From the NCBI GenBank assembly GCA_017992055.1, contig JAGOPK010000002.1, forward strand, positions 1 to 64,000: a DNA stretch of 64,000 nt, given 5' to 3'. Shown here piece by piece: positions 1-64,000 of the stretch. The stretch's first letter is position 1; every line of letters begins with the position of its first letter. Both the position numbers and the translations under genes were made by a program. The notes under the pieces are model-generated. The model was not told where the DNA came from. It saw nothing but the letters and a program-made list of their open reading frames with translations, and searched no databases. Origin of the DNA: Burkholderiaceae bacterium. GTDB taxonomy: Bacteria > Pseudomonadota > Gammaproteobacteria > Burkholderiales > Burkholderiaceae_C.

Positions 1-25
1 TGAACCAGCGATTCTTCACGCCGGG

Positions 26-56
26 TTCAGGACCGCCTGAAAACCCATGCTATAGT
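26..56 (+). promoter_or_regulatory. Probable promoter of tRNA-Val
   Basis: A TATAGT hexamer at 51-56 lies 12 bases before the tRNA 5' end, and TTCAGG at 26-31 could be a weak -35 box with a 19-base spacer. The -10 box is convincing; the -35 box is a guess. Confidence 0.5.
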
Positions 57-68
57 GCGAGGCTCTGT

Positions 69-145
69 AGGCGCGTAGCTCAGCTGGTTAGAGCACCACC
101 TTGACATGGTGGGGGTCGTTGGTTCGAATCCAATCGCGCCTACCA
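69..145 (+). tRNA. tRNA-Val (GAC)
   Basis: The acceptor stem AGGCGCG (69-75) pairs with CGCGCCT (135-141), and ACCA is encoded at 142-145. The anticodon stem CCACC/GGTGG encloses loop TTGACAT with anticodon GAC at 103-105, so the tRNA reads Val GUC/GUU codons. The D-arm and T-arm are normal. The gene is the integration target of the following element: its 3' half, from position 99, is repeated at 22573-22619. The only difference is the T-loop base at 128 (A here, G in the distal copy), so the 3' half now in use was probably delivered by the element. Confidence 0.97.
99..145 (+). repeat. Left attachment site (att) in tRNA-Val
   Basis: These 47 bases, from the anticodon stem through CCA, recur at 22573-22619 in the same orientation with one mismatch. 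A direct repeat of a tRNA 3' half next to a tyrosine recombinase gene is the standard mark of site-specific integration. The tRNA stays functional because the element supplies the same 3' sequence. Confidence 0.93.
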
Positions 146-152
146 AATGCAT

Positions 153-187
153 AGCCCGACACGGATGATTTCGTGTCGGGCTTTTTG
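153..187 (+). terminator. Rho-independent terminator after tRNA-Val
   Basis: An 11-bp perfect stem (153-163 with 172-182) with an 8-base loop is followed by a T-rich tract. It lies just inside the element, so the island brings its own terminator for the tRNA transcript. The original chromosomal terminator is probably the one now at 22636-22670. Confidence 0.88.
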
Positions 188-203
188 TTTGGTCTTTGAT
201 CTG

Positions 204-217
204 TAAGTGCTTGATTT
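204..217 (+). repeat. Left arm-type repeat TAAGTGCTTGATTT
   Basis: This 14-base sequence recurs exactly at 22522-22535 near the other end of the element, in the same orientation. It lies 58 bases inside the left att site. Such paired repeats are typical integrase or Xis arm-binding sites; binding itself is inferred. Confidence 0.55.
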
Positions 218-333
218 GACTGGTGTTTTTGGCGTTCGTTCGCGGGCGTCGGAAGCGGCTGACATCTCGACGTTGCAGGCCTGGAACAGCTTGAGCGGCC
301 ACGCAAATTTATACGCGGCCATTTCTCCGACAC

Positions 334-345
334 TTTTCCGCCACT
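334..345 (+). repeat. Left arm-type repeat TTTTCCGCCACT
   Basis: This exact 12-base match to 22467-22478 lies between the left att site and the integrase gene. With the 204-217 repeat it forms a second pair shared by the two element ends. It may be an integrase arm site or an integrase operator. Confidence 0.5.
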
Positions 346-386
346 GCCCGTTTTGGCAACCAAGAAAGTGACAGGAGCAAGTTGGC

Positions 387-1445
387 ATGGCCAGCTACTA
401 CAAGCGCGGCGACTACCAGTGGGAAGCGCGCATCCGCCGCAAGGGCTACCCGATGCAGGCCCGCACCTTCGACACCAAAGCCGAGGCTCATGCCTGGGCA
501 GTGCAGGTCGAGGCCGAGATGCAGCGCGGCAGCTACATCGTCCGCAACGAGGCGGACCGCACAACGATGAAGGAGCTGATCGAGCGCTTCATCCGCGAGG
601 TCACGCCCTCGCATCGGGGCCAGGTGAAGGAGGCCGCCCGCCTTCGCAACACTGCCAAGCACAAGCTGTGGCAGACCTATGTCGCCAACCTGAAGGCAAC
701 CGATTTCGCCGCGTGGCGCGATGAGCGTCTGAAGCAGGTGGCGCCGGCCACCGTGCTGCGCGAGATGGGCGACCTGGCGCTGATCCTCAACCACGCCATG
801 AAGGAGTGGGGGATCGTCCTGCCCGTCAATCCGCTCAACCATGTCAAGCGGCCGAAAGTGTCGAACGCCCGCAGTCGCCGGCTGGCGGCCGGATCGGAGG
901 CGGGGGAGGGCACTGCGCCCACGCCGTCGGAGGAGGCGCGATTGCTGGCCGCCTGCACGCACGTCGATGGCGACCTGTCGAGCTGCCGCGTGAAGTGGCT
1001 GCGCCCGATGGTCGAGCTGGCCATCGAGACCGCGATGCGACGCGGCGAGCTGCTGCGCCTGGAATGGCAGCACATCGACCTGGACAAGGCCGTGGCCTAC
1101 CTGCCTGAGACCAAGAATGGCGATCCTCGATATGTGCCCCTGACCCCCAAAGCGGTAGCCATCTTGAGGGCCTGGCCCAAAGGCAGTGGGGCGCTGGTCT
1201 TCGGCACCACCGAGAACGCCTTCAAGCTGGCCTGGCAGCGTGCCGTGAAGAGGGCCAGGCTGCCGGACCTGCACTTTCATGACTTGCGGCACGAGGCGGC
1301 GTCACGGCTGGCGGAAAAGCTGTCCAATGTGCTGGAGCTGTCCAGCGTCACCGGTCACAAGGACCTGCGCATGTTGAAGCGCTACTACCACCCGAGGGCC
1401 GAGGATCTGGCGAAGAAGCTGGCGGCATCGGCGCTGGCAGATTGA
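387..1445 (+). CDS. int: Tyrosine recombinase (integrase)
   Basis: This 352-residue phage-type integrase inserts and, with a directionality factor, excises the element at tRNA-Val. Residues 1-55 resemble an N-terminal arm-binding domain rich in Arg and Tyr, about 60-150 is the SAM-like core-binding domain, and about 180-345 is the catalytic domain. Catalytic residues can be seen: R218 (RRGEL), K243, H298 and R301 in HDLR, H324 in GHK and the Tyr nucleophile near 333 in KRYYH. The gene reads away from the tRNA and starts 241 bases beyond it, as in most tRNA-integrated islands. An AGGAG stands upstream of the ATG with a rather long spacer. Length is normal for the family and no damage is seen, so the enzyme is probably active. 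Confidence 0.95.
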   Translation: MASYYKRGDYQWEARIRRKGYPMQARTFDTKAEAHAWAVQVEAEMQRGSYIVRNEADRTTMKELIERFIREVTPSHRGQVKEAARLRNTAKHKLWQTYVANLKATDFAAWRDERLKQVAPATVLREMGDLALILNHAMKEWGIVLPVNPLNHVKRPKVSNARSRRLAAGSEAGEGTAPTPSEEARLLAACTHVDGDLSSCRVKWLRPMVELAIETAMRRGELLRLEWQHIDLDKAVAYLPETKNGDPRYVPLTPKAVAILRAWPKGSGALVFGTTENAFKLAWQRAVKRARLPDLHFHDLRHEAASRLAEKLSNVLELSSVTGHKDLRMLKRYYHPRAEDLAKKLAASALAD

Positions 1446-1528
1446 AGAGACAAGCCTGCCCGTACTCGGCGTGTCGTCGTCACCACGGTCTCAAAGTTAT
1501 ACAACGGCCCTCGCAATAGGATGCCGTC

Positions 1529-2029
1529 GTGGCCAATCAGAGCGCTCAAGACACCCTCGGGGGTCGGCCACTCCCCGAACAACTTTCAGAGGACTGGATG
1601 AACTCGTTTGACAACGATTCTGCTGACCTTGAGCGCGTGGATATCCATGCGGCGCTGCGTCAGTTCGTTGAAGACCTTCCCGCCGAGAAGGTGCAGTTGC
1701 TCTGCATGAACGGCTCGATCTGGGCGCGACCACTGTTCTTGGAGGCGCAGGAGAAGGCTGCCCCTGCGTTTATTGCTGCTGGGCGAGCGGGCGACGTGGC
1801 GGTGCGCCGATGGGCAGCGTCCGAGGGGCTCGTCCTCTTGTGCGACTTCAACGGACTGGCGGAGGCTTTCGTCGACGATGACGAAGAAGCAGATCGACTT
1901 GCCGTCCGCTTCAGCACTGAATCCGGGCGAGCTGAATTGCTCGCTTGCGTGGATCGGGACTTCGGTGGCGACCTCGATGGATTCCTCGCCAGGCTGCCAG
2001 AGCCACTGCAGGAGCTGCTGCGCGGCTAG
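1529..2029 (+). CDS. Hypothetical acidic protein
   Basis: I do not recognise this family. From a GTG at 1529 the protein is 166 residues. An internal ATG at 1598, preceded by AGAGGA, would give 143 residues and may be the better start. The sequence is acidic, soluble and mostly helical in appearance, with an Asp/Glu run (DDDEEADR) in the middle and no signal peptide or TM segment. It follows the integrase by 83 bases on the same strand and converges with the long minus-strand defence block. Cargo genes next to integrases in islands are often regulatory or anti-defence, but nothing in the sequence indicates a function. Confidence 0.6.
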   Translation: MANQSAQDTLGGRPLPEQLSEDWMNSFDNDSADLERVDIHAALRQFVEDLPAEKVQLLCMNGSIWARPLFLEAQEKAAPAFIAAGRAGDVAVRRWAASEGLVLLCDFNGLAEAFVDDDEEADRLAVRFSTESGRAELLACVDRDFGGDLDGFLARLPEPLQELLRG

Positions 2030-2062
2030 GGTAAGGCCATGTCGCGGAGGTAGGGCTCGCTG

Positions 2063-2311
2063 TCACGCTTTCGCGATGGGCTCTGGCGGATCGATGTCCA
2101 TTAGTCGGGCGAACAACCGGGCCTCCTGGTGGGTGTGACCGAAGTAGCGGCGCTGGTTGCCGCAGCCCCAGCAACTGCAGGGTTTGGCCGTGGTGACAGC
2201 CATGCCGAGCGATCGTGCATCACCACTCAGGTCCCGGCCGAAGCGATGACGGCGGACGCCTTGCAGTCGTTCACGGTGGTGGCGCCTGAGCGCTCTGCTC
2301 GCAGTTTTCAT
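2063..2311 (-). CDS. Small Cys-motif protein (PCSCWxCGN family)
   Basis: This 82-residue basic protein has an Arg/His-rich first half (RRHHRERLQGVRRHRFGRD) and the signature CSCWGCGNQRRYFG followed by a charged helix. The arrangement matches a widespread family of tiny uncharacterised bacterial proteins with a CSCWMCGNPRK motif, often found in mobile DNA; the C-x-C-x-x-C pattern may bind a metal. I chose ATG 2311 because GAGGT stands six bases upstream; a GTG at 2314 is directly in front. It is the last gene of the minus-strand block, 24 bases after the PD-(D/E)XK gene. Function unknown; family recognition is from memory of the motif. Confidence 0.7.
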   Translation of the reverse strand: MKTASRALRRHHRERLQGVRRHRFGRDLSGDARSLGMAVTTAKPCSCWGCGNQRRYFGHTHQEARLFARLMDIDPPEPIAKA

Positions 2312-2335
2312 CACGCTACCTCGTGGGCAGGAGGG

Positions 2336-3208
2336 TCAGCCGGCCTTGCCGAAACTTGCCCTCGCTCGCTTGGCCAACTCGATCATGGCTTCACGGCCCT
2401 GATCCTTCAGGTTGGCGTCGATCCGCACACGATACTGCCGGAACTGGGCATCGTAGGCCAGCTTCACCAGGCCGGCCTCGTCCAGCTCCGCGTCCACTTC
2501 CTCGGACCGTTCCAGACGGAAGGACACGATGACGTGAGCCTTCTTCGGGACGAAGGAGACGAAGTTGAAGGCGGCCCCGTCGATCACCAAGCCGACATAG
2601 TGCTTGTTGTACTTCAAGGCCGCGCTCGGCTCCACGGCCTTGACGACCTTGTTCAGCAGGTCATCGGTCAAGGCGAGCGTCGCCTTCGATGCCTTGGCCT
2701 CCCAATACGGCCGGTCCCGTGCCTCAGCAACGGGCTCGTCCTCATCCACCAGGCCGAGGTTCACCTCGTCGAGCACCTTCACGAACGTCAGCGCGACCTC
2801 GTCGCCGACCTGGTAGGCAGTCATCTTCAGCGCGATCAGCGGGATGTGGCCGTTGAACAGGTGGATGACATTGAGGAAGCGCGACGTGATCTCCTCGGCC
2901 ACGATCACTGCCGTGTGCTCGTACTGCGGGTACCGCCGACGTTCAACATCCCAGTACTCGATGGTTCGGATCAGATGGCTCTCATCCGTGGCGCCGAGCT
3001 GGATTTCCACCTCGTACCGCTTGAGGGTTTCGGTGTCGTACAGCAGCAGGTCGAGGCGCCCCGCGCCTGGTTGCCGCCGCTCGATGTCCTTCACTTCCAC
3101 GTCGCCGAGACCGAGCAGGGTCGGGTCGGCCGCGATCTGCTCCTGCACCCACTTCTCGTTGAGCTTGGGGTGCCGCTTGAGGCTGATGGCTTCGAGCTTC
3201 TTGATCAT
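2336..3208 (-). CDS. PD-(D/E)XK nuclease-like protein
   Basis: This 290-residue protein has an N-terminal region with GRLDLLL (D53) followed by RYEVEIQLG (E66/E68 and Q70), which fits the D...ExK/Q core of a restriction-endonuclease fold as in NucS or DUF91-type proteins. The rest is alpha/beta with a stretch KHYVGLVIDGAAFNFVSF and a conserved-looking C-terminal helical tail. No TM or signal is present. It lies 49 bases after the 454-residue nuclease-like gene and 24 bases before the Cys-motif gene, so the three are probably cotranscribed. A role in cleaving invading DNA is inferred from fold and context only. Confidence 0.75.
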   Translation of the reverse strand: MIKKLEAISLKRHPKLNEKWVQEQIAADPTLLGLGDVEVKDIERRQPGAGRLDLLLYDTETLKRYEVEIQLGATDESHLIRTIEYWDVERRRYPQYEHTAVIVAEEITSRFLNVIHLFNGHIPLIALKMTAYQVGDEVALTFVKVLDEVNLGLVDEDEPVAEARDRPYWEAKASKATLALTDDLLNKVVKAVEPSAALKYNKHYVGLVIDGAAFNFVSFVPKKAHVIVSFRLERSEEVDAELDEAGLVKLAYDAQFRQYRVRIDANLKDQGREAMIELAKRARASFGKAG

Positions 3209-3257
3209 GCTGAATTCTTCTCCCTGTCGGTCTTGATACTGTGTGCGTTTGCGCCGG

Positions 3258-4622
3258 TCAGGCTTCGCCCGGCTCCATCAACCGGCGCAGATTGCGAGGA
3301 TCGATGTCAGCGAACTCGAACTCGATCCAGTCGTCGTCAGCTTCGCGATCCTTGATGACCCGCGCGCTGGACAGGCAATGACCCCGAGCGATCAGCCTGG
3401 CAATGTGCTCTGCTGCGAAGTCGTTTCGCTTCGCAAAGTCGGCATGGCTGGTACGGCCCGCCAGCAGGTCCTGAAAGGCGAGCATGGAGAGCTTGACGCG
3501 GTGCCCTGACAGCTCGCCGCCGCCTTCATGGTCGGTCCAGGTACTCTCGTTCTTGGCGTTCATTGGAGCCCTCAGAATCTTGGGAACATCGGTGGCGATG
3601 GCATCCACCAGCGCCTGAAGCGCCTCGTCAGACAGTGGGTATCTGGCAGTTCCCTGGTTCTTCACGATGGTGATCTTCAGATTTCGCGACCGCTGGCTGC
3701 CGAACTGGCCCAGCTTGTCCTCAACCGTCAGGATCAAGACGGCGTTGATCGTGGTGGACTGTTGCGGAGCACCCTTCTCAATGATCCAGGGTCCGTTCGG
3801 ACCGGGCAAGCCCAGCGTTGGCCTGCCTGAAATGAAGTCGAACACAGCGTGCGCTGCACTGTCAGGAGACCAGCGGCGCTGCAATTGCTCCCGCAACATG
3901 CGGCAGTCCGCGTCGCACAGGATCACGACCGAGGGCAGTTGAAGGCTCGACGATTTGACTTGCTTCGCCTTGCCCCAGAGCTTCTTGAGCAATCGCCTCC
4001 GATTGTGGTCATTGAAGCCGCGAGCTGAGTAGCCTGCGGTGGACCCACTGGAGTACCGGGCGCCGGGCCGAAACACAACGGTTGTCAGTGCACCTTCGAC
4101 GCGATGCTCAAGTGTCCGAGTCTGGTCAGGCTCCTTGGCGATGGCGGCGATGAACTCGCGTACCTTCTCCCCGCGCATGAACTGGTGCAACTGGGACCGT
4201 GGTGGCAGACCAGCGGTTGGCAGGCCACGATCACCAACCGGCCAGGCCGTGTGCACGTCAAATGCACCCACTGGGTGGCCGGTCAGCCGCAATACTGCTC
4301 GATAAAACAGCATGCCGAGAGCATCGTCTGCGAAGCGCTCTTCGAGATCCTCGTCATTGAGCGCCGTGACCTCGACCACGATGGGCGAGTGGCCCGACGG
4401 CGTAAAGATCGCATCGGGTACGCCCGGCTGATCGGGCGGAGCCAAGTCAAGTGAGCCCCGGCGGGCCATCTGGCTCAGGGAGAACAGCTCCCACTCCGCC
4501 GCGAGCGCTTTATGGCCTCCACGCGTCAGACGCCCCACCAAGTCGGCCTGGCATCGCGCCCGTGCCTGCTCGGGCAAGGCCCGGAACATGCCAGCCAACG
4601 TGCGATTGCTGAAGATCGGCAC
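3258..4622 (-). CDS. Uncharacterised protein with PD-(D/E)XK-like motif
   Basis: This 454-residue soluble protein starts at a GTG with AAGGAAGG about 11 bases upstream. Near residues 68-86 it reads GVPDAIF, then IVVEVTAL, a PD...ExT pattern that could be a divergent nuclease core, though the usual K/Q is replaced. The middle has a hydrophobic strand LPSVVILCDADC typical of a Rossmann-like sheet, and later VLILTVEDKL. The C-terminus (LLAGRTSHADFAKRNDFAAEHIARLI) looks like a helical DNA-binding segment. It sits 36 bases after the exported-protein gene. I do not recognise the family; nuclease activity is inference. Confidence 0.72.
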   Translation of the reverse strand: MPIFSNRTLAGMFRALPEQARARCQADLVGRLTRGGHKALAAEWELFSLSQMARRGSLDLAPPDQPGVPDAIFTPSGHSPIVVEVTALNDEDLEERFADDALGMLFYRAVLRLTGHPVGAFDVHTAWPVGDRGLPTAGLPPRSQLHQFMRGEKVREFIAAIAKEPDQTRTLEHRVEGALTTVVFRPGARYSSGSTAGYSARGFNDHNRRRLLKKLWGKAKQVKSSSLQLPSVVILCDADCRMLREQLQRRWSPDSAAHAVFDFISGRPTLGLPGPNGPWIIEKGAPQQSTTINAVLILTVEDKLGQFGSQRSRNLKITIVKNQGTARYPLSDEALQALVDAIATDVPKILRAPMNAKNESTWTDHEGGGELSGHRVKLSMLAFQDLLAGRTSHADFAKRNDFAAEHIARLIARGHCLSSARVIKDREADDDWIEFEFADIDPRNLRRLMEPGEA

Positions 4623-4658
4623 CGAGTGGGTTCCCTTCCTTGCGATCCAGGTTGCCGG

Positions 4659-5363
4659 TCAGCGCTGCGCCAGCTCGATCTTGAGCGTGACATCCCGGTA
4701 GACGTAGCTCTTCTCGGTCCGGGCTGCCCACTTCGAGAAGCTGATCGTGGCGGTCCAGGGCGCAGCATCTCGGCGGCACTCGAAGCGCCCCAGCCACTTC
4801 CATCTAACCGCGTTCTCAAGGGCGTCCGCAACCAACGCATCGGGCGCTTGCTGCAGCGCCGCGATGAAGGCCTTCGCGACATCGGCCGCGACGCTCTGCT
4901 CGCCGGCCTTCACGAAGTCACGCATACCGGCTTCCGTGGGCGGGGCGCTGGCTGCGGCGCCAGCCAGTGAGTTTCCGGACGCCAGGGGCTGCCCCCGTTC
5001 GCTGCGTGCCGGTGGTAAACCCAGATAGGCCCACTCGCCACCTTGGCGGCTGCACAGCTCGGAGAGTTCCTTCGACTTGAGGCCGAGGCCCTCCATCTGG
5101 CCTCGGTGGATGAATGCCGGCGACATGTAGGTGGACACGCGCATCGGCACTGTGGAGTTAACGGCATCGCGACCAAGCTGGAAACCATCGATCTTCCAGG
5201 CTTGCTGGACAAACGAGGCGAGAGACTCCGGCTTCGCTGCGCTGCTGTCGTTGGCGAAGGCCGTTCCGTGCATGCAGATCAGCGCGGCGACCACGGCCGA
5301 CGTGCCGACCGCGAAGGCGCGCTGCAAACGCGCGGCGTTGTTCAAATGATTGATGGCTGGCAT
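4659..5363 (-). CDS. Exported protein of unknown function
   Basis: The 234-residue protein begins with a Sec signal peptide: a basic N-region, the hydrophobic run FAVGTSAVVAALICM and a likely AFA cleavage site near residue 37. The mature part has no TM segment. It contains a Cys pair (C104 region and the later FECRRD) that could form a disulfide, and an Ala/Ser/Pro linker around 130-145. The gene starts only four bases after the CD-NTase stop codon, which implies cotranscription and probably coordinated expression. A periplasmic product in a nucleotide-signalling defence operon is unusual; it may be an accessory or simply cargo. Family not recognised. Confidence 0.75.
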   Translation of the reverse strand: MPAINHLNNAARLQRAFAVGTSAVVAALICMHGTAFANDSSAAKPESLASFVQQAWKIDGFQLGRDAVNSTVPMRVSTYMSPAFIHRGQMEGLGLKSKELSELCSRQGGEWAYLGLPPARSERGQPLASGNSLAGAAASAPPTEAGMRDFVKAGEQSVAADVAKAFIAALQQAPDALVADALENAVRWKWLGRFECRRDAAPWTATISFSKWAARTEKSYVYRDVTLKIELAQR

Positions 5364-5367
5364 GGCT

Positions 5368-6144
5368 TCAGAGGCGGAAGAGCTTCTTGATCTCGGCTTC
5401 GGCCTTGAGCGTCAAGCCCTCGGCCTCGTATCGCTTGGTGTTTTGGACGATGACCTTGGCACGTGTGATCTCGTTGTTGACCCGCTGGGTGTACGAGAAA
5501 TTGGTGCTCAGGGCATCGATCACCGCGAAGAAGTAGTCCCGCTGGTTGTTCAGGAACCAGAAAGTCAGGCCGCAGACCCACTTCTCCATCTCGAAGGAAG
5601 GGAAGACGTAGCCGCTGGCCGCGCTCCAGAATTTGAACTGGCGGATCGTCGGCTTGATCAGCGAGCGGTGCTCTTTGTTTCTGGCTTCCAGCGTCGCGTT
5701 GAAGTCGTTAGGACTGGTTGTCTGCCAGCCGCCCGCGCCGTTCGGGATCTGCAATTCGCCGAACCAGTTTGTGGTGGCCGGTACCAGATCGAACTTGATG
5801 TGGTTCAGCTCCAGGACGATGGTCGGCTGCGACTGGTAAATCTCGGAGGTGCCGTAGCGCCGTTCGACGAAGGACCGCAGGCGGTTCAGATACGTCTGCG
5901 GCGTGGCGCTGGCGTCGTTGAACACGATCATGTAGTCGATGTCGGACTGCTCATCCATCGATCGCGGCAGGATGGTGCCGCGCGTGGACGACCCGAACCG
6001 GAAGTGCTGCTTGATGACGCCGGCTTCGAAGTGCAGGCCGAGTCGGCTCTGCAGCGTGCTCACCGAGGTATTGATGGACTGTTGCTCGGTGCCGGACAGC
6101 ACCGCACTGCTGGCCAGGTCGGTCAGAAAGCTCAGGACGGACAT
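5368..6144 (-). CDS. CD-NTase-like nucleotidyltransferase (SMODS family)
   Basis: The 258-residue protein has the polymerase-beta-type core of cGAS/DncV-like enzymes: GSSTRGT at 51-57, the metal pair D68-I-D70, and a third acidic residue D119 in IKFDLVP. These are the residues needed to make cyclic or linear nucleotide second messengers. C-terminal helices (PTIRQFKFW, KWVCGLTFWFLNNQRDYF) fit the helical OAS-type lid, but the protein is short for the family. The preceding gene, three bases away, encodes a SLATT two-TM protein, the known effector partner, so the pair reads as a CBASS-like abortive-infection system. The exact nucleotide product cannot be told. Confidence 0.88.
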   Translation of the reverse strand: MSVLSFLTDLASSAVLSGTEQQSINTSVSTLQSRLGLHFEAGVIKQHFRFGSSTRGTILPRSMDEQSDIDYMIVFNDASATPQTYLNRLRSFVERRYGTSEIYQSQPTIVLELNHIKFDLVPATTNWFGELQIPNGAGGWQTTSPNDFNATLEARNKEHRSLIKPTIRQFKFWSAASGYVFPSFEMEKWVCGLTFWFLNNQRDYFFAVIDALSTNFSYTQRVNNEITRAKVIVQNTKRYEAEGLTLKAEAEIKKLFRL

Positions 6145-6147
6145 TGC

Positions 6148-6678
6148 TCAAGCCCCCTGATCGACTTTGTGCCTAGCTTCGCCCTCCTCGATGCCCTTGC
6201 GGGCAGCGACGAACGCACGCCGAGGGATGCTGGGGCTCTTCTGGTTCAGCTCGTTCCTGGCTGCCGAGAGTGCCCTGAGCTTGTCGGGCAGCTCGGCCAA
6301 GCGATCAAGCTGCAGCAAGTCGATCTCCCGGAAGAAGCGCGCCTCGTTGCGGAGGGCCAGGAACTGTCCCGCTGCGGCACGATGCAATGCCGCCCGCTCA
6401 TTAGGTTTCAGGAAGGTCATCAGGCCGGTCAACAGGGAGGCGAGCAAGGTCATCGCCGTGGCCCACTCGGGATAGCTCTTGATCAGCGATGCGCCCGCGA
6501 TCGCGCCCAGCACGGTGGCCGGCACGCCCAGCCAGTAGTTGCGCCGGACCCAGGTGTCTTCCGCGTTGAAGTGCCCCTTGCTGGAGTAGGTAGCGTCTTC
6601 TTCGAGCCGTTCCGCCTCGCGCCGAAGCGCCTCGATCGTCGCGGCGTCGGTGTCGTTGCCGCCCTTGGTGTCCGTCAT
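6148..6678 (-). CDS. SLATT two-TM effector protein
   Basis: The 176-residue protein has an N-terminal charged coiled helix (residues 12-30), two TM helices at about 48-66 and 72-90 with a short Lys/Pro turn between, then a conserved cytoplasmic helical part (KPNERAALHRAAAGQFLALRNEARFF). This is the SLATT layout (SMODS- and SLOG-associated two-TM effector). Such proteins are thought to form pores or damage the membrane when a CD-NTase product binds. I chose ATG 6678 because AGGGAAG lies seven bases upstream; a GTG at 6828 overlapping vsr would add 50 low-complexity residues. It precedes the CD-NTase gene by three bases. Confidence 0.88.
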   Translation of the reverse strand: MTDTKGGNDTDAATIEALRREAERLEEDATYSSKGHFNAEDTWVRRNYWLGVPATVLGAIAGASLIKSYPEWATAMTLLASLLTGLMTFLKPNERAALHRAAAGQFLALRNEARFFREIDLLQLDRLAELPDKLRALSAARNELNQKSPSIPRRAFVAARKGIEEGEARHKVDQGA

Positions 6679-6824
6679 CTCATCTTCCCTGATGTGTTGT
6701 TGATCTGTCGCATCAGCGTCCCGTCTTCGCGGGTGGGCTGTCGGCCTCGGATTCCAGTCGCCGCCAAGTCGGCACAGCCATGTTGTGGCGCCCTGATGCT
6801 GGTGTTGAGGAGTCCATGGCAGGC

Positions 6825-7280
6825 TCACGTTCCAGCAATTTCAACCAACCCTGGGGCAGGCCTACGGATGGAGCATTCGCATTGTTCGACCACTTGCTCT
6901 GCACCAAGCCGTTTCGGTCCCCGCAACGCACATTCCCAGACCACCAGCACATGCCAACCCGCAGACACTAGTTCGTGGATGGCCCGGCGATCACGCTCAC
7001 CGTTTGCTGCAAGCTTGGCACTCCAAAACAACTGACGCGTAGACGGCAGTTTGGACAGGCTGCAGCCGTGCGCGTGCCAGAAGCAGCCGTGAACAAAGAG
7101 AGCTGTCTTGTACTTCGGAAATACAAGATCGGGTCGACCCGGGAGTTCCCGGTCGTGCAGGCGATAGCGCAAGCCTCGGGCATGCAGGCCACGTCGCAGC
7201 ACAAGCTCAGGTTTGGTGTCCTTGCCCTTAATGCGGCTCATGTTGCGTCGCCGCTGTTCAGGGGTGAGCACGTCAACCAT
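6825..7280 (-). CDS. vsr: Very short patch repair endonuclease Vsr
   Basis: The 151-residue protein matches Vsr along its whole length. Catalytic D51 lies in GRPDLVF, and H64 and H69 lie in FVHGCFWHAHGC, with structural zinc-type Cys/His residues. Vsr nicks 5' of the T in T:G mismatches that arise when 5-methylcytosine deaminates, protecting sites methylated by a C5 methyltransferase. That fits the cotranscribed C5 methyltransferase three genes upstream. The start codon directly follows the stop of the DUF2357 gene. Vsr genes travel with C5 methyltransferases in many restriction-modification loci. Confidence 0.95.
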   Translation of the reverse strand: MVDVLTPEQRRRNMSRIKGKDTKPELVLRRGLHARGLRYRLHDRELPGRPDLVFPKYKTALFVHGCFWHAHGCSLSKLPSTRQLFWSAKLAANGERDRRAIHELVSAGWHVLVVWECALRGPKRLGAEQVVEQCECSIRRPAPGLVEIAGT

Positions 7281-8948
7281 TCAAGCCCCGACTTCCACTC
7301 CTGAATCCGCGACGATGGTGCGCAGGCAGCCACGCAATTCATCACCAGTCATGCCTGGCCGCAGCGTTACGGCGCCGAAACGAAACTTCTCCCGGTACTC
7401 AGGATGGAACAGCCTGCCTGGTACGGGCGTAGCTTTGAAATCAGTCTGAAGGCTCGCGGGAACGTAGGGTGTCAAAAGGTAGGCCGCAGACACGATGCCC
7501 TGTGTCTGGCCGCTATCAACCTCATACACGAGCGCGTCACGATAGGTGTGGATCGAATTCAGGGCGTCATTGAGGCCGTCATTGATCCGGTACTTGGCAT
7601 CGAGCACGATGATGCGCGGCTCTGGTCCGCGCAGGTTCCTTCCCGCCAGCACGACATCGGGCACCATCGTCCGGCTGAAACTGCCTTCGCGGCTGTCCTC
7701 GACCCAGTATTCGCGGTACTGCCGCTGAAAGCAAAGCACGCGATCACCGCCGATCGGTACGGTGATGGCGCCGGCCGCGATCGTCACGCCGCCACCCGCC
7801 TCGCTGAGGAACAGGTTACTCAGGTCAACGCCCGTGGCGCCATATTCCTCGACGGCGGCGCGCAGCAGGCGCAGGAAGCACCACAGCTCGTACAGCTCAT
7901 AGGTCCGGGCCAGCGGCATCTGCAGAAAGTCGCCGAACAGCGCGGCGAGCCCGAGATTCATGTCCTGCCAGAGTCGGTAGAAGCGCTGATAGACCGGATC
8001 GTTGCGGAACAGCGAAGACATGCGCAGCAGTGCCGGCCCCTCACCTACTTCGGTCATGAAGCCCCTCGCGGCGGCATCGTTCAGGCGTCGCGCGATGCGA
8101 CGCGCGCGCACGGCCCAGCTGCCAGCCGCGTTCACGATCTCGGCATCATCCGTGGCGCCTGCTTTGGCCAGCAGCTCGGCGACGCCGCCGAGCCATGCAG
8201 ACCAGGACCGCAAACAGGCCTTGATCTGCCGATGCTCCGGGATGTCCACGCTGTTACGGCGCTGCCGCAGCGTGATCTGCGCCGGCAGACGCCCCTTGAG
8301 TGCCGCTGGCAGCCGTGATGGCGTGACGGTCTCGGTCCGGATGACGCCGGAACGGAAGGACTTGATGATCTCGGGCCCGGTCGCGCGTGTGGCACGGTGC
8401 ACCGGCACCGTGATGTCTTCGGCACGTAGATAGTGCCGCGGCGCACGGGCGATGGCTTCGACCGTCTCCACGATTGCATCGGCCCGAGAGCGCAGGAATT
8501 CAAGGCGGGCGAGTGGCGGCGGCCGGTTGCCTCGCTGGCGCGCTATGCCCTTGCGGAACGCGCTCAGTGAGAAGAGGGCGAAGGTGTCTTCGAGGACTTC
8601 GCGCACCATCGCGTCGAAGTCGTCGCGCGTAAGCTTGCGCAGGTCCGGATCGGTCGTGACCTCGAAGCGGCGGGTCCCAATGCCCGGCACGCGGAGCACA
8701 GCCTCCACCATGCCGGCATGAAAACCAGGCTGCCAGCGCCAGCGGGCCTTGCGCGGTTCGCGCGACCGCAGCGCCTCGACCGGCGCATCGTCGATCAGCA
8801 GGTCGGCCGACAGCGCATCGTCACTGTCGCGCAGTTCAAAGAGGTAGGACGCCCCCTCCCGCACCGCCCCGGGCGGCACAGCATCCGGCATGGGCCAGAC
8901 CTGCCATGCCGGTCCGCCGCTTTCGGCCTGGATGTAGAGCGCCGTCAC
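7281..8948 (-). CDS. DUF2357 / McrC-like PD-(D/E)XK restriction nuclease
   Basis: The 555-residue protein has an N-terminal DUF2357-like beta-rich region, a long helical middle (about 110-350) and a C-terminal nuclease core VPDVVLAG...IIVLDAKYR near 445-475, the PD...D-x-K pattern. Proteins of this type pair with McrB-like GTPases as the cutting subunit of LlaJI-type and McrBC-like systems. The gene follows the McrB-like gene by three bases and abuts vsr, so the three are surely one operon. The target is probably DNA not protected by the cognate methyltransferase; that is inferred from context. No damage is seen. Confidence 0.88.
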   Translation of the reverse strand: MTALYIQAESGGPAWQVWPMPDAVPPGAVREGASYLFELRDSDDALSADLLIDDAPVEALRSREPRKARWRWQPGFHAGMVEAVLRVPGIGTRRFEVTTDPDLRKLTRDDFDAMVREVLEDTFALFSLSAFRKGIARQRGNRPPPLARLEFLRSRADAIVETVEAIARAPRHYLRAEDITVPVHRATRATGPEIIKSFRSGVIRTETVTPSRLPAALKGRLPAQITLRQRRNSVDIPEHRQIKACLRSWSAWLGGVAELLAKAGATDDAEIVNAAGSWAVRARRIARRLNDAAARGFMTEVGEGPALLRMSSLFRNDPVYQRFYRLWQDMNLGLAALFGDFLQMPLARTYELYELWCFLRLLRAAVEEYGATGVDLSNLFLSEAGGGVTIAAGAITVPIGGDRVLCFQRQYREYWVEDSREGSFSRTMVPDVVLAGRNLRGPEPRIIVLDAKYRINDGLNDALNSIHTYRDALVYEVDSGQTQGIVSAAYLLTPYVPASLQTDFKATPVPGRLFHPEYREKFRFGAVTLRPGMTGDELRGCLRTIVADSGVEVGA

Positions 8949-8951
8949 GGT

Positions 8952-10628
8952 TCACCGCATCGCCTGGAAGGAGCCGAAATCGTCGAGGTCGGCCAGCAGC
9001 TTATGCACGAAGGCCTTCGCACGCGGCAGACCTTCGCAGGCCTTGTCGAGGCTGGTCAGCAGCGGGCGCTGCCGTTCAGCGCCACGTAGCTTCACCAGGA
9101 CCTTCTGCACCAGCAGCTGGTCGGTGACATCGGCTGCCGGGCTCTTAAGGCTGGTCGCATCGAAGGCGTGGTAGCGCACGAACTCTTCGATCAGCCGGTA
9201 ACCGAAACCGAGCCCGTACTGCTGCATCAGGCCATGGATTTCGGTGAGCTTCGCTTCGGATGCGGCGCGCGCGTCCTTCAGCTCCGGATAACGGCCTTCA
9301 AGGGAAGCAAGGAAGCCCGGCACATCGACCGCCGACATGTCGATCACTGACGCGCGGTCGAGCACCTTGTCGCTGACCGGGTTCGTCGTTTCATCGACGT
9401 TGATAGTGCCGATGATGAAGAGATTTGCAGGCAGCGGCAGCTCGGCGCGGATGCTGGCGCCCGTCGTGCCTTCCAGCGGCACGCTGTTCGAGTGCAGTTG
9501 CAGCCGGCCCTGGGTCTCCATGCAGGACAGCACGTCTGAGAGGTAGTACTCGACGCGAGCCAAGTTCATCTCGTCGAGGATTACGAAGACCGGCGACTCG
9601 CGATGCGCAGTCGCGACAAGTACCGCTTCGAGGAAGGTCGGCACGACGTAGCGGTTCGTGAGCACGTCGAAATAACCGGTCAGCCCGGTCGGATCGGTCC
9701 ACTCCGGCCGCACCGGGCACTCGAAAATCAGCGGATCGTCGTCGGTGTTCGATGTCAGGCCGTGTACGGCCCTGGCGTACTTGAGAGCGAGCTGGGTCTT
9801 GCCCGTGCCCGACAGGCCCGACAAGATCACGAAATGCTTGTGCGGCAGGAAATTCAGCGCAGCATGAAAGCGCCGCACTTCGCCGTTCGGATAGTGGCCG
9901 CCGAGCGTCTGTACGGCGGCTTCGATGTCTGCAACGGGAATGCTCGCCGGCATGCGCCGCATGGCCTCGCTCAGCGTGGCGGTCTCAGCCCAGACCGGTA
10001 GCTCGTGAATCTTCTGCGAGCCGACCAAACTGCCCAACCAACCAATGAATTCGCGTGCCAGCAGGCTGCGCCGCGCTGAGGCGGTCGGCGGGTAAAGCGC
10101 AACTACGATCTCATCCGGCTCCGTCGCCGGGCCGAAGGACGTCATGTCGAAGGCCAGGCTGTCCCAGAACTTGGCGTTGCGCAGCCAGAGCCGCCCGTCA
10201 CGGGCAAGGTAGATCGGAACAAGGTTGTTGCGTGCGCTGTACTTGATGGTTGCGCCGGGGGCTTCGGGGGCATCCTCTTCGGCGCCCTCGGACAACAGGT
10301 CGGCAGGTTCGGCGCCGGCTGCTTTCGCGGCAGCGCCGAGCCTCTTCATCTCAGCGAGGCGGGCCAGGAAGCTGGCCTTGTCCTTGCGCACCAGGACCGC
10401 GAAGTAAACCTCATCCTCGGGCGGGAAGCGCATGACGCAGCCGAAGATCAGCGCTTCGGTGTCTTCCTTGACGTTGTCGAGATTGACGACGCCGAGCTGA
10501 ATGCCGCCTTCGACGATCTTGGCGCTGTTGGAGACACCGAACAGCTCGCGCGGGCGGACCGCCTTCGATGTCTTGAAATGCTTTTGCGCAGCCTCAAGAA
10601 ATCGCTGCTGCCGCTCGACGAGGTTCAT
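8952..10628 (-). CDS. McrB-like AAA+ GTPase restriction subunit
   Basis: The 558-residue protein has an N-terminal region of about 250 residues, probably DNA-recognising, and a C-terminal AAA+ module. Walker A is GLSGTGKT (271-278), Walker B is VFVILDEMNLA, and IIGTINVDETTNPV is the McrB-type sensor/GTP-binding stretch. Such proteins form hexamers that translocate DNA and activate the McrC-like nuclease encoded next. The start codon lies 35 bases inside the end of the methyltransferase gene, which points to translational coupling. The combination C5 methyltransferase, McrB-like and DUF2357 matches the LlaJI class of nucleotide-dependent restriction systems. Confidence 0.92.
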   Translation of the reverse strand: MNLVERQQRFLEAAQKHFKTSKAVRPRELFGVSNSAKIVEGGIQLGVVNLDNVKEDTEALIFGCVMRFPPEDEVYFAVLVRKDKASFLARLAEMKRLGAAAKAAGAEPADLLSEGAEEDAPEAPGATIKYSARNNLVPIYLARDGRLWLRNAKFWDSLAFDMTSFGPATEPDEIVVALYPPTASARRSLLAREFIGWLGSLVGSQKIHELPVWAETATLSEAMRRMPASIPVADIEAAVQTLGGHYPNGEVRRFHAALNFLPHKHFVILSGLSGTGKTQLALKYARAVHGLTSNTDDDPLIFECPVRPEWTDPTGLTGYFDVLTNRYVVPTFLEAVLVATAHRESPVFVILDEMNLARVEYYLSDVLSCMETQGRLQLHSNSVPLEGTTGASIRAELPLPANLFIIGTINVDETTNPVSDKVLDRASVIDMSAVDVPGFLASLEGRYPELKDARAASEAKLTEIHGLMQQYGLGFGYRLIEEFVRYHAFDATSLKSPAADVTDQLLVQKVLVKLRGAERQRPLLTSLDKACEGLPRAKAFVHKLLADLDDFGSFQAMR

Positions 10629-12099
10629 CCGCCGTCTCCCTGTCTGATTGTTTGAGCGTCTTCATGATCTGGGTCGCGACGGCCTTCGCCAGCAGCGGCG
10701 GGACGGCGTTGCCGATCTGCCGGAAAGCCGGGTTCATCGTGCCGCAGAAGGCGAAGCCATCCGGGAACGAGTGAAGACGTGCGGCTTCTCGCACGGAGAT
10801 CGTGCGGGCCTGCTTGCTGTCGTAGTGAATGTGGCTGTAGCTGTCCTTGCCGAGGTGCGCCATCAGCGTGCGTGCAGGCTGATCGCGCCACATCTTGCGC
10901 CACTTGTTCGGGAACTTGCCTACGTCGTAGGGCGGCACAATCGAGGCCTTGATGTCCTCGTATTTCTGTGAGCCCGGCTTGACCTTAACGCCCTGCTTCT
11001 CCAGGTCGGCAAGGTGCTGCTCGAACATTGCCATGGCGTGTTCGTAGGCCTGCGGATACTGGTCGCCGGGGTTCATGCGGGCAAACAGCGGATAGTCGCG
11101 CGGCAGATAGCGGATTACGTGATCAGTCAGGGCCTCCGGCGCCTCGAAGCCAGGCCATGTTCGCATCAGCTTGGCGTAAGCCGTATGTGGCTCTTTGCCG
11201 TAGGGCATGGGCACGTCAAAACGCCTGGCGCCGCGGCGCAGTTCGCCGCTCTTGAGCAGCGTACGCGCATCAATGGCGGGCAGATCGCCAAGCGCATCTT
11301 CTGCAGTAACGGCGGGCGGCAGCGAGCGCGAGGCCTTTGGGGCTGGAATGTAGTGATGCGCGCCGTCATCAATCTGCCCATTGAGGAACTTCAGCGCTAC
11401 TGAGCGGGTTCCTTCATAGCCTGGGGGCAGGTCAATGAAGTGCGTCGGCTCGGGAAATGTCACCTCAGCGGAAAGTTCACGGCGGTAGGCGACCAGGATC
11501 ATCCGCTCACGCATCTGCGGCACGCCGTAGAAGGCGGCATTCAGCAGCGTGTAGCGGCAAATATAGCCCTTGCTCTCCAGAACTTCGGCGATCTCCTCGG
11601 CGATGTTCTGGCCTCCGTGATTCAGCACATCCGGAACGTTTTCGACAACGACGGCCAAAGGAGCAAAGGCCTCGACGTATCGGAGGTAGTCGATGTAAAG
11701 CTGGGCGCGAGGATCATGCTTGAACGCCTCAGCGTGGTTATCCACCTCGCGGAGCTTCGGCCGCCCCACACGAGCGAACGCTTGGCACGGTGGGCCGCCA
11801 ACCAGTACATCGAAAGCATCTGCCGTCGGACCGACTTGCAGGTCTTTAGCCAGTTGGTCGGGCTTGGTCTTGGTGATGTCGCGGGCCTGCGAGTGAGCTG
11901 CTTCCCCGCCGTGAAAATTGCGGCCGTGAGAAGCTGCGGCTTCAGGATCGAATTCGACTGCGGCTGCGATGTTGAAGCCCGCTGCAGAAAACCCGAGCGA
12001 AATTCCGCCACATCCGGCGAACAGATCCAATACCCGGGGCTTGCCACCAGCCTGAAGGCGGGCGATCTTCTGTTGAATGGCGCGTGCGGTCTTGCTCAC
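10594..12099 (-). CDS. DNA (cytosine-5) methyltransferase
   Basis: The 501-residue enzyme carries C5-methyltransferase motifs in order: motif I DLFAGCGG at 25-32 (SAM binding), motif IV GGPPCQAF at 101-108 with catalytic C105, motif VI VVENVPD near 147, and the C-terminal motif IX/X IGNAVPPLLAKAV. It transfers a methyl group from SAM to cytosine C5 and should protect host DNA from the McrB-like/DUF2357 nuclease encoded downstream. The target recognition domain (about 260-400) is large, and its site cannot be read from sequence. The presence of vsr in the operon supports 5mC as the product. Confidence 0.95.
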   Translation of the reverse strand: MSKTARAIQQKIARLQAGGKPRVLDLFAGCGGISLGFSAAGFNIAAAVEFDPEAAASHGRNFHGGEAAHSQARDITKTKPDQLAKDLQVGPTADAFDVLVGGPPCQAFARVGRPKLREVDNHAEAFKHDPRAQLYIDYLRYVEAFAPLAVVVENVPDVLNHGGQNIAEEIAEVLESKGYICRYTLLNAAFYGVPQMRERMILVAYRRELSAEVTFPEPTHFIDLPPGYEGTRSVALKFLNGQIDDGAHHYIPAPKASRSLPPAVTAEDALGDLPAIDARTLLKSGELRRGARRFDVPMPYGKEPHTAYAKLMRTWPGFEAPEALTDHVIRYLPRDYPLFARMNPGDQYPQAYEHAMAMFEQHLADLEKQGVKVKPGSQKYEDIKASIVPPYDVGKFPNKWRKMWRDQPARTLMAHLGKDSYSHIHYDSKQARTISVREAARLHSFPDGFAFCGTMNPAFRQIGNAVPPLLAKAVATQIMKTLKQSDRETADEPRRAAAAIS

Positions 12100-12169
12100 T
12101 GGGCAGCACCTTCCTGTGCATGGATGCTGGACATGGGAGAGGACTTATTCGAGTTGTGCATGGCGGCCT

Positions 12170-12361
12170 TTACTTCGGGCGACGGAATAGCGGGTACTGA
12201 GCCTCGACGTACTTCTCGACAGCGTCGCGGACCACCCAGGCAACAGATACCTTCTTGTCTTCGGCGATGCGCTCCAACTCGGCATAGAGGTTCGCCGGGA
12301 AGGTCACAGACGCCCGGGTGCCCTCCTTTGCAGGAGTACCTTGTTTAGCCACCAACGTCAT
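12170..12361 (-). CDS. Ribbon-helix-helix (CopG-type) DNA-binding protein
   Basis: The 63-residue protein has the short RHH layout: a basic N-terminal strand (TRASVTFPANLY) then two helices (LERIAEDKKVSVAWVVRDAVEKYVEAQ). RHH dimers bind DNA through the strand and usually autoregulate. ATG 12361 is chosen because GAGG stands six bases upstream; a TTG at 12373 would add four residues. It lies 70 bases before the methyltransferase gene, and its own upstream DNA contains two CACCACA repeats one helical turn apart inside an inverted repeat, a good operator candidate. It could regulate the restriction operon or be an orphan antitoxin-like protein; no toxin gene adjoins it. Confidence 0.82.
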   Translation of the reverse strand: MTLVAKQGTPAKEGTRASVTFPANLYAELERIAEDKKVSVAWVVRDAVEKYVEAQYPLFRRPK

Positions 12362-12385
12362 ACGTCGCCTCAACCGTCAACTGTG

Positions 12386-12414
12386 TTGCACCACATTACA
12401 CCACAGCGGTGCAA
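12386..12414. promoter_or_regulatory. Candidate operator upstream of the RHH gene
   Basis: TTGCACC (12386-12392) and GGTGCAA (12408-12414) form a perfect 7-bp inverted repeat. Inside it CACCACA occurs twice, at 12389-12395 and 12399-12405, exactly ten bases apart. RHH repressors often bind such repeats spaced by one helical turn. The site lies 25 bases upstream of the RHH start codon. Confidence 0.5.
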
Positions 12415-12549
12415 ATGAGTCCCTTGCGTAGGTCGGGTCACTGCCGCAAAGACTGTTGCTTTATACAGTATTCGCGGCAGCAGAGGCAACGCTGGACAGC
12501 GTGGCAAGCCTGGAGCATGAGAGGTGGGCCGATCCAGCCGAGCGCCGAA

Positions 12550-12810
12550 TCAAGGCTCAGCAGGCGGTCGCAGAAGCTTCCAGGCTTCGGTCTCTAGCGC
12601 CTGCGCCAGCCGCTCGATGTTGGACAGCGAAATGTTCCATCGTGAGCGCTCGACGGCGGACACGTAGGTGCGGTCCAACTCGCATTCCATGGCCAGGTCC
12701 TCCTGCGACCAGTCCTTCTGCACCCGAAGCAATCGAACGTTGTAGGCCAGCACGCCCCGCAGGTCACCCGGAGAGGGCAAGGCGGTGGGTGGTTTGGGCT
12801 TCGCTGACAT
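12550..12810 (-). CDS. XRE-family HTH regulator (possible R-M controller)
   Basis: The 86-residue protein is a single Cro/C1-type helix-turn-helix: NVRLLRVQKDWSQEDLAMECELDRTYVSAVERSRWNISLSNIERLAQAL spans about residues 23-72. The size and fold match the controller (C) proteins that delay restriction after a restriction-modification system enters a new cell. It stands at the head of the minus-strand block containing the methyltransferase and nuclease genes, though about 190 bases separate it from the RHH gene. It is divergent from the lipoprotein gene at 12873, and an inverted repeat lies between them. Controller function is inference from fold and place. Confidence 0.88.
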   Translation of the reverse strand: MSAKPKPPTALPSPGDLRGVLAYNVRLLRVQKDWSQEDLAMECELDRTYVSAVERSRWNISLSNIERLAQALETEAWKLLRPPAEP

Positions 12811-12831
12811 GCCGTCAGCGTCGCGATCTGC

Positions 12832-12845
12832 TAGATTTGCATCTA
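12832..12845. promoter_or_regulatory. Candidate XRE operator in divergent promoter region
   Basis: TAGAT-TTGC-ATCTA is an inverted repeat with 5-bp arms, located 22 bases upstream of the XRE start codon and 28 bases upstream of the divergent lipoprotein start. The location fits an autoregulatory operator; no binding is shown. Confidence 0.4.
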
Positions 12846-12872
12846 CGGAGTTTGCTTCACATATTGACGCGC

Positions 12873-13637
12873 ATGACCATCTCGCCCTGGAGTTTCAGCC
12901 GCGCTGCGGCCCTGTCCGTGCTGGCCAGTTGCGCCACGGCCTGGTCGCCAATCGCACTCGCGTTTGATCTCCCGTCGCCTTGGTGCGTCGGCAGCGGGGG
13001 CGGCACCTTTCTCTGCTCCAGCAAGGAAGAGCGCGCCGAGCTGGTGGCGAAGAACGCCACGCTCGACTATCTGGACTTCGTCAAGTTGGCATTCGCGGCC
13101 GACACGATCCAGTTCGTGTCGCCGAGGCCCGGGACATCGCCGGCCATGACCCTGCACCGAAGCGGTGGCGGCATCCTGGACCTCACCTCACCCAGCAGCG
13201 ACAGCGTACGCAGCAGGATGGGCATGGCCGCGACCGACTGGTTCAGGGCCTTCTGCCTGGCCAATGCCGGCAAGGTGGTCCGCTACCCATTGAACGACCC
13301 GGTGGTGAATGTCGAGCGGCTGGCGTGCCATCCGAAGGCCGAAGCAGCAGGCGCATCGCCGATGTTCGGCATCCAGGTGTCGCGCGGCGTCGTCTACCGC
13401 GCCAAGGATCAGGTGCCGGTCGTTGCAATGGAGCACCTGACGGGCACCGAATCGATCCTCACGGCATGGGGCTACCCCAAGGTGTTCAACGTCGGCGACA
13501 GCGCGGCGCAGGGCTTGATCGTCGAGATCAAGCCGCCGCTGGCCAAGGTTCAGCGGACAACGGGCGATCAGGTCGCTGAACTGTGGGTGCCCGTCAAAGC
13601 GCTGAGGCCCGCCGCCAAGCCGGCCGAAGGAGGTTGA
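12873..13637 (+). CDS. Probable lipoprotein of unknown function
   Basis: From ATG 12873 the protein is 254 residues. It has a basic N-region, a hydrophobic run (AAALSVLA) and LASC at 17-20, which fits a lipobox; a later Sec site near residue 30 is an alternative. Four later Cys may pair. The mature part looks globular (CVGSGGGTFLC, then mixed alpha/beta), with no TM segment. It is divergent from the XRE gene, and its stop overlaps the ribosome-binding site of the 74-residue gene that follows, so the two form an operon. No good Shine-Dalgarno is seen at the chosen ATG. I do not recognise the family; an envelope role such as exclusion is only a thought. Confidence 0.72.
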   Translation: MTISPWSFSRAAALSVLASCATAWSPIALAFDLPSPWCVGSGGGTFLCSSKEERAELVAKNATLDYLDFVKLAFAADTIQFVSPRPGTSPAMTLHRSGGGILDLTSPSSDSVRSRMGMAATDWFRAFCLANAGKVVRYPLNDPVVNVERLACHPKAEAAGASPMFGIQVSRGVVYRAKDQVPVVAMEHLTGTESILTAWGYPKVFNVGDSAAQGLIVEIKPPLAKVQRTTGDQVAELWVPVKALRPAAKPAEGG

Positions 13638-13639
13638 TC

Positions 13640-13864
13640 ATGCTGCATGAGGTCTTCAAGGACATCTTCGCTGACCTGCTGGGCCTGGGCCGCCGAGGCA
13701 CTTCGCAGCGCACTGTCGCTGCGCGTCATGTGCCCCCGGTGTTCCCGCTGCATGGGGCTTGGCCCTCGTCGGTAGTGCCTCACCACTGCGACGATCCATT
13801 GGCTGGCGTCTACAGCCACAACCAGGATGGCGTGGCATCAGACATCTACGGCAACCCTGTCTGA
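13640..13864 (+). CDS. Small hypothetical protein
   Basis: This gene encodes 74 residues, supported chiefly by a near-perfect AAGGAGG six bases before ATG 13640, placed across the stop codon of the preceding lipoprotein gene. The N-terminal helix (HEVFKDIFADLLGLG) is amphipathic. The rest is rich in Pro, His and Val and ends DIYGNPV. It has no TM or known domain. It overlaps an opposite-strand candidate gene (13656-14084) over most of its length, so at most one of the two is likely to be conserved in full. Function unknown. Confidence 0.6.
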   Translation: MLHEVFKDIFADLLGLGRRGTSQRTVAARHVPPVFPLHGAWPSSVVPHHCDDPLAGVYSHNQDGVASDIYGNPV

Positions 13865-14084
13865 TTCGGGCTGCACTTACGGCTTGGCCCGTCGTTTCAG
13901 TGGCTCCGAGTCGGATGGCCGCCGCTGCGCGTCGAAGGGCAAGCCTCATCTCTTCGGCGTCCCCATCGCCCGCCACGGCGCTCAGATAGTCGGCCAGGCC
14001 GGCAAGGTCGGCCGAGAACTCGCCGATCACGCGGGTCTCGTGCGAGACAGACGGCGCGACTTTCTGGCCGGGCGCTGCTTCCAT
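13656..14084 (-). CDS. Possible small gene antisense to 13640-13864
   Basis: The candidate start, ATG 14084, has AGAAGGAG five bases upstream, a strong ribosome-binding site. The first 85 residues look protein-like (helical, acidic, with ADLAGLADYLSAVAGDGDAEEMRLALRRAAAAI), whereas the remaining part overlaps the opposite-strand small gene and has shadow-like composition (many Arg, Pro, Gly). Either the gene is real with an odd tail, or an ancestral shorter gene has lost its stop by a frameshift. A cluster of CATTG repeats lies directly upstream and could be its operator. Confidence 0.4.
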   Translation of the reverse strand: MEAAPGQKVAPSVSHETRVIGEFSADLAGLADYLSAVAGDGDAEEMRLALRRAAAAIRLGATETTGQAVSAARIRQGCRRCLMPRHPGCGCRRQPMDRRSGEALPTRAKPHAAGTPGAHDAQRQCAAKCLGGPGPAGQRRCP

Positions 14085-14124
14085 CGGGGCTCCTTCTGCT
14101 TCGGTCAAGTCGCTGTCGGGCTGA

Positions 14125-14219
14125 ACATTGTTCAATGGCCATTCGACCATTGCCATGCAACCATTGCCAATGTCGATTGCACATTGTTCATTGGCACATT
14201 GCCAGTTGCACATGTGCAA
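14125..14219. repeat. Cluster of CATTG-type repeats and palindromes
   Basis: ACATTGTTCAATGG (14125-14138) and ACATTGTTCATTGG (14181-14194) are near-identical. ACCATTGCCA occurs at 14146-14155 and 14160-14169, with ACATTGCCA at 14196-14204. CATTG-C-CAATG (14162-14172) and CATTG-TT-CAATG (14126-14137) are inverted repeats, and TTGCACATGTGCAA (14206-14219) is a perfect 14-bp palindrome. The cluster lies upstream of the minus-strand start at 14084. It looks like a multi-site operator, possibly an iteron or partition-type site. Confidence 0.6.
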
Positions 14220-14231
14220 GGCCAGGCGCAT

Positions 14232-14826
14232 TCAAGTCGGGCCAGACATGCCGGGCGACGCCAGACATGCGCCCGCGAAAGCGGGTGCGAGCCCGTGCAG
14301 GGCGAGCATCCGTGCCCCCCAGGGCACGGACGCGGGGGAGCCGCCCGGCGTAGCGGTCGCGCTTGCCGCGACCGCAGCGCGCCCCAGCGCGCGTTAGCCG
14401 GGTGGGGGCGAAGCCCGCCGCCCCGCCTCCGGACAGGTTGGATTGGGCCGGCGGGCAACCGCCTTCGTGGTCGCCCCGTCCAGGGGCGAGTCCTGCGGCA
14501 GCGGGACCAAGCGGGGCGCCGATCGGGTACCGAGCGGGGCCATGCGCAGCCGGCGAAGGCGGTTGCCCGCCGGCGCAAGCCGGCGTCCTGTACCTGTTGG
14601 TGAGGGGAGGGGCGGCCAACAGGTTGGCCGGATCGGTCGCGGGCGTCCAGCCCGCGCCACGCCTTGCTCCGCGTCCAGCGGAGACCGCCGCAGGCGGGGC
14701 GTGGGAAGCCGATTCGGAGGCGTGTTGATGGGGACGTTGGGGGCGGCCAACAGCGCGAAGACCACGAAATTTATACTTTGGTCCGCGTAGTAAATAGATG
14801 GCCCTCAACCTTCGAGGACGCCATCC
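14232..14826. other. Non-coding hairpin-rich region
   Basis: I see no convincing gene in these 595 bases. Positions 14269-14697 hold about fourteen stem-loops: 14269-14288 (GAAA loop), 14291-14303, 14309-14330 (9-bp stem, CCCA loop), 14353-14375 (9-bp stem), 14377-14392 (CCCA loop), 14406-14416, 14471-14489, 14523-14533, 14569-14584 (GCAA loop), 14614-14629, 14639-14655, 14667-14683 and 14685-14697. A perfect 21-bp inverted repeat (14447-14467 with 14554-14574) encloses some of them. Three hairpins share the loop GTCCA. The last 70 bases before 14827 are AT-richer and may hold the promoter of the next gene. Confidence 0.75.
14447..14574. repeat. Perfect 21-bp inverted repeat with 86-base spacer
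   Basis: The arms are 14447-14467 and 14554-14574 and match without error, the left one beginning GCCGGCGGGCAACC. The spacer holds two smaller hairpins (14471-14489 and 14523-14533). The right arm can alternatively fold with the next bases into a GCAA-loop hairpin (14569-14584), so two mutually exclusive structures exist. Confidence 0.85.
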
Positions 14827-16050
14827 ATGACCACGCAAACACCACCACTTCCTGGGTCTGCCCGGCCTGTTCTGCGCAGCCAGGCCAACGAGACAGGAGA
14901 ACGGCGCGACCGCCGCATCCTCCACCTCATCAATCGTTTCAGGCTGTTGCGATCGCCCGAGGTCGCCGTGATGCTCAGGGCCAAGACCACGGCAGACTTC
15001 AACCAGTTCTCTCGCAGTTGCCGCCGTTTGCTGGCCGACAAGCAGCTCGGCTCGGTACGGTTGCCCGGTGGGCTTGGGGATGCCTTCTTTCTCAAGGTCA
15101 AAGGCAAGGCCCGTCTGATGGCTGCCGGCGTGACGGCCGATGAGATTCGGGCGTACCGCAGCCTGGAGCTTCCGGCTGGTCGTCCTCAGTTCCACGATGT
15201 CTTTGCGATTCACTGCCTGGCCTGGGCTATCCAATGGAGTCGAGGCCTTCTACCGTCGGGCCTTGATGGTCCGTTGCTTGGCTACGAGACCGAGCCCGAA
15301 CTGCGACGTAGGGCCGGGCACGGCGAGCATGTCGCCGACTTCCGTTTGCGCTGGCGGCTGAAGAACACGGCCGCCACGGACTTGGTGTCGGTCGTGGCTG
15401 AAGTGGAATGGGCCGAGAAGGACGGCGGCTATGCCCGCATCCAGGCCGAAGCCTTGGCCCGCGCTGCGAAGCTTGGCCACCAGGCGTTGGTATTCGTGCC
15501 GCGCACGCCGGGCGTTGGATACGAAGCGCTTGTTGATCGGCAGGTCAGATACCTGAACGACTTCCTCGACTTGGTGCCATGGCGCGAGCACGCGGAGCCC
15601 AATCTCTGGATCGTCTACGGCGACATGAAGACGCGCCAGTCGATGCGTCCGACCTTCAAGGCGGTTCCCTTCGTGGAGGCACTCGCCGCCTTGCAGTCCT
15701 CCGGCAAGCCCGTCACAGCACGACGGCGCCGTGACGCGATGACGGCGCGGTTCAAGGTTACTGCGCCAGGCAGTGAGGGTGAGGTTCGCGTCGAGCGTAT
15801 CGGCGCTGTCTACCCAGTCTGCTGCGAGTGTGGCCCCATGCCGGACGCGCCCAATGAAACGCTGTACGTGAACCTGCTCAACCGCATCAGCGACACGGTG
15901 CTTTTCGGCGAGACCATGCCACTGACGCAGGGCATGCACGCGGCTTTGGCGCTGGCTCGCCGGTGGCTGCTCGATGATGTGACGATTGCCGAGCATCTGG
16001 AGCGTTCGGGATTCAATCCGGCGACAGGGCTTCCCGACGACTTCGTCTAA
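14827..16050 (+). CDS. Winged-helix Replic_Relax-like protein
   Basis: The 407-residue protein begins with a winged-helix region (about 24-100: RRILHLINRFRLLRSPEVAVML ... FFLKVKGKARLMAAG) typical of the Replic_Relax/MobC-like family encoded by plasmids and integrative elements, where they assist relaxation or replication. The middle (DFRLRWRL, then VVAEVEWAEKDGG) resembles the second domain of that family, with acidic residues arranged like a degenerate nuclease core. The C-terminal 150 residues are unassigned, with a CCECG motif near 339. It stands alone downstream of the hairpin region, which is a possible binding substrate. No relaxase gene is nearby. Confidence 0.7.
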   Translation: MTTQTPPLPGSARPVLRSQANETGERRDRRILHLINRFRLLRSPEVAVMLRAKTTADFNQFSRSCRRLLADKQLGSVRLPGGLGDAFFLKVKGKARLMAAGVTADEIRAYRSLELPAGRPQFHDVFAIHCLAWAIQWSRGLLPSGLDGPLLGYETEPELRRRAGHGEHVADFRLRWRLKNTAATDLVSVVAEVEWAEKDGGYARIQAEALARAAKLGHQALVFVPRTPGVGYEALVDRQVRYLNDFLDLVPWREHAEPNLWIVYGDMKTRQSMRPTFKAVPFVEALAALQSSGKPVTARRRRDAMTARFKVTAPGSEGEVRVERIGAVYPVCCECGPMPDAPNETLYVNLLNRISDTVLFGETMPLTQGMHAALALARRWLLDDVTIAEHLERSGFNPATGLPDDFV

Positions 16051-16260
16051 TCCGTTCGGACGCTGGCTTGGCCCAACCACCTGGCCCGCTGTCATGGACC
16101 GACGCGCTTGCGTTCATCGCCGGGGGCGCCGGCTATGCAGAAACTGCGCGCCTGACCCTCACATCATCGATCTGATCGTGTAGAGCCAGCTCCGAGGAGC
16201 CCTTGGGGCTTCGTTGCACTTGCAGACAAAATGCTCGCCAAAAGGGGAGGTCACAGAACC

Positions 16261-18081
16261 ATGAAGGTCGTCCAGCTCAGCATCTCGAACTTCCGCAGCA
16301 TCAAGTCTGCAGACTTGCATTTCGATGGTCACACTCTGCTCGTAGGCCCGAACAATGTCGGCAAGAGCACGATCTGTGAGGCTCTCGACCTCGTGCTCGG
16401 ACCGGACCGAATTTCAAGGTTCCCGCCGGTCGAGGAGTTCGACTTCCACAACGCCAACTACCTCCAGGCGCCTGCGGAGGAGGGCGGTGAGCCGACTCCG
16501 ATCCCCATCCGGATCGCCGTAGTCCTGGTTGACATCAACGCCGAGGTCGAAAACCGTTGCGGCCAGCACCTGGAGTTCTGGAGCACCGCTGAGCGTCGCG
16601 TACTTGGCCCCGGCGAGGTCGCCGAGGCCAACCCACCGCAGGTCGTCAGCTGTCTTCGCCTAGAGACCCTGGCCAAGTACAACCCGGAGGAAGACGAGTT
16701 CGAGGCGCAAACCTACTTCACCCACAGTCCGAACGCGGAGCCGGACGAGCTGGATCGGGTTGGCAAGGACGTCAAGCGCCTGTTCGGATTCCTCTACCTT
16801 CGCGCAGTCAGAACCGGGTCGCGTGCCCTAAGCCTGGAGCGTGGCTCCCTTCTCGATGTCATCCTGCGGCTCAAGGGCACCCGTGCTGGGTTGTGGGAGA
16901 AGGCGATCGAGCGCCTGCGTGGCCTGGACATTGAACAGGACGCCGCAAACCTGCAGCCAGTCCTGCAGTCAATCGAGTCCCGGCTCGGCAAGTACATCGC
17001 TACCGACGTTCCCGGGCGGACGACAAAGCTGCACGTCTCGCAGCTCACCCGGGAGCACCTGCGCAAGACGATGGCCTTCTTCCTGGCTATCTCGCAGGAT
17101 CAGCAGCCCGTTCCCTTCCAGCAGGTCGGCACCGGCACGCTCAACGTCTTGGTGCTGGCCCTGCTCTCGTTTATCGCAGAGCTGAAGCCGTCCTCGGTCA
17201 TCTTTGCGATGGAGGAGCCCGAGATCGCTCTGCCGCCGCACACGCAGCGTCGCATCGCCGATTACTTGCTGCACAAAACGACCCAAGCCTTCGCGACCTC
17301 GCACTCGCCGTTCGTCATCGAACGGTTCGAGCCAGAGCAGACAATTCTCTTGTCACGGGGGCCAGACTCCAGCGTCGTCGGCCAGCGCGTCTCGGATTCG
17401 TCAGGTCTGAAGGGCAACGACTTCCGCAGGTATGCTCGCCGAGGCCTGACCGAGTGCATGCTTGGAAAGGCTGCGATCGTTGTCGAGGGGCTGACCGAGT
17501 TCAACGCCTTGCCAGTGGTTGCGCGGAAGATGGAGGAAGCCAACGAGGAACTGCAGCCTCTCGACATCGCCGGTGTTGCCTTCTTCGATGCCGAGTCTGA
17601 AGGTTCGATGCCCAAGTTCGGCAACTTCTTCAAGAGCCTGGGGCTGAAGACCTTCGGCTTCTATGACCTCGCTGCGCGATCCGCACAGAAGAAGCAGGAG
17701 CTGGTCGATGCGTACGACATCGACTGCGAGCACCAGTACGCCGGCTTCGAGGCGCTCGTCGTAGCGGAGATCCCCGTCGATCGGCTGTGGTCGTTCCTCG
17801 ACGACCTGCGTGAGACCGGCGACTGCGGCAACTTTGTCATCCCGGCGGCGCGACCAGCCGATGATGCCGTGCGTGCATTGGTGATGTCCGCCCTCAAGGG
17901 GCACAAGGGTGCGGGGTGGGCTGCTAGGCTGCTGGACGGATGCGAGGTCCACGAACTGCCAGCCACCGTGACCGCTTTCCTGACGCCGATCTATGCGGCC
18001 TTTCCGAAGCCCGTCGATGCAGTGGCGGTACCAGCCCCTGCCGAAGCAGCTCCGCCGGCCGCCGGCGGCGCACCAGCCTGA
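16261..18081 (+). CDS. gajA: Gabija nuclease GajA (OLD family, AAA + TOPRIM)
   Basis: The 606-residue protein starts with an ABC/SMC-like ATPase domain: N-terminal FRSIKSADL, Walker A GPNNVGKST at 29-37 and a signature/Walker B region (VIFAMEEPEIALPPHTQRR, about 310-330) with H-loop ATSHSPF. A TOPRIM nuclease domain follows near 400-490, with [13 protein letters not shown] and FFDAESEG giving the catalytic acids. This is the class 2 OLD layout of GajA, which nicks phage DNA when nucleotide levels fall. ATG 16261 is preferred over 16231 because GGGGAGG precedes it by ten bases. The helicase gene gajB starts 15 bases after its stop. Confidence 0.9.
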   Translation: MKVVQLSISNFRSIKSADLHFDGHTLLVGPNNVGKSTICEALDLVLGPDRISRFPPVEEFDFHNANYLQAPAEEGGEPTPIPIRIAVVLVDINAEVENRCGQHLEFWSTAERRVLGPGEVAEANPPQVVSCLRLETLAKYNPEEDEFEAQTYFTHSPNAEPDELDRVGKDVKRLFGFLYLRAVRTGSRALSLERGSLLDVILRLKGTRAGLWEKAIERLRGLDIEQDAANLQPVLQSIESRLGKYIATDVPGRTTKLHVSQLTREHLRKTMAFFLAISQDQQPVPFQQVGTGTLNVLVLALLSFIAELKPSSVIFAMEEPEIALPPHTQRRIADYLLHKTTQAFATSHSPFVIERFEPEQTILLSRGPDSSVVGQRVSDSSGLKGNDFRRYARRGLTECMLGKAAIVVEGLTEFNALPVVARKMEEANEELQPLDIAGVAFFDAESEGSMPKFGNFFKSLGLKTFGFYDLAARSAQKKQELVDAYDIDCEHQYAGFEALVVAEIPVDRLWSFLDDLRETGDCGNFVIPAARPADDAVRALVMSALKGHKGAGWAARLLDGCEVHELPATVTAFLTPIYAAFPKPVDAVAVPAPAEAAPPAAGGAPA

Positions 18082-18095
18082 CGGGCGAGATCGCC

Positions 18096-19844
18096 GTGCA
18101 AATCTGCGAGCTACGTCAGAGCCTGCTCGACTGCCAAGGTCATGCCCTGGTGCTGGGAGGTCCGGGTAGTGGCAAGACGACGATCGCGCTGAAGAAGGCC
18201 GTCGTCCGGATCAACGCCGGTCTCGATGCCGGGCAGTCGGTGCTGTTCCTCAGTTTCTCGCGGGCAGCCGTCGCGAGGCTGGGCGAGGCAATGAAGCAGG
18301 AGGTCCCGAAGACCCAGCGAAGTCAGCTGAGCATGCAGACCTTCCACTCCTTCTTCTGGACGCTACTGTCGGCCCACGGCTATCTTCTGGGCGCCCCACG
18401 CAAGCTGCGCATCCTGCTGCCTCAAGACGAACAGGTGGAGTACGGGTCGATCAGGCCACGCGAACGCAATGTGCAGAACGCCGACTGGCGAGCCTGGCTT
18501 GCAAGGCGCGAGGAGATGTTCCGGCAGGACGGGCGTATCGCCTTCGATCTCTTCGCCCGCAATGCGGAGGCGCTGCTCACTCAGAGCCAGCACATCCGCA
18601 GGCTGATCACGCAACGCCACCCGCTGATCATCGTCGACGAGGCGCAGGACACCGACGCACATGCCTGGCGGTGCATCGAACTGCTGTCCGCCACGGCGCA
18701 GATCGTCTGCCTCGCCGATCTGGACCAGCAGATCTTCGACTACTTGCCGGGGATCGGGCCCGAGAGAGTGGATGCCATCCGGCAGACTCTGGCGCCGCTG
18801 GAGATCGACCTCGGTGGCCAGAACCATCGCAGCAGCGGCACCGAGATTGCGATCTTCGGGCAGGACATCCTCACTGGCCGGGCCAGAGGTTCGTCCTATG
18901 CAGGCGTCTCTTCGTTCGGGTACGACCCACGGCGCCGGCCGCAGAAGACAGCTTTGAGAATGGCACTGGGCATCCTGCAGCGATCGATCAGGGCCGCCAC
19001 AGGTCGCTACGGCCGCAACGTCGCGATCCTGACCCACTCGGGTGTTTCTGCGGCAAAGGTCTCTGCCTCGCTGAACGCCGATCCCAAGCCGGTGCGGCAC
19101 AAGCTCGCGTTTGACGAGGCCGAGGCGATGCTGACGGCCCGCTTCTCGGCCTTCCTGCTGGAGCCGAAATCCGAAGCCACGCGTCGCGAAGACATCGCAC
19201 TTGGTCTTGAACTGCTCGCGACTTCGAAGGCGGCGGCCGGGCTTGCCGCTGCAGCTCAGTGGCGGCTGTGGGCTGTGCGAGTTCGCGAAGGTCGAGAGCC
19301 TCGTGCTGGATTCGTTCAGGCGGTGATCGGTGTGATCGATGCCGTGCGGCAGTCATCGTTCACCGGAGACCCGGCGAAGGACTGGTCGTGTGTGAAGCGT
19401 CTGCTGCGCGACTCAGGGGACCCAGAACTGCTCACCGCAGCCAAGAACCTGGACTACCTGGTGGCCTTCAATCGTGGCCGGCGGATCAGTGCGGGGCTCG
19501 GTGCGATTTGGGCACGCGAAGGCAAGTACACGGGCGCGCGCGAGGCGCTCGACATCGCACTGGCGCAGGACCAGATTCTCGGCGGTGTGGACGATCCGCC
19601 CGGTGTGCAGGTCATGACCATCCACAAGTCGAAGGGAAAGCAGTTCGACGGCGTGATCGTGATCCGCGAGGGAAGGCACAACGGCGAACGACAGGTTTCT
19701 TCATTCGTCTGGTGGGACGACGAGCCGCCGTACTGGCGCAGCAGGAAGATCCTGCGCGTCGGCGTCACCAGAGCCAAGGTTCACACGCTGATCCTGGAGC
19801 ACGTCTTCCCAGCGTGTCCGATTCTGGCAGGGCACACGTTGTAG
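18096..19844 (+). CDS. gajB: Gabija helicase GajB (UvrD-like)
   Basis: The 582-residue SF1 helicase starts at GTG 18096, shortly after gajA; earlier in-frame sequence only shadows gajA. Motif I is GGPGSGKTT (about residue 19), motif II IIVDEAQDT (about 175), motif III CLADLDQQIFDY, and motif IV-VI elements include GGQNHRSSG, VMTIHKSKGKQFDGV and RVGVTRAK near the end. In Gabija, GajB senses DNA ends and forms a complex with GajA. The protein is somewhat longer than typical GajB, with a helical insertion about 370-470. All helicase motifs are intact, so the system is probably functional. Confidence 0.9.
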   Translation: MQICELRQSLLDCQGHALVLGGPGSGKTTIALKKAVVRINAGLDAGQSVLFLSFSRAAVARLGEAMKQEVPKTQRSQLSMQTFHSFFWTLLSAHGYLLGAPRKLRILLPQDEQVEYGSIRPRERNVQNADWRAWLARREEMFRQDGRIAFDLFARNAEALLTQSQHIRRLITQRHPLIIVDEAQDTDAHAWRCIELLSATAQIVCLADLDQQIFDYLPGIGPERVDAIRQTLAPLEIDLGGQNHRSSGTEIAIFGQDILTGRARGSSYAGVSSFGYDPRRRPQKTALRMALGILQRSIRAATGRYGRNVAILTHSGVSAAKVSASLNADPKPVRHKLAFDEAEAMLTARFSAFLLEPKSEATRREDIALGLELLATSKAAAGLAAAAQWRLWAVRVREGREPRAGFVQAVIGVIDAVRQSSFTGDPAKDWSCVKRLLRDSGDPELLTAAKNLDYLVAFNRGRRISAGLGAIWAREGKYTGAREALDIALAQDQILGGVDDPPGVQVMTIHKSKGKQFDGVIVIREGRHNGERQVSSFVWWDDEPPYWRSRKILRVGVTRAKVHTLILEHVFPACPILAGHTL

Positions 19845-20420
19845 TGCTCGAACTGATCACCGATAGGGGCGAGGCATTGCTTTTATCGTGCAAGCTTCGG
19901 CGCGCGATCTCAATAGCGATTCCAGCTTCGCGGCCGGCAATGTCCAGGTCCTTGTCGCCAATGGTGTTCAGCGACGCGGCAATCCTGCGACGATGCGCTG
20001 TGTGTCAGTTTGGGAGGTACTCACGGGCTCCGCAACCAGGACTGATGCATGACGACCGTTACACCGCAACGGCTTCGTTCCGCGATCACGGCCCGGTTAC
20101 GCGGCAACGGAGCCGTTGTCCCGATACGGAGGCGTGTTTTCGTGCGCAGCCTTAAGGTTGCCTGATCTGGGGTCGACAGCGTTGCAAAGTTCCGCGCACA
20201 CCGTGGCGGCAAAGCGGTCGATCGATGCTGCGATCCCCGACTCTATGCCGTCCATGTGTTCCAGAACCTGCGCCACTGCCGGCGGCAAAGTTCTGTCTGT
20301 CAGTACCTTCGTCATGACCTCACCAGTTGCGCGTGCCGCGCGCCATGCTCGTTTCCAACTGGCTCATGCTCCTCGAAACGAACATGGTCTGCAAGGACGC
20401 TCCTGCGCTCGGCGAGCGGC
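19845..20420. other. Mostly non-coding stretch after gajB
   Basis: No long gene lies here. On the minus strand, about 20005 down to 19850 reads as a protein-like fragment (RRRIAASLNTIGDKDLDIAG and onward) but has a stop just upstream and no normal start codon, so it is probably a decayed gene remnant. A short candidate gene (20097-20315) is listed separately. I see no clear terminator for gajB. Confidence 0.45.
20097..20315 (-). CDS. Possible small hypothetical protein
   Basis: This would encode 72 residues from ATG 20315, with GTGAGG very close upstream (spacing only about three bases). The composition is balanced and protein-like, with an N-terminal segment PPAVAQVLEHMDGIESGIAASIDRFAATVCAEL that would form amphipathic helices. 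No motif is recognised. It lies between gajB and the second hairpin array, alone on its strand. Confidence 0.35.
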   Translation of the reverse strand: MTKVLTDRTLPPAVAQVLEHMDGIESGIAASIDRFAATVCAELCNAVDPRSGNLKAAHENTPPYRDNGSVAA

Positions 20421-20424
20421 CCGG

Positions 20425-20580
20425 GTCAAGGCTGGCCGCAGGCCACCGCGAAGCGGTCGCCTTGACGCGGGTCGATCGACGCGCACGCTCGCGGCGTCGG
20501 AGGCGGGATGCAGGCGCAGCCTGTGGCCTGCCTCCTGACGACAGAGGGCGACTCGCCCCCTTCCCCGGTACGGGGAAGGG
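20425..20580. repeat. Second array of stem-loops, including a three-way junction
   Basis: GTCAAGGC (20425-20432) pairs with GCCTTGAC (20459-20466) around two internal hairpins (20434-20444 and 20445-20457), a cloverleaf-like fold. GTCGATCGAC (20471-20480) is a perfect palindrome. A second compound stem joins 20496-20504 to 20530-20539, with inner hairpin 20511-20523. A 10-bp stem with GTA loop spans 20558-20580. No coding potential is evident. Confidence 0.7.
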
Positions 20581-20639
20581 CGGGGGGATGGGGTGGTCCC
20601 TTGCCGTCGACCTGCTGAGTTGTCCACCGTTGGGCTGAG

Positions 20640-20872
20640 CAACTACTTGTTGAGATACTTGAAAAATCCTACTTGGCGCTTGGCGGTGGTGACGAAAAAG
20701 TGATTCGGGACAATGACTTGGGATCATTTTTGGCCTGGCCGGCGTACGCGTTCATGCACGACTGGCGAACGCGTTCATGCATGAACATCTGCGGCGTCAC
20801 CCTTCGCTGCCTGCCGTCCGCGACGATGTGCCGCGAACGCGTTCATGCATGAACAACCCATAGTTATCCACA
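20640..20872. other. Putative replication origin: iterons plus DnaA box
   Basis: GAACGCGTTCATGCATGAAC occurs twice (20767-20786 and 20835-20854), and a diverged copy sharing ACGCGTTCATGCA lies at 20746-20758. Each full copy is two overlapping palindromes. A perfect DnaA box TTATCCACA is at 20864-20872, overlapping the repA stop codon. An AT-richer segment (about 20640-20735) could be the unwinding element. The iterons sit directly downstream of repA. The arrangement is that of an iteron plasmid origin. Confidence 0.75.
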
Positions 20873-21772
20873 CCGCTGTTCTCGCCGTGGAACCGCTGGC
20901 GGGCTGGGCCGGAGTTCCACCCCGGTCTCCGTCATCTGGACCCTTGCTTCGGGATACAGCAGCAGTACATCGCGCAGCGCCGGCCGCAGGCGGGCGGTGG
21001 CGCTTCTCAGGGCGGCGGCGTTCCCCTCAGGAGGCTGAATCCCGATTTGCGCGAGTAGTGCAGACCAGGGCAGGCGCACTGGCCGGCGCAATGAGTTGAG
21101 CCGGTAGGTCAAGAACATGTACAGGTCGAGACGGACTGTGGATCTCGTAGCCGCCACTGCCCGCAGGTCGATCGGCACCGCATGCTGGGTGCATTCCAAG
21201 AAGTATTCCTCTGGTACCAGCAGTTGGCCGAGGACAAGGTCAGCCGAGCCATTTCGCAAGCACTCGCCGAACAGCGGCCCCTTGCGTGCGACGAGATGAT
21301 TCTCGAACTTCGGCGGTGAATCGGCTCGGTTGATTTCGATGAACAGACTGCGACACAGGCGGTCCAACTGATTGGCGTACCGCACGATGCTGCCGCCGTC
21401 GCCGCGACTTCCGCGAATGCCCAGGGATCGGAAGAAAGCCGACTGGCTTGGTGCCAGGTCGATGCACCTGCTCTTTGTTTGCACGATCCGGGTTGAGATC
21501 CAAATCAGCCAGATACGGGCGACGTGACCGTATGGCACGCCCAACGCCGGGTCGCTGACGATTCGGAGCTGTCGCCGGCCACCGTCGCGCTCGTAGACGC
21601 TGGTGATCGGCTCCGTGTGGGGAAGACCCAGCAGAGCCAAAAAGCTGGGCACATATCCGATGGCACCTTCCTGGATCGCGGGTACACCGCAAATGCGCTT
21701 GTGCGCCTCCTCGATACCGAGGGGCCGGGCCAGCGGGAAGTGAGGGTGCCGTTCTTTGCCGCGTGCCGCCAT
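20864..21772 (-). CDS. repA: Plasmid-type replication initiator RepA
   Basis: From ATG 21772 the protein is 302 residues. It resembles the plasmid-encoded RepA family: GYVPSFLALLGLPH near 38-51, then the hallmark block PYGHVARIWLIWISTRIVQTKS followed by IDLAPSQSAFFRSLGI and GGSIVRYANQLDRLCRSLF, which forms winged-helix DNA-binding units. The start overlaps the stop of the upstream HTH gene as TGATG, so the two are translationally coupled. Downstream lie three iterons and a DnaA box. In an integrated element such a protein would drive replication after excision. The longer upstream frame is a shadow of the HTH gene. Confidence 0.85.
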   Translation of the reverse strand: MAARGKERHPHFPLARPLGIEEAHKRICGVPAIQEGAIGYVPSFLALLGLPHTEPITSVYERDGGRRQLRIVSDPALGVPYGHVARIWLIWISTRIVQTKSRCIDLAPSQSAFFRSLGIRGSRGDGGSIVRYANQLDRLCRSLFIEINRADSPPKFENHLVARKGPLFGECLRNGSADLVLGQLLVPEEYFLECTQHAVPIDLRAVAATRSTVRLDLYMFLTYRLNSLRRPVRLPWSALLAQIGIQPPEGNAAALRSATARLRPALRDVLLLYPEARVQMTETGVELRPSPPAVPRREQRCG

Positions 21773-22122
21773 CACACGGCGCCAGCAGCCATCCGACGCG
21801 CGATGGTTTCGGCCTTGGTCGGTCGCCCACGTTTGCGTGTCGCTACGGTCAGGGCGGGCGTGATGCTGGTCTGGCGGCCCGATGCGTGGGTATCGATGTA
21901 GTCGGCGAGATCGACCAGGCGCACGTACCAGCGTCGGCCTTGCTTGAAGCATTTGAGCCGGCATCGGCCGGCGCTCAGCTCATTAAGCAGGGTTTGATGC
22001 GCGCGGGCGCATTCCCGGGCGGCATCGACCAGATCGACGACGGCGGGATATCGCGTGGAGAGGAGCGAGAGGGTACGAGATTCCTGGCCAGCAGGGGCCG
22101 ATGAAGCCTTGAGGTTGGGCAT
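21772..22122 (-). CDS. Excisionase-like / HTH DNA-binding protein
   Basis: From ATG 22122 the protein is 116 residues; a GTG at 22146 would give 124. The region LKCFKQGRRWYVRLVDLADYIDTHA (about 65-90) has the RRWYVRLVDLADYI pattern of MerR/Xis-type winged helices. The C-terminal TRKRGRPTKAE is an AT-hook-like basic motif. Such proteins act as excisionases or control replication. Its stop codon shares a base with the repA start, and it is the gene nearest the right att site. Either role (directionality factor or repA regulator) fits. Confidence 0.7.
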   Translation of the reverse strand: MPNLKASSAPAGQESRTLSLLSTRYPAVVDLVDAARECARAHQTLLNELSAGRCRLKCFKQGRRWYVRLVDLADYIDTHASGRQTSITPALTVATRKRGRPTKAETIARRMAAGAV

Positions 22123-22466
22123 GACGAAGACGGACGAACGCAACACCGCCGGCGGGTCCGGGGACCCGGCATGCGTCGGTACGACGAGCGGTGGGCGGGG
22201 TGTCTGGCCCGGTGCTCGAAGCGTGGTGAAGCCGGCGGCTACCGGCCGGCTTCGGCGTCTTCTGCTCGTGCAGGCGTGATGCCTGGCAGCAGCGTCATAC
22301 CCTCGGCGAGGACCGAGGCGTCAGGTCACAGGGCGCGGCGTCAGGATGCCCTCCAGGTAGCTTCCGGAGGCTCCTGCAGGCCCAGCAACGTCGCCAGTTT
22401 ACGCAAGTAGGCGCGGTATAAGAATTCGCGCGGTGACGACGGGGCGACCGGCGTTCTCTCCGCCAT

Positions 22467-22478
22467 TTTTCCGCCACT
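22467..22478 (+). repeat. Right arm-type repeat TTTTCCGCCACT
   Basis: This exact copy of 334-345 has the same orientation and lies 95 bases inside the right att site. Confidence 0.5.
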
Positions 22479-22521
22479 CAGACCGGTTGCACCGGTATAA
22501 TCCGGGTTGCTTGAAGCGAGC

Positions 22522-22535
22522 TAAGTGCTTGATTT
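22522..22535 (+). repeat. Right arm-type repeat TAAGTGCTTGATTT
   Basis: This exact copy of 204-217 has the same orientation and lies 37 bases inside the right att site. Confidence 0.55.
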
Positions 22536-22540
22536 TCAAG

Positions 22541-22558
22541 GGAAAGCAGTGGCTTTCC
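22541..22558. repeat. Inverted repeat next to right att site
   Basis: GGAAAGC-AGTG-GCTTTCC is a 7-bp stem with a 4-base loop ending 14 bases before the att copy. No T tract follows, so it is more likely a protein site than a terminator. Confidence 0.5.
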
Positions 22559-22572
22559 TACGTGCCGGAGCG

Positions 22573-22619
22573 CCTTGACATGGTGGGGGTCGTTGGTTCG
22601 AGTCCAATCGCGCCTACCA
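22573..22619 (+). repeat. Right attachment site (tRNA-Val 3' half remnant)
   Basis: These 47 bases match tRNA positions 99-145, with G instead of A at 22602. There is no 5' half, so it is not a functional tRNA. The G matches the usual T-loop TTCGAGT, so this is probably the original chromosomal tRNA end displaced by integration. Confidence 0.93.
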
Positions 22620-22635
22620 CATACGGTAGTGGATC

Positions 22636-22670
22636 AAGGGCCCGGTGGAAACACCGGGCCCTTTGTCTTT
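22636..22670 (+). terminator. Rho-independent terminator (original tRNA-Val terminator)
   Basis: A 12-bp stem (22636-22647 with 22652-22663), GAAA loop and T-rich tail directly follow the att copy. This would have terminated the tRNA-Val transcript before integration. Confidence 0.85.
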
Positions 22671-22808
22671 GCGGCGCCGGCGCGGCGCGGGTTTTGGCGG
22701 ATTCGATCACGCCCGGCCGCAATCTCCGCGGCCCGGCCACGATGGCCCGGGTGCTCCGGACGCTATGGTGCGCTCCCCTGTCCGCAGCCCGGCCCCGCGC
22801 CACCCGCC

Positions 22809-23789
22809 ATGAAGACCACCACGCCACGGCTTGCATCGATCCTGTTCCTGCCGCTGGTGCTGGTATCGGTGCTGACGCTCGGCGCCTGCAGTTCCGTGCC
22901 CGACAGCCACACCCGCGTCGAGCCCTGCGGGCCGGGCAATGTGCACTATTCGGCCCGCTACTTCGACCGCAGCAGCCGCTTCACGCTCGCCCTGGCCGGC
23001 CATCCGCCGAGCCCCGAGCTGCAGCGCATCGTGGCCGACGTGAGCTTCAGCGACGGCGAGACCCTGCGCAACCTGCGCATCGCCGACATGGCGGCGACGC
23101 GGTCGTGGCAGAAGCCGCTGGGCACGGGCCACAGCATGGTCGTGCACTGTCCCGGCGGCCCGCTGTCCTTCAGCGCGCCCGACTTCAGCGACGACCTGGA
23201 GTCGTCGGCGAGCCTGAACCGGGCGCTGACCGACTTCAATGCCGGCATGAAGGCTGCCCAGCAGGAGCGCGAGGCCCGCCAGCGCGAGCAGATCTATGCC
23301 ACCCAGCGGGGCATTGCCGCGCAGCAGAAGGCGGCGGCCGCGGCCGCTGCGGCGAAGCCTGCGGCCACGGCGACGGCCACATCCAAGACAACGACCACGA
23401 CCACGGCCACGGCCACAGCGGCGACGCTGGCCGCATCGCCGTCATCGGGCGAGGCCGGGGCCGACACGTCCGCCGCGCCCTCCGGCCCCGCGGTCAAGGC
23501 CCAGGCGGGGGTGCCGACGGCAGCGGGCGGCAGCGGCAGCCCATCCACGGCAGCCCGTTCGGGCGGTGGCAGTGGCGGTGGCGGTGGCAGCCTGATCGTC
23601 AGCACCAAGTCCTCGGACGATGCCAAGGCCGCTGCGGCCAAGGCCGAGGCCGCGCGCCGCCAGTCCGAGGCCGCCGATGCCGCGGCGCGGCAGAGGGCGG
23701 CGGCCGAGACTGCGCGGCAGAAGGCCGAGGCCGATGCCGCCCGCGAGAAGAGGCTTCGCGAGATGAAGGAACGCGGCAGCCGGCAGTAG
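22809..23789 (+). CDS. Lipoprotein with Ala/Thr-rich low-complexity region
   Basis: The 326-residue protein begins with a lipoprotein signal ending LTLGACSS (Cys near residue 27). Residues about 28-145 look globular, with a Cys pair (CGPGN, HCPGG). From about 150 the chain is low-complexity: Glu/Arg/Gln coil, Ala runs, a Thr/Ala stretch, Gly/Ser linkers, then a Lys/Ala/Glu/Arg coiled coil to the C-terminus. It probably spans or contacts the envelope, as TolA-like linkers do, but no family is recognised. The earlier in-frame start lies inside the att region and is not used. It is the first chromosomal gene right of the island. Confidence 0.8.
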   Translation: MKTTTPRLASILFLPLVLVSVLTLGACSSVPDSHTRVEPCGPGNVHYSARYFDRSSRFTLALAGHPPSPELQRIVADVSFSDGETLRNLRIADMAATRSWQKPLGTGHSMVVHCPGGPLSFSAPDFSDDLESSASLNRALTDFNAGMKAAQQEREARQREQIYATQRGIAAQQKAAAAAAAAKPAATATATSKTTTTTTATATAATLAASPSSGEAGADTSAAPSGPAVKAQAGVPTAAGGSGSPSTAARSGGGSGGGGGSLIVSTKSSDDAKAAAAKAEAARRQSEAADAAARQRAAAETARQKAEADAAREKRLREMKERGSRQ

Positions 23790-23935
23790 TCGGGGCTGCA
23801 GTCCGCGATGGCCGCCGGCAGCCTGCGCGTCCCGCGTGGTGCTTCGGGGTTCAACCGCACGGGGTAAGCCCTGCGCCGGCCCCTGGAAAGCCCTCCTTAG
23901 AATGCTTTGACGCACTGCACAAGGAGTTGCTTCCC

Positions 23936-24514
23936 ATGCCAGCCCAACGCCGCGCCGCCGCCACCGACGGCGCGCAGGCCAGCGCCGACGCCGGTCCGCG
24001 CATCCTCAAGAAGTACCCGAACCGACGTCTGTACGACACCCGCACCAGCAGTTACATCACGCTGGCCGATGTCAAGCAGATGGTGTTGCAGGGCGAGGCC
24101 TTCGAGGTGCGCGATGCCAAGACCACCGAGGACCTGACGCGCAGCATCCTGCTGCAGATCATCCTGGAAGAAGAGACCGGCGGCGTGCCGATGTTCAGCA
24201 CCACCATGCTGGCGCAGATCATCCGCTTCTACGGCCACGCCATGCAGGGCATGATGGGCTCGTACCTGGAGAAGAACCTGCAGACCTTCGTCGATCTGCA
24301 GAGCCGCTTTGCCGAGCAGAGCAAGGGCCTGTACGACCCCAAGGCCTTCACGCCCGAGATGTGGAGCCAGTTCATGAGCGGCCAGGCGCCGCTGATGCAG
24401 GGCCTGATGGGCAACTACCTGGAGCAGAGCAAGAACCTGTTCGTGCAGATGCAGGAGCAGATGCAGGCCGGCGCGCTGTTCCCGGGCATGCCGGGTTTCG
24501 GCTCCAAGCGCTGA
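23936..24514 (+). CDS. phaR: Polyhydroxyalkanoate synthesis regulator PhaR
   Basis: The 192-residue protein carries the PHB/PHA accumulation regulator DNA-binding domain at the N-terminus (RILKKYPNRRLYDTRTSSYITLADVKQMV, about 22-50). The PHB-accumulation domain follows (LLQIILEEETGGVPMFSTTMLAQIIRFYG), with a Met/Gln-rich C-terminal tail. PhaR represses phasin and its own gene and is released on binding nascent PHA granules. AAGGAG stands nine bases before the ATG. The usual neighbours phaC/phaB are not in the window, as is common in Burkholderiales. Confidence 0.95.
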   Translation: MPAQRRAAATDGAQASADAGPRILKKYPNRRLYDTRTSSYITLADVKQMVLQGEAFEVRDAKTTEDLTRSILLQIILEEETGGVPMFSTTMLAQIIRFYGHAMQGMMGSYLEKNLQTFVDLQSRFAEQSKGLYDPKAFTPEMWSQFMSGQAPLMQGLMGNYLEQSKNLFVQMQEQMQAGALFPGMPGFGSKR

Positions 24515-24542
24515 GCCGCCGCCGCACCGAAGGCCTGCGATC

Positions 24543-24863
24543 ATGGACGATCTGCTGACCGCCCACCGCCACTGCAGCGAGCACCGCGCCGAGATCGAGG
24601 CCAGCCGCCTGTGCGGTTGCTTCCAGTGCCGCCAGACCTTTCTGCCCGACGAGATCGTGGCCTGGACCGGCTGGCGGCCCGAGGATCTGGACCTGGCGCT
24701 GGACGGTGCGCCCGACCACCTGACGGCGCTGTGCCCGCGCTGCGGCAGCGAGACGGTGATCGGCGATGCCTCCGGCTTTGCCATCGATGCCGACTTCCTG
24801 TCGCGCATGAACGAGGCCTGGTGCCAGCGCACGATGATCTACAAGCCCAAACCCAAGGGCTGA
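24543..24863 (+). CDS. Conserved small zinc-ribbon-like cytoplasmic protein
   Basis: The 106-residue protein has two Cys pairs, CGCFQC (about 23-28) and CPRCG (about 63-67), which could hold a zinc ion, with DxxxLxW and aromatic residues between. It lies 28 bases after phaR and 47 before rimO on the same strand. It resembles a conserved uncharacterised proteobacterial cytoplasmic family; no function is known to me. Confidence 0.8.
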
Positions 24864-24910
24864 TCACCGCGCCCGATCCGCGGCCGGCGGCCATCGCCGA
24901 CAATCGCGCG

Positions 24911-26335
24911 ATGTCCGAGAACGCCACCGCCTCCCCCTCGTCACCGGCCACCGCCGCCCCGCCGAAGATCGGCTTCGTCAGCCTGGGCTGTCCCAAGGCC
25001 CTGACCGACAGCGAGCTGATCCTCACCCAGCTCAGCGCCGAGGGCTATGCCACCAGCAAGAGCTTTGCCGGCGCCGACCTGGTGATCGTCAACACCTGCG
25101 GCTTCATCGACGATGCGGTCAAGGAAAGCCTGGACACCATCGGCGAGGCCCTGGCCGAGAACGGCAAGGTCATCGTCACCGGCTGCCTGGGCGCCAAGGC
25201 CAGCGACGACGGCAGCAACCTGGTGCGCCAGGTGCATCCCAAGGTGCTGGCCGTCACCGGCCCGCATGCCACCCAGGAGGTGATGGATGCGGTGCACCAG
25301 CATGTGCCCAAGCCGCACGATCCCTTCGTCGATCTGGTGCCCGAGCAGCGCGCGCAGTTCCGCGGCGAGGCCGGCATCAAGCTGACGCCGCGCCACTATG
25401 CCTACCTGAAGATCAGCGAAGGCTGCAACCACCGCTGCACCTTCTGCATCATCCCCAGCATGCGCGGCGACCTGGTGTCGCGGCCGGTGGGCGATGTGCT
25501 GACCGAGGCGCGCGCGCTGTTCGAGAGCGGCGTCAAGGAGCTGCTGGTGGTCAGCCAGGACACCAGCGCCTATGGCGTGGATGTGAAGTACCGCACCGGG
25601 TTCTGGGATGGCCGGCCGGTGAAGACGCGCATGACCGAGCTGTGCCTCGCGCTGGCCGAGCTGGCCGCGGCCCATGGCGCCTGGGTGCGGCTGCACTATG
25701 TCTACCCGTACCCGCATGTGGACGAGTTGCTGCCGCTGATGGCCGACGGCCGCATCCTGCCGTACCTGGACGTGCCGTTCCAGCACAGCCACCCCGATGT
25801 GCTGCGCCGCATGAAGCGCCCGGCTTCGGGCGAGAAAAACCTCGACCGCCTGCTGGCCTGGCGCGAGGCCTGCCCCGAGCTGGTGATCCGCAGCACCTTC
25901 ATCGCCGGCTTCCCCGGCGAGACCGAAGAGGAGTTCCAGCACCTGCTGGACTTCGTGCGCGCCGCGCAGATCGACCGTGCCGGCTGCTTCGCCTATTCGC
26001 CGGTCACCGGCGCCGCGGCCAACCAGCTGCCGGGCGCGCTGCCCGACGAGCTGCGCGAAGAGCGGCGTTCGCGCTTCATGGCCGTGGCCGAGGAGGTGTC
26101 CATCCAGCGCCTGCAGCGCCGCGTCGGCGCCACCATGCAGGTGCTGGTCGATCATGCGCCGGCGCTGGGCCGCAAGGGCGGGCGAGGCCGCAGCTTTGCC
26201 GATGCGCCCGAGATCGACGGCAGCGTGCGCCTGCTGCCGCCCGAGAAGGCCAGCAAGACGCTGAAGGTGGGCGAGTTCACCAAGGCGCGCATCGTCGCCG
26301 CCGAGGGCCATGACCTGGTCGGGGTGCCGCTGTGA
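24911..26335 (+). CDS. rimO: Ribosomal protein S12 methylthiotransferase RimO
   Basis: The 474-residue radical-SAM enzyme adds a methylthio group to a conserved Asp of ribosomal protein S12. The N-terminal UPF0004 domain has cluster Cys C27, C63 and C92. The radical-SAM triad C172-x3-C176-x2-C179 lies in [10 protein letters not shown]. The SPYG-type stretch and a C-terminal TRAM domain (about 400-474) complete the family layout. The ATG at 24911 follows a short spacer. The downstream metC-like gene starts at GTG overlapping the rimO stop by four bases, so the two are coupled. Confidence 0.96.
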
Positions 26336-27531
26336 GCGCGGGCGACGAGGACCGGCTGATCACCAGCCTGATCCACCACCCCTACCAGCCGCCGGCCGGC
26401 TGGGGCGCGGTGCCGCCGGGCGTGTTCAAGGCCTCGACGGTGATCTTTCCCAGCGTGGCCGCGCTGCGCGGCCGCAGCTACACCGCCAAGACCGGCTACA
26501 CCTACGGCCTGCGCGGCACGCCCACCACCTTCCTGCTGGAGGAGCGCATCGCCGATCTGGAAGGCGGGCGCTTCTGCATCCTGTCGCCCAGCGGCCTGGC
26601 GGCGATCATGAACGTCAACCTGGGCCTGCTGGCCGCCGGTGACGAAGTGCTGATCCCGGCCAATGTCTACGGCCCGTCGGCCGACATGGCGGCCCATGTG
26701 CTGGACCGCTGGGGCATCACGCACCAGGTCTACGACCCGATGGACCCGGCTGACCTGGCGGCCAAACTCTCGGACCGCACCCGCCTGGTGTGGCTGGAGG
26801 CGCCGGGCTCGGTGACGATGGAGTTCCCCGACCTGCCGGCCCTGGTGGCGGCCTGCCGGGCGCGTGGCGTGCTGACCGCGCTGGACAACACCTGGGGCGC
26901 CGGCCTGGCCTTCCGTGCCTTCGATTTCGGCGTCGACATCGTCATGCATGCGCTGACCAAGTACCCGTCCGGCGGCGCCGACGTGCTGATGGGCGCGGTG
27001 GTCACGCGCGACGAGGCCCTGCACCAGAAGCTGCTGCGCCTGCACGGCCAGCTGGGCCTGGGCGTGGCCGCCAACGATGCCGAGTTCATCCTGCGCGGTC
27101 TGCCCTCGCTGGCGCTGCGCTACCAGGCCCACGATGCCGCGGCACGCCAGCTGGCGGCCTGGCTGGGCGCGCAGCCGGCGGTCACCCAGGTGCTGCACCC
27201 GGCCATCGCCGGTGCGCCGGGCCATGCGCACTGGGCGCGGCATTGCCAGGCCGCGGCCGGGCTGTTCTCGGTGATGCTGGATGCGCGCTACCGCCGCGAC
27301 CAGGTCGATGCCTTCGTCGACGGCCTGCGGCTGTTCAAGATCGGCTACAGCTGGGGTGGGCCGCTGAGCCTGGTCATGCCCTACGAGCTGGACGGCATGC
27401 GCAGCGACCGCCGCGCCTTGCCCGGCCACCTGGTGCGCTTTTCCATCGGCCTGGAGGCGGTGGCCGACCTGCAGGCCGACCTGGAGCGCGGCCTGCAGCG
27501 CCTGGGCCCGCCGCCGGCACGGCCGGCCTGA
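26332..27531 (+). CDS. metC: Cystathionine beta-lyase (MetC family)
   Basis: The 399-residue PLP enzyme is of the Cys/Met metabolism family. It cleaves cystathionine to homocysteine, pyruvate and ammonia in methionine synthesis. PLP-binding Lys is K210 in [11 protein letters not shown]185 in LDNTWG binds the cofactor ring, and TYGLRGTPT (about 57-65) is the typical substrate-side motif. The GTG start overlaps the rimO stop (GTGA). Close relatives include cystathionine gamma-synthase, but the [16 protein letters not shown] pattern favours the beta-lyase. Confidence 0.92.
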
Positions 27532-27641
27532 GCGCCCGGCGCGGCGCTGCGCCAACAACTGCGCGGCCGGGCCGACGGCGTGGCCGGCGAGCCCCCGCAG
27601 CCGCGAGGGCTTTTGGTATACCTGCGGACCTGCTATCCGCC

Positions 27642-28595
27642 ATGCCGTTCAACCCATCCCTCCCCACCGGGTCGCCTGTTGCCTGGGACAGCTCGACCAT
27701 CGAGGTGTCCAGCACCGACCTGATGACCCTGCCGGCGCTGGAGCCGCAGGCGCCGCGTCGTGGCTGCCTGGTGCTGTACAGCGGCGACCAGATCGGCAAG
27801 CGCTTCGTGCTGGAGCCGGGCACGCAGATCCTCGGCCGCGCCGCCGATGCCGGCGTGCTGCTCGACGACCCCAGCCTCAGCCGCCGCCATGCCCAGCTGC
27901 AGGTGGGCGCCGATGGCGTGGTGCTGGTCGACCTGGACTCGGCCAATGGCAGCTGGGTCAACGACCGGCGCATCACGGCGCCGCAGCGCCTGGCCGATGG
28001 CGACCGGCTGCGCCTGGGCAAGGTGCGGCTGCGCTACCTGGTGCAGGATAACCCCGAGGCCCGGGTGCAGGACCAGCTGTGGCGCCTGGCCACGGTGGAT
28101 GCCGCCACCGGCGCCTGGAACCGCCGCCACTGGCTGGACGCGCTGCAGCAGGCGGTGCGCGTGGCCCAGCGCGGCGGCCCGGCCCCGGCGGTGATCTGCG
28201 TGGACCTGGACCACTTCAAGCGCGTCAACGACACCTGGGGCCATGCCGCCGGCGACGAGGTGCTGCAGCAGGCCGTGGCCCGGCTGCAGGCCCAGCTGCG
28301 GCCCGGCGAGCCGCTGGGACGGCTGGGCGGCGAGGAGTTTGCCGTGCTGCTGCCGGCGGCCAGCCGCGCCGATGCCCTGGCCCTGGCCGAGCGCCTGCGC
28401 GCCGCGCTGGCCGGGGCGCCGATGCGGCTGTCACCCGCCGCGCCGGGCCAGCCGGCGGTGCAGCACCTGCAGACCGCCTCGCTGGGCGTGGCCCACTGGT
28501 CGGCCGCGGTGCCGGATGCGGCGCGCCTGCTCGACGCCGCCGACCAGCGGCTCTACGAGGCCAAGCGCAGCGGCCGCGACCGCGTGGTGGGCTGA
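27642..28595 (+). CDS. FHA-GGDEF diguanylate cyclase
   Basis: The 317-residue protein has an FHA domain at about 45-125 (ILGR, SLSRRHA, SANGSWVN), which binds phosphothreonine peptides, followed by a GGDEF domain at about 148-317. The active-site loop is GGEEF at 229-233 and the metal Asp lies in CVDLDHFKRVND, so cyclic-di-GMP synthesis is likely. No RxxD inhibitory site is seen at the usual distance, so product feedback may be absent. There are no TM segments. It stands 110 bases after metC and is convergent with the VWA gene. Confidence 0.93.
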   Translation: MPFNPSLPTGSPVAWDSSTIEVSSTDLMTLPALEPQAPRRGCLVLYSGDQIGKRFVLEPGTQILGRAADAGVLLDDPSLSRRHAQLQVGADGVVLVDLDSANGSWVNDRRITAPQRLADGDRLRLGKVRLRYLVQDNPEARVQDQLWRLATVDAATGAWNRRHWLDALQQAVRVAQRGGPAPAVICVDLDHFKRVNDTWGHAAGDEVLQQAVARLQAQLRPGEPLGRLGGEEFAVLLPAASRADALALAERLRAALAGAPMRLSPAAPGQPAVQHLQTASLGVAHWSAAVPDAARLLDAADQRLYEAKRSGRDRVVG

Positions 28596-28596
28596 G

Positions 28597-29637
28597 TCAG
28601 AGCACGCGGCCGAACCACAGCAGCGACAGCCCCGCGCCGGCCAGCAGCAGCAGGGCCGCGGCGGCGGCCAGCAGGCCGCTCAGCTCGGTCTCGCGGCGCC
28701 GCAGTTCCACCCGTGAGCCCAGGTTCTGGTAGACGCGGCGCAGGGCCTCGGCGCTGGCCGCCTGGTGGTATTCGCCGCCGGTCATCTTGGCCACCTGGCG
28801 CAGCGTGGGCTCGTCCAGCTGCAGGTAGATGGCCATGCCTTCGCCTTCGGCCAGGTGGCCGTCGGGCGTGCCCAGGCCGATGACGTCGATGCGCACGCCG
28901 CGGTCGGCGGCCATCTGCGCTGCCTCCAGCGTGTCCACGCCCATGGTGCGCCGGCCATCGCTGAGCAGGATGATGGCCGCCGCGTCGTAGGAGGCCGGCG
29001 CCACCGGCGTGATGGCCTTGGGCGGCGCCGGGCTGGCTGCATCGGGCCAGCGTGCCGCGCCGGGCCGCTGGCCGCGGTGCAGGGCCTGCAGGTCGATGCC
29101 ATGCTCGGGAAACAGCTCGGCCAGGCACAGCACGATGCCGCTGCCGATGGCCGTGCCCATCTGCATCTGGATGGCCTCGACCGCGCCGAGCAGCGACTCG
29201 CGGTCGGTGGTGGCGCGCTGCGCCACATGGGCGGTGCCGGCAAAGCTGACCAGGCCGACCTCGATGCGCGGCGGCACCACGCTCAGAAAGGTCTTGGCGG
29301 CGTCCTGCGCCGCCCGCATGCGCGTGGGCTTGACGTCCTGCACGCGCATGCTCAGCGACACGTCCATCGCCAGCAGCACCGTGGTCTTGGCCCAGGGCAG
29401 GCTGAGGCGTGCGGTGGGTCGCGCCGTGGCCAGCACCAGCAGGGCCAGCGCCACCAACATCAAGGCAGGCGGCAGGTGCCGGCGCCAGGACGGCACGGCA
29501 ATGGCCTGGCGCACCAGGTGCAGGCTGGGCAGGGTGAGCACCTGCCGCCGGCGGCGGCGCAGCAGCCACAGGTACAGCAGCGGCAGGCTGGCCAGCGCCA
29601 GCATCCACCACAGGTTGTGAGGCCACAGCCAGTTCAT
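28597..29637 (-). CDS. VWA-domain membrane protein (BatA-like)
   Basis: The 346-residue protein has a TM helix at about 9-27, a second at about 57-73, a von Willebrand A domain with MIDAS residues D92-x-S94-x-S96, then a C-terminal TM helix (about 318-342). This is the BatA/BatB layout of Bacteroides aerotolerance-type proteins, which usually work with a MoxR AAA+ chaperone. No moxR or DUF58 gene adjoins it here. ATG 29637 is chosen over 29655. It converges with the FHA-GGDEF gene, one base apart. Confidence 0.88.
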   Translation of the reverse strand: MNWLWPHNLWWMLALASLPLLYLWLLRRRRRQVLTLPSLHLVRQAIAVPSWRRHLPPALMLVALALLVLATARPTARLSLPWAKTTVLLAMDVSLSMRVQDVKPTRMRAAQDAAKTFLSVVPPRIEVGLVSFAGTAHVAQRATTDRESLLGAVEAIQMQMGTAIGSGIVLCLAELFPEHGIDLQALHRGQRPGAARWPDAASPAPPKAITPVAPASYDAAAIILLSDGRRTMGVDTLEAAQMAADRGVRIDVIGLGTPDGHLAEGEGMAIYLQLDEPTLRQVAKMTGGEYHQAASAEALRRVYQNLGSRVELRRRETELSGLLAAAAALLLLAGAGLSLLWFGRVL

Positions 29638-29693
29638 CGGGGCTCCATCGCGCACCGCGGCCCCTGCGGGCCTGGCGCCGGCATTGCATCACA

Positions 29694-31454
29694 TCACACT
29701 GCGCGCCTGGCGGGCGACTCGAACTCGCAATACACCTTGCCTTCGCCCAGCGCCAGGTGGCTCTTGATGCCGACGCTGGCGCCGGTCAGCCCCTTGGCCA
29801 GGCCGGAGTCCAGGCTGTGCAGTCGCTCGCGGGTCGAGGCCTGGGCGTCAGCGTCCTGCGTGAAGCCCTGCCACACCAGGGCCTCCTGCAAGGCCACCCG
29901 GGCCTCGGCCAGCTCGCCACGCTGCACATGCAGCCCGGCCAGGGCGACGAGGTCATGGCCCAGCGCATGGGCATAGCCGATCGTCCGGTCCACGTTGATC
30001 GCCTGGCGCATCAGTTCGAGGGCCGGGTCCAGCGCGCCCAGGCTGGCATGGTGCAGGGCCAGGGCCTGCAGGGCTCGCGTGAACATGGTGCGCTCGCCCG
30101 AACGCTCGCTGAGCTTCAGTGCCGCCTCGAGCTTTTGCCGCGACGCGTCCGGCTCGCCGGCTTCGCGCAGCGCGCCGGCCCAGCCGAACAGGCTGAGGAT
30201 CTCGCCCACCGGGTTGCGTGCGGCCCAGTGCAGCTGCATCGCCTGCTCGAACCAGCGCGCCGCCTGTCTGGGGCTGCCCAGGCCGCGGTAGATCTGGGCC
30301 AGGTTGTGCAGCGCCGTGGCTTCGCCGGTGACATCGCCGATGCGGCGGTGCAGTTGCAGGGCCTCGCGGGAATGGGCCAGGGCCTGCCGATGGTCTTGCG
30401 CATGCCAGTGCACAAAGCCGATCTCGCGCAAGGCCTCGGCCTGGCCTGGCGCATCGGCGAGGTCACGAAAGATCTGCAGCGCCTGCCCGGCGGCGGCCAG
30501 GGCCTCCGGGTGCCGCCCCAGGTAGGTGCAGGCACTGGCCTGCCGCAGCTGGGCCTGCGCCAGGCCGGGCAGGTCGCCCAGGTCGTTGGCGATGCGCATG
30601 GCCTCGGCGATCACCGCGCACTGCTCGCCACGGCGGCCCAGGCGCTCGAGCATGGCTTCGCGCAGCATCAGCACGTCGAAGCAGCGCGGGGCCGTCGACG
30701 GCAGATCGCGTCGCAGCGATTGCAGCGCCCGCTCGTACAGCTCGGCCGAATGGCCGAACGCATGCACGCGTTCGGCGGCCTGGCCCGCCCGCACCATCGC
30801 CTCGGCGTCGGCCTCCACGGCCTGGGCGCTGCCCTGCATGACGCGGATCTTCAGCAGGTGCTGCGCGGCCAGCTCGTTGCCCGGATCGAGTGCGCTCATC
30901 GCCTGCGCGAAACCGGCCGCCGAGGCCCAGGCACCCCGCGCCATATCGGCCACGACCAGACGCCCCAGGTTCTGCAGAGCCAGTGCGTGCAGCCGCTCGC
31001 GCCAGCCCAGCAGCCAGGTCTCGAAGTCATTGCCCGGCACGGCGCTCAGGCCTTCGAGCAGGGGCGCCAGCGGCACGGCCGATGCGTCGCGCCACTGCGC
31101 CTCGTGCCCGGCGCTGGCGCCGTCCACCAAGCGGCGCACGTCGATGGCGATGGCCGAGCCGGCGGCCGGCAGGTTGAACTGGACCCAGCGCGCATCCACC
31201 CGCAGGCACTCGTTCAACTGCCCGTCGGCCACGCTGCGCAGCGAGTAGAGGGCCTGGCGCAGGCTTTGCCGGCCCGAGGCCGCGGGCAGGTCGTTCCAGA
31301 TCAGCTCGACCAGGGTGGAGCGGGCATGCGGCCGGCCCGGCTCCAGCACCAGAAAGGCCAGCAGCGCAAAGGTTCGCGCCGAGTGGGTGCGCAGGGCCTG
31401 GCCGTCTTGCGCCAGCACGCCGGGGCCGAGGAGGTGGAGGGTCAGCGCCGGCAT
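29694..31454 (-). CDS. BTAD/TPR transcriptional activator-like protein
   Basis: The 586-residue protein starts with a winged-helix OmpR/SARP-like region (PALTLHLLGPGVLAQDG ... RTFALLAFLVLEPGRPHARSTLVELIWND, about 1-70), continues as a bacterial transcriptional-activation domain (to about 235), and then a long TPR superhelix (about 250-540). This layout is that of AfsR/DnrI-type activators without the NB-ARC ATPase. The TPR part likely senses a protein or peptide partner. The divergent OsmC gene, 90 bases away, is a possible target. ATG 31454 fits the usual start of the domain. Confidence 0.88.
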   Translation of the reverse strand: MPALTLHLLGPGVLAQDGQALRTHSARTFALLAFLVLEPGRPHARSTLVELIWNDLPAASGRQSLRQALYSLRSVADGQLNECLRVDARWVQFNLPAAGSAIAIDVRRLVDGASAGHEAQWRDASAVPLAPLLEGLSAVPGNDFETWLLGWRERLHALALQNLGRLVVADMARGAWASAAGFAQAMSALDPGNELAAQHLLKIRVMQGSAQAVEADAEAMVRAGQAAERVHAFGHSAELYERALQSLRRDLPSTAPRCFDVLMLREAMLERLGRRGEQCAVIAEAMRIANDLGDLPGLAQAQLRQASACTYLGRHPEALAAAGQALQIFRDLADAPGQAEALREIGFVHWHAQDHRQALAHSREALQLHRRIGDVTGEATALHNLAQIYRGLGSPRQAARWFEQAMQLHWAARNPVGEILSLFGWAGALREAGEPDASRQKLEAALKLSERSGERTMFTRALQALALHHASLGALDPALELMRQAINVDRTIGYAHALGHDLVALAGLHVQRGELAEARVALQEALVWQGFTQDADAQASTRERLHSLDSGLAKGLTGASVGIKSHLALGEGKVYCEFESPARRAV

Positions 31455-31544
31455 GGTCGGCGATGGTGACTGCGCCGTGACGCGGCCGCAATATCCTGCG
31501 GCCACCCGCCGAGGGTCATCCCCTGTCTGCACTGGAGCCGCCCC

Positions 31545-31979
31545 ATGACAACCCATCTTGCCACCGCTTCGGCCACCTGCCGCTTGTCCAACGAGCCCGG
31601 CCGGGCCTTGCTGATGGCACGCGGGCAGCACGGCATCACCGATTCGCCGCCCACGCTGGGGGGGCCGAACGAGGCGGTCAATCCGGTCGAACTGCTGCTG
31701 TCGGCCCTGGCCGGCTGCGCCGTCTTCGTCTGCGAGCGCGCGGCGCAGGAGATGGGGGTCGAACTGCGCTCCATCAGCGTCACGGCCGCAGGGGACTTTG
31801 ATCCGCGGGGCGTCTGTGGCGAGGCCGTCGATCCACGCTTCCAGGGCTTTGCGCTGCGCTTTTCCATCGAGGGGCCGGATGCGGCGCAGTGCGAGGCCCT
31901 GCTGCAGGCCTTCAGGACGCGCTGCCCGGTCTACTGCACGCTGTCGCGTGCTGCGCCGGTGGAGATGCTGCTCGCCTGA
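31545..31979 (+). CDS. OsmC/Ohr family peroxide-reducing protein
   Basis: The 144-residue protein has the OsmC fold, with the first catalytic Cys C58 in LSALAGCAVFVC and the second at C127 in RCPVYC. The pair reduces organic hydroperoxides. Extra Cys at 63 and 131 follow each catalytic residue. Divergent from the BTAD regulator, which may control it. It is not linked to an ohrR gene here. Confidence 0.9.
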   Translation: MTTHLATASATCRLSNEPGRALLMARGQHGITDSPPTLGGPNEAVNPVELLLSALAGCAVFVCERAAQEMGVELRSISVTAAGDFDPRGVCGEAVDPRFQGFALRFSIEGPDAAQCEALLQAFRTRCPVYCTLSRAAPVEMLLA

Positions 31980-32124
31980 CGCGCCCGACGAGCGCGCGGC
32001 ACCCGACCCGGGGCTGGTGACGCGGCCGTGACGCGGCTGTGCTTCACTGGCCTTGGCCGGGGCGCCGCTGCAGGCCCAAACGGTTTGGGTCAGGCGGCGT
32101 GCAGGCTTTGACCAGGAGGCTCAG

Positions 32125-32343
32125 ATGTTTGAACTTCGATGCAAGGACGTGGGTTTCGATTGTCCCGGCGTGCTGCGCAGCGCGAGTCGCGATGAACTGC
32201 TGCAGCAGGCCGCAGCCCATGCCGCCCAAGCGCATGCGGTGACGGTGACCCCGGCGCTGGCCCAGACCGTGATGGCGGCGATCCGCGAGGACGCTGGCGA
32301 TGGCAGCCACCCGCCCCAGGGCGAGTCCCGTCAACAGACCTGA
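32125..32343 (+). CDS. DUF1059 small protein
   Basis: The 72-residue protein begins FELRCKDVGFDCPGVLRSASRDELLQQAAAHA, the DUF1059 signature with two Cys (C6, C13), sometimes described as a predicted small metal-binding family. AGGAGG lies six bases before ATG 32125. The next gene starts 15 bases after its stop. Confidence 0.9.
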   Translation: MFELRCKDVGFDCPGVLRSASRDELLQQAAAHAAQAHAVTVTPALAQTVMAAIREDAGDGSHPPQGESRQQT

Positions 32344-32358
32344 GTCAACGGAGGAACC

Positions 32359-32859
32359 ATGAATGCAAGAACAATCTGGACCATGATCGGCGTCACCGGC
32401 GTCCTGGTCGCGGTGATGATCGCCGGGCTGTTTCAGCCGCTTGGAACCGAAATCAAGTACACGGCAGACGAGTACTTTCAAGTGCGAAAGCTGTTCTTCG
32501 CTGCAGGTGTTCTTGCTGTTCTTGCGTTCATGCTGATGCTGTGCATCGGCATCTACATGAACCTGAGTTCATTGAATCCCGGCAACGCCGCCGGCAAAGA
32601 CATCTTCGATTCAATGATCAAGGTGGTTCCGCCGATCATGACGCTGGTGCTTGGCTACTATTTCGGGCAGCAAAGCGTTGTCAAGTCGTCTGCAGAAAGC
32701 ACCAGAGAAGGAGCCACTCAAACCACACGATCGGCCGGTGGCTCCGATCTCACAGGCACGACAAAGCCTGGCGAAAAAGCGTCGGCGCCGATGAAGGGCA
32801 CATCCGCAACGGCCGCACCATCGGCGCCAGTCGCTGGCGCGTCGGATCCGACCCGATAG
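32359..32859 (+). CDS. Three-TM membrane protein of unknown function
   Basis: The 166-residue protein has TM helices at about 7-26, 44-68 and 87-103, then a hydrophilic Ser/Thr/Ala tail of about 60 residues. A GGAGG precedes the ATG. Base composition is clearly less GC-rich than its neighbours, so it may be a recent arrival. It could be cotranscribed with the DUF1059 gene. Family not recognised. Confidence 0.8.
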   Translation: MNARTIWTMIGVTGVLVAVMIAGLFQPLGTEIKYTADEYFQVRKLFFAAGVLAVLAFMLMLCIGIYMNLSSLNPGNAAGKDIFDSMIKVVPPIMTLVLGYYFGQQSVVKSSAESTREGATQTTRSAGGSDLTGTTKPGEKASAPMKGTSATAAPSAPVAGASDPTR

Positions 32860-32891
32860 CACGCACAGCGGACCGGGCCGCCAGAGCCCAG

Positions 32892-34298
<1,407 letters not shown>

Positions 34299-35213
34299 TT
34301 AGGCCGGCGCCGCTGCCTTGCCGGCCGGTCGCGGCCACAGGCCCAGCACCAGGGCCGTGCCGGCCAGGATCACCGCGCCACCGACCAGCATGGCCGTGGT
34401 CAGCACCTCGTCCAGCAGCAGCGCGCCCCAGGCGCTGGCGAACACCGGGATCAGAAAGGTCACGCTGGCCGCCGAGGTGGCGCCCACGCGAGACAGCAGG
34501 CGGAAGTACAGGATGTAGGCCAGGCCCGAGCACAGCACGGCCAGGCCGGCGGCCATGGCCCATTGCGCGGCGCCGGGCATGCGCGCCGGCCAGGTCAGCG
34601 CGGCCGGCACGGCCAGGGCCACCGCCGCCGCGGCCTGGGTGGCGGCGGCCATGGCCATGGCCGGCACGCCCTGCAGCCAGCGCCGCGAGGCATTGGCGGC
34701 ATGGCCGTACAGCAGGGTGCCGGCCAGGCAGGCGGCAATCGCAAGAGCCGTCGGCACCTCCCAGGCCAGCGCGCCGGCCTGGCCGCCGGCCAGGCTCTTG
34801 TGCAGGGCCAGGCCGGCCACGCCGGCAAAGCCCAGGCCCAGGCCCAGGCCGCGCCAGCGGTTGGGCGCATCGCCCAGCCAGAGCCAGCCGATCAGCGCGG
34901 TGGCCAGCGGCGTGGCGGCATTGAAGACGCTGGACAGGCCGGCCGGCAGGGTCAGCGCCGCATAGCCGAAGCACAGAAAGGGCAGGGCCGAGTTGCTCAG
35001 GCCCACCAGGCCCAGCGCACGCCAGTGGCGGCGCAGCGCGCCGAACTCGCCGCGCCAGGCCAGCAGCGGCAGCAGCAGGGCGGCCGCGCCGAGCACGCGC
35101 ACAAAGGCCAGCGCCACCGGGCCGAAGGCCGGCGCGGCCAGGCGCATGAACAGGAAGGAGCTGCCCCAGATGGCGGCCAGCAGAAGCAGGTCGGCCAGGT
35201 CGCGCGGCTTCAT
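34299..35213 (-). CDS. EamA/DMT-family transporter
   Basis: The 304-residue protein has about ten TM helices in two EamA repeats (AAIWGSSFLFMRLA at the start; LAVLCSGLAYILYFRLLSRVGATSAASVTFLIPVFA in the second). DMT proteins export amino acids, bases or drugs; the substrate is unknown. ATG 35213 overlaps the ogt stop by four bases (ATGA), so it is the last gene of the DNA-repair operon. Confidence 0.9.
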   Translation of the reverse strand: MKPRDLADLLLLAAIWGSSFLFMRLAAPAFGPVALAFVRVLGAAALLLPLLAWRGEFGALRRHWRALGLVGLSNSALPFLCFGYAALTLPAGLSSVFNAATPLATALIGWLWLGDAPNRWRGLGLGLGFAGVAGLALHKSLAGGQAGALAWEVPTALAIAACLAGTLLYGHAANASRRWLQGVPAMAMAAATQAAAAVALAVPAALTWPARMPGAAQWAMAAGLAVLCSGLAYILYFRLLSRVGATSAASVTFLIPVFASAWGALLLDEVLTTAMLVGGAVILAGTALVLGLWPRPAGKAAAPA

Positions 35214-35710
35214 GCGCAGGCCCCTTCCAGCTGCAGCAGCGCCTGCTTGCGTGGCAGGCCGCCGGCATAACCGGTGAGGGCGCCGTCGCGGCCCAGCACG
35301 CGGTGGCAGGGCACGAGGATGCTGACCGGGTTGCGGCCGATGGCCGCGCCCACCGCACGCACCGCCGTCGGCGCGCCGGCGGCCTGGGCCACGGCGCTGT
35401 AGCTCAGCGTGCGGCCGGCCGCAATGGTCTGCAGCACCTGCCACACGGCGCGCTGGAACGGCGTGCCCTGCAGGTCCAGCGCCGGCATCGTGACGCGGCG
35501 GCCGTCGGCGGCAAAGTAGGCCTCGAGCGCCGCGGCAGCCGCGCGCAGCCAGCGCTGGCCGTCATCCACCGGGGCCTGCAGCGGCCCGGGGTGGTGGCTC
35601 TGGCCGTCGAACCACAGGCCGGCCAGGCCGGCCTCGGTGGCGGCGGCGGTCAGCGGGCCCAGCGGGGTGGCGATGCGGCATTGCGCCGTCAGCAGGGTGT
35701 AGCGGGTCAT
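35210..35710 (-). CDS. ogt: Methylated-DNA--protein-cysteine methyltransferase
   Basis: The 166-residue suicide enzyme removes alkyl groups from O6-guanine onto its own Cys. The active site is C135 in ILVPCHRV. GTPFQRAVWQVLQTI and YSAVAQAAGAPTAVRAVGAAIGRNP form the DNA-binding helix and the Arg finger region. It starts one base after the stop of the Ada/AlkA-like gene. Confidence 0.95.
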   Translation of the reverse strand: MTRYTLLTAQCRIATPLGPLTAAATEAGLAGLWFDGQSHHPGPLQAPVDDGQRWLRAAAAALEAYFAADGRRVTMPALDLQGTPFQRAVWQVLQTIAAGRTLSYSAVAQAAGAPTAVRAVGAAIGRNPVSILVPCHRVLGRDGALTGYAGGLPRKQALLQLEGACA

Positions 35711-35711
35711 C

Positions 35712-37286
35712 TCAGTTCTCCAGGGTCAGCCACAGGCGCATCACCGCATAGGCGCGCCAGGGGCGCCAGGACTCGGCCAGAGCGGCGGCCTGGGCGGCGT
35801 CGGGCCGGTGGCGGGGGCGGTCGGCAAAGCGCTGCGGGTCGATCAGGGCATTCAGCAGGCCGATGTCGCTGGCCGGCCAGGCATCGGGCCAGGCCAGGGC
35901 GCGCATGGCGATCAGCTGGGCGCTCCAGTCGCCGATGCCGGGCAGGGCGGTCAGTGCGGCCAGCGTGGGTTCCAGCGCCGCGCTGCGGTCCAGGCGCAGC
36001 CGGCCTTCGGCCAGTGCCGTGGCCAGAGCCTGCAGCGCCCGCACGCGCTGGCGCACGATGCCCAGCGTGCCCAGGTCGGCCGGGTCGGCCGCGGCGATGG
36101 CCGCGGCACCGGGAAACAGCTGCGCCAGGCCGCTGCCGGCCGGTGCCGCAGCGGCATCGGGCAGCGGTGTGCCGAAGCGCTCGACCAGGCGGCGCGTCAG
36201 CGTGCGCGCCGCGGCCACCGTGACCTGCTGGCCCAGCACCACGCGCACCGCGGCCTCGAAGCCGTCCCAGGCGCCGGGCAGGCGCACACCGGGCCGCGGC
36301 GGGCCGGGCGGAGGATCGGCCTGGTCCAGGCCCTCGGCGATGCGCTCGGGATCGGCATCCAGGTCCAGCGCCTGGCGGCAGCGCGCCAGCAGGCTGCCGG
36401 CGGCCGGCAGCAGCGAGGGCGACAACTGCAGCTGCACGGCGCTGCGCTCGGGCACGAAGCGCGCCTGCAGCCAGCCGGCCAGCCGCTGGCCGCCATGCTC
36501 GACGGCCAGCGTGCGGGCGATGCTCAGGCGCGCCGCATCCACATGCTCGATGCCGGGCAGGGCGCGGTTCGCGGCAAAGGCCAGCAGGCCCGGCAGGTCG
36601 TAGGGCGGGCGGTAGGCCAGCCACAGCGTGGCCGCATCGCCCGGCGTGGCCGGCGCGGCGCTGGGCTCGGCGGCGCCACGCAGCCGCGTCGGCGGCATGC
36701 GGTAGTGGGCGGCAAAGGCGTCGTTGAAGCGGCGCTGGCTGCCGAAGCCGGCCGCCAGCGCCACCGAGCTGACCGGCAGCCGCGTATCGGTCAGCAGCTG
36801 CTTGGCCAGCAGCAGGCGCTGCGTGGTCAGCCAGGCCAGCGGCGTGACGCCATGGGCGCGCTGGAAGATGCGGCGCAGGTGACGGTCGGTGACGCCCAGC
36901 CGGGCGGCGATGGCCGGCAGCAGCGCGCCAGCCCGGTCGTCACCGGCCAGCCCGTCCTGCACCGCCTGGGTCAGCATGCGCGCCGCCTGCGCGGCCAGCA
37001 TGTCCGACGAATCGGTCAGCGACAGGCCGGGCGCCAGCTCGGGCCGGCAGCGCAAACAGGGGCGGAAGCCCGCGGCCTCGGCCTGGGCGGCCTGGTCGAA
37101 GAAGCGGCAGTTTTCCTGCCGCGGCGGCCGCACCCGGCACACCGGCCGGCAGTAGATGCCGGTGGAGGTGACGCCGACGAACAGCCGGCCGTCGAAGCGC
37201 GCATCGCGGGTGCGCAGCGCGCGGTAGGCGGCCTCGTGCTGCAGCGGCAGGCCGGCGGACGAGGCCGGGGCAGGGGCGGTGGACAT
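35712..37286 (-). CDS. Ada-type metal/AraC domain fused to AlkA glycosylase
   Basis: The 524-residue protein has three parts. Residues about 15-90 form the Ada methylphosphotriester domain with zinc ligands C46, C50, C77 and C80 (YCRPVC ... CLRC). About 95-195 is an AraC helix-turn-helix. About 215-520 is an AlkA-type 3-methyladenine DNA glycosylase with helix-hairpin-helix LPGIGDWSAQLIAMRAL and the catalytic Asp in ASDIGLLNAL. It likely senses methyl phosphotriesters, activates the repair genes and removes alkylated purines. It heads the operon with ogt and an EamA transporter. Confidence 0.93.
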   Translation of the reverse strand: MSTAPAPASSAGLPLQHEAAYRALRTRDARFDGRLFVGVTSTGIYCRPVCRVRPPRQENCRFFDQAAQAEAAGFRPCLRCRPELAPGLSLTDSSDMLAAQAARMLTQAVQDGLAGDDRAGALLPAIAARLGVTDRHLRRIFQRAHGVTPLAWLTTQRLLLAKQLLTDTRLPVSSVALAAGFGSQRRFNDAFAAHYRMPPTRLRGAAEPSAAPATPGDAATLWLAYRPPYDLPGLLAFAANRALPGIEHVDAARLSIARTLAVEHGGQRLAGWLQARFVPERSAVQLQLSPSLLPAAGSLLARCRQALDLDADPERIAEGLDQADPPPGPPRPGVRLPGAWDGFEAAVRVVLGQQVTVAAARTLTRRLVERFGTPLPDAAAAPAGSGLAQLFPGAAAIAAADPADLGTLGIVRQRVRALQALATALAEGRLRLDRSAALEPTLAALTALPGIGDWSAQLIAMRALAWPDAWPASDIGLLNALIDPQRFADRPRHRPDAAQAAALAESWRPWRAYAVMRLWLTLEN

Positions 37287-37360
37287 GCGGCCATGATAGG
37301 CAGCGCCGGCGCCGCCGCTGGCCGTTTTCGGACCTGTGGCTGCCGGCGTGCCGGCCCGAC

Positions 37361-38947
37361 TCAGTGCGAGGCGGCCGTGGCGACGCGGAACACCGCCACC
37401 GCATTCACCAGTTCGCCGGCCTGGGCCTTCAGGCTTTCGGCCGCGGCCGCGCTCTGCTCGACCAGGGCCGCGTTCTGCTGGGTGTTGCGGTCCATCTGGC
37501 CGATGGCCTGGCCGACCTGGGCCACGCCCTGGTTCTGCTCGCCGCTGGCGGCGCTGATCTCGCCGACGATCTGGCTGACCTGGCGGATCGAGGCCACCAC
37601 CTCGTCCATGGTCTGGCCGGCGCGGTCGACCAGGGCCGTGCCATGCTCGACGCGCTCGACGCTGGCGGTGATCAGGGCCTTGATCTGGCGTGCCGCGTCG
37701 GCGCTGCGCTGGGCCAGGCTGCGCACCTCGCCGGCGACGACCGCGAAGCCGCGGCCCTGCTCGCCGGCGCGGGCGGCTTCGACCGCCGCATTCAGCGCCA
37801 GGATGTTGGTCTGGAAGGCGATGCCGTCGATGACGCCGATGATGTCGACGATCTTGCGGCTGCTGTCGTTGATGCCCTTCATCGTGGCCACCACCTCGCC
37901 GACGACCTCGCCGCCGCGCAGGGCCACGCCCGAGGCGGTTTCGGCCAGCTGGCTGGCCTGGCGGGCGCTGTCGGCGTTGTGGTGCACGGTCTTGCCCAGC
38001 TGGTCCATGGTGGCGGCGGTCTGCTGCAGCGCGCTGGCCTGCTGCTCGGTGCGCGCCGACAGGTCCTGGTTGCCATGGGCGATCTCGGCGCTGGCAGTGG
38101 CCACGTGGTCGGCGCCCTGGCGGACACGCTGCACCGCATCGGCCAGCGACTGCTGCATGTGCTGCAGCTTGGCCAGCAGGCTGGCGCTGTCGCCGGCCGC
38201 CAGTCGCACCTGGCTGTCCAGCCGGCCCTCGGCCACGGCGCTGGCCAGGGCCACCGCCTGGGCCGGCTCGCCGCCCAGCTGGCGGCGCAGCGCGGCGGTG
38301 ATGGCCAGGCCCAGGCCCAGGCCGGCCAGCACGCTGATGGCGATGCCGGCCAGCACGCCCTGGCTGGACTGGCGCGCCGTGCGGTTGGCGGCCCGCGCCG
38401 CCGCGGCGCCGGCCTGCAGGCTGGCCTCGCCGAGCTTGGCCACGCTGCCGACGGCCTCGTCGAAGGCCATCGCGGCCATGCCGTCGCTGATGTCGGCGGC
38501 GTCCTGCTGCTTCTTCTCGCGGCCCAGGGCCAGCACCTTCTGCCGTGCCTGGGCATAGGCGGACATGGACTTGTCCAGCGACTGCAGCAGCTTGGCCTCC
38601 ACATCGCCGGCCACCAAGCCGGCCAGGTCCTTGGCATGCTTGTCGCTGCTGGCGGCCAGCAGCTTGATCTTGTCCTCGTACTCGCCGTGGTAGCTGGCAT
38701 CGTCGCTGCGGCTGTGCTTGACCTCCAGCTCGCGCATCTCGTTCAGCTCCACGCGCAGGCTGGACAGGTGGCCGATGCCGACCAGCCACTTGTCGGCCAG
38801 CAGCTGGGCCTCGCGGTCCACGCGCTGCAGCGACCACAGCGACAGGCCGCCAAGCGCCGCCGTCAGCAGGGTCATGATCGAAAACGCGCCCAGCAGCTGC
38901 TGCGCGACGGTGAGGCGGGACAGGAAGCCGGTCAGCGGAAACTTCAT
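37361..38947 (-). CDS. Methyl-accepting chemotaxis protein
   Basis: The 528-residue receptor has TM1 at about 14-36, a periplasmic four-helix-bundle sensor (about 40-185), TM2 at about 190-210, a HAMP domain and a cytoplasmic signalling coiled coil. The highly conserved hairpin tip is [39 protein letters not shown], here cited as positions about 370-408. It couples to CheA/CheW. ATG 38947 is chosen; earlier in-frame sequence is a shadow. The soluble Cache protein gene lies 55 bases upstream on the same strand. Confidence 0.94.
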
Positions 38948-39002
38948 GGCGTCGGACGGGGCTGGGAGGGCGATCTGGGGCGGGGCGGCGGCGGCCTGGA
39001 TC

Positions 39003-39488
39003 TCACTTCTTGTGGCCGATGTAGCTGGCGCCGACGACCTTGCCGCCGTCCTTGATCGGGTTGTAGCAAGCGTCGAAGGCCGTGCCCAGCACATCGACCT
39101 GGCCGCAGTAGCTGTCGCCCTTGACCAGGGCCGCATAGGCGGCGTTGCGCGCCAGCTGGGTGCCGACGCCGCGCTTGCCCTCGGGCGTCAGCACATTGGT
39201 CGAGACGCGCACGAACTCGTCGCCGTCCTTGACGAACACCGTGGCGGTGGCGTTGTGCGCCTTGCGGATGGCGTCGACCACGTCGTAGTTGTTGTTGATC
39301 TTGCGCTCGCCGAAGTACATCGCCGGCACGGTCTTGCCGGCCACGGTGTCGCTGCCGTTGACCTTGGCCGTGCCGATCTTGGCCAGGCGGGCGTCGAGGT
39401 CGGCGATGGTCGCCTTGGGATCGTTGGCCAGTGCGGCGCTGGCGGCGGTGACGAGGGTGGCGGCGGCCAGCAGGCGGCTGAAGGACAT
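39003..39488 (-). CDS. Exported soluble Cache-domain protein
   Basis: The 161-residue protein has a Sec signal peptide ([14 protein letters not shown], cleavage near 21) and then a single Cache-type sensor fold: [42 protein letters not shown] and [19 protein letters not shown] are typical Cache_3-like strands. It has no membrane anchor or signalling domain. Its place directly before a chemoreceptor gene suggests it binds a ligand in the periplasm and presents it to the receptor; that is inference. Confidence 0.85.
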
Positions 39489-39666
39489 GGCGGGGCTCCG
39501 GACAGGACAGAAGAGGTGGCGGGGCTCCGGCCGCATGGGCCGGGGGCGAGCGTGTCCTGGTTATCGGAGGTCCGATGTCTTTATGAAGTGCCTTGCCTAG
39601 GTTTGATCCATGTCAATCGGGAATATGTCACTCGCGCGACATCCGCGCCGCCCTGCGCCCTGCGCC

Positions 39667-40437
39667 CTACATGGCGCGGAACAGGTGCACATAGGCGCGG
39701 CTGACCGGCAGCTCCTGGCCATGGCGATGCAGGCGCAGCCACAGCCGGCTGGCCTCGTCGCGGCGCGTGCCGGCCAGGTGGTCGAGGTTGACCAGGGTCG
39801 AGCGGTGCACCTGCACGAAGCGCTCGGGATCGAGCTGCTGCACCAGCTCGGCGATGGGCGTGCGGATCAGGTACTCGGCGTCGGCGGTTTGCACGCAGGT
39901 GTATTTGTCGTCGGCGCGGAAGAACAGCACCTGTTCCACCGGCACCTGGTGCACCAGCTCGCCGGCGCTGGCGCGCACCCAGCGCAGGCGGGACAGTGGA
40001 CTGGCGGTGGCGGGGGCTGCGCCCCGGGCCAGCAGCTGGCGCAACGCGCCGGCCAGGCGGCCGTCGCCATGTGCATCGTCGGTCGTGGCGCGCAGCCGCT
40101 GGACGCAGCGCTGCAGCCGTGGGCCGCTCACCGGCTTGAGCAGATAGTCCAGCGCCGCCGCCTCGAAGGCCTGCACCGCATATTGGTCATAGGCGGTGAC
40201 GAAGACCACCCGGGTGCTGCCCTCGATGCCCTGGGCCACCTCCAGGCCGCTGAGTCCCGGCATCTGAATGTCCAGAAAGGCCAGCCTGGGCTGCAGGCGC
40301 TGGATGGCCTCGGCCGCCTCCACGCCGTTGCGTGGCAGGGCCAGGATCTGCAGCTCGGGCCACAGCCGGGCCAGCTGGGTCTGCAGCGCACGCGCCAGCT
40401 GCGGCTCGTCGTCGGCGATCAGGGCGGTGGTGTTCAT
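39667..40437 (-). CDS. LytTR-family response regulator
   Basis: The 256-residue protein has a receiver domain with phospho-acceptor D56 (LAFLDIQMPG), DD at 9-10 and K102 (LLKPV), then a LytTR DNA-binding domain (about 155-256: VEQVLFFRADDKYTCVQTADAEYLIRT). Its ATG overlaps the kinase stop by four bases. It works with the LytS/YehU-type kinase encoded just upstream. Confidence 0.95.
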   Translation of the reverse strand: MNTTALIADDEPQLARALQTQLARLWPELQILALPRNGVEAAEAIQRLQPRLAFLDIQMPGLSGLEVAQGIEGSTRVVFVTAYDQYAVQAFEAAALDYLLKPVSGPRLQRCVQRLRATTDDAHGDGRLAGALRQLLARGAAPATASPLSRLRWVRASAGELVHQVPVEQVLFFRADDKYTCVQTADAEYLIRTPIAELVQQLDPERFVQVHRSTLVNLDHLAGTRRDEASRLWLRLHRHGQELPVSRAYVHLFRAM

Positions 40438-41597
40438 CGGGCGGTGCTGCAGGAGGGCAGGGGCAGGTGCAGCCGGGCCCGCGTGCCGGGATCGGCGGCT
40501 TCCAGGCTCAGGCCGGCGGCGCGGCCATGGCGGGCGGCCAGGCGCTCGCGCAGATTGGCCAGCGCCAGGCCGGCGCCGGGCGTTGACCGCGGCCGCGGCG
40601 GCGCTTGCAGGCCGCGGCCGTTGTCATGCACCTCCAGCCACAGCCGGCCGTGCTCGCACCAGGCGCGCACGCGGACCTCGCCCCCCTCCATCTGCGGCTC
40701 CAGGCCATGGTGGATGGCGTTTTCCACCAGCGGCTGCAGCAGCAGCGGCGGCAGCGGCAGGCTGCGCAGCGCGGCATCGACCTCGATGCGGTAGCGCAGC
40801 CGGTCTTCCATGCGCATCTGCATCAGACCCAGATAGGCCTCCACCAGGTCCAGCTCGCTGCCCAGCGTGGCATCGCCGTCGCGCAGCCGGCCCAGGCTGG
40901 CGCGCAGATAGTCGGTGAAGCGCTGCAGCATCTCGCGCGCCCGGGGCGCGTCGTGGTCCATCAGGCTCAGCACATTGGCCAGGGTATTGAACAGGAAGTG
41001 CGGCTCGATCTGGCCCTGCAGCAGGCGCAGCCGGGCCTCGCTGGCGCGCCGCTCGGCGTCGATCTGCCGCGCCTTGCCGGCAAAGAACTGGTGGAAGCCG
41101 GCGGTGATCAGCAGCGACAGCAGCAGCGAGCCGATGACGATGTTCTGGCCGCGGTCGTGGGCCAGCCACTGGCGCAGGTCGGCGCCGGCCAGGGCCATGC
41201 CCAGCGGCCAGCCCAGCACCACGCCGGCCATGGGCACGCCGCTGAAGAACAGCGTGCGCTGCCAGGGCTTCCAGCGCCGCACATCGATGCGGCCGCGCAT
41301 CCAGCGCGCCAGGACCCAGAACAGGCCATGGATGATCACGCCGATGGTCAGGCACACCACCAGGTTGCGGCCATACCAGTACAGCCAGCGTGCCGGGTCG
41401 GTCCAGCCCCCGCCGTCGCGTGCGAACACCACGAAGCCGAACACGGTGAAGCCCACGGCGATGGCGGCGCAGAACAGCACGGTCCACAGCCACTGCAGCC
41501 AGGCCGGGCCCAGCGGATCGGACATGTCCTCGCGCAGCCACGACTGCCAGGAGGCGCGCAGCCCGGCGCGGTCGTAGCGGAAGGTGGAGCTGTCCAT
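40434..41597 (-). CDS. LytS/YehU-type sensor histidine kinase
   Basis: The 387-residue kinase has four TM segments (about 36-60, 75-98, 115-138, 153-172) and a HisKA_7TM/His_kinase region with phospho-acceptor H200 in EPHFLFNTLANVL. The HATPase domain includes PPLLLQPLVENAIHHGL. It phosphorylates the LytTR regulator encoded after it. ATG 41597 is preferred. It is divergent from the phosphomannomutase gene, 169 bases apart. Confidence 0.93.
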   Translation of the reverse strand: MDSSTFRYDRAGLRASWQSWLREDMSDPLGPAWLQWLWTVLFCAAIAVGFTVFGFVVFARDGGGWTDPARWLYWYGRNLVVCLTIGVIIHGLFWVLARWMRGRIDVRRWKPWQRTLFFSGVPMAGVVLGWPLGMALAGADLRQWLAHDRGQNIVIGSLLLSLLITAGFHQFFAGKARQIDAERRASEARLRLLQGQIEPHFLFNTLANVLSLMDHDAPRAREMLQRFTDYLRASLGRLRDGDATLGSELDLVEAYLGLMQMRMEDRLRYRIEVDAALRSLPLPPLLLQPLVENAIHHGLEPQMEGGEVRVRAWCEHGRLWLEVHDNGRGLQAPPRPRSTPGAGLALANLRERLAARHGRAAGLSLEAADPGTRARLHLPLPSCSTAR

Positions 41598-41766
41598 GGC
41601 CGGCCAGTGTAGGCAGCGCACCGGCGCGGGCACGGGGCTTGCGACGGATGGCCAGCCGTCGGCGTGGATCGCCAGCGGCGGTGGCCGACCGGTGCCAGCC
41701 CGCGTGCCGGGCTGCCACAGGCGCTGCCTACAATCCGCGACCACTCCAACCCAGGCAAACGCCCCC

Positions 41767-43179
41767 ATGCAAGTCAACGCATCCGTGTTCAAGGCCTACG
41801 ACATCCGTGGCGTCGTCGGCAAGACCATCGACGAGAGCTTCGCCGAGCACCTCGGCCGCGCCTTCGGCAGCGCCGCCGTGGCCGAGGGCGAAAAGGCCGT
41901 GGCCGTGGGCCGCGACGGGCGTGTGTCGGGCCCGGGCCTGGTGGCGGCGCTGATCCGCGGCCTGCGCAGCACCGGCCTGGACGTGGTGGATCTTGGCGCG
42001 GTGACCACGCCGATGCTGTATTACGTGGCCGCCACGCGTGGCGCGCATGGCTGCAGCTCGGGCATCCAGGTCACCGGCAGCCACAACCCCAAGGACTACA
42101 ACGGCTTCAAGATGGTGCTGGCCGGCCGCGCCATCTATGGCGACGAGATCCAGCAGCTGCGCCAGCGCATCGAGACCGAGACGTATGCGAAAGGACGCAG
42201 GGGCCGGGGCCGCGTGGCCAAGATGGACATCCTGGCCGAGTACACGGCGCGCATCGTCGGCGATGCCAAGCTCAAGCGGCCGATGAAGATCGTGGTCGAT
42301 TCGGGCAATGGCATTCCGGGCGCCAGCGCGCCGGCCATCCTGCGTGCGCTTGGCTGCGAGGTCATCGACCTGTATTCCAAGGTCGATGGCGACTTCCCCA
42401 ACCACCACCCCGATCCCAGCAAGCCCGAAAACCTGGAAGACCTGAAGGTTGTCGTGCGTGCCACCGGCGCCGAGCTGGGCCTGGCCTTCGACGGCGACGG
42501 CGACCGCCTGGGCGTGGTCACGGCCGACGGCAACATCATCTATCCCGACCGGCAGATCATGCTGTTCGCGCGCGACATCCTCAAGCGCAAGAAGGGCGCG
42601 CAGATCATCTTCGACGTCAAGTGCAGCCAGCGCCTGCCGGTGGCCATCCGCGAGGCCGGCGGCAAGCCGCTGCTGTGGAAGACCGGCCATTCGCTGATGA
42701 AGGCCAAGCTGAAGGAAACCAAGGCGCCGTTTGCCGGCGAGATGAGCGGCCATCTGTTCTTCGGCGAGCGCTGGTACGGCTTCGACGACGCCATGTACAC
42801 CGCCGCGCGCCTGCTGGAGATCCTCAGCCGCGACAAGAACCCCAGCGCCGTGCTGGATGCGCTGCCCACCAGCTTCTCCACGCCCGAGCTGAACGTCGGC
42901 TGTGCCGAGGGCGAGCACCATGCGGTGGTGGCCGAGCTGCTGGCCCGAGTGGCCGACGGCCGGCTGAAGTTCGAGGGTGGCGAGGTCGGCACCATCGACG
43001 GCCTGCGCATCGACTTTGCCGACGGCTTCGGCCTGATCCGCGGCAGCAACACCACGCCGGTGCTGGTGCTGCGCTTCGAGGGCCACACGCCCGAGGCGCT
43101 GGCACGCATCGAGGCCGACATGATGGCCGCGCTGCGCTCGGTCAAGCCCGACGCCGAGGTCCAGCAGGCGGCGCACTGA
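41767..43179 (+). CDS. Phosphomannomutase/phosphoglucomutase
   Basis: The 470-residue enzyme interconverts hexose 6- and 1-phosphates for sugar-nucleotide, LPS and exopolysaccharide synthesis. Phosphoserine S105 lies in VTGSHNPKDYNG, the metal loop is AFDGDGDRLG, and sugar-binding GEMSGHLFF is present. It resembles AlgC/PmmB bifunctional enzymes. The waaA gene follows after 26 bases, consistent with an LPS-related operon. Confidence 0.95.
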   Translation: MQVNASVFKAYDIRGVVGKTIDESFAEHLGRAFGSAAVAEGEKAVAVGRDGRVSGPGLVAALIRGLRSTGLDVVDLGAVTTPMLYYVAATRGAHGCSSGIQVTGSHNPKDYNGFKMVLAGRAIYGDEIQQLRQRIETETYAKGRRGRGRVAKMDILAEYTARIVGDAKLKRPMKIVVDSGNGIPGASAPAILRALGCEVIDLYSKVDGDFPNHHPDPSKPENLEDLKVVVRATGAELGLAFDGDGDRLGVVTADGNIIYPDRQIMLFARDILKRKKGAQIIFDVKCSQRLPVAIREAGGKPLLWKTGHSLMKAKLKETKAPFAGEMSGHLFFGERWYGFDDAMYTAARLLEILSRDKNPSAVLDALPTSFSTPELNVGCAEGEHHAVVAELLARVADGRLKFEGGEVGTIDGLRIDFADGFGLIRGSNTTPVLVLRFEGHTPEALARIEADMMAALRSVKPDAEVQQAAH

Positions 43180-43205
43180 GCGTCGCGGCTGCGGCTTCGC
43201 TGACC

Positions 43206-44495
43206 ATGGCCGGCCGGCTGCTGCAAGGGCTGGCCCTGGCCGCCTATGCCACGCTGCTGCGCCTGGCCACGCCGCTGTACCTGCTGCGGCTGTGGCGGCG
43301 CGGCCGCACCGAGCCCGGCTACCGCGGCCATTGGGGCGAGCGCCTGGGCTGGTACCGCGGCCCGGCGCCCGCGCCCGGCGCGCTGTGGCTGCATGCGGTG
43401 TCGCTGGGCGAGACCCGCGCCGCCCTGCCGCTGATCGAGGCCCTGCGCCAGCGCCAGCCCGGACTGCGCCTGCTGCTCACCCATGGCACGGCCACCGGCC
43501 GCGCCGCCGGCGCCAAGCTGCTGCGCGACGGCGACAGCCAGGTCTGGCTGCCCTATGACACGCCCGGCGCGGCGCGGCGCTTTCTGCGCCGCTTCAAACC
43601 CGCGGTGGGCGTGCTGATGGAGACCGAGCTGTGGCCGGCCCTGCTGCGCGAGGCCCAGGCCGCCGGCGTGCCGGTGGTGCAGGCCAATGCGCGCCTGTCC
43701 GAGCGCAGCGCGCGCAAGGGCCGGCGCCTGGCCTGGCTGCTGCATCCGGCCGCCGCGCGGCTGCGCCTGGTGCTGGCGCAGACGGTGGACGATGCCCAGC
43801 GCCTGCGCGCGGCCAGCGCGCCGCGGGTGATGGTCAGCGGCAACCTCAAGTTCGATATGACGCCGCCGGCGCCGCTGCTGGCGCGTGGCCTGCAGTGGCG
43901 GGCCCTGCTGCCGCGCAGCGTGGTGCTGATGGCCAGCAGCCGCGAAGGCGAGGAGGCTCCGCTGCTGGCCGCCTGGCAGGACCTGCCCGAGCCAAGGCCG
44001 CTGCTGCTGCTGGTGCCGCGCCATCCGCAGCGCTTCGACGAGGTGGCCGCCCTGGTGCAGGCCAGCGGCCTGCTGCTGGCGCGGCGCAGCAGCTGGCAGG
44101 CCATGCCACCCACCGAGGCCGTGGCCGCCGATGTCTGGCTGGGCGACAGCCTGGGCGAGATGCCGACCTATTTCGCGCTGGCCGACGTGGCCTTGCTGGG
44201 CGGCAGCTTCGAGCCGCTGGGCGGGCAGAACCTGATCGAGGCCGCGGCCTGCGGCTGCCCGGTGGTGATGGGGCCGCACACCTTCAACTTCGCCCAGGCC
44301 AGCCTGCGCGCCGAGCAGGCCCGGGCGGCGCTGCGCGTGGCCGATCTGCCGGCCGGCGTGCAGGCCGCCGTGGCCCTGGCCGCCGATCCGCAGCGCAACC
44401 AGTGGGTCGACCGCGCGCTGGGCTTTGCCGCCGCCCACCGCGGCGCGGCCGAGATCATGTCGCGCGAGATCCTGGCGCTGGCCACGCCGCAGTGA
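43206..44495 (+). CDS. waaA: 3-deoxy-D-manno-octulosonic acid (Kdo) transferase
   Basis: The 429-residue GT-B glycosyltransferase adds Kdo from CMP-Kdo to lipid IVA in LPS inner-core synthesis. There is an N-terminal membrane helix (about 4-24). Next come WLHAVSLGETRAALPLIEAL with the catalytic Glu, ETELWPALLREAQ, and the nucleotide-binding GGSFEPLGGQNLIEAAACGCPVVMGPH region (positions about 335-362). It follows phosphomannomutase and is convergent with the DUF1501 gene. Confidence 0.95.
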   Translation: MAGRLLQGLALAAYATLLRLATPLYLLRLWRRGRTEPGYRGHWGERLGWYRGPAPAPGALWLHAVSLGETRAALPLIEALRQRQPGLRLLLTHGTATGRAAGAKLLRDGDSQVWLPYDTPGAARRFLRRFKPAVGVLMETELWPALLREAQAAGVPVVQANARLSERSARKGRRLAWLLHPAAARLRLVLAQTVDDAQRLRAASAPRVMVSGNLKFDMTPPAPLLARGLQWRALLPRSVVLMASSREGEEAPLLAAWQDLPEPRPLLLLVPRHPQRFDEVAALVQASGLLLARRSSWQAMPPTEAVAADVWLGDSLGEMPTYFALADVALLGGSFEPLGGQNLIEAAACGCPVVMGPHTFNFAQASLRAEQARAALRVADLPAGVQAAVALAADPQRNQWVDRALGFAAAHRGAAEIMSREILALATPQ

Positions 44496-44512
44496 AAACT
44501 CGGCAGTGAGGT

Positions 44513-45778
44513 TCAGCCGCGCAGCAGCGGCAGCAGCGGCAGGCCCTCGCTGCCCGGCAGCAGCTCGCGGTGGATCTGCGCCAGCGGACGCTGCAGCTGC
44601 AGGTGCAGCGCGGTCTTGAACAGCGCGCGCAGGTCGGTGCTGGCGCGCAGGTCGCGGCCCTCGAAGCGCTGGGCCGGCGCCAGGCCGGGCCAGTCGGCCA
44701 GCACCCGGCCGCCGGCCACCGCGCCGCCCAGCACGAAGGCGGCGGCGCCGCTGCCATGGTCGGTGCCCTGGGTGCCGTTGATGGCCACGGTGCGGCCGAA
44801 CTCGGTCACCACCAGCACCAGGCTGCGCTGCCAGACGTTGTTGCCGCCCGATGCGGACGCCGCCAGGCCGTCGCGCAGCATGCCCAGCAGCGCGTCCAGA
44901 TTGGCCAGGCCGTTGGCCAGCTGGTTGTTCTGGTTGGCATGGCTGTCCCAGCCGCCCATCTCCAGCACCGTGGCCTGAGGGCCGTCGGGCGCGGCGATGA
45001 AACGCGCCGCCTGCCGGCCCAGCTCGGCCCAGCGCGCGATGGCAGCGGCGCCGCCTGGCGCCATGGCGCCCATGCCCGCCATGCCAGGGGCCATCGTGGG
45101 CAGGGCCGCGCTGTGCAGCTGCCAGGCGCGCTCGAAGGCCGGGGCCAGCAACTCGTCCTGCGCATACAGCCGGCCGACGCGGCCGGCCAGATCGGCCAGG
45201 GCCTCGGGCGGCGCGTTGTCGCGGCGGGTCGGGGTCCAGGTGTCGACGCCGGCATGGCCGCGCAGCGCCAGCGGCACGGCCGGCTGGAAGGCCATGCCAC
45301 GCGCGGCGGTGGCGCCGCTCTGGGCCAGGGCCCGGCCCAGCCAGCCGCTGTCCAGATCGAACGGGCGCTGGCCGCCGGATTCCAGCAACTGCTGGGCATC
45401 GAAGTGCGAGCGCTCGCGGTAGGGCAGGCCCACCGCATGCAGCACCAGCAGCTCCTGCTGCTGGTACAGGTCCTGCAGCCGCGCCAGTGCCGGATGCAGC
45501 GCAAAAAAGCCGTCGCCCAGCGGCCGCGCCGGCTCGGCGGTCTGCGCCAGCGGGCCGCGGGCCGCGGCAAAGGCCGCATCACCCGGCGCGGGCACGGCCG
45601 ACAGGCCATCCAGCCCGCCGCGCAGCAGCACCAGCACCAGGCGCGGCGCCTCGGCGGCGGCTGGCGCCGACCAGGCCAGCCGGGCGCCGGCCGGCAGCAG
45701 GCCGGCGGCGCTGGCCGCGGCTGCCTGGGCCAGCCAGCGGCGGCGGGTGGGGTGTGAGGGCGAGCGCGGATCGGCCAT
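44513..45778 (-). CDS. DUF1501 secreted protein (Tat substrate)
   Basis: The 421-residue protein begins RRRWLAQAAAASAAG, a twin-arginine signal. The DUF1501 body includes LVLLRGGLDGLS, YRERSHFDAQQLLESGG, MGGWDSHANQ and VVTEFGRTVAINGTQGTDHGSGAAAFVLGG, an alkaline-phosphatase-superfamily fold with metal-type His/Asp. It lies 21 bases after the DUF1800 gene; the two are nearly always paired. The substrate is unknown. Confidence 0.92.
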   Translation of the reverse strand: MADPRSPSHPTRRRWLAQAAAASAAGLLPAGARLAWSAPAAAEAPRLVLVLLRGGLDGLSAVPAPGDAAFAAARGPLAQTAEPARPLGDGFFALHPALARLQDLYQQQELLVLHAVGLPYRERSHFDAQQLLESGGQRPFDLDSGWLGRALAQSGATAARGMAFQPAVPLALRGHAGVDTWTPTRRDNAPPEALADLAGRVGRLYAQDELLAPAFERAWQLHSAALPTMAPGMAGMGAMAPGGAAAIARWAELGRQAARFIAAPDGPQATVLEMGGWDSHANQNNQLANGLANLDALLGMLRDGLAASASGGNNVWQRSLVLVVTEFGRTVAINGTQGTDHGSGAAAFVLGGAVAGGRVLADWPGLAPAQRFEGRDLRASTDLRALFKTALHLQLQRPLAQIHRELLPGSEGLPLLPLLRG

Positions 45779-45799
45779 GGCAGGACTCCCGGGCGGGGT

Positions 45800-47185
45800 T
45801 CAGCGGCGCTGGAACTCGGGCGCCATCAACAGCAGGGCCAGGGCCTGGCGGCCGTCGACGGCGCGTTCGATCTGCTGGCGCGTGGCCTCGCCCAGCAGCG
45901 GGCCCAGGCTGGCGCGGGCCAGCGCCCGCGCATCGACCTGGTGGCCCAGCTGATCGGCCAGGCGCTGCGACCATTCCAGGCGCTGCCACAGGGCCTCGGG
46001 GCCCAGCCACTCGTCGGCGCGGTCGGGCCAGCCGGCCGGCGAGGGCGCCGACTGCGGGCGCTGGCCCATGGCCGCCAGGCCCAGGTCGGCGGCACGTGGA
46101 CGGCCACGCAGGGCCGCCGCGCCGATCTGGGTCGGAGGCTGCAGCAGGCGCAGCGCGGCGATGACAAATTCTTCCGGCGTGCGCAGCTTGGCCTGACCGG
46201 GCTGCCAGGCCTCGGGCGAGGCGATCAGCGCCTGGTAGACGCTGGGCAGGTGGCCGTCGCTGTCGCTCCAGATGCGCGCCAGGCGCTCGACCAGGGACAG
46301 CGGCGGCACATCGGCGACGAAATGCCGGGCCAGCTTGGTGGCCAGGTGGCGCGCGGTGGATGGATGGCGGGCCAGGTCCTGCAGCGCCTGCTGCAGCGCC
46401 TGCGGGCCTTCGCCGTAGCGGCGGCCGAGCAGCTGCTTGTCGCCGGGCTGGTGCCAGCTGGCATCGAAGCCGCGCTCGTCCAGGCCGTAGTCGCTGCCGG
46501 TGCCGCGCCAGCCGGTCAGGATGGCGGCCAGCGCGCCCACATCGGCCTGGCTGTAGCCGCCCCAGGGGCCGTAGGCGCCCCCGCCGCCCTGCACGCCCAG
46601 CGTGTGCAGCTCCAGCACCTCGCGCGCCAGGTTCTCGTTCAGCCCGGTCAGGCGCGGTGCGGCCTCGGGTCCGGCACGCCGGCGCAGCCGCTGCACCACG
46701 CGCGACTGCGGCCCGGCCGAGGCGTTGTTGTCCAGATAGCGCAGCATCACCGGATGGCTCACGGCGGCCTGCAGCAGATCGGCAAAGCGACCGGCGATGT
46801 GCGGGCGGATGGCCTCGCGCTCATGGCAGCCCACCAGGCCCTGGCAGCTGCCCTTGGCCAGCGAGACGGTGAAGTGGTTGGCCCAGAACAGCGCCAGGCG
46901 CTCGGCAAACGGCCGTGGCGTGGCCGCGGCCGTGGCCAGGCGGGCGCGCAGATCGGCCTGCACCTGCTCGCGCAGTGCGGCCTCGGCCTCGGGCGTGCGC
47001 AGGCGGCGGGCCTGCTGCTGTACGGCCAGGGCCTGGGCAAAGCCGGGCAGCAGGGCGCCGGTCTGGGCATCGGCGGCGCCGATCTGGGCCGTCAACCAGG
47101 CCGCGGCATCGGCACCCACCGTCGCCGCTTCGGCCTCGCCCAAGCCGAAGCGGTGGGCGGCGATGGCCGAGTGCAGCGTGGACAT
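45800..47185 (-). CDS. DUF1800 family protein
   Basis: The 461-residue protein fits DUF1800: N-terminal AAHRFGLGEAE, then FWANHFTVSLAKG, REVLELHTLGVQGGGG, YSQADVGALAAILTGW and LATKLARHFVADVPP. The function is unknown; it accompanies DUF1501 in many proteobacteria and is thought to act in the periplasm. It lies between tolC and DUF1501. Confidence 0.92.
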   Translation of the reverse strand: MSTLHSAIAAHRFGLGEAEAATVGADAAAWLTAQIGAADAQTGALLPGFAQALAVQQQARRLRTPEAEAALREQVQADLRARLATAAATPRPFAERLALFWANHFTVSLAKGSCQGLVGCHEREAIRPHIAGRFADLLQAAVSHPVMLRYLDNNASAGPQSRVVQRLRRRAGPEAAPRLTGLNENLAREVLELHTLGVQGGGGAYGPWGGYSQADVGALAAILTGWRGTGSDYGLDERGFDASWHQPGDKQLLGRRYGEGPQALQQALQDLARHPSTARHLATKLARHFVADVPPLSLVERLARIWSDSDGHLPSVYQALIASPEAWQPGQAKLRTPEEFVIAALRLLQPPTQIGAAALRGRPRAADLGLAAMGQRPQSAPSPAGWPDRADEWLGPEALWQRLEWSQRLADQLGHQVDARALARASLGPLLGEATRQQIERAVDGRQALALLLMAPEFQRR

Positions 47186-47209
47186 GCGGGGCCGTCCGGC
47201 CGTGGTGGA

Positions 47210-48571
47210 TCAGCGCTGCAGCAGCGCTTCGAGTGCGTCCACGTCGCCGGGCTGCAGCAGGCCGGCGGCCTGGCGCAGCTTGAGGCCGGTGACCAGGGTG
47301 TCGTAGCGCGCCTTGGCCAGGTCACGCTGGGTGTCGTAGAGCTGGGACTGGGCGTTGAGCACGTCGAGGTTGACGCGCACGCCGACGCGGTAGCCCAGCT
47401 GGGTGGCTTCCAGCGCCAGCTTGGTCGAGGCTTCGGCGGCCTCCAGCGCCTTGACCTGGCCCTGCAGCGACTGCACGCCCAGGAAGGCGCTGCGTGTGCC
47501 CAGCGAGACGCTGCGGCGTGCGCCTTCCAGGTCCTGGCGCGACTTGTCCTCCAGCACCAGGGTTTCCTTGACCCGGTTCTGCACCGCATAGCCCGAGAAG
47601 ATCGGCACCGCCACCTGCACGCCCACCGTGGTGGTGCCGGTGGCGCCGGCGCGGCCGAAGGAATCGGTGATCGCCGTGCCCAGGCTGTTGCTGCCCTGCA
47701 GCCGGCCGATCAGGCTGACCGTGGGGTAATGGCCGGCCTGGGCTTTCTCGGTCTCCAGCTTGGCCACTTCCAGGCCCAGCTGGGCCTTGCGGATGCCCGG
47801 ATGGGCCTGCTCGGCCTGGGCCAGCCAGTCTTCGGCGGCGGCCGGCACCACCGGCGGCAGGGCCACCGGCTGGGCCAGCGGCCGCGGCGCCACGCCGGCA
47901 CGGCCGACCAGCTGGTCCAGCGCCACGCGCTTGGTGCGCAAATCGTTTTCGGCCACCAGCTCGCGTGCCGTGCCCAGGTCGAAGCGGGCCTGGGCTTCGC
48001 GGGTGTCGGTGATGGTGGCGGTGCCGACCTCGAAGTTGCGCCGCGCCGAGGCCAGCTGCTCGCCATAGGCCTTCTTGGTGGCCTGGGCGGCGGCCAGCGT
48101 GTCCTGCGCCGCCAGCACGTCGAAATAGGCCTGGGCCACGCGCACCACCAGATCCTGCTCGGCCAGGGCCAGGTCGGCGGCGGCGATGTCCAGCGCACGC
48201 TGGGCCTGGCTGTAGCTGGCGTTGTTGGCGCGGTTGTACAGCGGGTAGCTGCCTTCCAGCGTCAGCGTCTGGTTGTCCAGCGTGGTGTTGTTGTTGCCCG
48301 GCAGATTGGTCTCGACCTTGCTGGCCGAGCCGGTGAGCTGCACGCCCGGCAGCTTCAGCGCCTCGGCCTGGGCCGCCTTGTACTGGGCCGAGTCGGCCAG
48401 GGCCCGCGCCGCCAGGTAGGTGGCGTCGTAGGCGCGGGCGGCCTCGTACAAGGCCTTCAGGCTCTGCGCCTGGGCGTTGCCGCCGGCAAGGGCCAGCAGG
48501 CTAAGACTGGCGGCCGGCAGCATCACGCGCGGGCTGAACAGCGCGAGCCGTTGCGTCATCGGTCGGTGCAT
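47210..48571 (-). CDS. tolC: TolC-family outer-membrane channel
   Basis: The 453-residue precursor has a signal peptide (LPAASLSLLALAGGNAQAQS, about 18-36) and two OEP repeats with long alpha-helical barrels (LYEAARAYDATYLAARALADSAQ; TEKAQAGHYPTVSLIGRLQG). It forms the exit duct for type I secretion and RND pumps. ATG 48571 is preceded by GAGAGGAC. It is the last of pcm-rhodanese-tolC and would serve the RND system encoded upstream. Confidence 0.94.
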   Translation of the reverse strand: MHRPMTQRLALFSPRVMLPAASLSLLALAGGNAQAQSLKALYEAARAYDATYLAARALADSAQYKAAQAEALKLPGVQLTGSASKVETNLPGNNNTTLDNQTLTLEGSYPLYNRANNASYSQAQRALDIAAADLALAEQDLVVRVAQAYFDVLAAQDTLAAAQATKKAYGEQLASARRNFEVGTATITDTREAQARFDLGTARELVAENDLRTKRVALDQLVGRAGVAPRPLAQPVALPPVVPAAAEDWLAQAEQAHPGIRKAQLGLEVAKLETEKAQAGHYPTVSLIGRLQGSNSLGTAITDSFGRAGATGTTTVGVQVAVPIFSGYAVQNRVKETLVLEDKSRQDLEGARRSVSLGTRSAFLGVQSLQGQVKALEAAEASTKLALEATQLGYRVGVRVNLDVLNAQSQLYDTQRDLAKARYDTLVTGLKLRQAAGLLQPGDVDALEALLQR

Positions 48572-48599
48572 GGACACGGTCCTCTCGTGGCGATTGTTG

Positions 48600-48941
48600 T
48601 CAGTAACGCGGCAGCGTCGGGTCGACCTCGAGCGACCAGGCATCGATGCCACCTTGCACGTTGTACACGGCGTCGAAGCCCTGGCGCTGCAGGAATGCGA
48701 CGCACTGCAGGCTGCGCATGCCGTGATGGCACAAAGCGAGGATGGGCTGCGCCGGGTCCAGCTCGTGCAGGCGGCCGGGCAGCTCGCCCATGGCGATGTG
48801 CTTGAGCGTGGCGCCGGGCAGGTCCAGCCGGGCGGCGTCCAGTTCCCAGGCCTCGCGCACGTCCAGCAGCTGCACCGGGGCGCCGGCCTGGGCGGCGATG
48901 AAGGCGGCCAGGTCCTGCACGGTGATCTGCTGCAGCGTCAT
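48600..48941 (-). CDS. Rhodanese-domain protein (GlpE-like)
   Basis: The 113-residue single rhodanese has catalytic C71 in ALCHHGMRS and N-terminal LLDVREAWEL. It transfers sulfane sulfur; the physiological partner is not known. It sits between pcm and tolC, an order common in Burkholderiales. Confidence 0.93.
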   Translation of the reverse strand: MTLQQITVQDLAAFIAAQAGAPVQLLDVREAWELDAARLDLPGATLKHIAMGELPGRLHELDPAQPILALCHHGMRSLQCVAFLQRQGFDAVYNVQGGIDAWSLEVDPTLPRY

Positions 48942-48957
48942 GCTCGGCGCCGGGCGT

Positions 48958-49611
48958 TCAGAAACTGAAGCGGCTGGGCTCGTCGAAGCCCTGCAGCCGC
49001 GGCAGCACGGTGTCGAACAGCGGCGTGGTCTGGAAGCTGGTGTTGTCCAGGCGCGTGATGCGCACGGCGCGCATCACCGGCTCGCTGCCGATGGCGCCGA
49101 CCAGGCGGCCGCCGACCTTGAGCTGGTCCAGCAGCTGCTGCGGCGCGGTGGCCACCGAGCCGGACAGCATGATCACGTCGAACGGGCCCTCGACAGCCAG
49201 GCCCTGGCGGCCATCGGCCTGCAGCACGCGGGCATTGCGCACGCCGGCACGCACCAGGTTGTCGGCGGCCAGGCGCGCCAGCGCGGCGTCGATCTCCAGC
49301 GACACCACACTTTGCGCCCGGTGCGCCAGCAGCGCGGCCATGAAGCCCGAGCCGGCGCCGATCTCCAGCACCTTCTCGTGGCGCTGCACCTGGGCGTCCT
49401 GCAGCAGGCGGGCCTCGACGCGCGGCGCCAGCATGCACTGGCCGCCAGGCAGCGGGATCTCGATGTCGCTGAAGGCCAGCGCGCGGTAGGCGGCGGGCAC
49501 GAAGTCCTCGCGCCGCACCATGGCCAGCAGCGACAGCACGGCGGGGTCGAGCACGTCCCAGGGACGGATCTGCTGCTCGATCATGTTGAAACGGGCCTGT
49601 TCGATGTTCAT
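48958..49611 (-). CDS. pcm: Protein-L-isoaspartate O-methyltransferase
   Basis: The 217-residue SAM enzyme repairs damaged Asp/Asn in proteins. The SAM motif is VLEIGAGSGFMAALLA (about 81-96), and GGQCMLAPRVEARLLQ precedes it as in the family. Expected active-site region IMLSGSVAT replaces the usual G-x-x-E/P motif somewhat, seen in Burkholderiales members. The start is ATG 49611. Confidence 0.93.
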   Translation of the reverse strand: MNIEQARFNMIEQQIRPWDVLDPAVLSLLAMVRREDFVPAAYRALAFSDIEIPLPGGQCMLAPRVEARLLQDAQVQRHEKVLEIGAGSGFMAALLAHRAQSVVSLEIDAALARLAADNLVRAGVRNARVLQADGRQGLAVEGPFDVIMLSGSVATAPQQLLDQLKVGGRLVGAIGSEPVMRAVRITRLDNTSFQTTPLFDTVLPRLQGFDEPSRFSF

Positions 49612-49663
49612 CGTTGGTCCTGTTATACGGTGGAGGGTATCACGGCAGGGGTCAACCCGGATT

Positions 49664-52600
49664 CTAGGATGGCGTGCCGCCGTGTTCGCTGACGGCCGTG
49701 CCGCCCAGCAGGCGCCGCCGCGCCCAGGCGCCCAGGTCGTCCAGCCAGCCGTAGATCACCGGCACCACCACCAGCGTCAGCACGCTGGAGGTGATGACAC
49801 CGCCGATCACTGCCTGGCCCATGGGCGCACGCTGCTCGCTGCCCTCGGACAGCGCAAAGGCCAGCGGCAGCATGCCGAAGATCATCGCCAGCGTGGTCAT
49901 CAGGATCGGTCGCAGCCGCACGCGCGCGGCCTGCAGCAGGGCCTGGTCGCGGCTTTCACCCTGCTCGCGGGCGCGGTTGGCAAAGTCCACCAGCAGGATG
50001 GCGTTCTTGGTCACCAGGCCCATCAGCATGACCACGCCGATGATGGAGAACATGTTCAGCGTCGAGCGCCAGGCCAGCAGCGCGCCGACCACGCCGATCA
50101 GCGTCAGTGGCAGCGAGCTCATCAGCGCGATCGGCTGCAGATAGCTCCTGAACTGGCTGGCCAGGATCATGTAGATGAAGACGATGGCCATGGCCAGGGC
50201 CTGCACCGCGTAGACGAAGCTCTCCTGCATGTCCTTGGTGGCGCCGCCGAAGCGCAGCGTATAGCCGGGCGGCAGGGCGGTCTGGTCCAGCACGCGGCGG
50301 ATGTCGGCCGAGACCTCGCCCAGCGCCCGGCCCTGGGTGTTGGCGGTGAACTCGACCTCGCGGTTGAGGTCGCGGCGGTTGATCTGGTTGGGGCCGGTGC
50401 CCGGCTGCAGCTCGGCCACCTGGGCCAGGCGCACCACGCGCATCGAGCCGTCGGCGGCCGTGCCCACGTTCAGCGGCAGGCGGGCCAGTTGCGACAGGTC
50501 CTCGCGCTGCTCGGGGGCCAGGCGCAGCTTGACGTCGTAGCTCTGGTCGTCGGGCGCGCGCCAGTCGCCCAGGGTCTGGCCGGCGATCAGGCCGCGCAGC
50601 GTGCTGGTGACCGTGCCCACGGACAACCCCAGGTCGGCGGCCTCGTCGCGCTTGACCTGCACCGCCACCGTGGGCTTGGGCGGCTTCATGCTGGTGTCCA
50701 GGTCGGCGATGCCGGGCACGCGGGCCAGGCTCTGCATCAGTTCGTCGGACAGGCGTTGCAGCACCACCAGGTCCGGCCCCTGCACCGACAGCGAAATCGA
50801 CTTGCTGCCACCCACCGCATCCAGCAGGCCGACATGGGTGACGGTGATGCCCGGCACCTGGGCCAGCTGCTCGCGCAGCGGCACCGACATCTGGTCCACC
50901 GATCGCTGGCGCTGCTTGCGGTCGACCAGGCGCACAAACACGGTGGCGTAGTTGCGGCCCTGGGCCTGGCCGGTGTTGACGGTGGCCAGCGTGGTGCGCA
51001 CCTCGGGCATGGCGCGCAGGATGGCATCAACCTGGCGCACCCGCGCCTCGGTCACCGCCAGCGGCGTGCCCACCGGCGTGTAGAAGCTGACCGAGCTTTC
51101 GGCAAAGTCGGCCTTGGGCACGAACTCGGTGCCCAGCCGGCCGGCCAGGCCCACCGCGCCGACCATGGTGGCCAGCGCCAGCAGCACGGTGATCAGCGGA
51201 TGGGCCAGCGACCAGCGCAGCGCCGCCACATAGCCGTCCCCCAGGTGGTGGCTGGCGCGGTCGACCCAGTGGGTGACGCGGCCCAGCGTGTGGTCGTACA
51301 GGCCCTGCGGCACGAAGGGCTTGCCCTCGCGGTCGATGGCCGGGTCGTGCCACACCGAGCTGAGCATCGGGTCCAGCGTGAAGCTGACGAACATCGAGAT
51401 CATCACCGCGGCGACGATGGTGATGCCGAACTCGTGGAAGAACTTGCCGATGATGCCGCCCATGAAGCCGATGGGCAGGAACACGGCCACGATGGACAGC
51501 GTGGTGGCCAGCACCGCCAGGCCGATCTCGTTGGTGCCGTCCAGCGCCGCCTGGCGCGGGCTCTTGCCCATCTGCACATGGCGCACGATGTTCTCGCGCA
51601 CCACGATGGCATCGTCGATCAGCAGGCCCACGCACAGGCTCATGGCCATCAGCGTGATCATGTTGATCGAGAAGCCGAACAGGTACATGAACAAGAAGGT
51701 GCCGATCAGCGCGATCGGCAGCGCCAGGCCGGTGATGACCGTGGAGCGCCAGCTGTTGAGGAACAGGAACACGATGGCGATGGTCAGCAGCGCGCCCTCG
51801 ATCAGGGTCTGGCGCACGTTGTTGACCGAGACGCGGATCGGCCGCGCGCCGTCGCGCACCACCTCCACCGCCATGCCCTTGGGCAGCTGCGGGCGCAGCG
51901 CATCCAGCGCCTTCATCAGGCCGTCGACGACCTGGATGGTGTTTTCGCCCTGGCTCTTCTGCACCTCCAGCGCGATGGTGCGGCCGCCGTTGTAGAGCGC
52001 CAGGCTCTCGATCTCCTCGGGGCCGTCGACCACCCGCGCCACCTGGCCCAGGCGCACCGGCTGGCCGTTGCGGCGCGCCACCACCAGGCGCTCCAGCTCG
52101 TCGGGTCTGGCCACACGGCCCTCGATCTGCACGATGCGCTCGCCGCTGGCGCTGCGCAGGCTGCCGGCCGGCAGGTCCTGGTTCTCGGTCTTCAGCGCCG
52201 CGGTCAGCGCATCGACGCCCACGCCATAGGCCTCCATCGCCGCCGGGTTGAGGTAGACATTGACCTCGCGCTTGACGCCGCCCACCAGGGACACGGCGCC
52301 GACGCCGCGCACGTTCTCCAGCCGCTTGCGCAGCACCTGGTCGGCATAGGTGGACAGCTGCTGCACGCCCACCGAGCCATCGGGCGAGGTCAGGGCCAGC
52401 GAGAAGATCGGTCGCGACGCCGGATCGAAGCGCGAGACGCGCGGCTCCTTGACCTCGTCGCGGAAGCTGGCCTTGACGATGGCCAGCTTCTCGCGCACGT
52501 CGTCGGCGGCGCGCCGGCCCTCGACATCGAGGTTGAACTGCACGATGACGACCGACACGCCCTCGTAGCTGCGCGAGAACAGCTGGTTGATGCCGGCGAT

Positions 52601-52819
52601 GGTGTTGACCGATTCCTCGACCTTGCGCGTGACCTCCTGCTCCACCACCTCGGGCGAGGCGCCGGGGTAGTCGACCTGCACCACCACGGTGGGAAAGTCG
52701 ATGTCGGGGAACTGGTCGATCTTCAGCCGCTGCCAGCCGGCCAGGCCGAGCACGATGAAGGCCAGCATGACCATCACGGCCATCACCGGGTTGCTGATCG
52801 AGACGCGGGTGAACCACAT
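49664..52819 (-). CDS. RND multidrug efflux permease (HAE1/AcrB family)
   Basis: The 1051-residue inner-membrane pump has twelve TM segments in the RND layout: TM1 near the start (PVMAVMVMLAFIVLGLAGW), two large periplasmic loops and TM4 with the proton-relay pair DD in VGLLIDDAIVVRENI. The second-half repeat starts at GTEFVPKADFAE. It exports drugs or metabolites by proton antiport. The adaptor gene ends 18 bases upstream and tolC lies three genes downstream. Confidence 0.96.
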   Translation of the reverse strand: MWFTRVSISNPVMAVMVMLAFIVLGLAGWQRLKIDQFPDIDFPTVVVQVDYPGASPEVVEQEVTRKVEESVNTIAGINQLFSRSYEGVSVVIVQFNLDVEGRRAADDVREKLAIVKASFRDEVKEPRVSRFDPASRPIFSLALTSPDGSVGVQQLSTYADQVLRKRLENVRGVGAVSLVGGVKREVNVYLNPAAMEAYGVGVDALTAALKTENQDLPAGSLRSASGERIVQIEGRVARPDELERLVVARRNGQPVRLGQVARVVDGPEEIESLALYNGGRTIALEVQKSQGENTIQVVDGLMKALDALRPQLPKGMAVEVVRDGARPIRVSVNNVRQTLIEGALLTIAIVFLFLNSWRSTVITGLALPIALIGTFLFMYLFGFSINMITLMAMSLCVGLLIDDAIVVRENIVRHVQMGKSPRQAALDGTNEIGLAVLATTLSIVAVFLPIGFMGGIIGKFFHEFGITIVAAVMISMFVSFTLDPMLSSVWHDPAIDREGKPFVPQGLYDHTLGRVTHWVDRASHHLGDGYVAALRWSLAHPLITVLLALATMVGAVGLAGRLGTEFVPKADFAESSVSFYTPVGTPLAVTEARVRQVDAILRAMPEVRTTLATVNTGQAQGRNYATVFVRLVDRKQRQRSVDQMSVPLREQLAQVPGITVTHVGLLDAVGGSKSISLSVQGPDLVVLQRLSDELMQSLARVPGIADLDTSMKPPKPTVAVQVKRDEAADLGLSVGTVTSTLRGLIAGQTLGDWRAPDDQSYDVKLRLAPEQREDLSQLARLPLNVGTAADGSMRVVRLAQVAELQPGTGPNQINRRDLNREVEFTANTQGRALGEVSADIRRVLDQTALPPGYTLRFGGATKDMQESFVYAVQALAMAIVFIYMILASQFRSYLQPIALMSSLPLTLIGVVGALLAWRSTLNMFSIIGVVMLMGLVTKNAILLVDFANRAREQGESRDQALLQAARVRLRPILMTTLAMIFGMLPLAFALSEGSEQRAPMGQAVIGGVITSSVLTLVVVPVIYGWLDDLGAWARRRLLGGTAVSEHGGTPS

Positions 52820-52837
52820 GGCGGGGGCTTCCCGGGT

Positions 52838-54043
52838 TCAGCGCGAGGCGGCGGCTGCGGGGGCCGGGGCCGGGGCCGAGGCCGCGGGCAGGGCCATGCG
52901 CTGCAGCGGCACGCCGGCGGCCACCGCGCCGGTGGCGGCGGCCAGCACCTGATCGCCGGCCACCAGGCCGGAGCGCACCTCGACCATCTCCAGCAGCTCG
53001 CCGCCGGCGGTTGGCACGCGGCCACGCTGGCCCAGCTGCAGCGGCCGGTGCTCGGCACGGCCGCCGGCATCGACGATGGCATAGGGCCGGGCCTGGTCGA
53101 TGCGCACCGCCGACAGCGGAATCGCCAGCACCTGCTGGCGCGCCAGCTCGATCCAGCCACGCGCAAACTGGCCATGGCGCAGCGCCGGATGGCCGCTCAC
53201 CGCCAGATAGGCCGGCACCGTGCGTGCGCCGCTGACCACCGCCGGGTTGATGCGCACCACCTTGGCGGGCAGCTCGGCCTCGCTGCCGTCCACACGCAGG
53301 CGGGCGCTGGCACCCACGCGCAGCTGCGGCGCGTCGTCGGGGGCAATGGCCGCTTCCAGCTCCAGCGACGACAGGTCGACGATTTCCAGCACCCGCGCGT
53401 CGATGGCCACGCGCTCGCCGGGCTGGGCCAGGCGCTGCGACACCAGGCCGCCGATCGGCGCGCTCAGCGTGGCATCGCCACGTGCCTTGCGCGCCACCTC
53501 GGCCGCGGCCTGGGCCGCCAGCAGATTGGCGCGGGCCGTGGCCTCGTTGGCGGCGGCGGTGTCCAGCGCGGTGGGCGAGATGAAGCCCTGGGCCACCAGG
53601 GCGCGGTTGTTGTTGAGCTGGCGCACGGCGATGTCCAGCTGGGCCTGGGCCGCGGCGGCCTGCTGCTCGGCCTGGCGCAGCCGCCAGTCGAACTCGGTGG
53701 TGTCGATCTGCGCCAGCAGCTGGCCGGCGCGCACCGCATCGCCTTCGCGCACGGCCACGCTCTTCAGCTCGCCGGCCACGCGGGCCTTGACCTGGGCGGT
53801 GTGGACGGCCTTCAGCGTGCCCGAGACCTCGATGCCACGCGCCAGCGTCTGCTGCTCGGCGCGGATCAGGTCCTGCGGCGACAGCAGCAGCGGCTTGGGC
53901 GCCGGGGCGGAAGCCGCGGCTGCGGCCGGGGTGGCCGCGGCCGGCGACGGCGCGCGCTGGCGCAGCGTCCAGGCCGCGGCCACGGCCACGGCAATCAGCA
54001 CGACGAGGATCAGCGGCAGGCGCCGGCGCAGGGCAGGAGGCAT
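52838..54043 (-). CDS. RND periplasmic adaptor (membrane fusion protein)
   Basis: The 401-residue protein has an N-terminal membrane anchor (LPLILVVLIAVAVAAAW), an Ala/Pro linker, a biotinyl-lipoyl-like region (AGELKSVAVREGDAVRAGQLLAQID), a helical hairpin (about 120-185) and beta-barrel/MP domains to the end. It links the RND pump to TolC. ATG 54043 follows the tetR stop by two bases. Confidence 0.94.
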   Translation of the reverse strand: MPPALRRRLPLILVVLIAVAVAAAWTLRQRAPSPAAATPAAAAASAPAPKPLLLSPQDLIRAEQQTLARGIEVSGTLKAVHTAQVKARVAGELKSVAVREGDAVRAGQLLAQIDTTEFDWRLRQAEQQAAAAQAQLDIAVRQLNNNRALVAQGFISPTALDTAAANEATARANLLAAQAAAEVARKARGDATLSAPIGGLVSQRLAQPGERVAIDARVLEIVDLSSLELEAAIAPDDAPQLRVGASARLRVDGSEAELPAKVVRINPAVVSGARTVPAYLAVSGHPALRHGQFARGWIELARQQVLAIPLSAVRIDQARPYAIVDAGGRAEHRPLQLGQRGRVPTAGGELLEMVEVRSGLVAGDQVLAAATGAVAAGVPLQRMALPAASAPAPAPAAAASR

Positions 54044-54045
54044 GG

Positions 54046-54693
54046 TCAGGCGGAAGGTTGGCGCAGGCCCTGCAGCATCAGGGCGATGTGGTGGTCGATG
54101 AAGGCATGGCCTTCGAGGTGCCAGTCGACCTGGCAGGCGCCCAGCGAATGCCGGTGCAGGCAGATCATGATCAGCGGCAGCACCAGCGAATGCACCGCAT
54201 GGTCGACATCGATGCTGCGGAATTCGCCGCTGTCCATGCCGCGGCGCAGCAGGCCGCCCAGCAGGGCATGGGCCGGCTCGACCACCTGGCTGAGGTAGAA
54301 CTGGGCGATGTCGGGGAAGTTGCGCACCTCGGTGATGACCAGCTTGAACACGCCGGCCGCCGGGCTGTCGTACATCTGCGACCACCACTGCGTGAGGATG
54401 CCGGTCATCAGCTCGGACACCGAGCCCTGGTGCTGGGCGGCGATCTCGGCACCCTGGGCGATGCGCGCCGACAGGTAGTGCGCGATCACCGCCTTCAGCA
54501 GCTCTTCCTTGCTGGGAAAGTACAGGTACAGCGTGCCCTTGCTGACGCCGGCACGCTGCGCCACCTCTTCGGCGCGCGTGGCGGCAAAGCCCTTCTCCAC
54601 GAACAGGGCCAGGGCGGCGTCCAGCAGCTCCTGCGGCCGCGCTTCCTTGCGGCGGCGGCGATGGACGGGTTCGTCGGAGGACACGGGTGGCAA
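54046..54693 (-). CDS. TetR-family repressor of the efflux operon
   Basis: The 215-residue regulator has an N-terminal HTH (TRAEEVAQRAGVSKGTLYLYFPSKEELLKAVI, about 38-70) and a C-terminal ligand domain (TetR_C family with LKAVIAHYLSARIAQG onward). It heads the efflux operon. A palindrome ACTGAC-TG-GTCAGT stands 13 bases before its start codon, a likely operator. Ligand unknown. Confidence 0.94.
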   Translation of the reverse strand: MPPVSSDEPVHRRRRKEARPQELLDAALALFVEKGFAATRAEEVAQRAGVSKGTLYLYFPSKEELLKAVIAHYLSARIAQGAEIAAQHQGSVSELMTGILTQWWSQMYDSPAAGVFKLVITEVRNFPDIAQFYLSQVVEPAHALLGGLLRRGMDSGEFRSIDVDHAVHSLVLPLIMICLHRHSLGACQVDWHLEGHAFIDHHIALMLQGLRQPSA

Positions 54694-54705
54694 GAATGCT
54701 TAATG

Positions 54706-54719
54706 ACTGACTGGTCAGT
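54706..54719. promoter_or_regulatory. Probable TetR operator
   Basis: ACTGAC-TG-GTCAGT is a perfect inverted repeat with 6-bp arms, 13 bases upstream of the tetR start. TGACTGACTGGTCAGT-like palindromes are known operators for AcrR/TtgR-type repressors; here the role is inferred from place. Confidence 0.7.
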
Positions 54720-54778
54720 AATGTAGCCTCAGGCCCTGATGCGGGTCAATCCGGGCCGCTGCCTAGAATGCCGCGGCC

Positions 54779-55423
54779 ATGAATGCCGTCATGACTGCTG
54801 TCACGCGCACCCCGCCCGATACCCAAGCGCTGCGCCGCCGTGCGCTGTTGGGCCTGCCCGCTGCGCTGGGCCTGCTGGCCGTGGCCGGCTGCGCCGGGCT
54901 GGGCGGCCCTTCCGTCATCACGCTGGGCGAGGCCGAGCTGGCCCGGCTGCTGTCGCGGGCCTTTCCGCAGCAGCGCCGGCTGCTGGAGACGGTGGACATG
55001 ACGCTGAGTCTGCCGCAGCTGACCCTGCTGCCCGAGCGCAACCGCCTGGTGGTGGACCTGACGGCGCAGGCGGTGGAGCGCTTTGGCGGCCGCAGCGGCC
55101 AGGGCCGCATGGTCTTCGACAGCGCGCTGCGCTATGAGCCGCGCGACGCCACGGTGCGCCTGACCCAGGTGCGCGTGCAGCAGCTGCAGTTCGAGCTGGG
55201 GCGGCGCGAGGCGGCGGCTCCGGCTGCAACGGCTGCAGCGGCCGCACCGTCGGGCTTCACCCAGCGCCTGGCCCAGACACTGGCCGAGCAATTGCTTCAG
55301 GAGCTGGTGATCTACCGCCTGACGCCCGAGCGCCTGGCCCAGCTCAAGTCCTGGGGCGTGGAGCCGGGCGCGGTGACGGTCACCTCGCGCGGCGTCGAGA
55401 TCACGCTGGCCAGGGCAGGCTGA
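54779..55423 (+). CDS. DUF1439 lipoprotein
   Basis: The 214-residue protein has an Arg-rich N-terminus (RRRALLGL) and lipobox VAGC near residue 40. The mature part ([49 protein letters not shown]) fits DUF1439/YceB, a tubular lipid-binding fold. Divergent from tetR. A role in envelope lipid handling is inferred from the family. Confidence 0.88.
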
Positions 55424-55484
55424 GGCCGGTCACGGGCCGCGGCTAACATCGCCGGCTTTGCCCGGCCGGGCTGGAGAAACCTCA

Positions 55485-56312
55485 GTGGATTGGATGCTGT
55501 TGCTGAAGGGCGCCGTGATGGGCGTGGTCGAGGGGCTGACCGAGTTCCTGCCGATCTCGTCCACCGGTCACCTGATCCTGGCCGGCGCCCTGCTGGGCAT
55601 GGACGACGAGCGGGCCAAGGTGTTCGACATCGCCATCCAGACCGGCGCCATCCTGGCGGTGATCATCGTCTACTGGCAGCGGCTGCGCGAGGCCGTGGCC
55701 GGCATCGCCAGCAGCCCGGCGCAGCGGCGCTTCGTGCTGAACGTGCTGATCGGCTTCGTGCCGGCGGTGCTGCTGGGCCTGCTGTTCGGCAAGGCCATCA
55801 AGGCCCATCTGTTCACGCCGGTGGTGGTGGGCACGACCTTCATCCTCGGCGCCTTCGTCATCCTGTGGGCCGAGCGCCGGCCGGCCAGCGCGGTGCGCAT
55901 CCAGACGGTGGACGACATGGCGCCGCTGGATGCGCTGAAGGTGGGCCTGGTGCAGTGCTTCGCGATGATCCCGGGCACCAGCCGCTCGGGCGCCACCATC
56001 ATCGGCGGCATGCTGCTGGGCCTGTCGCGCAAGGCGGCCACCGACTTCAGCTTCTTCCTGGCCATTCCCACGCTGATCGGCGCCGGCGCCTACAGCCTCT
56101 ACAAGGAGCGCCATGTGCTGCAGGCCGCCGATGCGCCGCTGTTCGCGGTGGGCCTGCTGTTCGCGTTCATCAGCGCCTATGCCTGCGTGCGCTGGCTGCT
56201 GCGCTACATCGCCAGCCACAGCTTCGTGCCGTTTGCCTGGTACCGCATCGTGTTCGGCCTGATCGTGCTGGGCACGGCCTACTTCGGCGTGATTGATTGG
56301 GGCGGTCACTGA
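55485..56312 (+). CDS. uppP: Undecaprenyl-diphosphatase UppP (BacA)
   Basis: The 275-residue integral membrane enzyme recycles undecaprenyl diphosphate for peptidoglycan and LPS synthesis and confers bacitracin resistance. Family motifs are [15 protein letters not shown] (about 17-31) and [10 protein letters not shown] (about 162-171). About eight TM segments are visible. GTG 55485 is preferred because GGAG lies nine bases upstream; ATG 55494 is an alternative. Confidence 0.96.
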
Positions 56313-56404
56313 GGCACCCGGTGCCGGGGTACCGGCCCCACCCGCCGAGCGGGTCGCTCGGCCCGCTTGGGGCGGCCCGGCGCTGGGCCGAGCCGGCTTC
56401 GGCG

Positions 56405-57124
56405 TCAGTCCTGACGTCGGAACATCAGGTCCCAGACGCCGTGACCCAGGCGCAGGCCGCGGGCCTCGAACTTGGTCAGCGGTCGCAGCTCGGGCTTGGG
56501 CGCAAAGCCCTCGGCGGTGTTCTGCAGCGCCGCACAGTCGCCCAGCACCTGCAGCATCTGCTGGGCATAGGGCTCCCAGTCGGTGGCGCAGTGCAGCCAG
56601 CCGCCAGGCGCCAGCCGGCTGGCCAGCAGCTCGACGAAGGGCGGCTGGATCAGGCGGCGCTTGTGGTGGCGCTTCTTGTGCCAGGGATCGGGAAAGTAGA
56701 TGTGCAAGCCGGCCAGCGAGGCCGGCGCGACCATCTCGCGCAGCACCTGCACGGCATCGTGCTGCACGATGCGCAGATTGCCCAGGCCGCGCTCACCGAT
56801 CTCGCGCAGCAGCGCACCGACACCGGGCTCGTGCACCTCGATGCCGACGAAGTCCAGATCGGGCCGGGCCGCGGCGATCTGCGCCGTGGCCTGGCCCATG
56901 CCGAAGCCGATCTCCACCACCAGCGGGGCCTGGCGGCCGAAGATGGTTGGCGCATCCAGCGGCGCCGGCTGGAACGGCAGCACGAAGCGCGGCCCCAGCT
57001 CGCGCAGTGCGCGCACCTGGCCGCTGCCCATGCGGCCGGCACGCAGCACAAAGCTGCGCACCGGGCGGTGCTTGGTTGCGGGATCGTCGTCCGGCGACGC
57101 AGGGGATTCGGGCAGGCTGTCCAT
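56405..57124 (-). CDS. trmB: tRNA (guanine-N7-)-methyltransferase TrmB
   Basis: The 239-residue SAM enzyme methylates G46 of tRNAs. SAM motif [44 protein letters not shown] and [11 protein letters not shown] are all present. ATG 57124 is used; no Shine-Dalgarno is seen, and two terminator hairpins end only about 13 bases upstream, so expression may depend on readthrough from tRNA-Gly or a leaderless start. Confidence 0.94.
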
Positions 57125-57136
57125 CAAGCGAAATGG

Positions 57137-57159
57137 AAAAAGGCCCCGGCGGGGCCCTT
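57137..57159 (-). terminator. Second of two tandem terminators
   Basis: On the minus strand the stem AAGGGCCCCG/CGGGGCC is followed by TTTTT. It lies between tRNA-Gly and trmB, 23 bases beyond a near-identical hairpin. Confidence 0.75.
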
Positions 57160-57166
57160 GAACTGC

Positions 57167-57190
57167 AAAAAAGGCCCCGGTGGGGCCTTT
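57167..57190 (-). terminator. Rho-independent terminator of tRNA-Gly
   Basis: On the minus strand AAAGGCCCC-ACC-GGGGCCTTTTTT forms a perfect stem with a T tract, 14 bases past the tRNA-Gly 3' end. Confidence 0.85.
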
Positions 57191-57203
57191 GAGCGCTGAG
57201 CTG

Positions 57204-57277
57204 TGGAGCGGGTGATGGGAATCGAACCCACGTATGAAGCTTGGGAAGCTGCCGTTCTACCATTGAACTACACCCGC
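57204..57277 (-). tRNA. tRNA-Gly (CCC)
   Basis: On the minus strand the acceptor stem GCGGGTG (57277-57271) pairs with CACCCGC, and TCCA is encoded at the 3' end. The anticodon loop TTCCCAA gives anticodon CCC. The anticodon stem has one mismatch (C-T). The T-arm GTGGGTTCGATTCCCAT is normal. The gene reads GGG codons. Confidence 0.95.
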
Positions 57278-57360
57278 GGCGGGCGCGATTCTAGCGTGGG
57301 CCTGCGTAGTTCCCTGCGTAGCCGCGCTTCCTGCCCTGGTGCATGATGCGCCGCAACATC

Positions 57361-58266
57361 ATGAGTGATCCGATCCAACTGCTGTACATGGGCACCGAGG
57401 TGCCCGACCTGTCTACGTCCTCGTTTGGCCCGTTCGTGGTGCACGCGGTGGCCGACCGCGACGAGCTGGCCCAGGCACTGGACCTGCAGCGCTACGACGC
57501 CACGCTGCTGTGCCTGGGCGATGCGCGGGAGGTGGCCCAGCTGCCGGCCTGGCCGCAGCTGCCGCGGGTGGTGCTGGATTCGGCCCTGCTGGTGGTGGCC
57601 CCCGAGCCCGAGGCCGCCGAGGTGCTGCGCCTGCTGCGCCTGGGCGTGCAGGAGGTGCTGCCACGCCGCGAGGCCACGCCCGATGCGCTGGCCCGCTGCA
57701 TCCGCGCCGCGGTGGAGCGCCAGCGCCTGGCGGTGGCCGCGCGCAAGGCCTATGCCACCGACCTGGCCACCGGCCTGCCCAACCATGGCCAGCTGATGGA
57801 GCACATGACCCATCTGCTGGCGCTGCGCGAGCGCGAGCCGGCGGCGATGGCCTTGCTGGTGCTGCGCATCGACGGCCTGGCCGCCACCGAATCGCGCCTG
57901 GGTGCCGAATCGGCCAATGTGCTGCGCCGCAAGGTGGCGGTGCGGCTGCGCGCCGGCCTGCGTGCCAGCGACGTGGTGGCCTCGGTGGGCCTGGACACTT
58001 TTGCCGTGCTGCTGGCCTGGATGGATGCGCCGGCCGATGCCGCACGCGTGGCCACCAAGCTGGCCCAGGCGCTGCAGCGGCCGTTCTCGGTGGCCGGCCA
58101 GGACGTGGCCGTGGCCGCCAGCGTGGGCCTGGCCCAGTACCCCGAGCATGGCAAGGCCGCCGAGCAGCTGCTGGGCCGGGCCCTGGCCCAGGCCGGTGAA
58201 TCGCCGGCCGTGGGCCGTGCCGGGCTCAGCGCACGCGGCGGCGCGGCCGCGGCCAACGACGAATGA
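57361..58266 (+). CDS. Degenerate GGDEF-domain protein
   Basis: The 301-residue protein (ATG 57343 would add six residues) has a receiver-like N-terminal part (about 1-120) without the usual phospho-acceptor Asp pattern, and a C-terminal GGDEF fold (LATGLPNHGQLMEHM, VLRIDGLAATESRLG, ASVGLAQYPEHG). The active loop reads SVGLDTF instead of GGDEF, so it is almost surely inactive as a cyclase and may act as a GTP/c-di-GMP sensor or scaffold. Confidence 0.82.
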   Translation: MSDPIQLLYMGTEVPDLSTSSFGPFVVHAVADRDELAQALDLQRYDATLLCLGDAREVAQLPAWPQLPRVVLDSALLVVAPEPEAAEVLRLLRLGVQEVLPRREATPDALARCIRAAVERQRLAVAARKAYATDLATGLPNHGQLMEHMTHLLALREREPAAMALLVLRIDGLAATESRLGAESANVLRRKVAVRLRAGLRASDVVASVGLDTFAVLLAWMDAPADAARVATKLAQALQRPFSVAGQDVAVAASVGLAQYPEHGKAAEQLLGRALAQAGESPAVGRAGLSARGGAAAANDE

Positions 58267-58277
58267 TCAGCGGCTGA

Positions 58278-59774
58278 TCACTTCAGCACGTCGCCCAGGC
58301 ACAGGTACTTGATCTCGACGTAGTCGTCCATGCCCTGGTGCGCGCCTTCGCGGCCCAGGCCCGACTGCTTGACGCCGCCGAACGGCACCTCGGCGGTGCT
58401 GATCAGGCCGGTGTTGATGCCGACCATGCCGTACTCCAGCGCCTCGCCGACGCGGAATACGCGGCCGATGTCGCGGCTGTAGAAATAGCTGGCCAGGCCG
58501 AACTCGGTGGCATTGGCCAGCTCGATGGCCTGCTCCTCGGTGTCGAAGCGGAACACCGGCGCCACCGGGCCGAAGGTCTCCTCGCGCGAGCACAGCATGT
58601 CGGGCGTCACATCGGCCAGCACCGTGGGCGTGTAGAAGCGCTCGCCGCCCAGGCCGGCGGCGCGCTGGCCACCCACCACCACGCGTGCGCCCTTGGCCAG
58701 CGCATCGGCCACATGGTCCTCGACCTTGGCCACCGCCGCATCGTCGATCAGCGGGCCCTGCTGCACGCCCTTGTCGAAGCCGTTGCCCACCGTGATGCCG
58801 CCGGCCTTGGCCGCCAGCTTGGCGACAAAGGCCTCGTAGACACCGGACTGAACATAGAAGCGGTTGGCGCAGACGCAGGTCTGGCCGGCATTGCGGTACT
58901 TGCTGACCATTGCGCCTTCAACGGCGCTGTCGATGTCGGCATCGTCGAAGACGATGAAGGGCGCATTGCCGCCCAGCTCCAGGCTCAGCTTCTTGATCGT
59001 CGGTGCGCATTGCGCCGACAGGATGCGGCCGACCTCGGTGGAGCCGGTGAACGACAGGTGGCGCACCACCGGGCTGGAGCACAGCACCTTGCCGACCTCG
59101 ATGGAATTGGCGCCGTCGGCGGTGACGATGTTCAGCACGCCGGCCGGCATGCCGGCGCGCTGGGCCAGCTCGGCGCAGGCCAGGGCCGACAGCGGCGTCT
59201 GCTCGGCCGGCTTGATGACCACGGTGCAGCCGGCGGCCAGGGCCGGCGCCACCTTGCGCGTGATCATCGCGATCGGGAAGTTCCAGGGCGTGATCGCCGC
59301 GCACACGCCGATCGGCTGCTTGATGACCAGGTAGCGCTTGTTGTTGTCGGTGGTCGGGATGGTCTCGCCGTAGATGCGCTTGGCCTCCTCGGCAAACCAC
59401 TCCAGGAAGCTGGCGCCGTAGACCACCTCGCCACGCGCCTCGGCCAGCGGCTTGCCCTGCTCTGCGGTCATGATGCGGGCCAGGTCGTCGGCATGCTGGT
59501 GCAGCAGCGCGAACCACTTCATCAGGATGGACGCACGCTCCTTGGCCGTCTTGGCGCGCCAGGCCGGCCAGGCCTTGTCGGCGGCGACGATGGCGTCATG
59601 GCATTCCACCGGCCCCAGGTTGGCCACGTCGGCCAGCTTCAGGCCGGTGGCCGGGTCGATGACATCGAAGCGGGCGGCGCTGTTGCCGGCGCTCCACTCG
59701 CCGGCCACCAGGGCGTCGGTCTTCAGCAGCGTCGCGTCGTTCAGCAACGCCAGCGGCGAGGTCTTCATGTCCAT
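58278..59774 (-). CDS. gabD: Succinate-semialdehyde dehydrogenase
   Basis: The 498-residue aldehyde dehydrogenase oxidises succinate semialdehyde to succinate with NAD(P)+. Catalytic Cys lies in AGQTCVCANRFYVQ (about 303) and general base Glu in LELGGNAPF (about 270). PWNFPIAMITRK, the Rossmann part, and the length match GabD. In this locus it could also serve glutarate semialdehyde, feeding the adjacent glutarate cluster; substrate choice is inference. Confidence 0.93.
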   Translation of the reverse strand: MDMKTSPLALLNDATLLKTDALVAGEWSAGNSAARFDVIDPATGLKLADVANLGPVECHDAIVAADKAWPAWRAKTAKERASILMKWFALLHQHADDLARIMTAEQGKPLAEARGEVVYGASFLEWFAEEAKRIYGETIPTTDNNKRYLVIKQPIGVCAAITPWNFPIAMITRKVAPALAAGCTVVIKPAEQTPLSALACAELAQRAGMPAGVLNIVTADGANSIEVGKVLCSSPVVRHLSFTGSTEVGRILSAQCAPTIKKLSLELGGNAPFIVFDDADIDSAVEGAMVSKYRNAGQTCVCANRFYVQSGVYEAFVAKLAAKAGGITVGNGFDKGVQQGPLIDDAAVAKVEDHVADALAKGARVVVGGQRAAGLGGERFYTPTVLADVTPDMLCSREETFGPVAPVFRFDTEEQAIELANATEFGLASYFYSRDIGRVFRVGEALEYGMVGINTGLISTAEVPFGGVKQSGLGREGAHQGMDDYVEIKYLCLGDVLK

Positions 59775-59810
59775 GGTCGCATCCTCGGGGTGTGTTGGGG
59801 CCGCAGCGTA

Positions 59811-60992
59811 TCAGCGTGCCGGCCAGCCCTTGCCGGCGGCCAGGGCCGCGCGGATCGCGTCGCCATGCTCGTCCAGCCCCGGCGGCGCCAGCTCGGCCAC
59901 CGGCCGCTCGCCGTCAAAGCGCATCGGCGTGGCCACGCTGGGGATGCCGTGGTGCTGGATCTGCATGCCGCGGTGCTGCACCTGCGGATGCTGGAACACC
60001 TCGGGCAGCTCCAGGATGGGCGCGCAGGGCACGGCATTGGGCTCCAGCAGCGCGGTCCATTCGGCGGTGGTGCGCGTCAGCATCCACTCGGCCAGCTGCG
60101 GGATCAGGATCTCGCGCTGGCCTATGCGCCCGGCATTGGTGGCAAAGCGCGCGTCGGCCGCCACCTCGGGATGGCCGCAGAGCTGGCAGAAGCGGGCGAA
60201 CTGGCCGTCGTTGCCCACGGCCAGCACGATGTGGCCGTCCTTGGTGGCAAGCACCTGGTAGGGCACGACATTCAGGTGGGCATTGCCCATGCGCTTGGGA
60301 CGCAGGCCGCCGATCAGGTGGTTGCTGGCCTGGTTGGCCAGCATGGCCACCTGCGTGTCGAGCAGGGCGGCATCGATGTGGCGGCCTTTGCCGGTGCGGC
60401 CGCGCTCGATCACCGCTGCCAGCACGGCCGTGGTGGCATACACCCCGGTGAACAGGTCGGCCACGGCCACGCCCACCTTCTGCGGCTGGCTGCCGGGCGT
60501 GCCGTCCTTCTCGCCGGTCACGCTCATCAGGCCGCCAGTGGCCTGGATCGCGAAGTCGTAGCCGGCGGCCGGCGCATACGGCCCGGTCTGGCCATAACCG
60601 GTGACCGAGCAGTAGATCAGGCCGGGGTTGGCGGCCGACAGGCTGGCGTAGTCCAGGCCGTACTTCTTCAGCTGGCCAACCTTGTAGTTCTCCAGCACCA
60701 CGTCGGCCTCGGCGGCCAGCTGGCGCACCAGGGCCGCGCCCTCGGGCGTGGCGATGTCGATGGCGATCGAGCGCTTGCCGCGGTTGGCGCTCAAGTAATA
60801 GGCCGAGGTCTTGGTGGCCGGGTCTCCCCACCAGGGCGGGCCCCAGCCGCGCGTGTCGTCGCCGGCGCCGGGCCGCTCGACCTTGATCACGTCGGCGCCA
60901 TAGTCGGCCAGCAGCTGGCCGCACCAGGGCCCGGCCAGCACGCGCGAGAGGTCCAGGACCTTCAGGCCCTGCAGCAGCTGCGGCCCGCTCAT
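59811..60992 (-). CDS. CaiB/BaiF CoA-transferase (probably glutarate-specific)
   Basis: The 393-residue family III CoA-transferase has [27 protein letters not shown], the [20 protein letters not shown] loop and the catalytic Asp region near 169. It starts overlapping the gcdH stop (ATGA). In Pseudomonas-type gcdHG clusters this enzyme activates glutarate to glutaryl-CoA, the substrate of GcdH; the same role is likely here. Confidence 0.92.
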
Positions 60993-62176
60993 TGGAAAGC
61001 CTGGATGCCGGTGATGGCGCGGCCCAGGATCAGCGCATGGATGTCGTGCGTGCCCTCGTAGGTGTTGACCACCTCCAGGTTCACCAGGTGGCGGGCCACG
61101 CCGAACTCGTCGCTGATGCCGTTGCCGCCCATCATGTCCCGGGCCAGGCGGGCGATGTCCAGCGCCTTGCCGCAGCTGTTGCGCTTCATGATGCTGGTGA
61201 TTTCCACCGCGGCGGTGCCGGCGTCCTTCATGCGGCCCAGCTGCAGGCAGCCTTGCAGGCCCAGGCTGATGTCGGTCAGCATGTCGGCCAGCTTCTTCTG
61301 GATCAGCTGGTTGGCGGCCAGCGGGCGGCCGAACTGCTGGCGGTCCAGCACGTACTGGCGGGCGCGGTGGAAGCAGTCTTCGGCGGCGCCCAGCGCGCCC
61401 CAGGCGATGCCGTAGCGGGCGCTGTTCAGGCAGGTGAACGGGCCCTTCAGGCCGCGCACCTCGGGGAAGGCGTTCTCCTCGGGGCAGAACACCTCGTCGA
61501 GCACGATCTCGCCGGTGATGGACGCACGCAGGCCCACCTTGCCGTGGATGGCCGGGGCGGACAGGCCCTTCCAGCCCTTCTCGAGCACGAAGCCGCGGAT
61601 CTGCCCGCCTTCGTCCTTGGCCCAGACCACGAACACATCGGCGATCGGGCTGTTGGTGATCCACATCTTGGCGCCGCTGATCAGATAGCCGCCATCCACC
61701 TTCTTGGCCCGCGTGACCATGCTGCCGGGGTCGGAGCCGTGATTCGGCTCGGTCAGGCCGAAGCAGCCCACCCATTCACCGCTGGCCAGCTTGGGCAGGT
61801 ACTTGCGCTTGGTGGCCTCGTTGCCGAACTCGTTGATCGGCACCATCACCAGCGAGGACTGCACGCTCATCATCGAGCGGTAGCCCGAATCCACGCGCTC
61901 GACCTCGCGCGCGATCAGGCCGTAGCAAACGTAGTTCAGGCCGGCGCCGCCGTACTGCTCGGGGATGGTGGCGCCCAGCAGGCCCAGCTCGCCCATCTCG
62001 TTGAAGATGCTGCGGTCGGTGCTCTCGTGGCGGAAGGCCTCGGTGGCGCGCGGCAGCAGGCGCTCCTGGCAGTAGACGCGGGCAGCGTCGCGCACGGCGC
62101 GCTCGTCGTCGCTGAGCTGGCTGTCCAGGTGCAGCGGATCGTCCCAGCGGAACTTGGGGGCGGCGGTGGCGGCCAT
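60989..62176 (-). CDS. gcdH: Glutaryl-CoA dehydrogenase
   Basis: The 395-residue acyl-CoA dehydrogenase oxidises and decarboxylates glutaryl-CoA to crotonyl-CoA in lysine and tryptophan degradation. FAD-binding [17 protein letters not shown] and [16 protein letters not shown] are present, as is the catalytic Glu in [22 protein letters not shown] 62176 with GGAG five bases upstream is the clear start. Divergent from the LysR gene. Confidence 0.95.
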
Positions 62177-62221
62177 GGTGTCTCCAGATGAATGAACAGG
62201 CTGCGTGGATTCTGGCGGCGC

Positions 62222-62260
62222 GATGCATAGCTGTCTAATATTGATCAACGATAGATGCAT
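62222..62260. promoter_or_regulatory. Candidate LysR operator between gcdH and the regulator
   Basis: GATGCAT occurs at 62222-62228 and again at 62254-62260, and TTGATCAA (62241-62248) is a palindrome between them. The position, in the 99-base divergent gap, fits a LysR-type site, but the T-N11-A core is not certain. Confidence 0.35.
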
Positions 62261-62275
62261 TCGTCAGGCGTATCC

Positions 62276-64000
<1,725 letters not shown>

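Follow-up and report, generated by a model that had tools for sequence, protein, structure and literature searches.

An ordered hairpin array as a candidate origin of transfer in a defence-carrying integrative element

How defence islands without a secretion system of their own move is largely an open question. The 64-kb stretch of DNA analysed here (the window) holds a 22.5-kb integrative element in which a dense array of hairpins, at 14269-14697, lies upstream of the gene for a 407-aa protein (P0001), and we ask what this array does for the element. The first-pass annotation had offered four options, namely a structured RNA, a decoy or bait RNA, a single-strand origin or mobilisation site for the adjacent protein, and a set of mobile palindromes. 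This interpretation holds in part: the mobilisation site fits best, with a structured RNA as a less probable reading, and nothing was found in support of a decoy or bait RNA.

The element and its hairpin array

The element is bounded by att copies derived from a tRNA gene (99-145 and 22573-22619), which differ by one mismatch. It has an integrase and att repeats and, in the scanned ORFs, no type IV secretion system (T4SS) of its own, as expected of an integrative mobilisable element (IME): Pfam searches find no T4SS domains among 18 element ORFs or in a 72-aa ORF at 13646-13864, and no coupling-protein or transfer genes are found in the window's element. The defence setting proposed for the array is borne out by the CBASS, Gabija and restriction-type cargo around it. 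The main features are as follows.

69-142, plus strand: tRNA gene, the integration target, with the att copy at 99-145 (Rfam tRNA; att repeat)
387-1445, plus strand: tyrosine integrase of the element (PF00589, 5.4e-29; sister-element protein 99% identical)
5368-12099, minus strand: defence cargo (domain and defence-system matches)
14117-14221, no strand assigned: conserved block 1, a CATTG/CAATG cluster with a palindrome, candidate protein-binding (relaxase-binding) site (conservation, repeats, palindrome)
14269-14697, plus strand: hairpin array, candidate oriT or mobilisation nucleic acid (hairpin count, folding, conservation, recurrence, covariation)
14827-16050, plus strand: P0001, 407 aa, candidate relaxase, a weak distant relative of Replic_Relax/MOBC proteins (HMM of relatives)
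16231-19844, plus strand: Gabija GajA and GajB (cargo)
20742-20855, no strand assigned: 23-bp repeats at 20742-20764 (78%), 20765-20787 and 20833-20855, likely oriV iterons
20864-21964, minus strand: RepA_C plasmid-type replication initiator (PF04796, 5.7e-12; conserved in the sister element L011)
22573-22619, plus strand: right att copy, the end of the element

The cargo at 5368-12099 comprises a CBASS cyclase, a 2TM effector, Vsr, a DUF2357/PDDEXK_7 protein, an AAA protein (weakly McrB-like) and a C5 DNA methyltransferase, and only 34 bp of DNA match in the sister element. The three 23-bp repeats lie beside repA and away from the array, and are likely oriV iterons. RepA and the integrase have many plasmid matches, nearly all below 60% identity. 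A second RepA_C-type gene (33% identity) lies elsewhere in the same genome (G000:C30:249130-249954; L037, L042), and the array descriptor defined below finds no array in 20 kb of L042.

The array contains 12 non-overlapping perfect hairpins (stem of at least 5 bp, loop of 3-8), whereas 200 dinucleotide shuffles of the same stretch have 5.4 on average and at most 10; when stems of at least 6 bp are required, it has 9, against a shuffled mean of 2.3 and maximum of 6. The array reported by the first-pass annotation thus exceeds the shuffle maximum, but its count of about fourteen stem-loops needs looser criteria, and the hairpins, dense as they are, do not tile the stretch almost entirely, perfect ones covering 50% of it. 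Loops among the 12 include three GTCCA, two CCCA, one GAAA and two GCAA, located where that annotation had put them. Stem coverage is the highest of any stretch in the 64-kb window and also in 391 kb sampled from the same genome, window included. The perfect 21-bp inverted repeat and its alternative local fold are likewise confirmed: the arms at 14447-14467 and 14554-14574 enclose a GTCCA hairpin, and the 5' arm also folds on itself with a GCAA loop (ggcggGCAAccgcc). The features referred to below are as follows.

14309-14330, plus strand: A, CCCA-loop hairpin
14332-14344, plus strand: B, GCGG-GGGAG-CCGC
14377-14392, plus strand: C, second CCCA-loop hairpin
14405-14424, plus strand: D, GGGGCG...CGCCCC hairpin with GCGAAG
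14447-14467, plus strand: E, 5' arm of the 21-bp inverted repeat, self-complementary, forming a local GCAA hairpin
14471-14489, plus strand: F, GTCCA hairpin inside the inverted repeat
14554-14574, plus strand: E', 3' arm of the 21-bp inverted repeat
14569-14584, plus strand: G, GCCGGC-GCAA-GCCGGC hairpin ending the 3' arm
14639-14655, plus strand: H, GTCCA hairpin
14667-14683, plus strand: I, GTCCA hairpin

Folded as RNA, both strands of 14260-14735 are more stable than shuffled sequences, the plus strand (-328.6 kcal/mol, z -8.4) more so than the minus strand (-289.5 kcal/mol, z -5.6). Mechanical ORFs overlap the stretch. No Rfam family scores above threshold in the array, the one chance-level match being Ysr224 at 17.5 bits against a threshold of 70. 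Upstream of the array, block 1 contains six direct CATTG and two CAATG repeats and a 14-bp palindrome, TTGCACATGTGCAA, at 14206-14219; it has nine ATTG or CAAT in 105 nt, compared with a window average of 0.26 per 105 nt.

Conservation and recurrence of the array

A 28-kb MAG contig (JAFEBX010000017.1), the sole P0001 relative from a scan of genome contigs, carries a sister element (L011) that shares the att sequence, integrase, RepA end and P0001 module with the window element. Its cargo differs and consists of MzaB, MzaC, an opposite-strand GajB with an OLD-type ATPase, and an ankyrin-sigma70 protein. Because L011 keeps the array despite this different cargo, the array is part of the element backbone. 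The two arrays differ at 5 of 429 positions, compared with 46 of 218 fourfold sites in P0001, 23 of 191 in the integrase and 13 of 211 in the repA frame (counted on the window's 366-codon frame; an early stop interrupts this frame in L011, where the ORF has 303 aa), and the array is under strong nucleotide constraint. One of the five changes converts a GCA loop to GTA and none falls within a perfect local stem; by eye, the change at 14594 removes the outer pair of a possible alternative stem. Block 1 has a single change in 105 positions and a block at 14757-14849, downstream of the array, has none. The gap at 14222-14259 has 7 changes in 38, and such a variable gap between two conserved blocks disfavours simple recent recombination. 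Apart from these regions, an isolated 217-bp stretch at 2096-2312 is 89% identical to the sister element, where it lies just after the integrase.

The same architecture is found upstream of P0001 relatives in two diverged elements, L095 and L096, where ten array features, chosen by eye after looking, are collinear and similarly spaced. The shared order runs from a CCCA hairpin, a GGGAG element, a second CCCA hairpin (CCAG in L095), a GCGAAG-type hairpin and the 5' arm through a GTCCA hairpin inside the repeat, the 3' arm and a post-arm hairpin to two GTCCA sites; in L096 the stem of feature H has only 2 bp and feature I has one mismatch. The stems themselves differ in sequence from those of the window. 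Smith-Waterman scores of the window array are 26 against L095 (shuffle mean 17, 3 of 300 shuffles as high) and 18 against L096 (shuffle mean 17, 114 of 300 as high), so that, with linear similarity near background, the relatedness of the window array to these two rests on the ordered features. The L095 and L096 arrays are clearly alike (63; best shuffle 28).

We wrote a descriptor from three arrays, requiring a repeat of at least 13 bp that encloses a GTCCA hairpin, a further GTCCA hairpin at most 170 bases downstream and a CCCA hairpin at most 250 bases upstream. Run on both strands of 994,521 bases, a sample enriched for such neighbourhoods from which 12 duplicate or short loci had been left out, it returned the window, L011, L095, L096, their overlapping copies and one new place, L068. 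As a neutral background for the repeat with inner GTCCA hairpin only, 687 kb of this genome contain 59 repeats of the required kind, none with an inner GTCCA hairpin.

Neither L068 nor a fifth array, L123, was used in defining the descriptor, and the feature pieces named for them were picked by eye. The L068 array (about 7540-7880, minus strand) contains A, B and D, a CCCA hairpin in the place of C, the repeat, the inner GTCCA hairpin and one downstream GTCCA hairpin; a GAA hairpin replaces the last GTCCA, and the post-arm hairpin sits between two parts of the 3' arm. Beside it, on the plus strand, lie a coupling-protein domain (about 8211-9632) and then a PF13814 gene over the cut-off. If translation began at its first ATG, the coupling-protein frame would run into the array. 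The L068 array points opposite to these neighbour genes and is therefore not simply the leader of their mRNA. L123 was reached through a protein relative in genome G680 (E 1.3e-6). Upstream of the gene for this protein, a repeat surrounds one GTCCA hairpin, with another GTCCA hairpin after it and CCCA hairpins before it; judged by their positions, these parts satisfy the descriptor. Core features A, D, E, F, E' and H are present, C, G and I are without assignment, and the GGGAG element precedes the CCCA hairpin. Part of this array recurs about 300 bp apart (about 8770-9470), as if duplicated.

Eleven other upstream regions (L065, L066, L069, L070, L086, L087, L088 and L090-L093; L089, a duplicate of L088, and L094, with its upstream region masked, were dropped) form a larger, alignable sister type of array. 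A perfect repeat of 18-25 bp is present in 10 of the 11; the exception, scored as negative, is L070, whose upstream region aligns with the others and has no long repeat. In eight, the arm is self-complementary around a GCGA loop, in eight, CCGGC-GNA-GCCGG follows the 3' arm, with variants in L069 and L093, and in 9 of 11 the repeat is preceded by a hairpin with a GTCCA or GTTCA loop and a stem of 4 bp or more, the analysis behind this last figure also counting L011, a near duplicate of the window; L011 was dropped from the loop and arm-folding counts, and L070 from the 10-sequence consensus folds. A covariance model of one conserved sister-array block (R1) finds its ten members, and L070 weakly (E 0.003), and does not find the window array; the sister type is therefore treated as related in plan and not as proven homologous. 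Four of its members (L086, L087, L088 and L090) carry, between the repeat arms, one or two copies of the perfect palindromes TTTCATCGATGAAA or TTTCCACGTGGAAA, which look like candidate sites for a dimeric protein.

GTCCA sites in both types of array form hairpins on one strand. With every site counted unfiltered, a stem of at least 4 bp flanks 10 of 15 plus-strand sites in the five arrays of the window type and 9 of 15 in those of the sister type, compared with 0 of 0 and 0 of 18 on the minus strand; in 687 kb of this genome the figures are 17 of 1090 and 8 of 987. The first-pass annotation had made its case depend on conservation of the stems in relatives, and the GTCCA stems do covary: over 27 distinct sites of the 30 (window and sister type) the covariation score is 0.545, compared with a shuffled mean of 0.164 (0 of 500 as high) and 0.09-0.18 when the stem is slid. 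Two of five measures are less striking, with 6 both-side changes (139 of 500 shuffles as high) and 19 further pair types (3 of 500). The strand counts and the covariation together indicate that GTCCA sites are kept as hairpins in one orientation.

P0001 and the MOBC relaxase family

The first-pass annotation called the adjacent protein Replic_Relax-like, a label that stands only by an indirect link: neither P0001 nor its L011 homologue has a Pfam match to PF13814 (Replic_Relax) even at E values up to 10. An HMM of 13 relatives, built without either protein, matches P0001 at E 0.0049 and L011 at E 0.002, and the next best of 1812 sequences at E 0.3, placing P0001 above noise, if weakly. Two of the 13, L095 and L096, had originally come from a search whose profile included P0001. 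With the remaining 11-member HMM P0001 falls within noise (E 0.7), and L095 and L096 match on their own (2e-8 and 1.7e-9). For the link of P0001 to the family, hhalign gives a probability of 2%.

PF13814 is present in 6 of 200 genomes of the bacterial family. Scores range from a clear 81 bits in L059 and 31.1 in L060, over the cut-off, through borderline values in L062 and L063 (20.4 and 23.4 bits as proteins, just over 25.3 in a six-frame search) to 15.5 bits, below cut-off, in L095 and no match in L096; L062 and L063 resemble P0001 at the N terminus. Of the six PF13814 loci, the neighbours of two, L059 and L060, were examined, and in both the PF13814 gene is immediately preceded by coupling-protein domains. 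When P0001, its L011 homologue and three more proteins are combined into a profile, 12 of 250 genomes of the family match, counting the own genome. A MOBC relaxase would be expected to have an N-terminal winged helix and the D...E-x-(D/E) active site of the PD-(D/E)XK fold; read by eye, the alignments of P0001 show NRFRLLRSPEVA and set D171...E192-V-E194 opposite RPD...EVDRS, with MAFFT placing the D in different columns. The AlphaFold model of P0001 has a pLDDT of 37.5 and is unusable, and a PDB sequence search gives a best E of 0.13.

The available text of PMC5357655 gives PF13814 as the relaxase domain of MobC, and a PD-(D/E)XK-like nuclease domain is a feature of MOBC relaxases according to the available part of PMC5714925. 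P0001 is a candidate distant MOBC-like (PD-(D/E)XK-type) relaxase, weakly linked to the family.

Single-sequence searches for relatives of P0001 in 300 and 369 genomes return nothing beyond the own genome. One match among 399 genomes, L005, was rejected as false, running across frames of other genes. When 21 genomes of the genus are searched with the array DNA, the matches outside the own genome amount to short stretches of 25-40 bases. Searches of plasmids and phages, with P0001, its array and the relatives' proteins and arrays as queries, return nothing besides one relative of L063 on Polaromonas pPNAP03, and scans of viral contigs find no relative. The gene at L070 (Polaromonas naphthalenivorans pPNAP03, 166119-167432) is a plasmid relaxase-like gene annotated as a replication-relaxation family protein.

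Origin of transfer, RNA or another role

The hairpin order and loops recur in diverged islands beside relatives of DNA-transfer enzymes, and the array is therefore probably the island's transfer start site. Conserved non-coding inverted and direct repeats lie beside presumptive relaxase genes in either orientation, as at an oriT. At close to even confidence, we read the array as the mobilisation region (oriT) of a MOBC-like integrative mobilisable element carrying defence genes, the best fit for the proposed mobilisation site of the adjacent protein: the array is a backbone component and is found again next to relatives of the MOBC relaxase family. The element would excise at its tRNA att sites. 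P0001, as putative relaxase, would bind here, with the CATTG repeats at 14117-14221 as a possible contact site, and cut a single strand. Once set free, this strand would present its GTCCA, CCCA and GNA/GNNA hairpins in a constant orientation, and the long inverted repeat could alternate between the 21-bp duplex and local hairpins. The hairpins may then organise the relaxosome, pass the strand to the type IV secretion system of a helper and allow re-circularisation. Points against an oriT are that P0001 has no Pfam match and is only weakly linked to the family, that L095 scores below the PF13814 cut-off and L096 has no match, that the plus strand has a folding excess as an RNA would, and that R1 misses the window array. 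To our knowledge, oriT regions rarely hold ten hairpins.

Among described systems, the MOBC pairs of relaxase and oriT (TraX of pAD1, MobC of CloDF13) resemble the locus in having a repeat-rich intergenic region beside a gene, here one distantly related to PF13814 proteins. In the available text of PMC12857230, the binding site of TraX consists of five direct repeats at a distance of about 70-120 bp from nic, and the window likewise has a direct-repeat cluster apart from its hairpins. Unlike them, P0001 has no Pfam match, the likeness being one of description and not of sequence comparison, and ordered hairpins with conserved GTCCA and CCCA loops go unmentioned in the accessible portions of these accounts.

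Alternatively, the array could be transcribed into a structured plus-strand RNA, acting in mobilisation or otherwise in trans and comparable to the sgm-sRNA of SGI1, a reading that we consider less likely than an oriT but its main rival. In SGI1, an integrative mobilisable element whose non-coding mobilisation region adjoins an atypical relaxase-like gene, the mobilisation module can need both oriT and an sRNA from the same region, and the functional domain of the sRNA, needed for transfer, is encoded between oriT and that gene (PMC9299015, as far as its available text goes). This precedent is likened by description and not by sequence comparison, and its MpsA/MpsB differ in belonging to the tyrosine recombinases.

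Comparisons bearing on RNA versus DNA give mixed results. The window's plus strand has the lower z (-8.4 versus -5.6) and folds beyond composition with an excess of -21.5 kcal/mol, and consensus folds with G.U pairs give -147.6 (plus) versus -127.8 (minus) for the sister type, nearly the same proportion as -122.7 versus -104.7 for rnpB of the same bacterial family (17 of 24 loci used, selected by length). GNNA loops outnumber TNNC loops by 17 to 1. The strand-energy excess favours the plus strand in 10 of 14 arrays (12-15 shuffles each), strongly in the window, in support of an RNA; that the rnpB control does so in 10 of 10 counts against one. At strand-neutral consensus pairs the sister type has GT 14 and AC 10 (23 and 16 with L070 added), against 16 and 3 in rnpB, all small numbers, and the GTCCA sites have no G.U excess (GT versus AC 8 versus 15 in 27 rows, 2 versus 2 in 18 well-paired rows). 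Rfam holds no matching family. No sigma-70-like promoter is found in 13850-14900, a weak point against an RNA because 0.0 are expected there by chance too, other promoter types lying outside the model. GOLLD, ROOL and HEARO/omega RNA are large structured RNAs of mobile elements and, like the array, occupy a long GC-rich structured stretch upstream of a gene for about 400 aa; unlike them, the array has no Rfam match and P0001 no Pfam domain.

An improbable third reading makes the hairpins single-strand initiation or replication sites (sso/ssi-like) or single-strand promoters, active after the strand enters a recipient. Their strand specificity and conserved loops would suit this role, and the elements encode plasmid-type replication proteins (RepA_C in the window and L011, AAA_25 and RepC in L090); however, it is the relaxase-like gene that accompanies the arrays, the replication proteins varying among the elements examined, and likely iterons adjoin repA instead. 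Integron attC sites and the single-strand origins of phages and rolling-circle plasmids are strand-specific hairpins as well, but about ten hairpins in fixed order are, as far as we know, unlike either. It is very unlikely that the region does no more than regulate P0001 through a cluster of operator sites: palindromes and repeats do lie upstream of the gene, and block 14757-14849 is unchanged in L011, but operators would not need covarying stems with conserved loops, nor do they fit the opposite orientation in L068 or the length of the region. That the array is an accumulation of dispersed REP-like or other mobile palindromes is hardly credible, for although this genome has GC-rich hairpins elsewhere at lower density and part of the L123 array looks duplicated, a whole-genome DNA search with the array yields no second match at E <= 0.001, the search for GTCCA hairpins elsewhere that the first-pass annotation proposed finds only 9 with stems of at least 5 in 687 kb, both strands, and the feature order is collinear in diverged elements.

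With the origin of transfer as the preferred reading, the most far-reaching possibility, to which we give somewhat less than even confidence, is a class of mobilisation nucleic acid that has so far gone unrecognised. In it, hairpins with conserved GTCCA, CCCA and GNA/GNNA loops would follow one another in set order on one strand, together with a long switchable inverted repeat; such an array would be common to diverse MOBC-like integrative elements, several with defence systems, and its structured single strand (ssDNA at transfer, or RNA) would recruit the relaxase and couple the element to foreign conjugation machines. No such array is described in the accessible parts of the literature on relaxases, oriT, structured RNA and defence-carrying IMEs, a scope to which subscription literature is mostly external. 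If the array is an oriT or a mobilisation RNA, its conserved loops provide a searchable signature for mobilisable defence elements in this bacterial family, and the array itself a defined substrate for studying non-canonical MOBC-like relaxases; if it acts as its own class of structured nucleic acid, it would be more than a variant of an oriT or mobilisation region.

The islands of L096, L095, L065 and L011 also carry defence-type genes, which across these islands include DrmA/DrmB, a type III methyltransferase with a restriction protein, a ThiF-type protein with an N6 methylase, and MzaB/MzaC. In the window, the Vsr, DUF2357/PDDEXK_7, AAA and C5 methyltransferase genes are consecutive (6825-12099), and this row may constitute one methylation-linked defence system.
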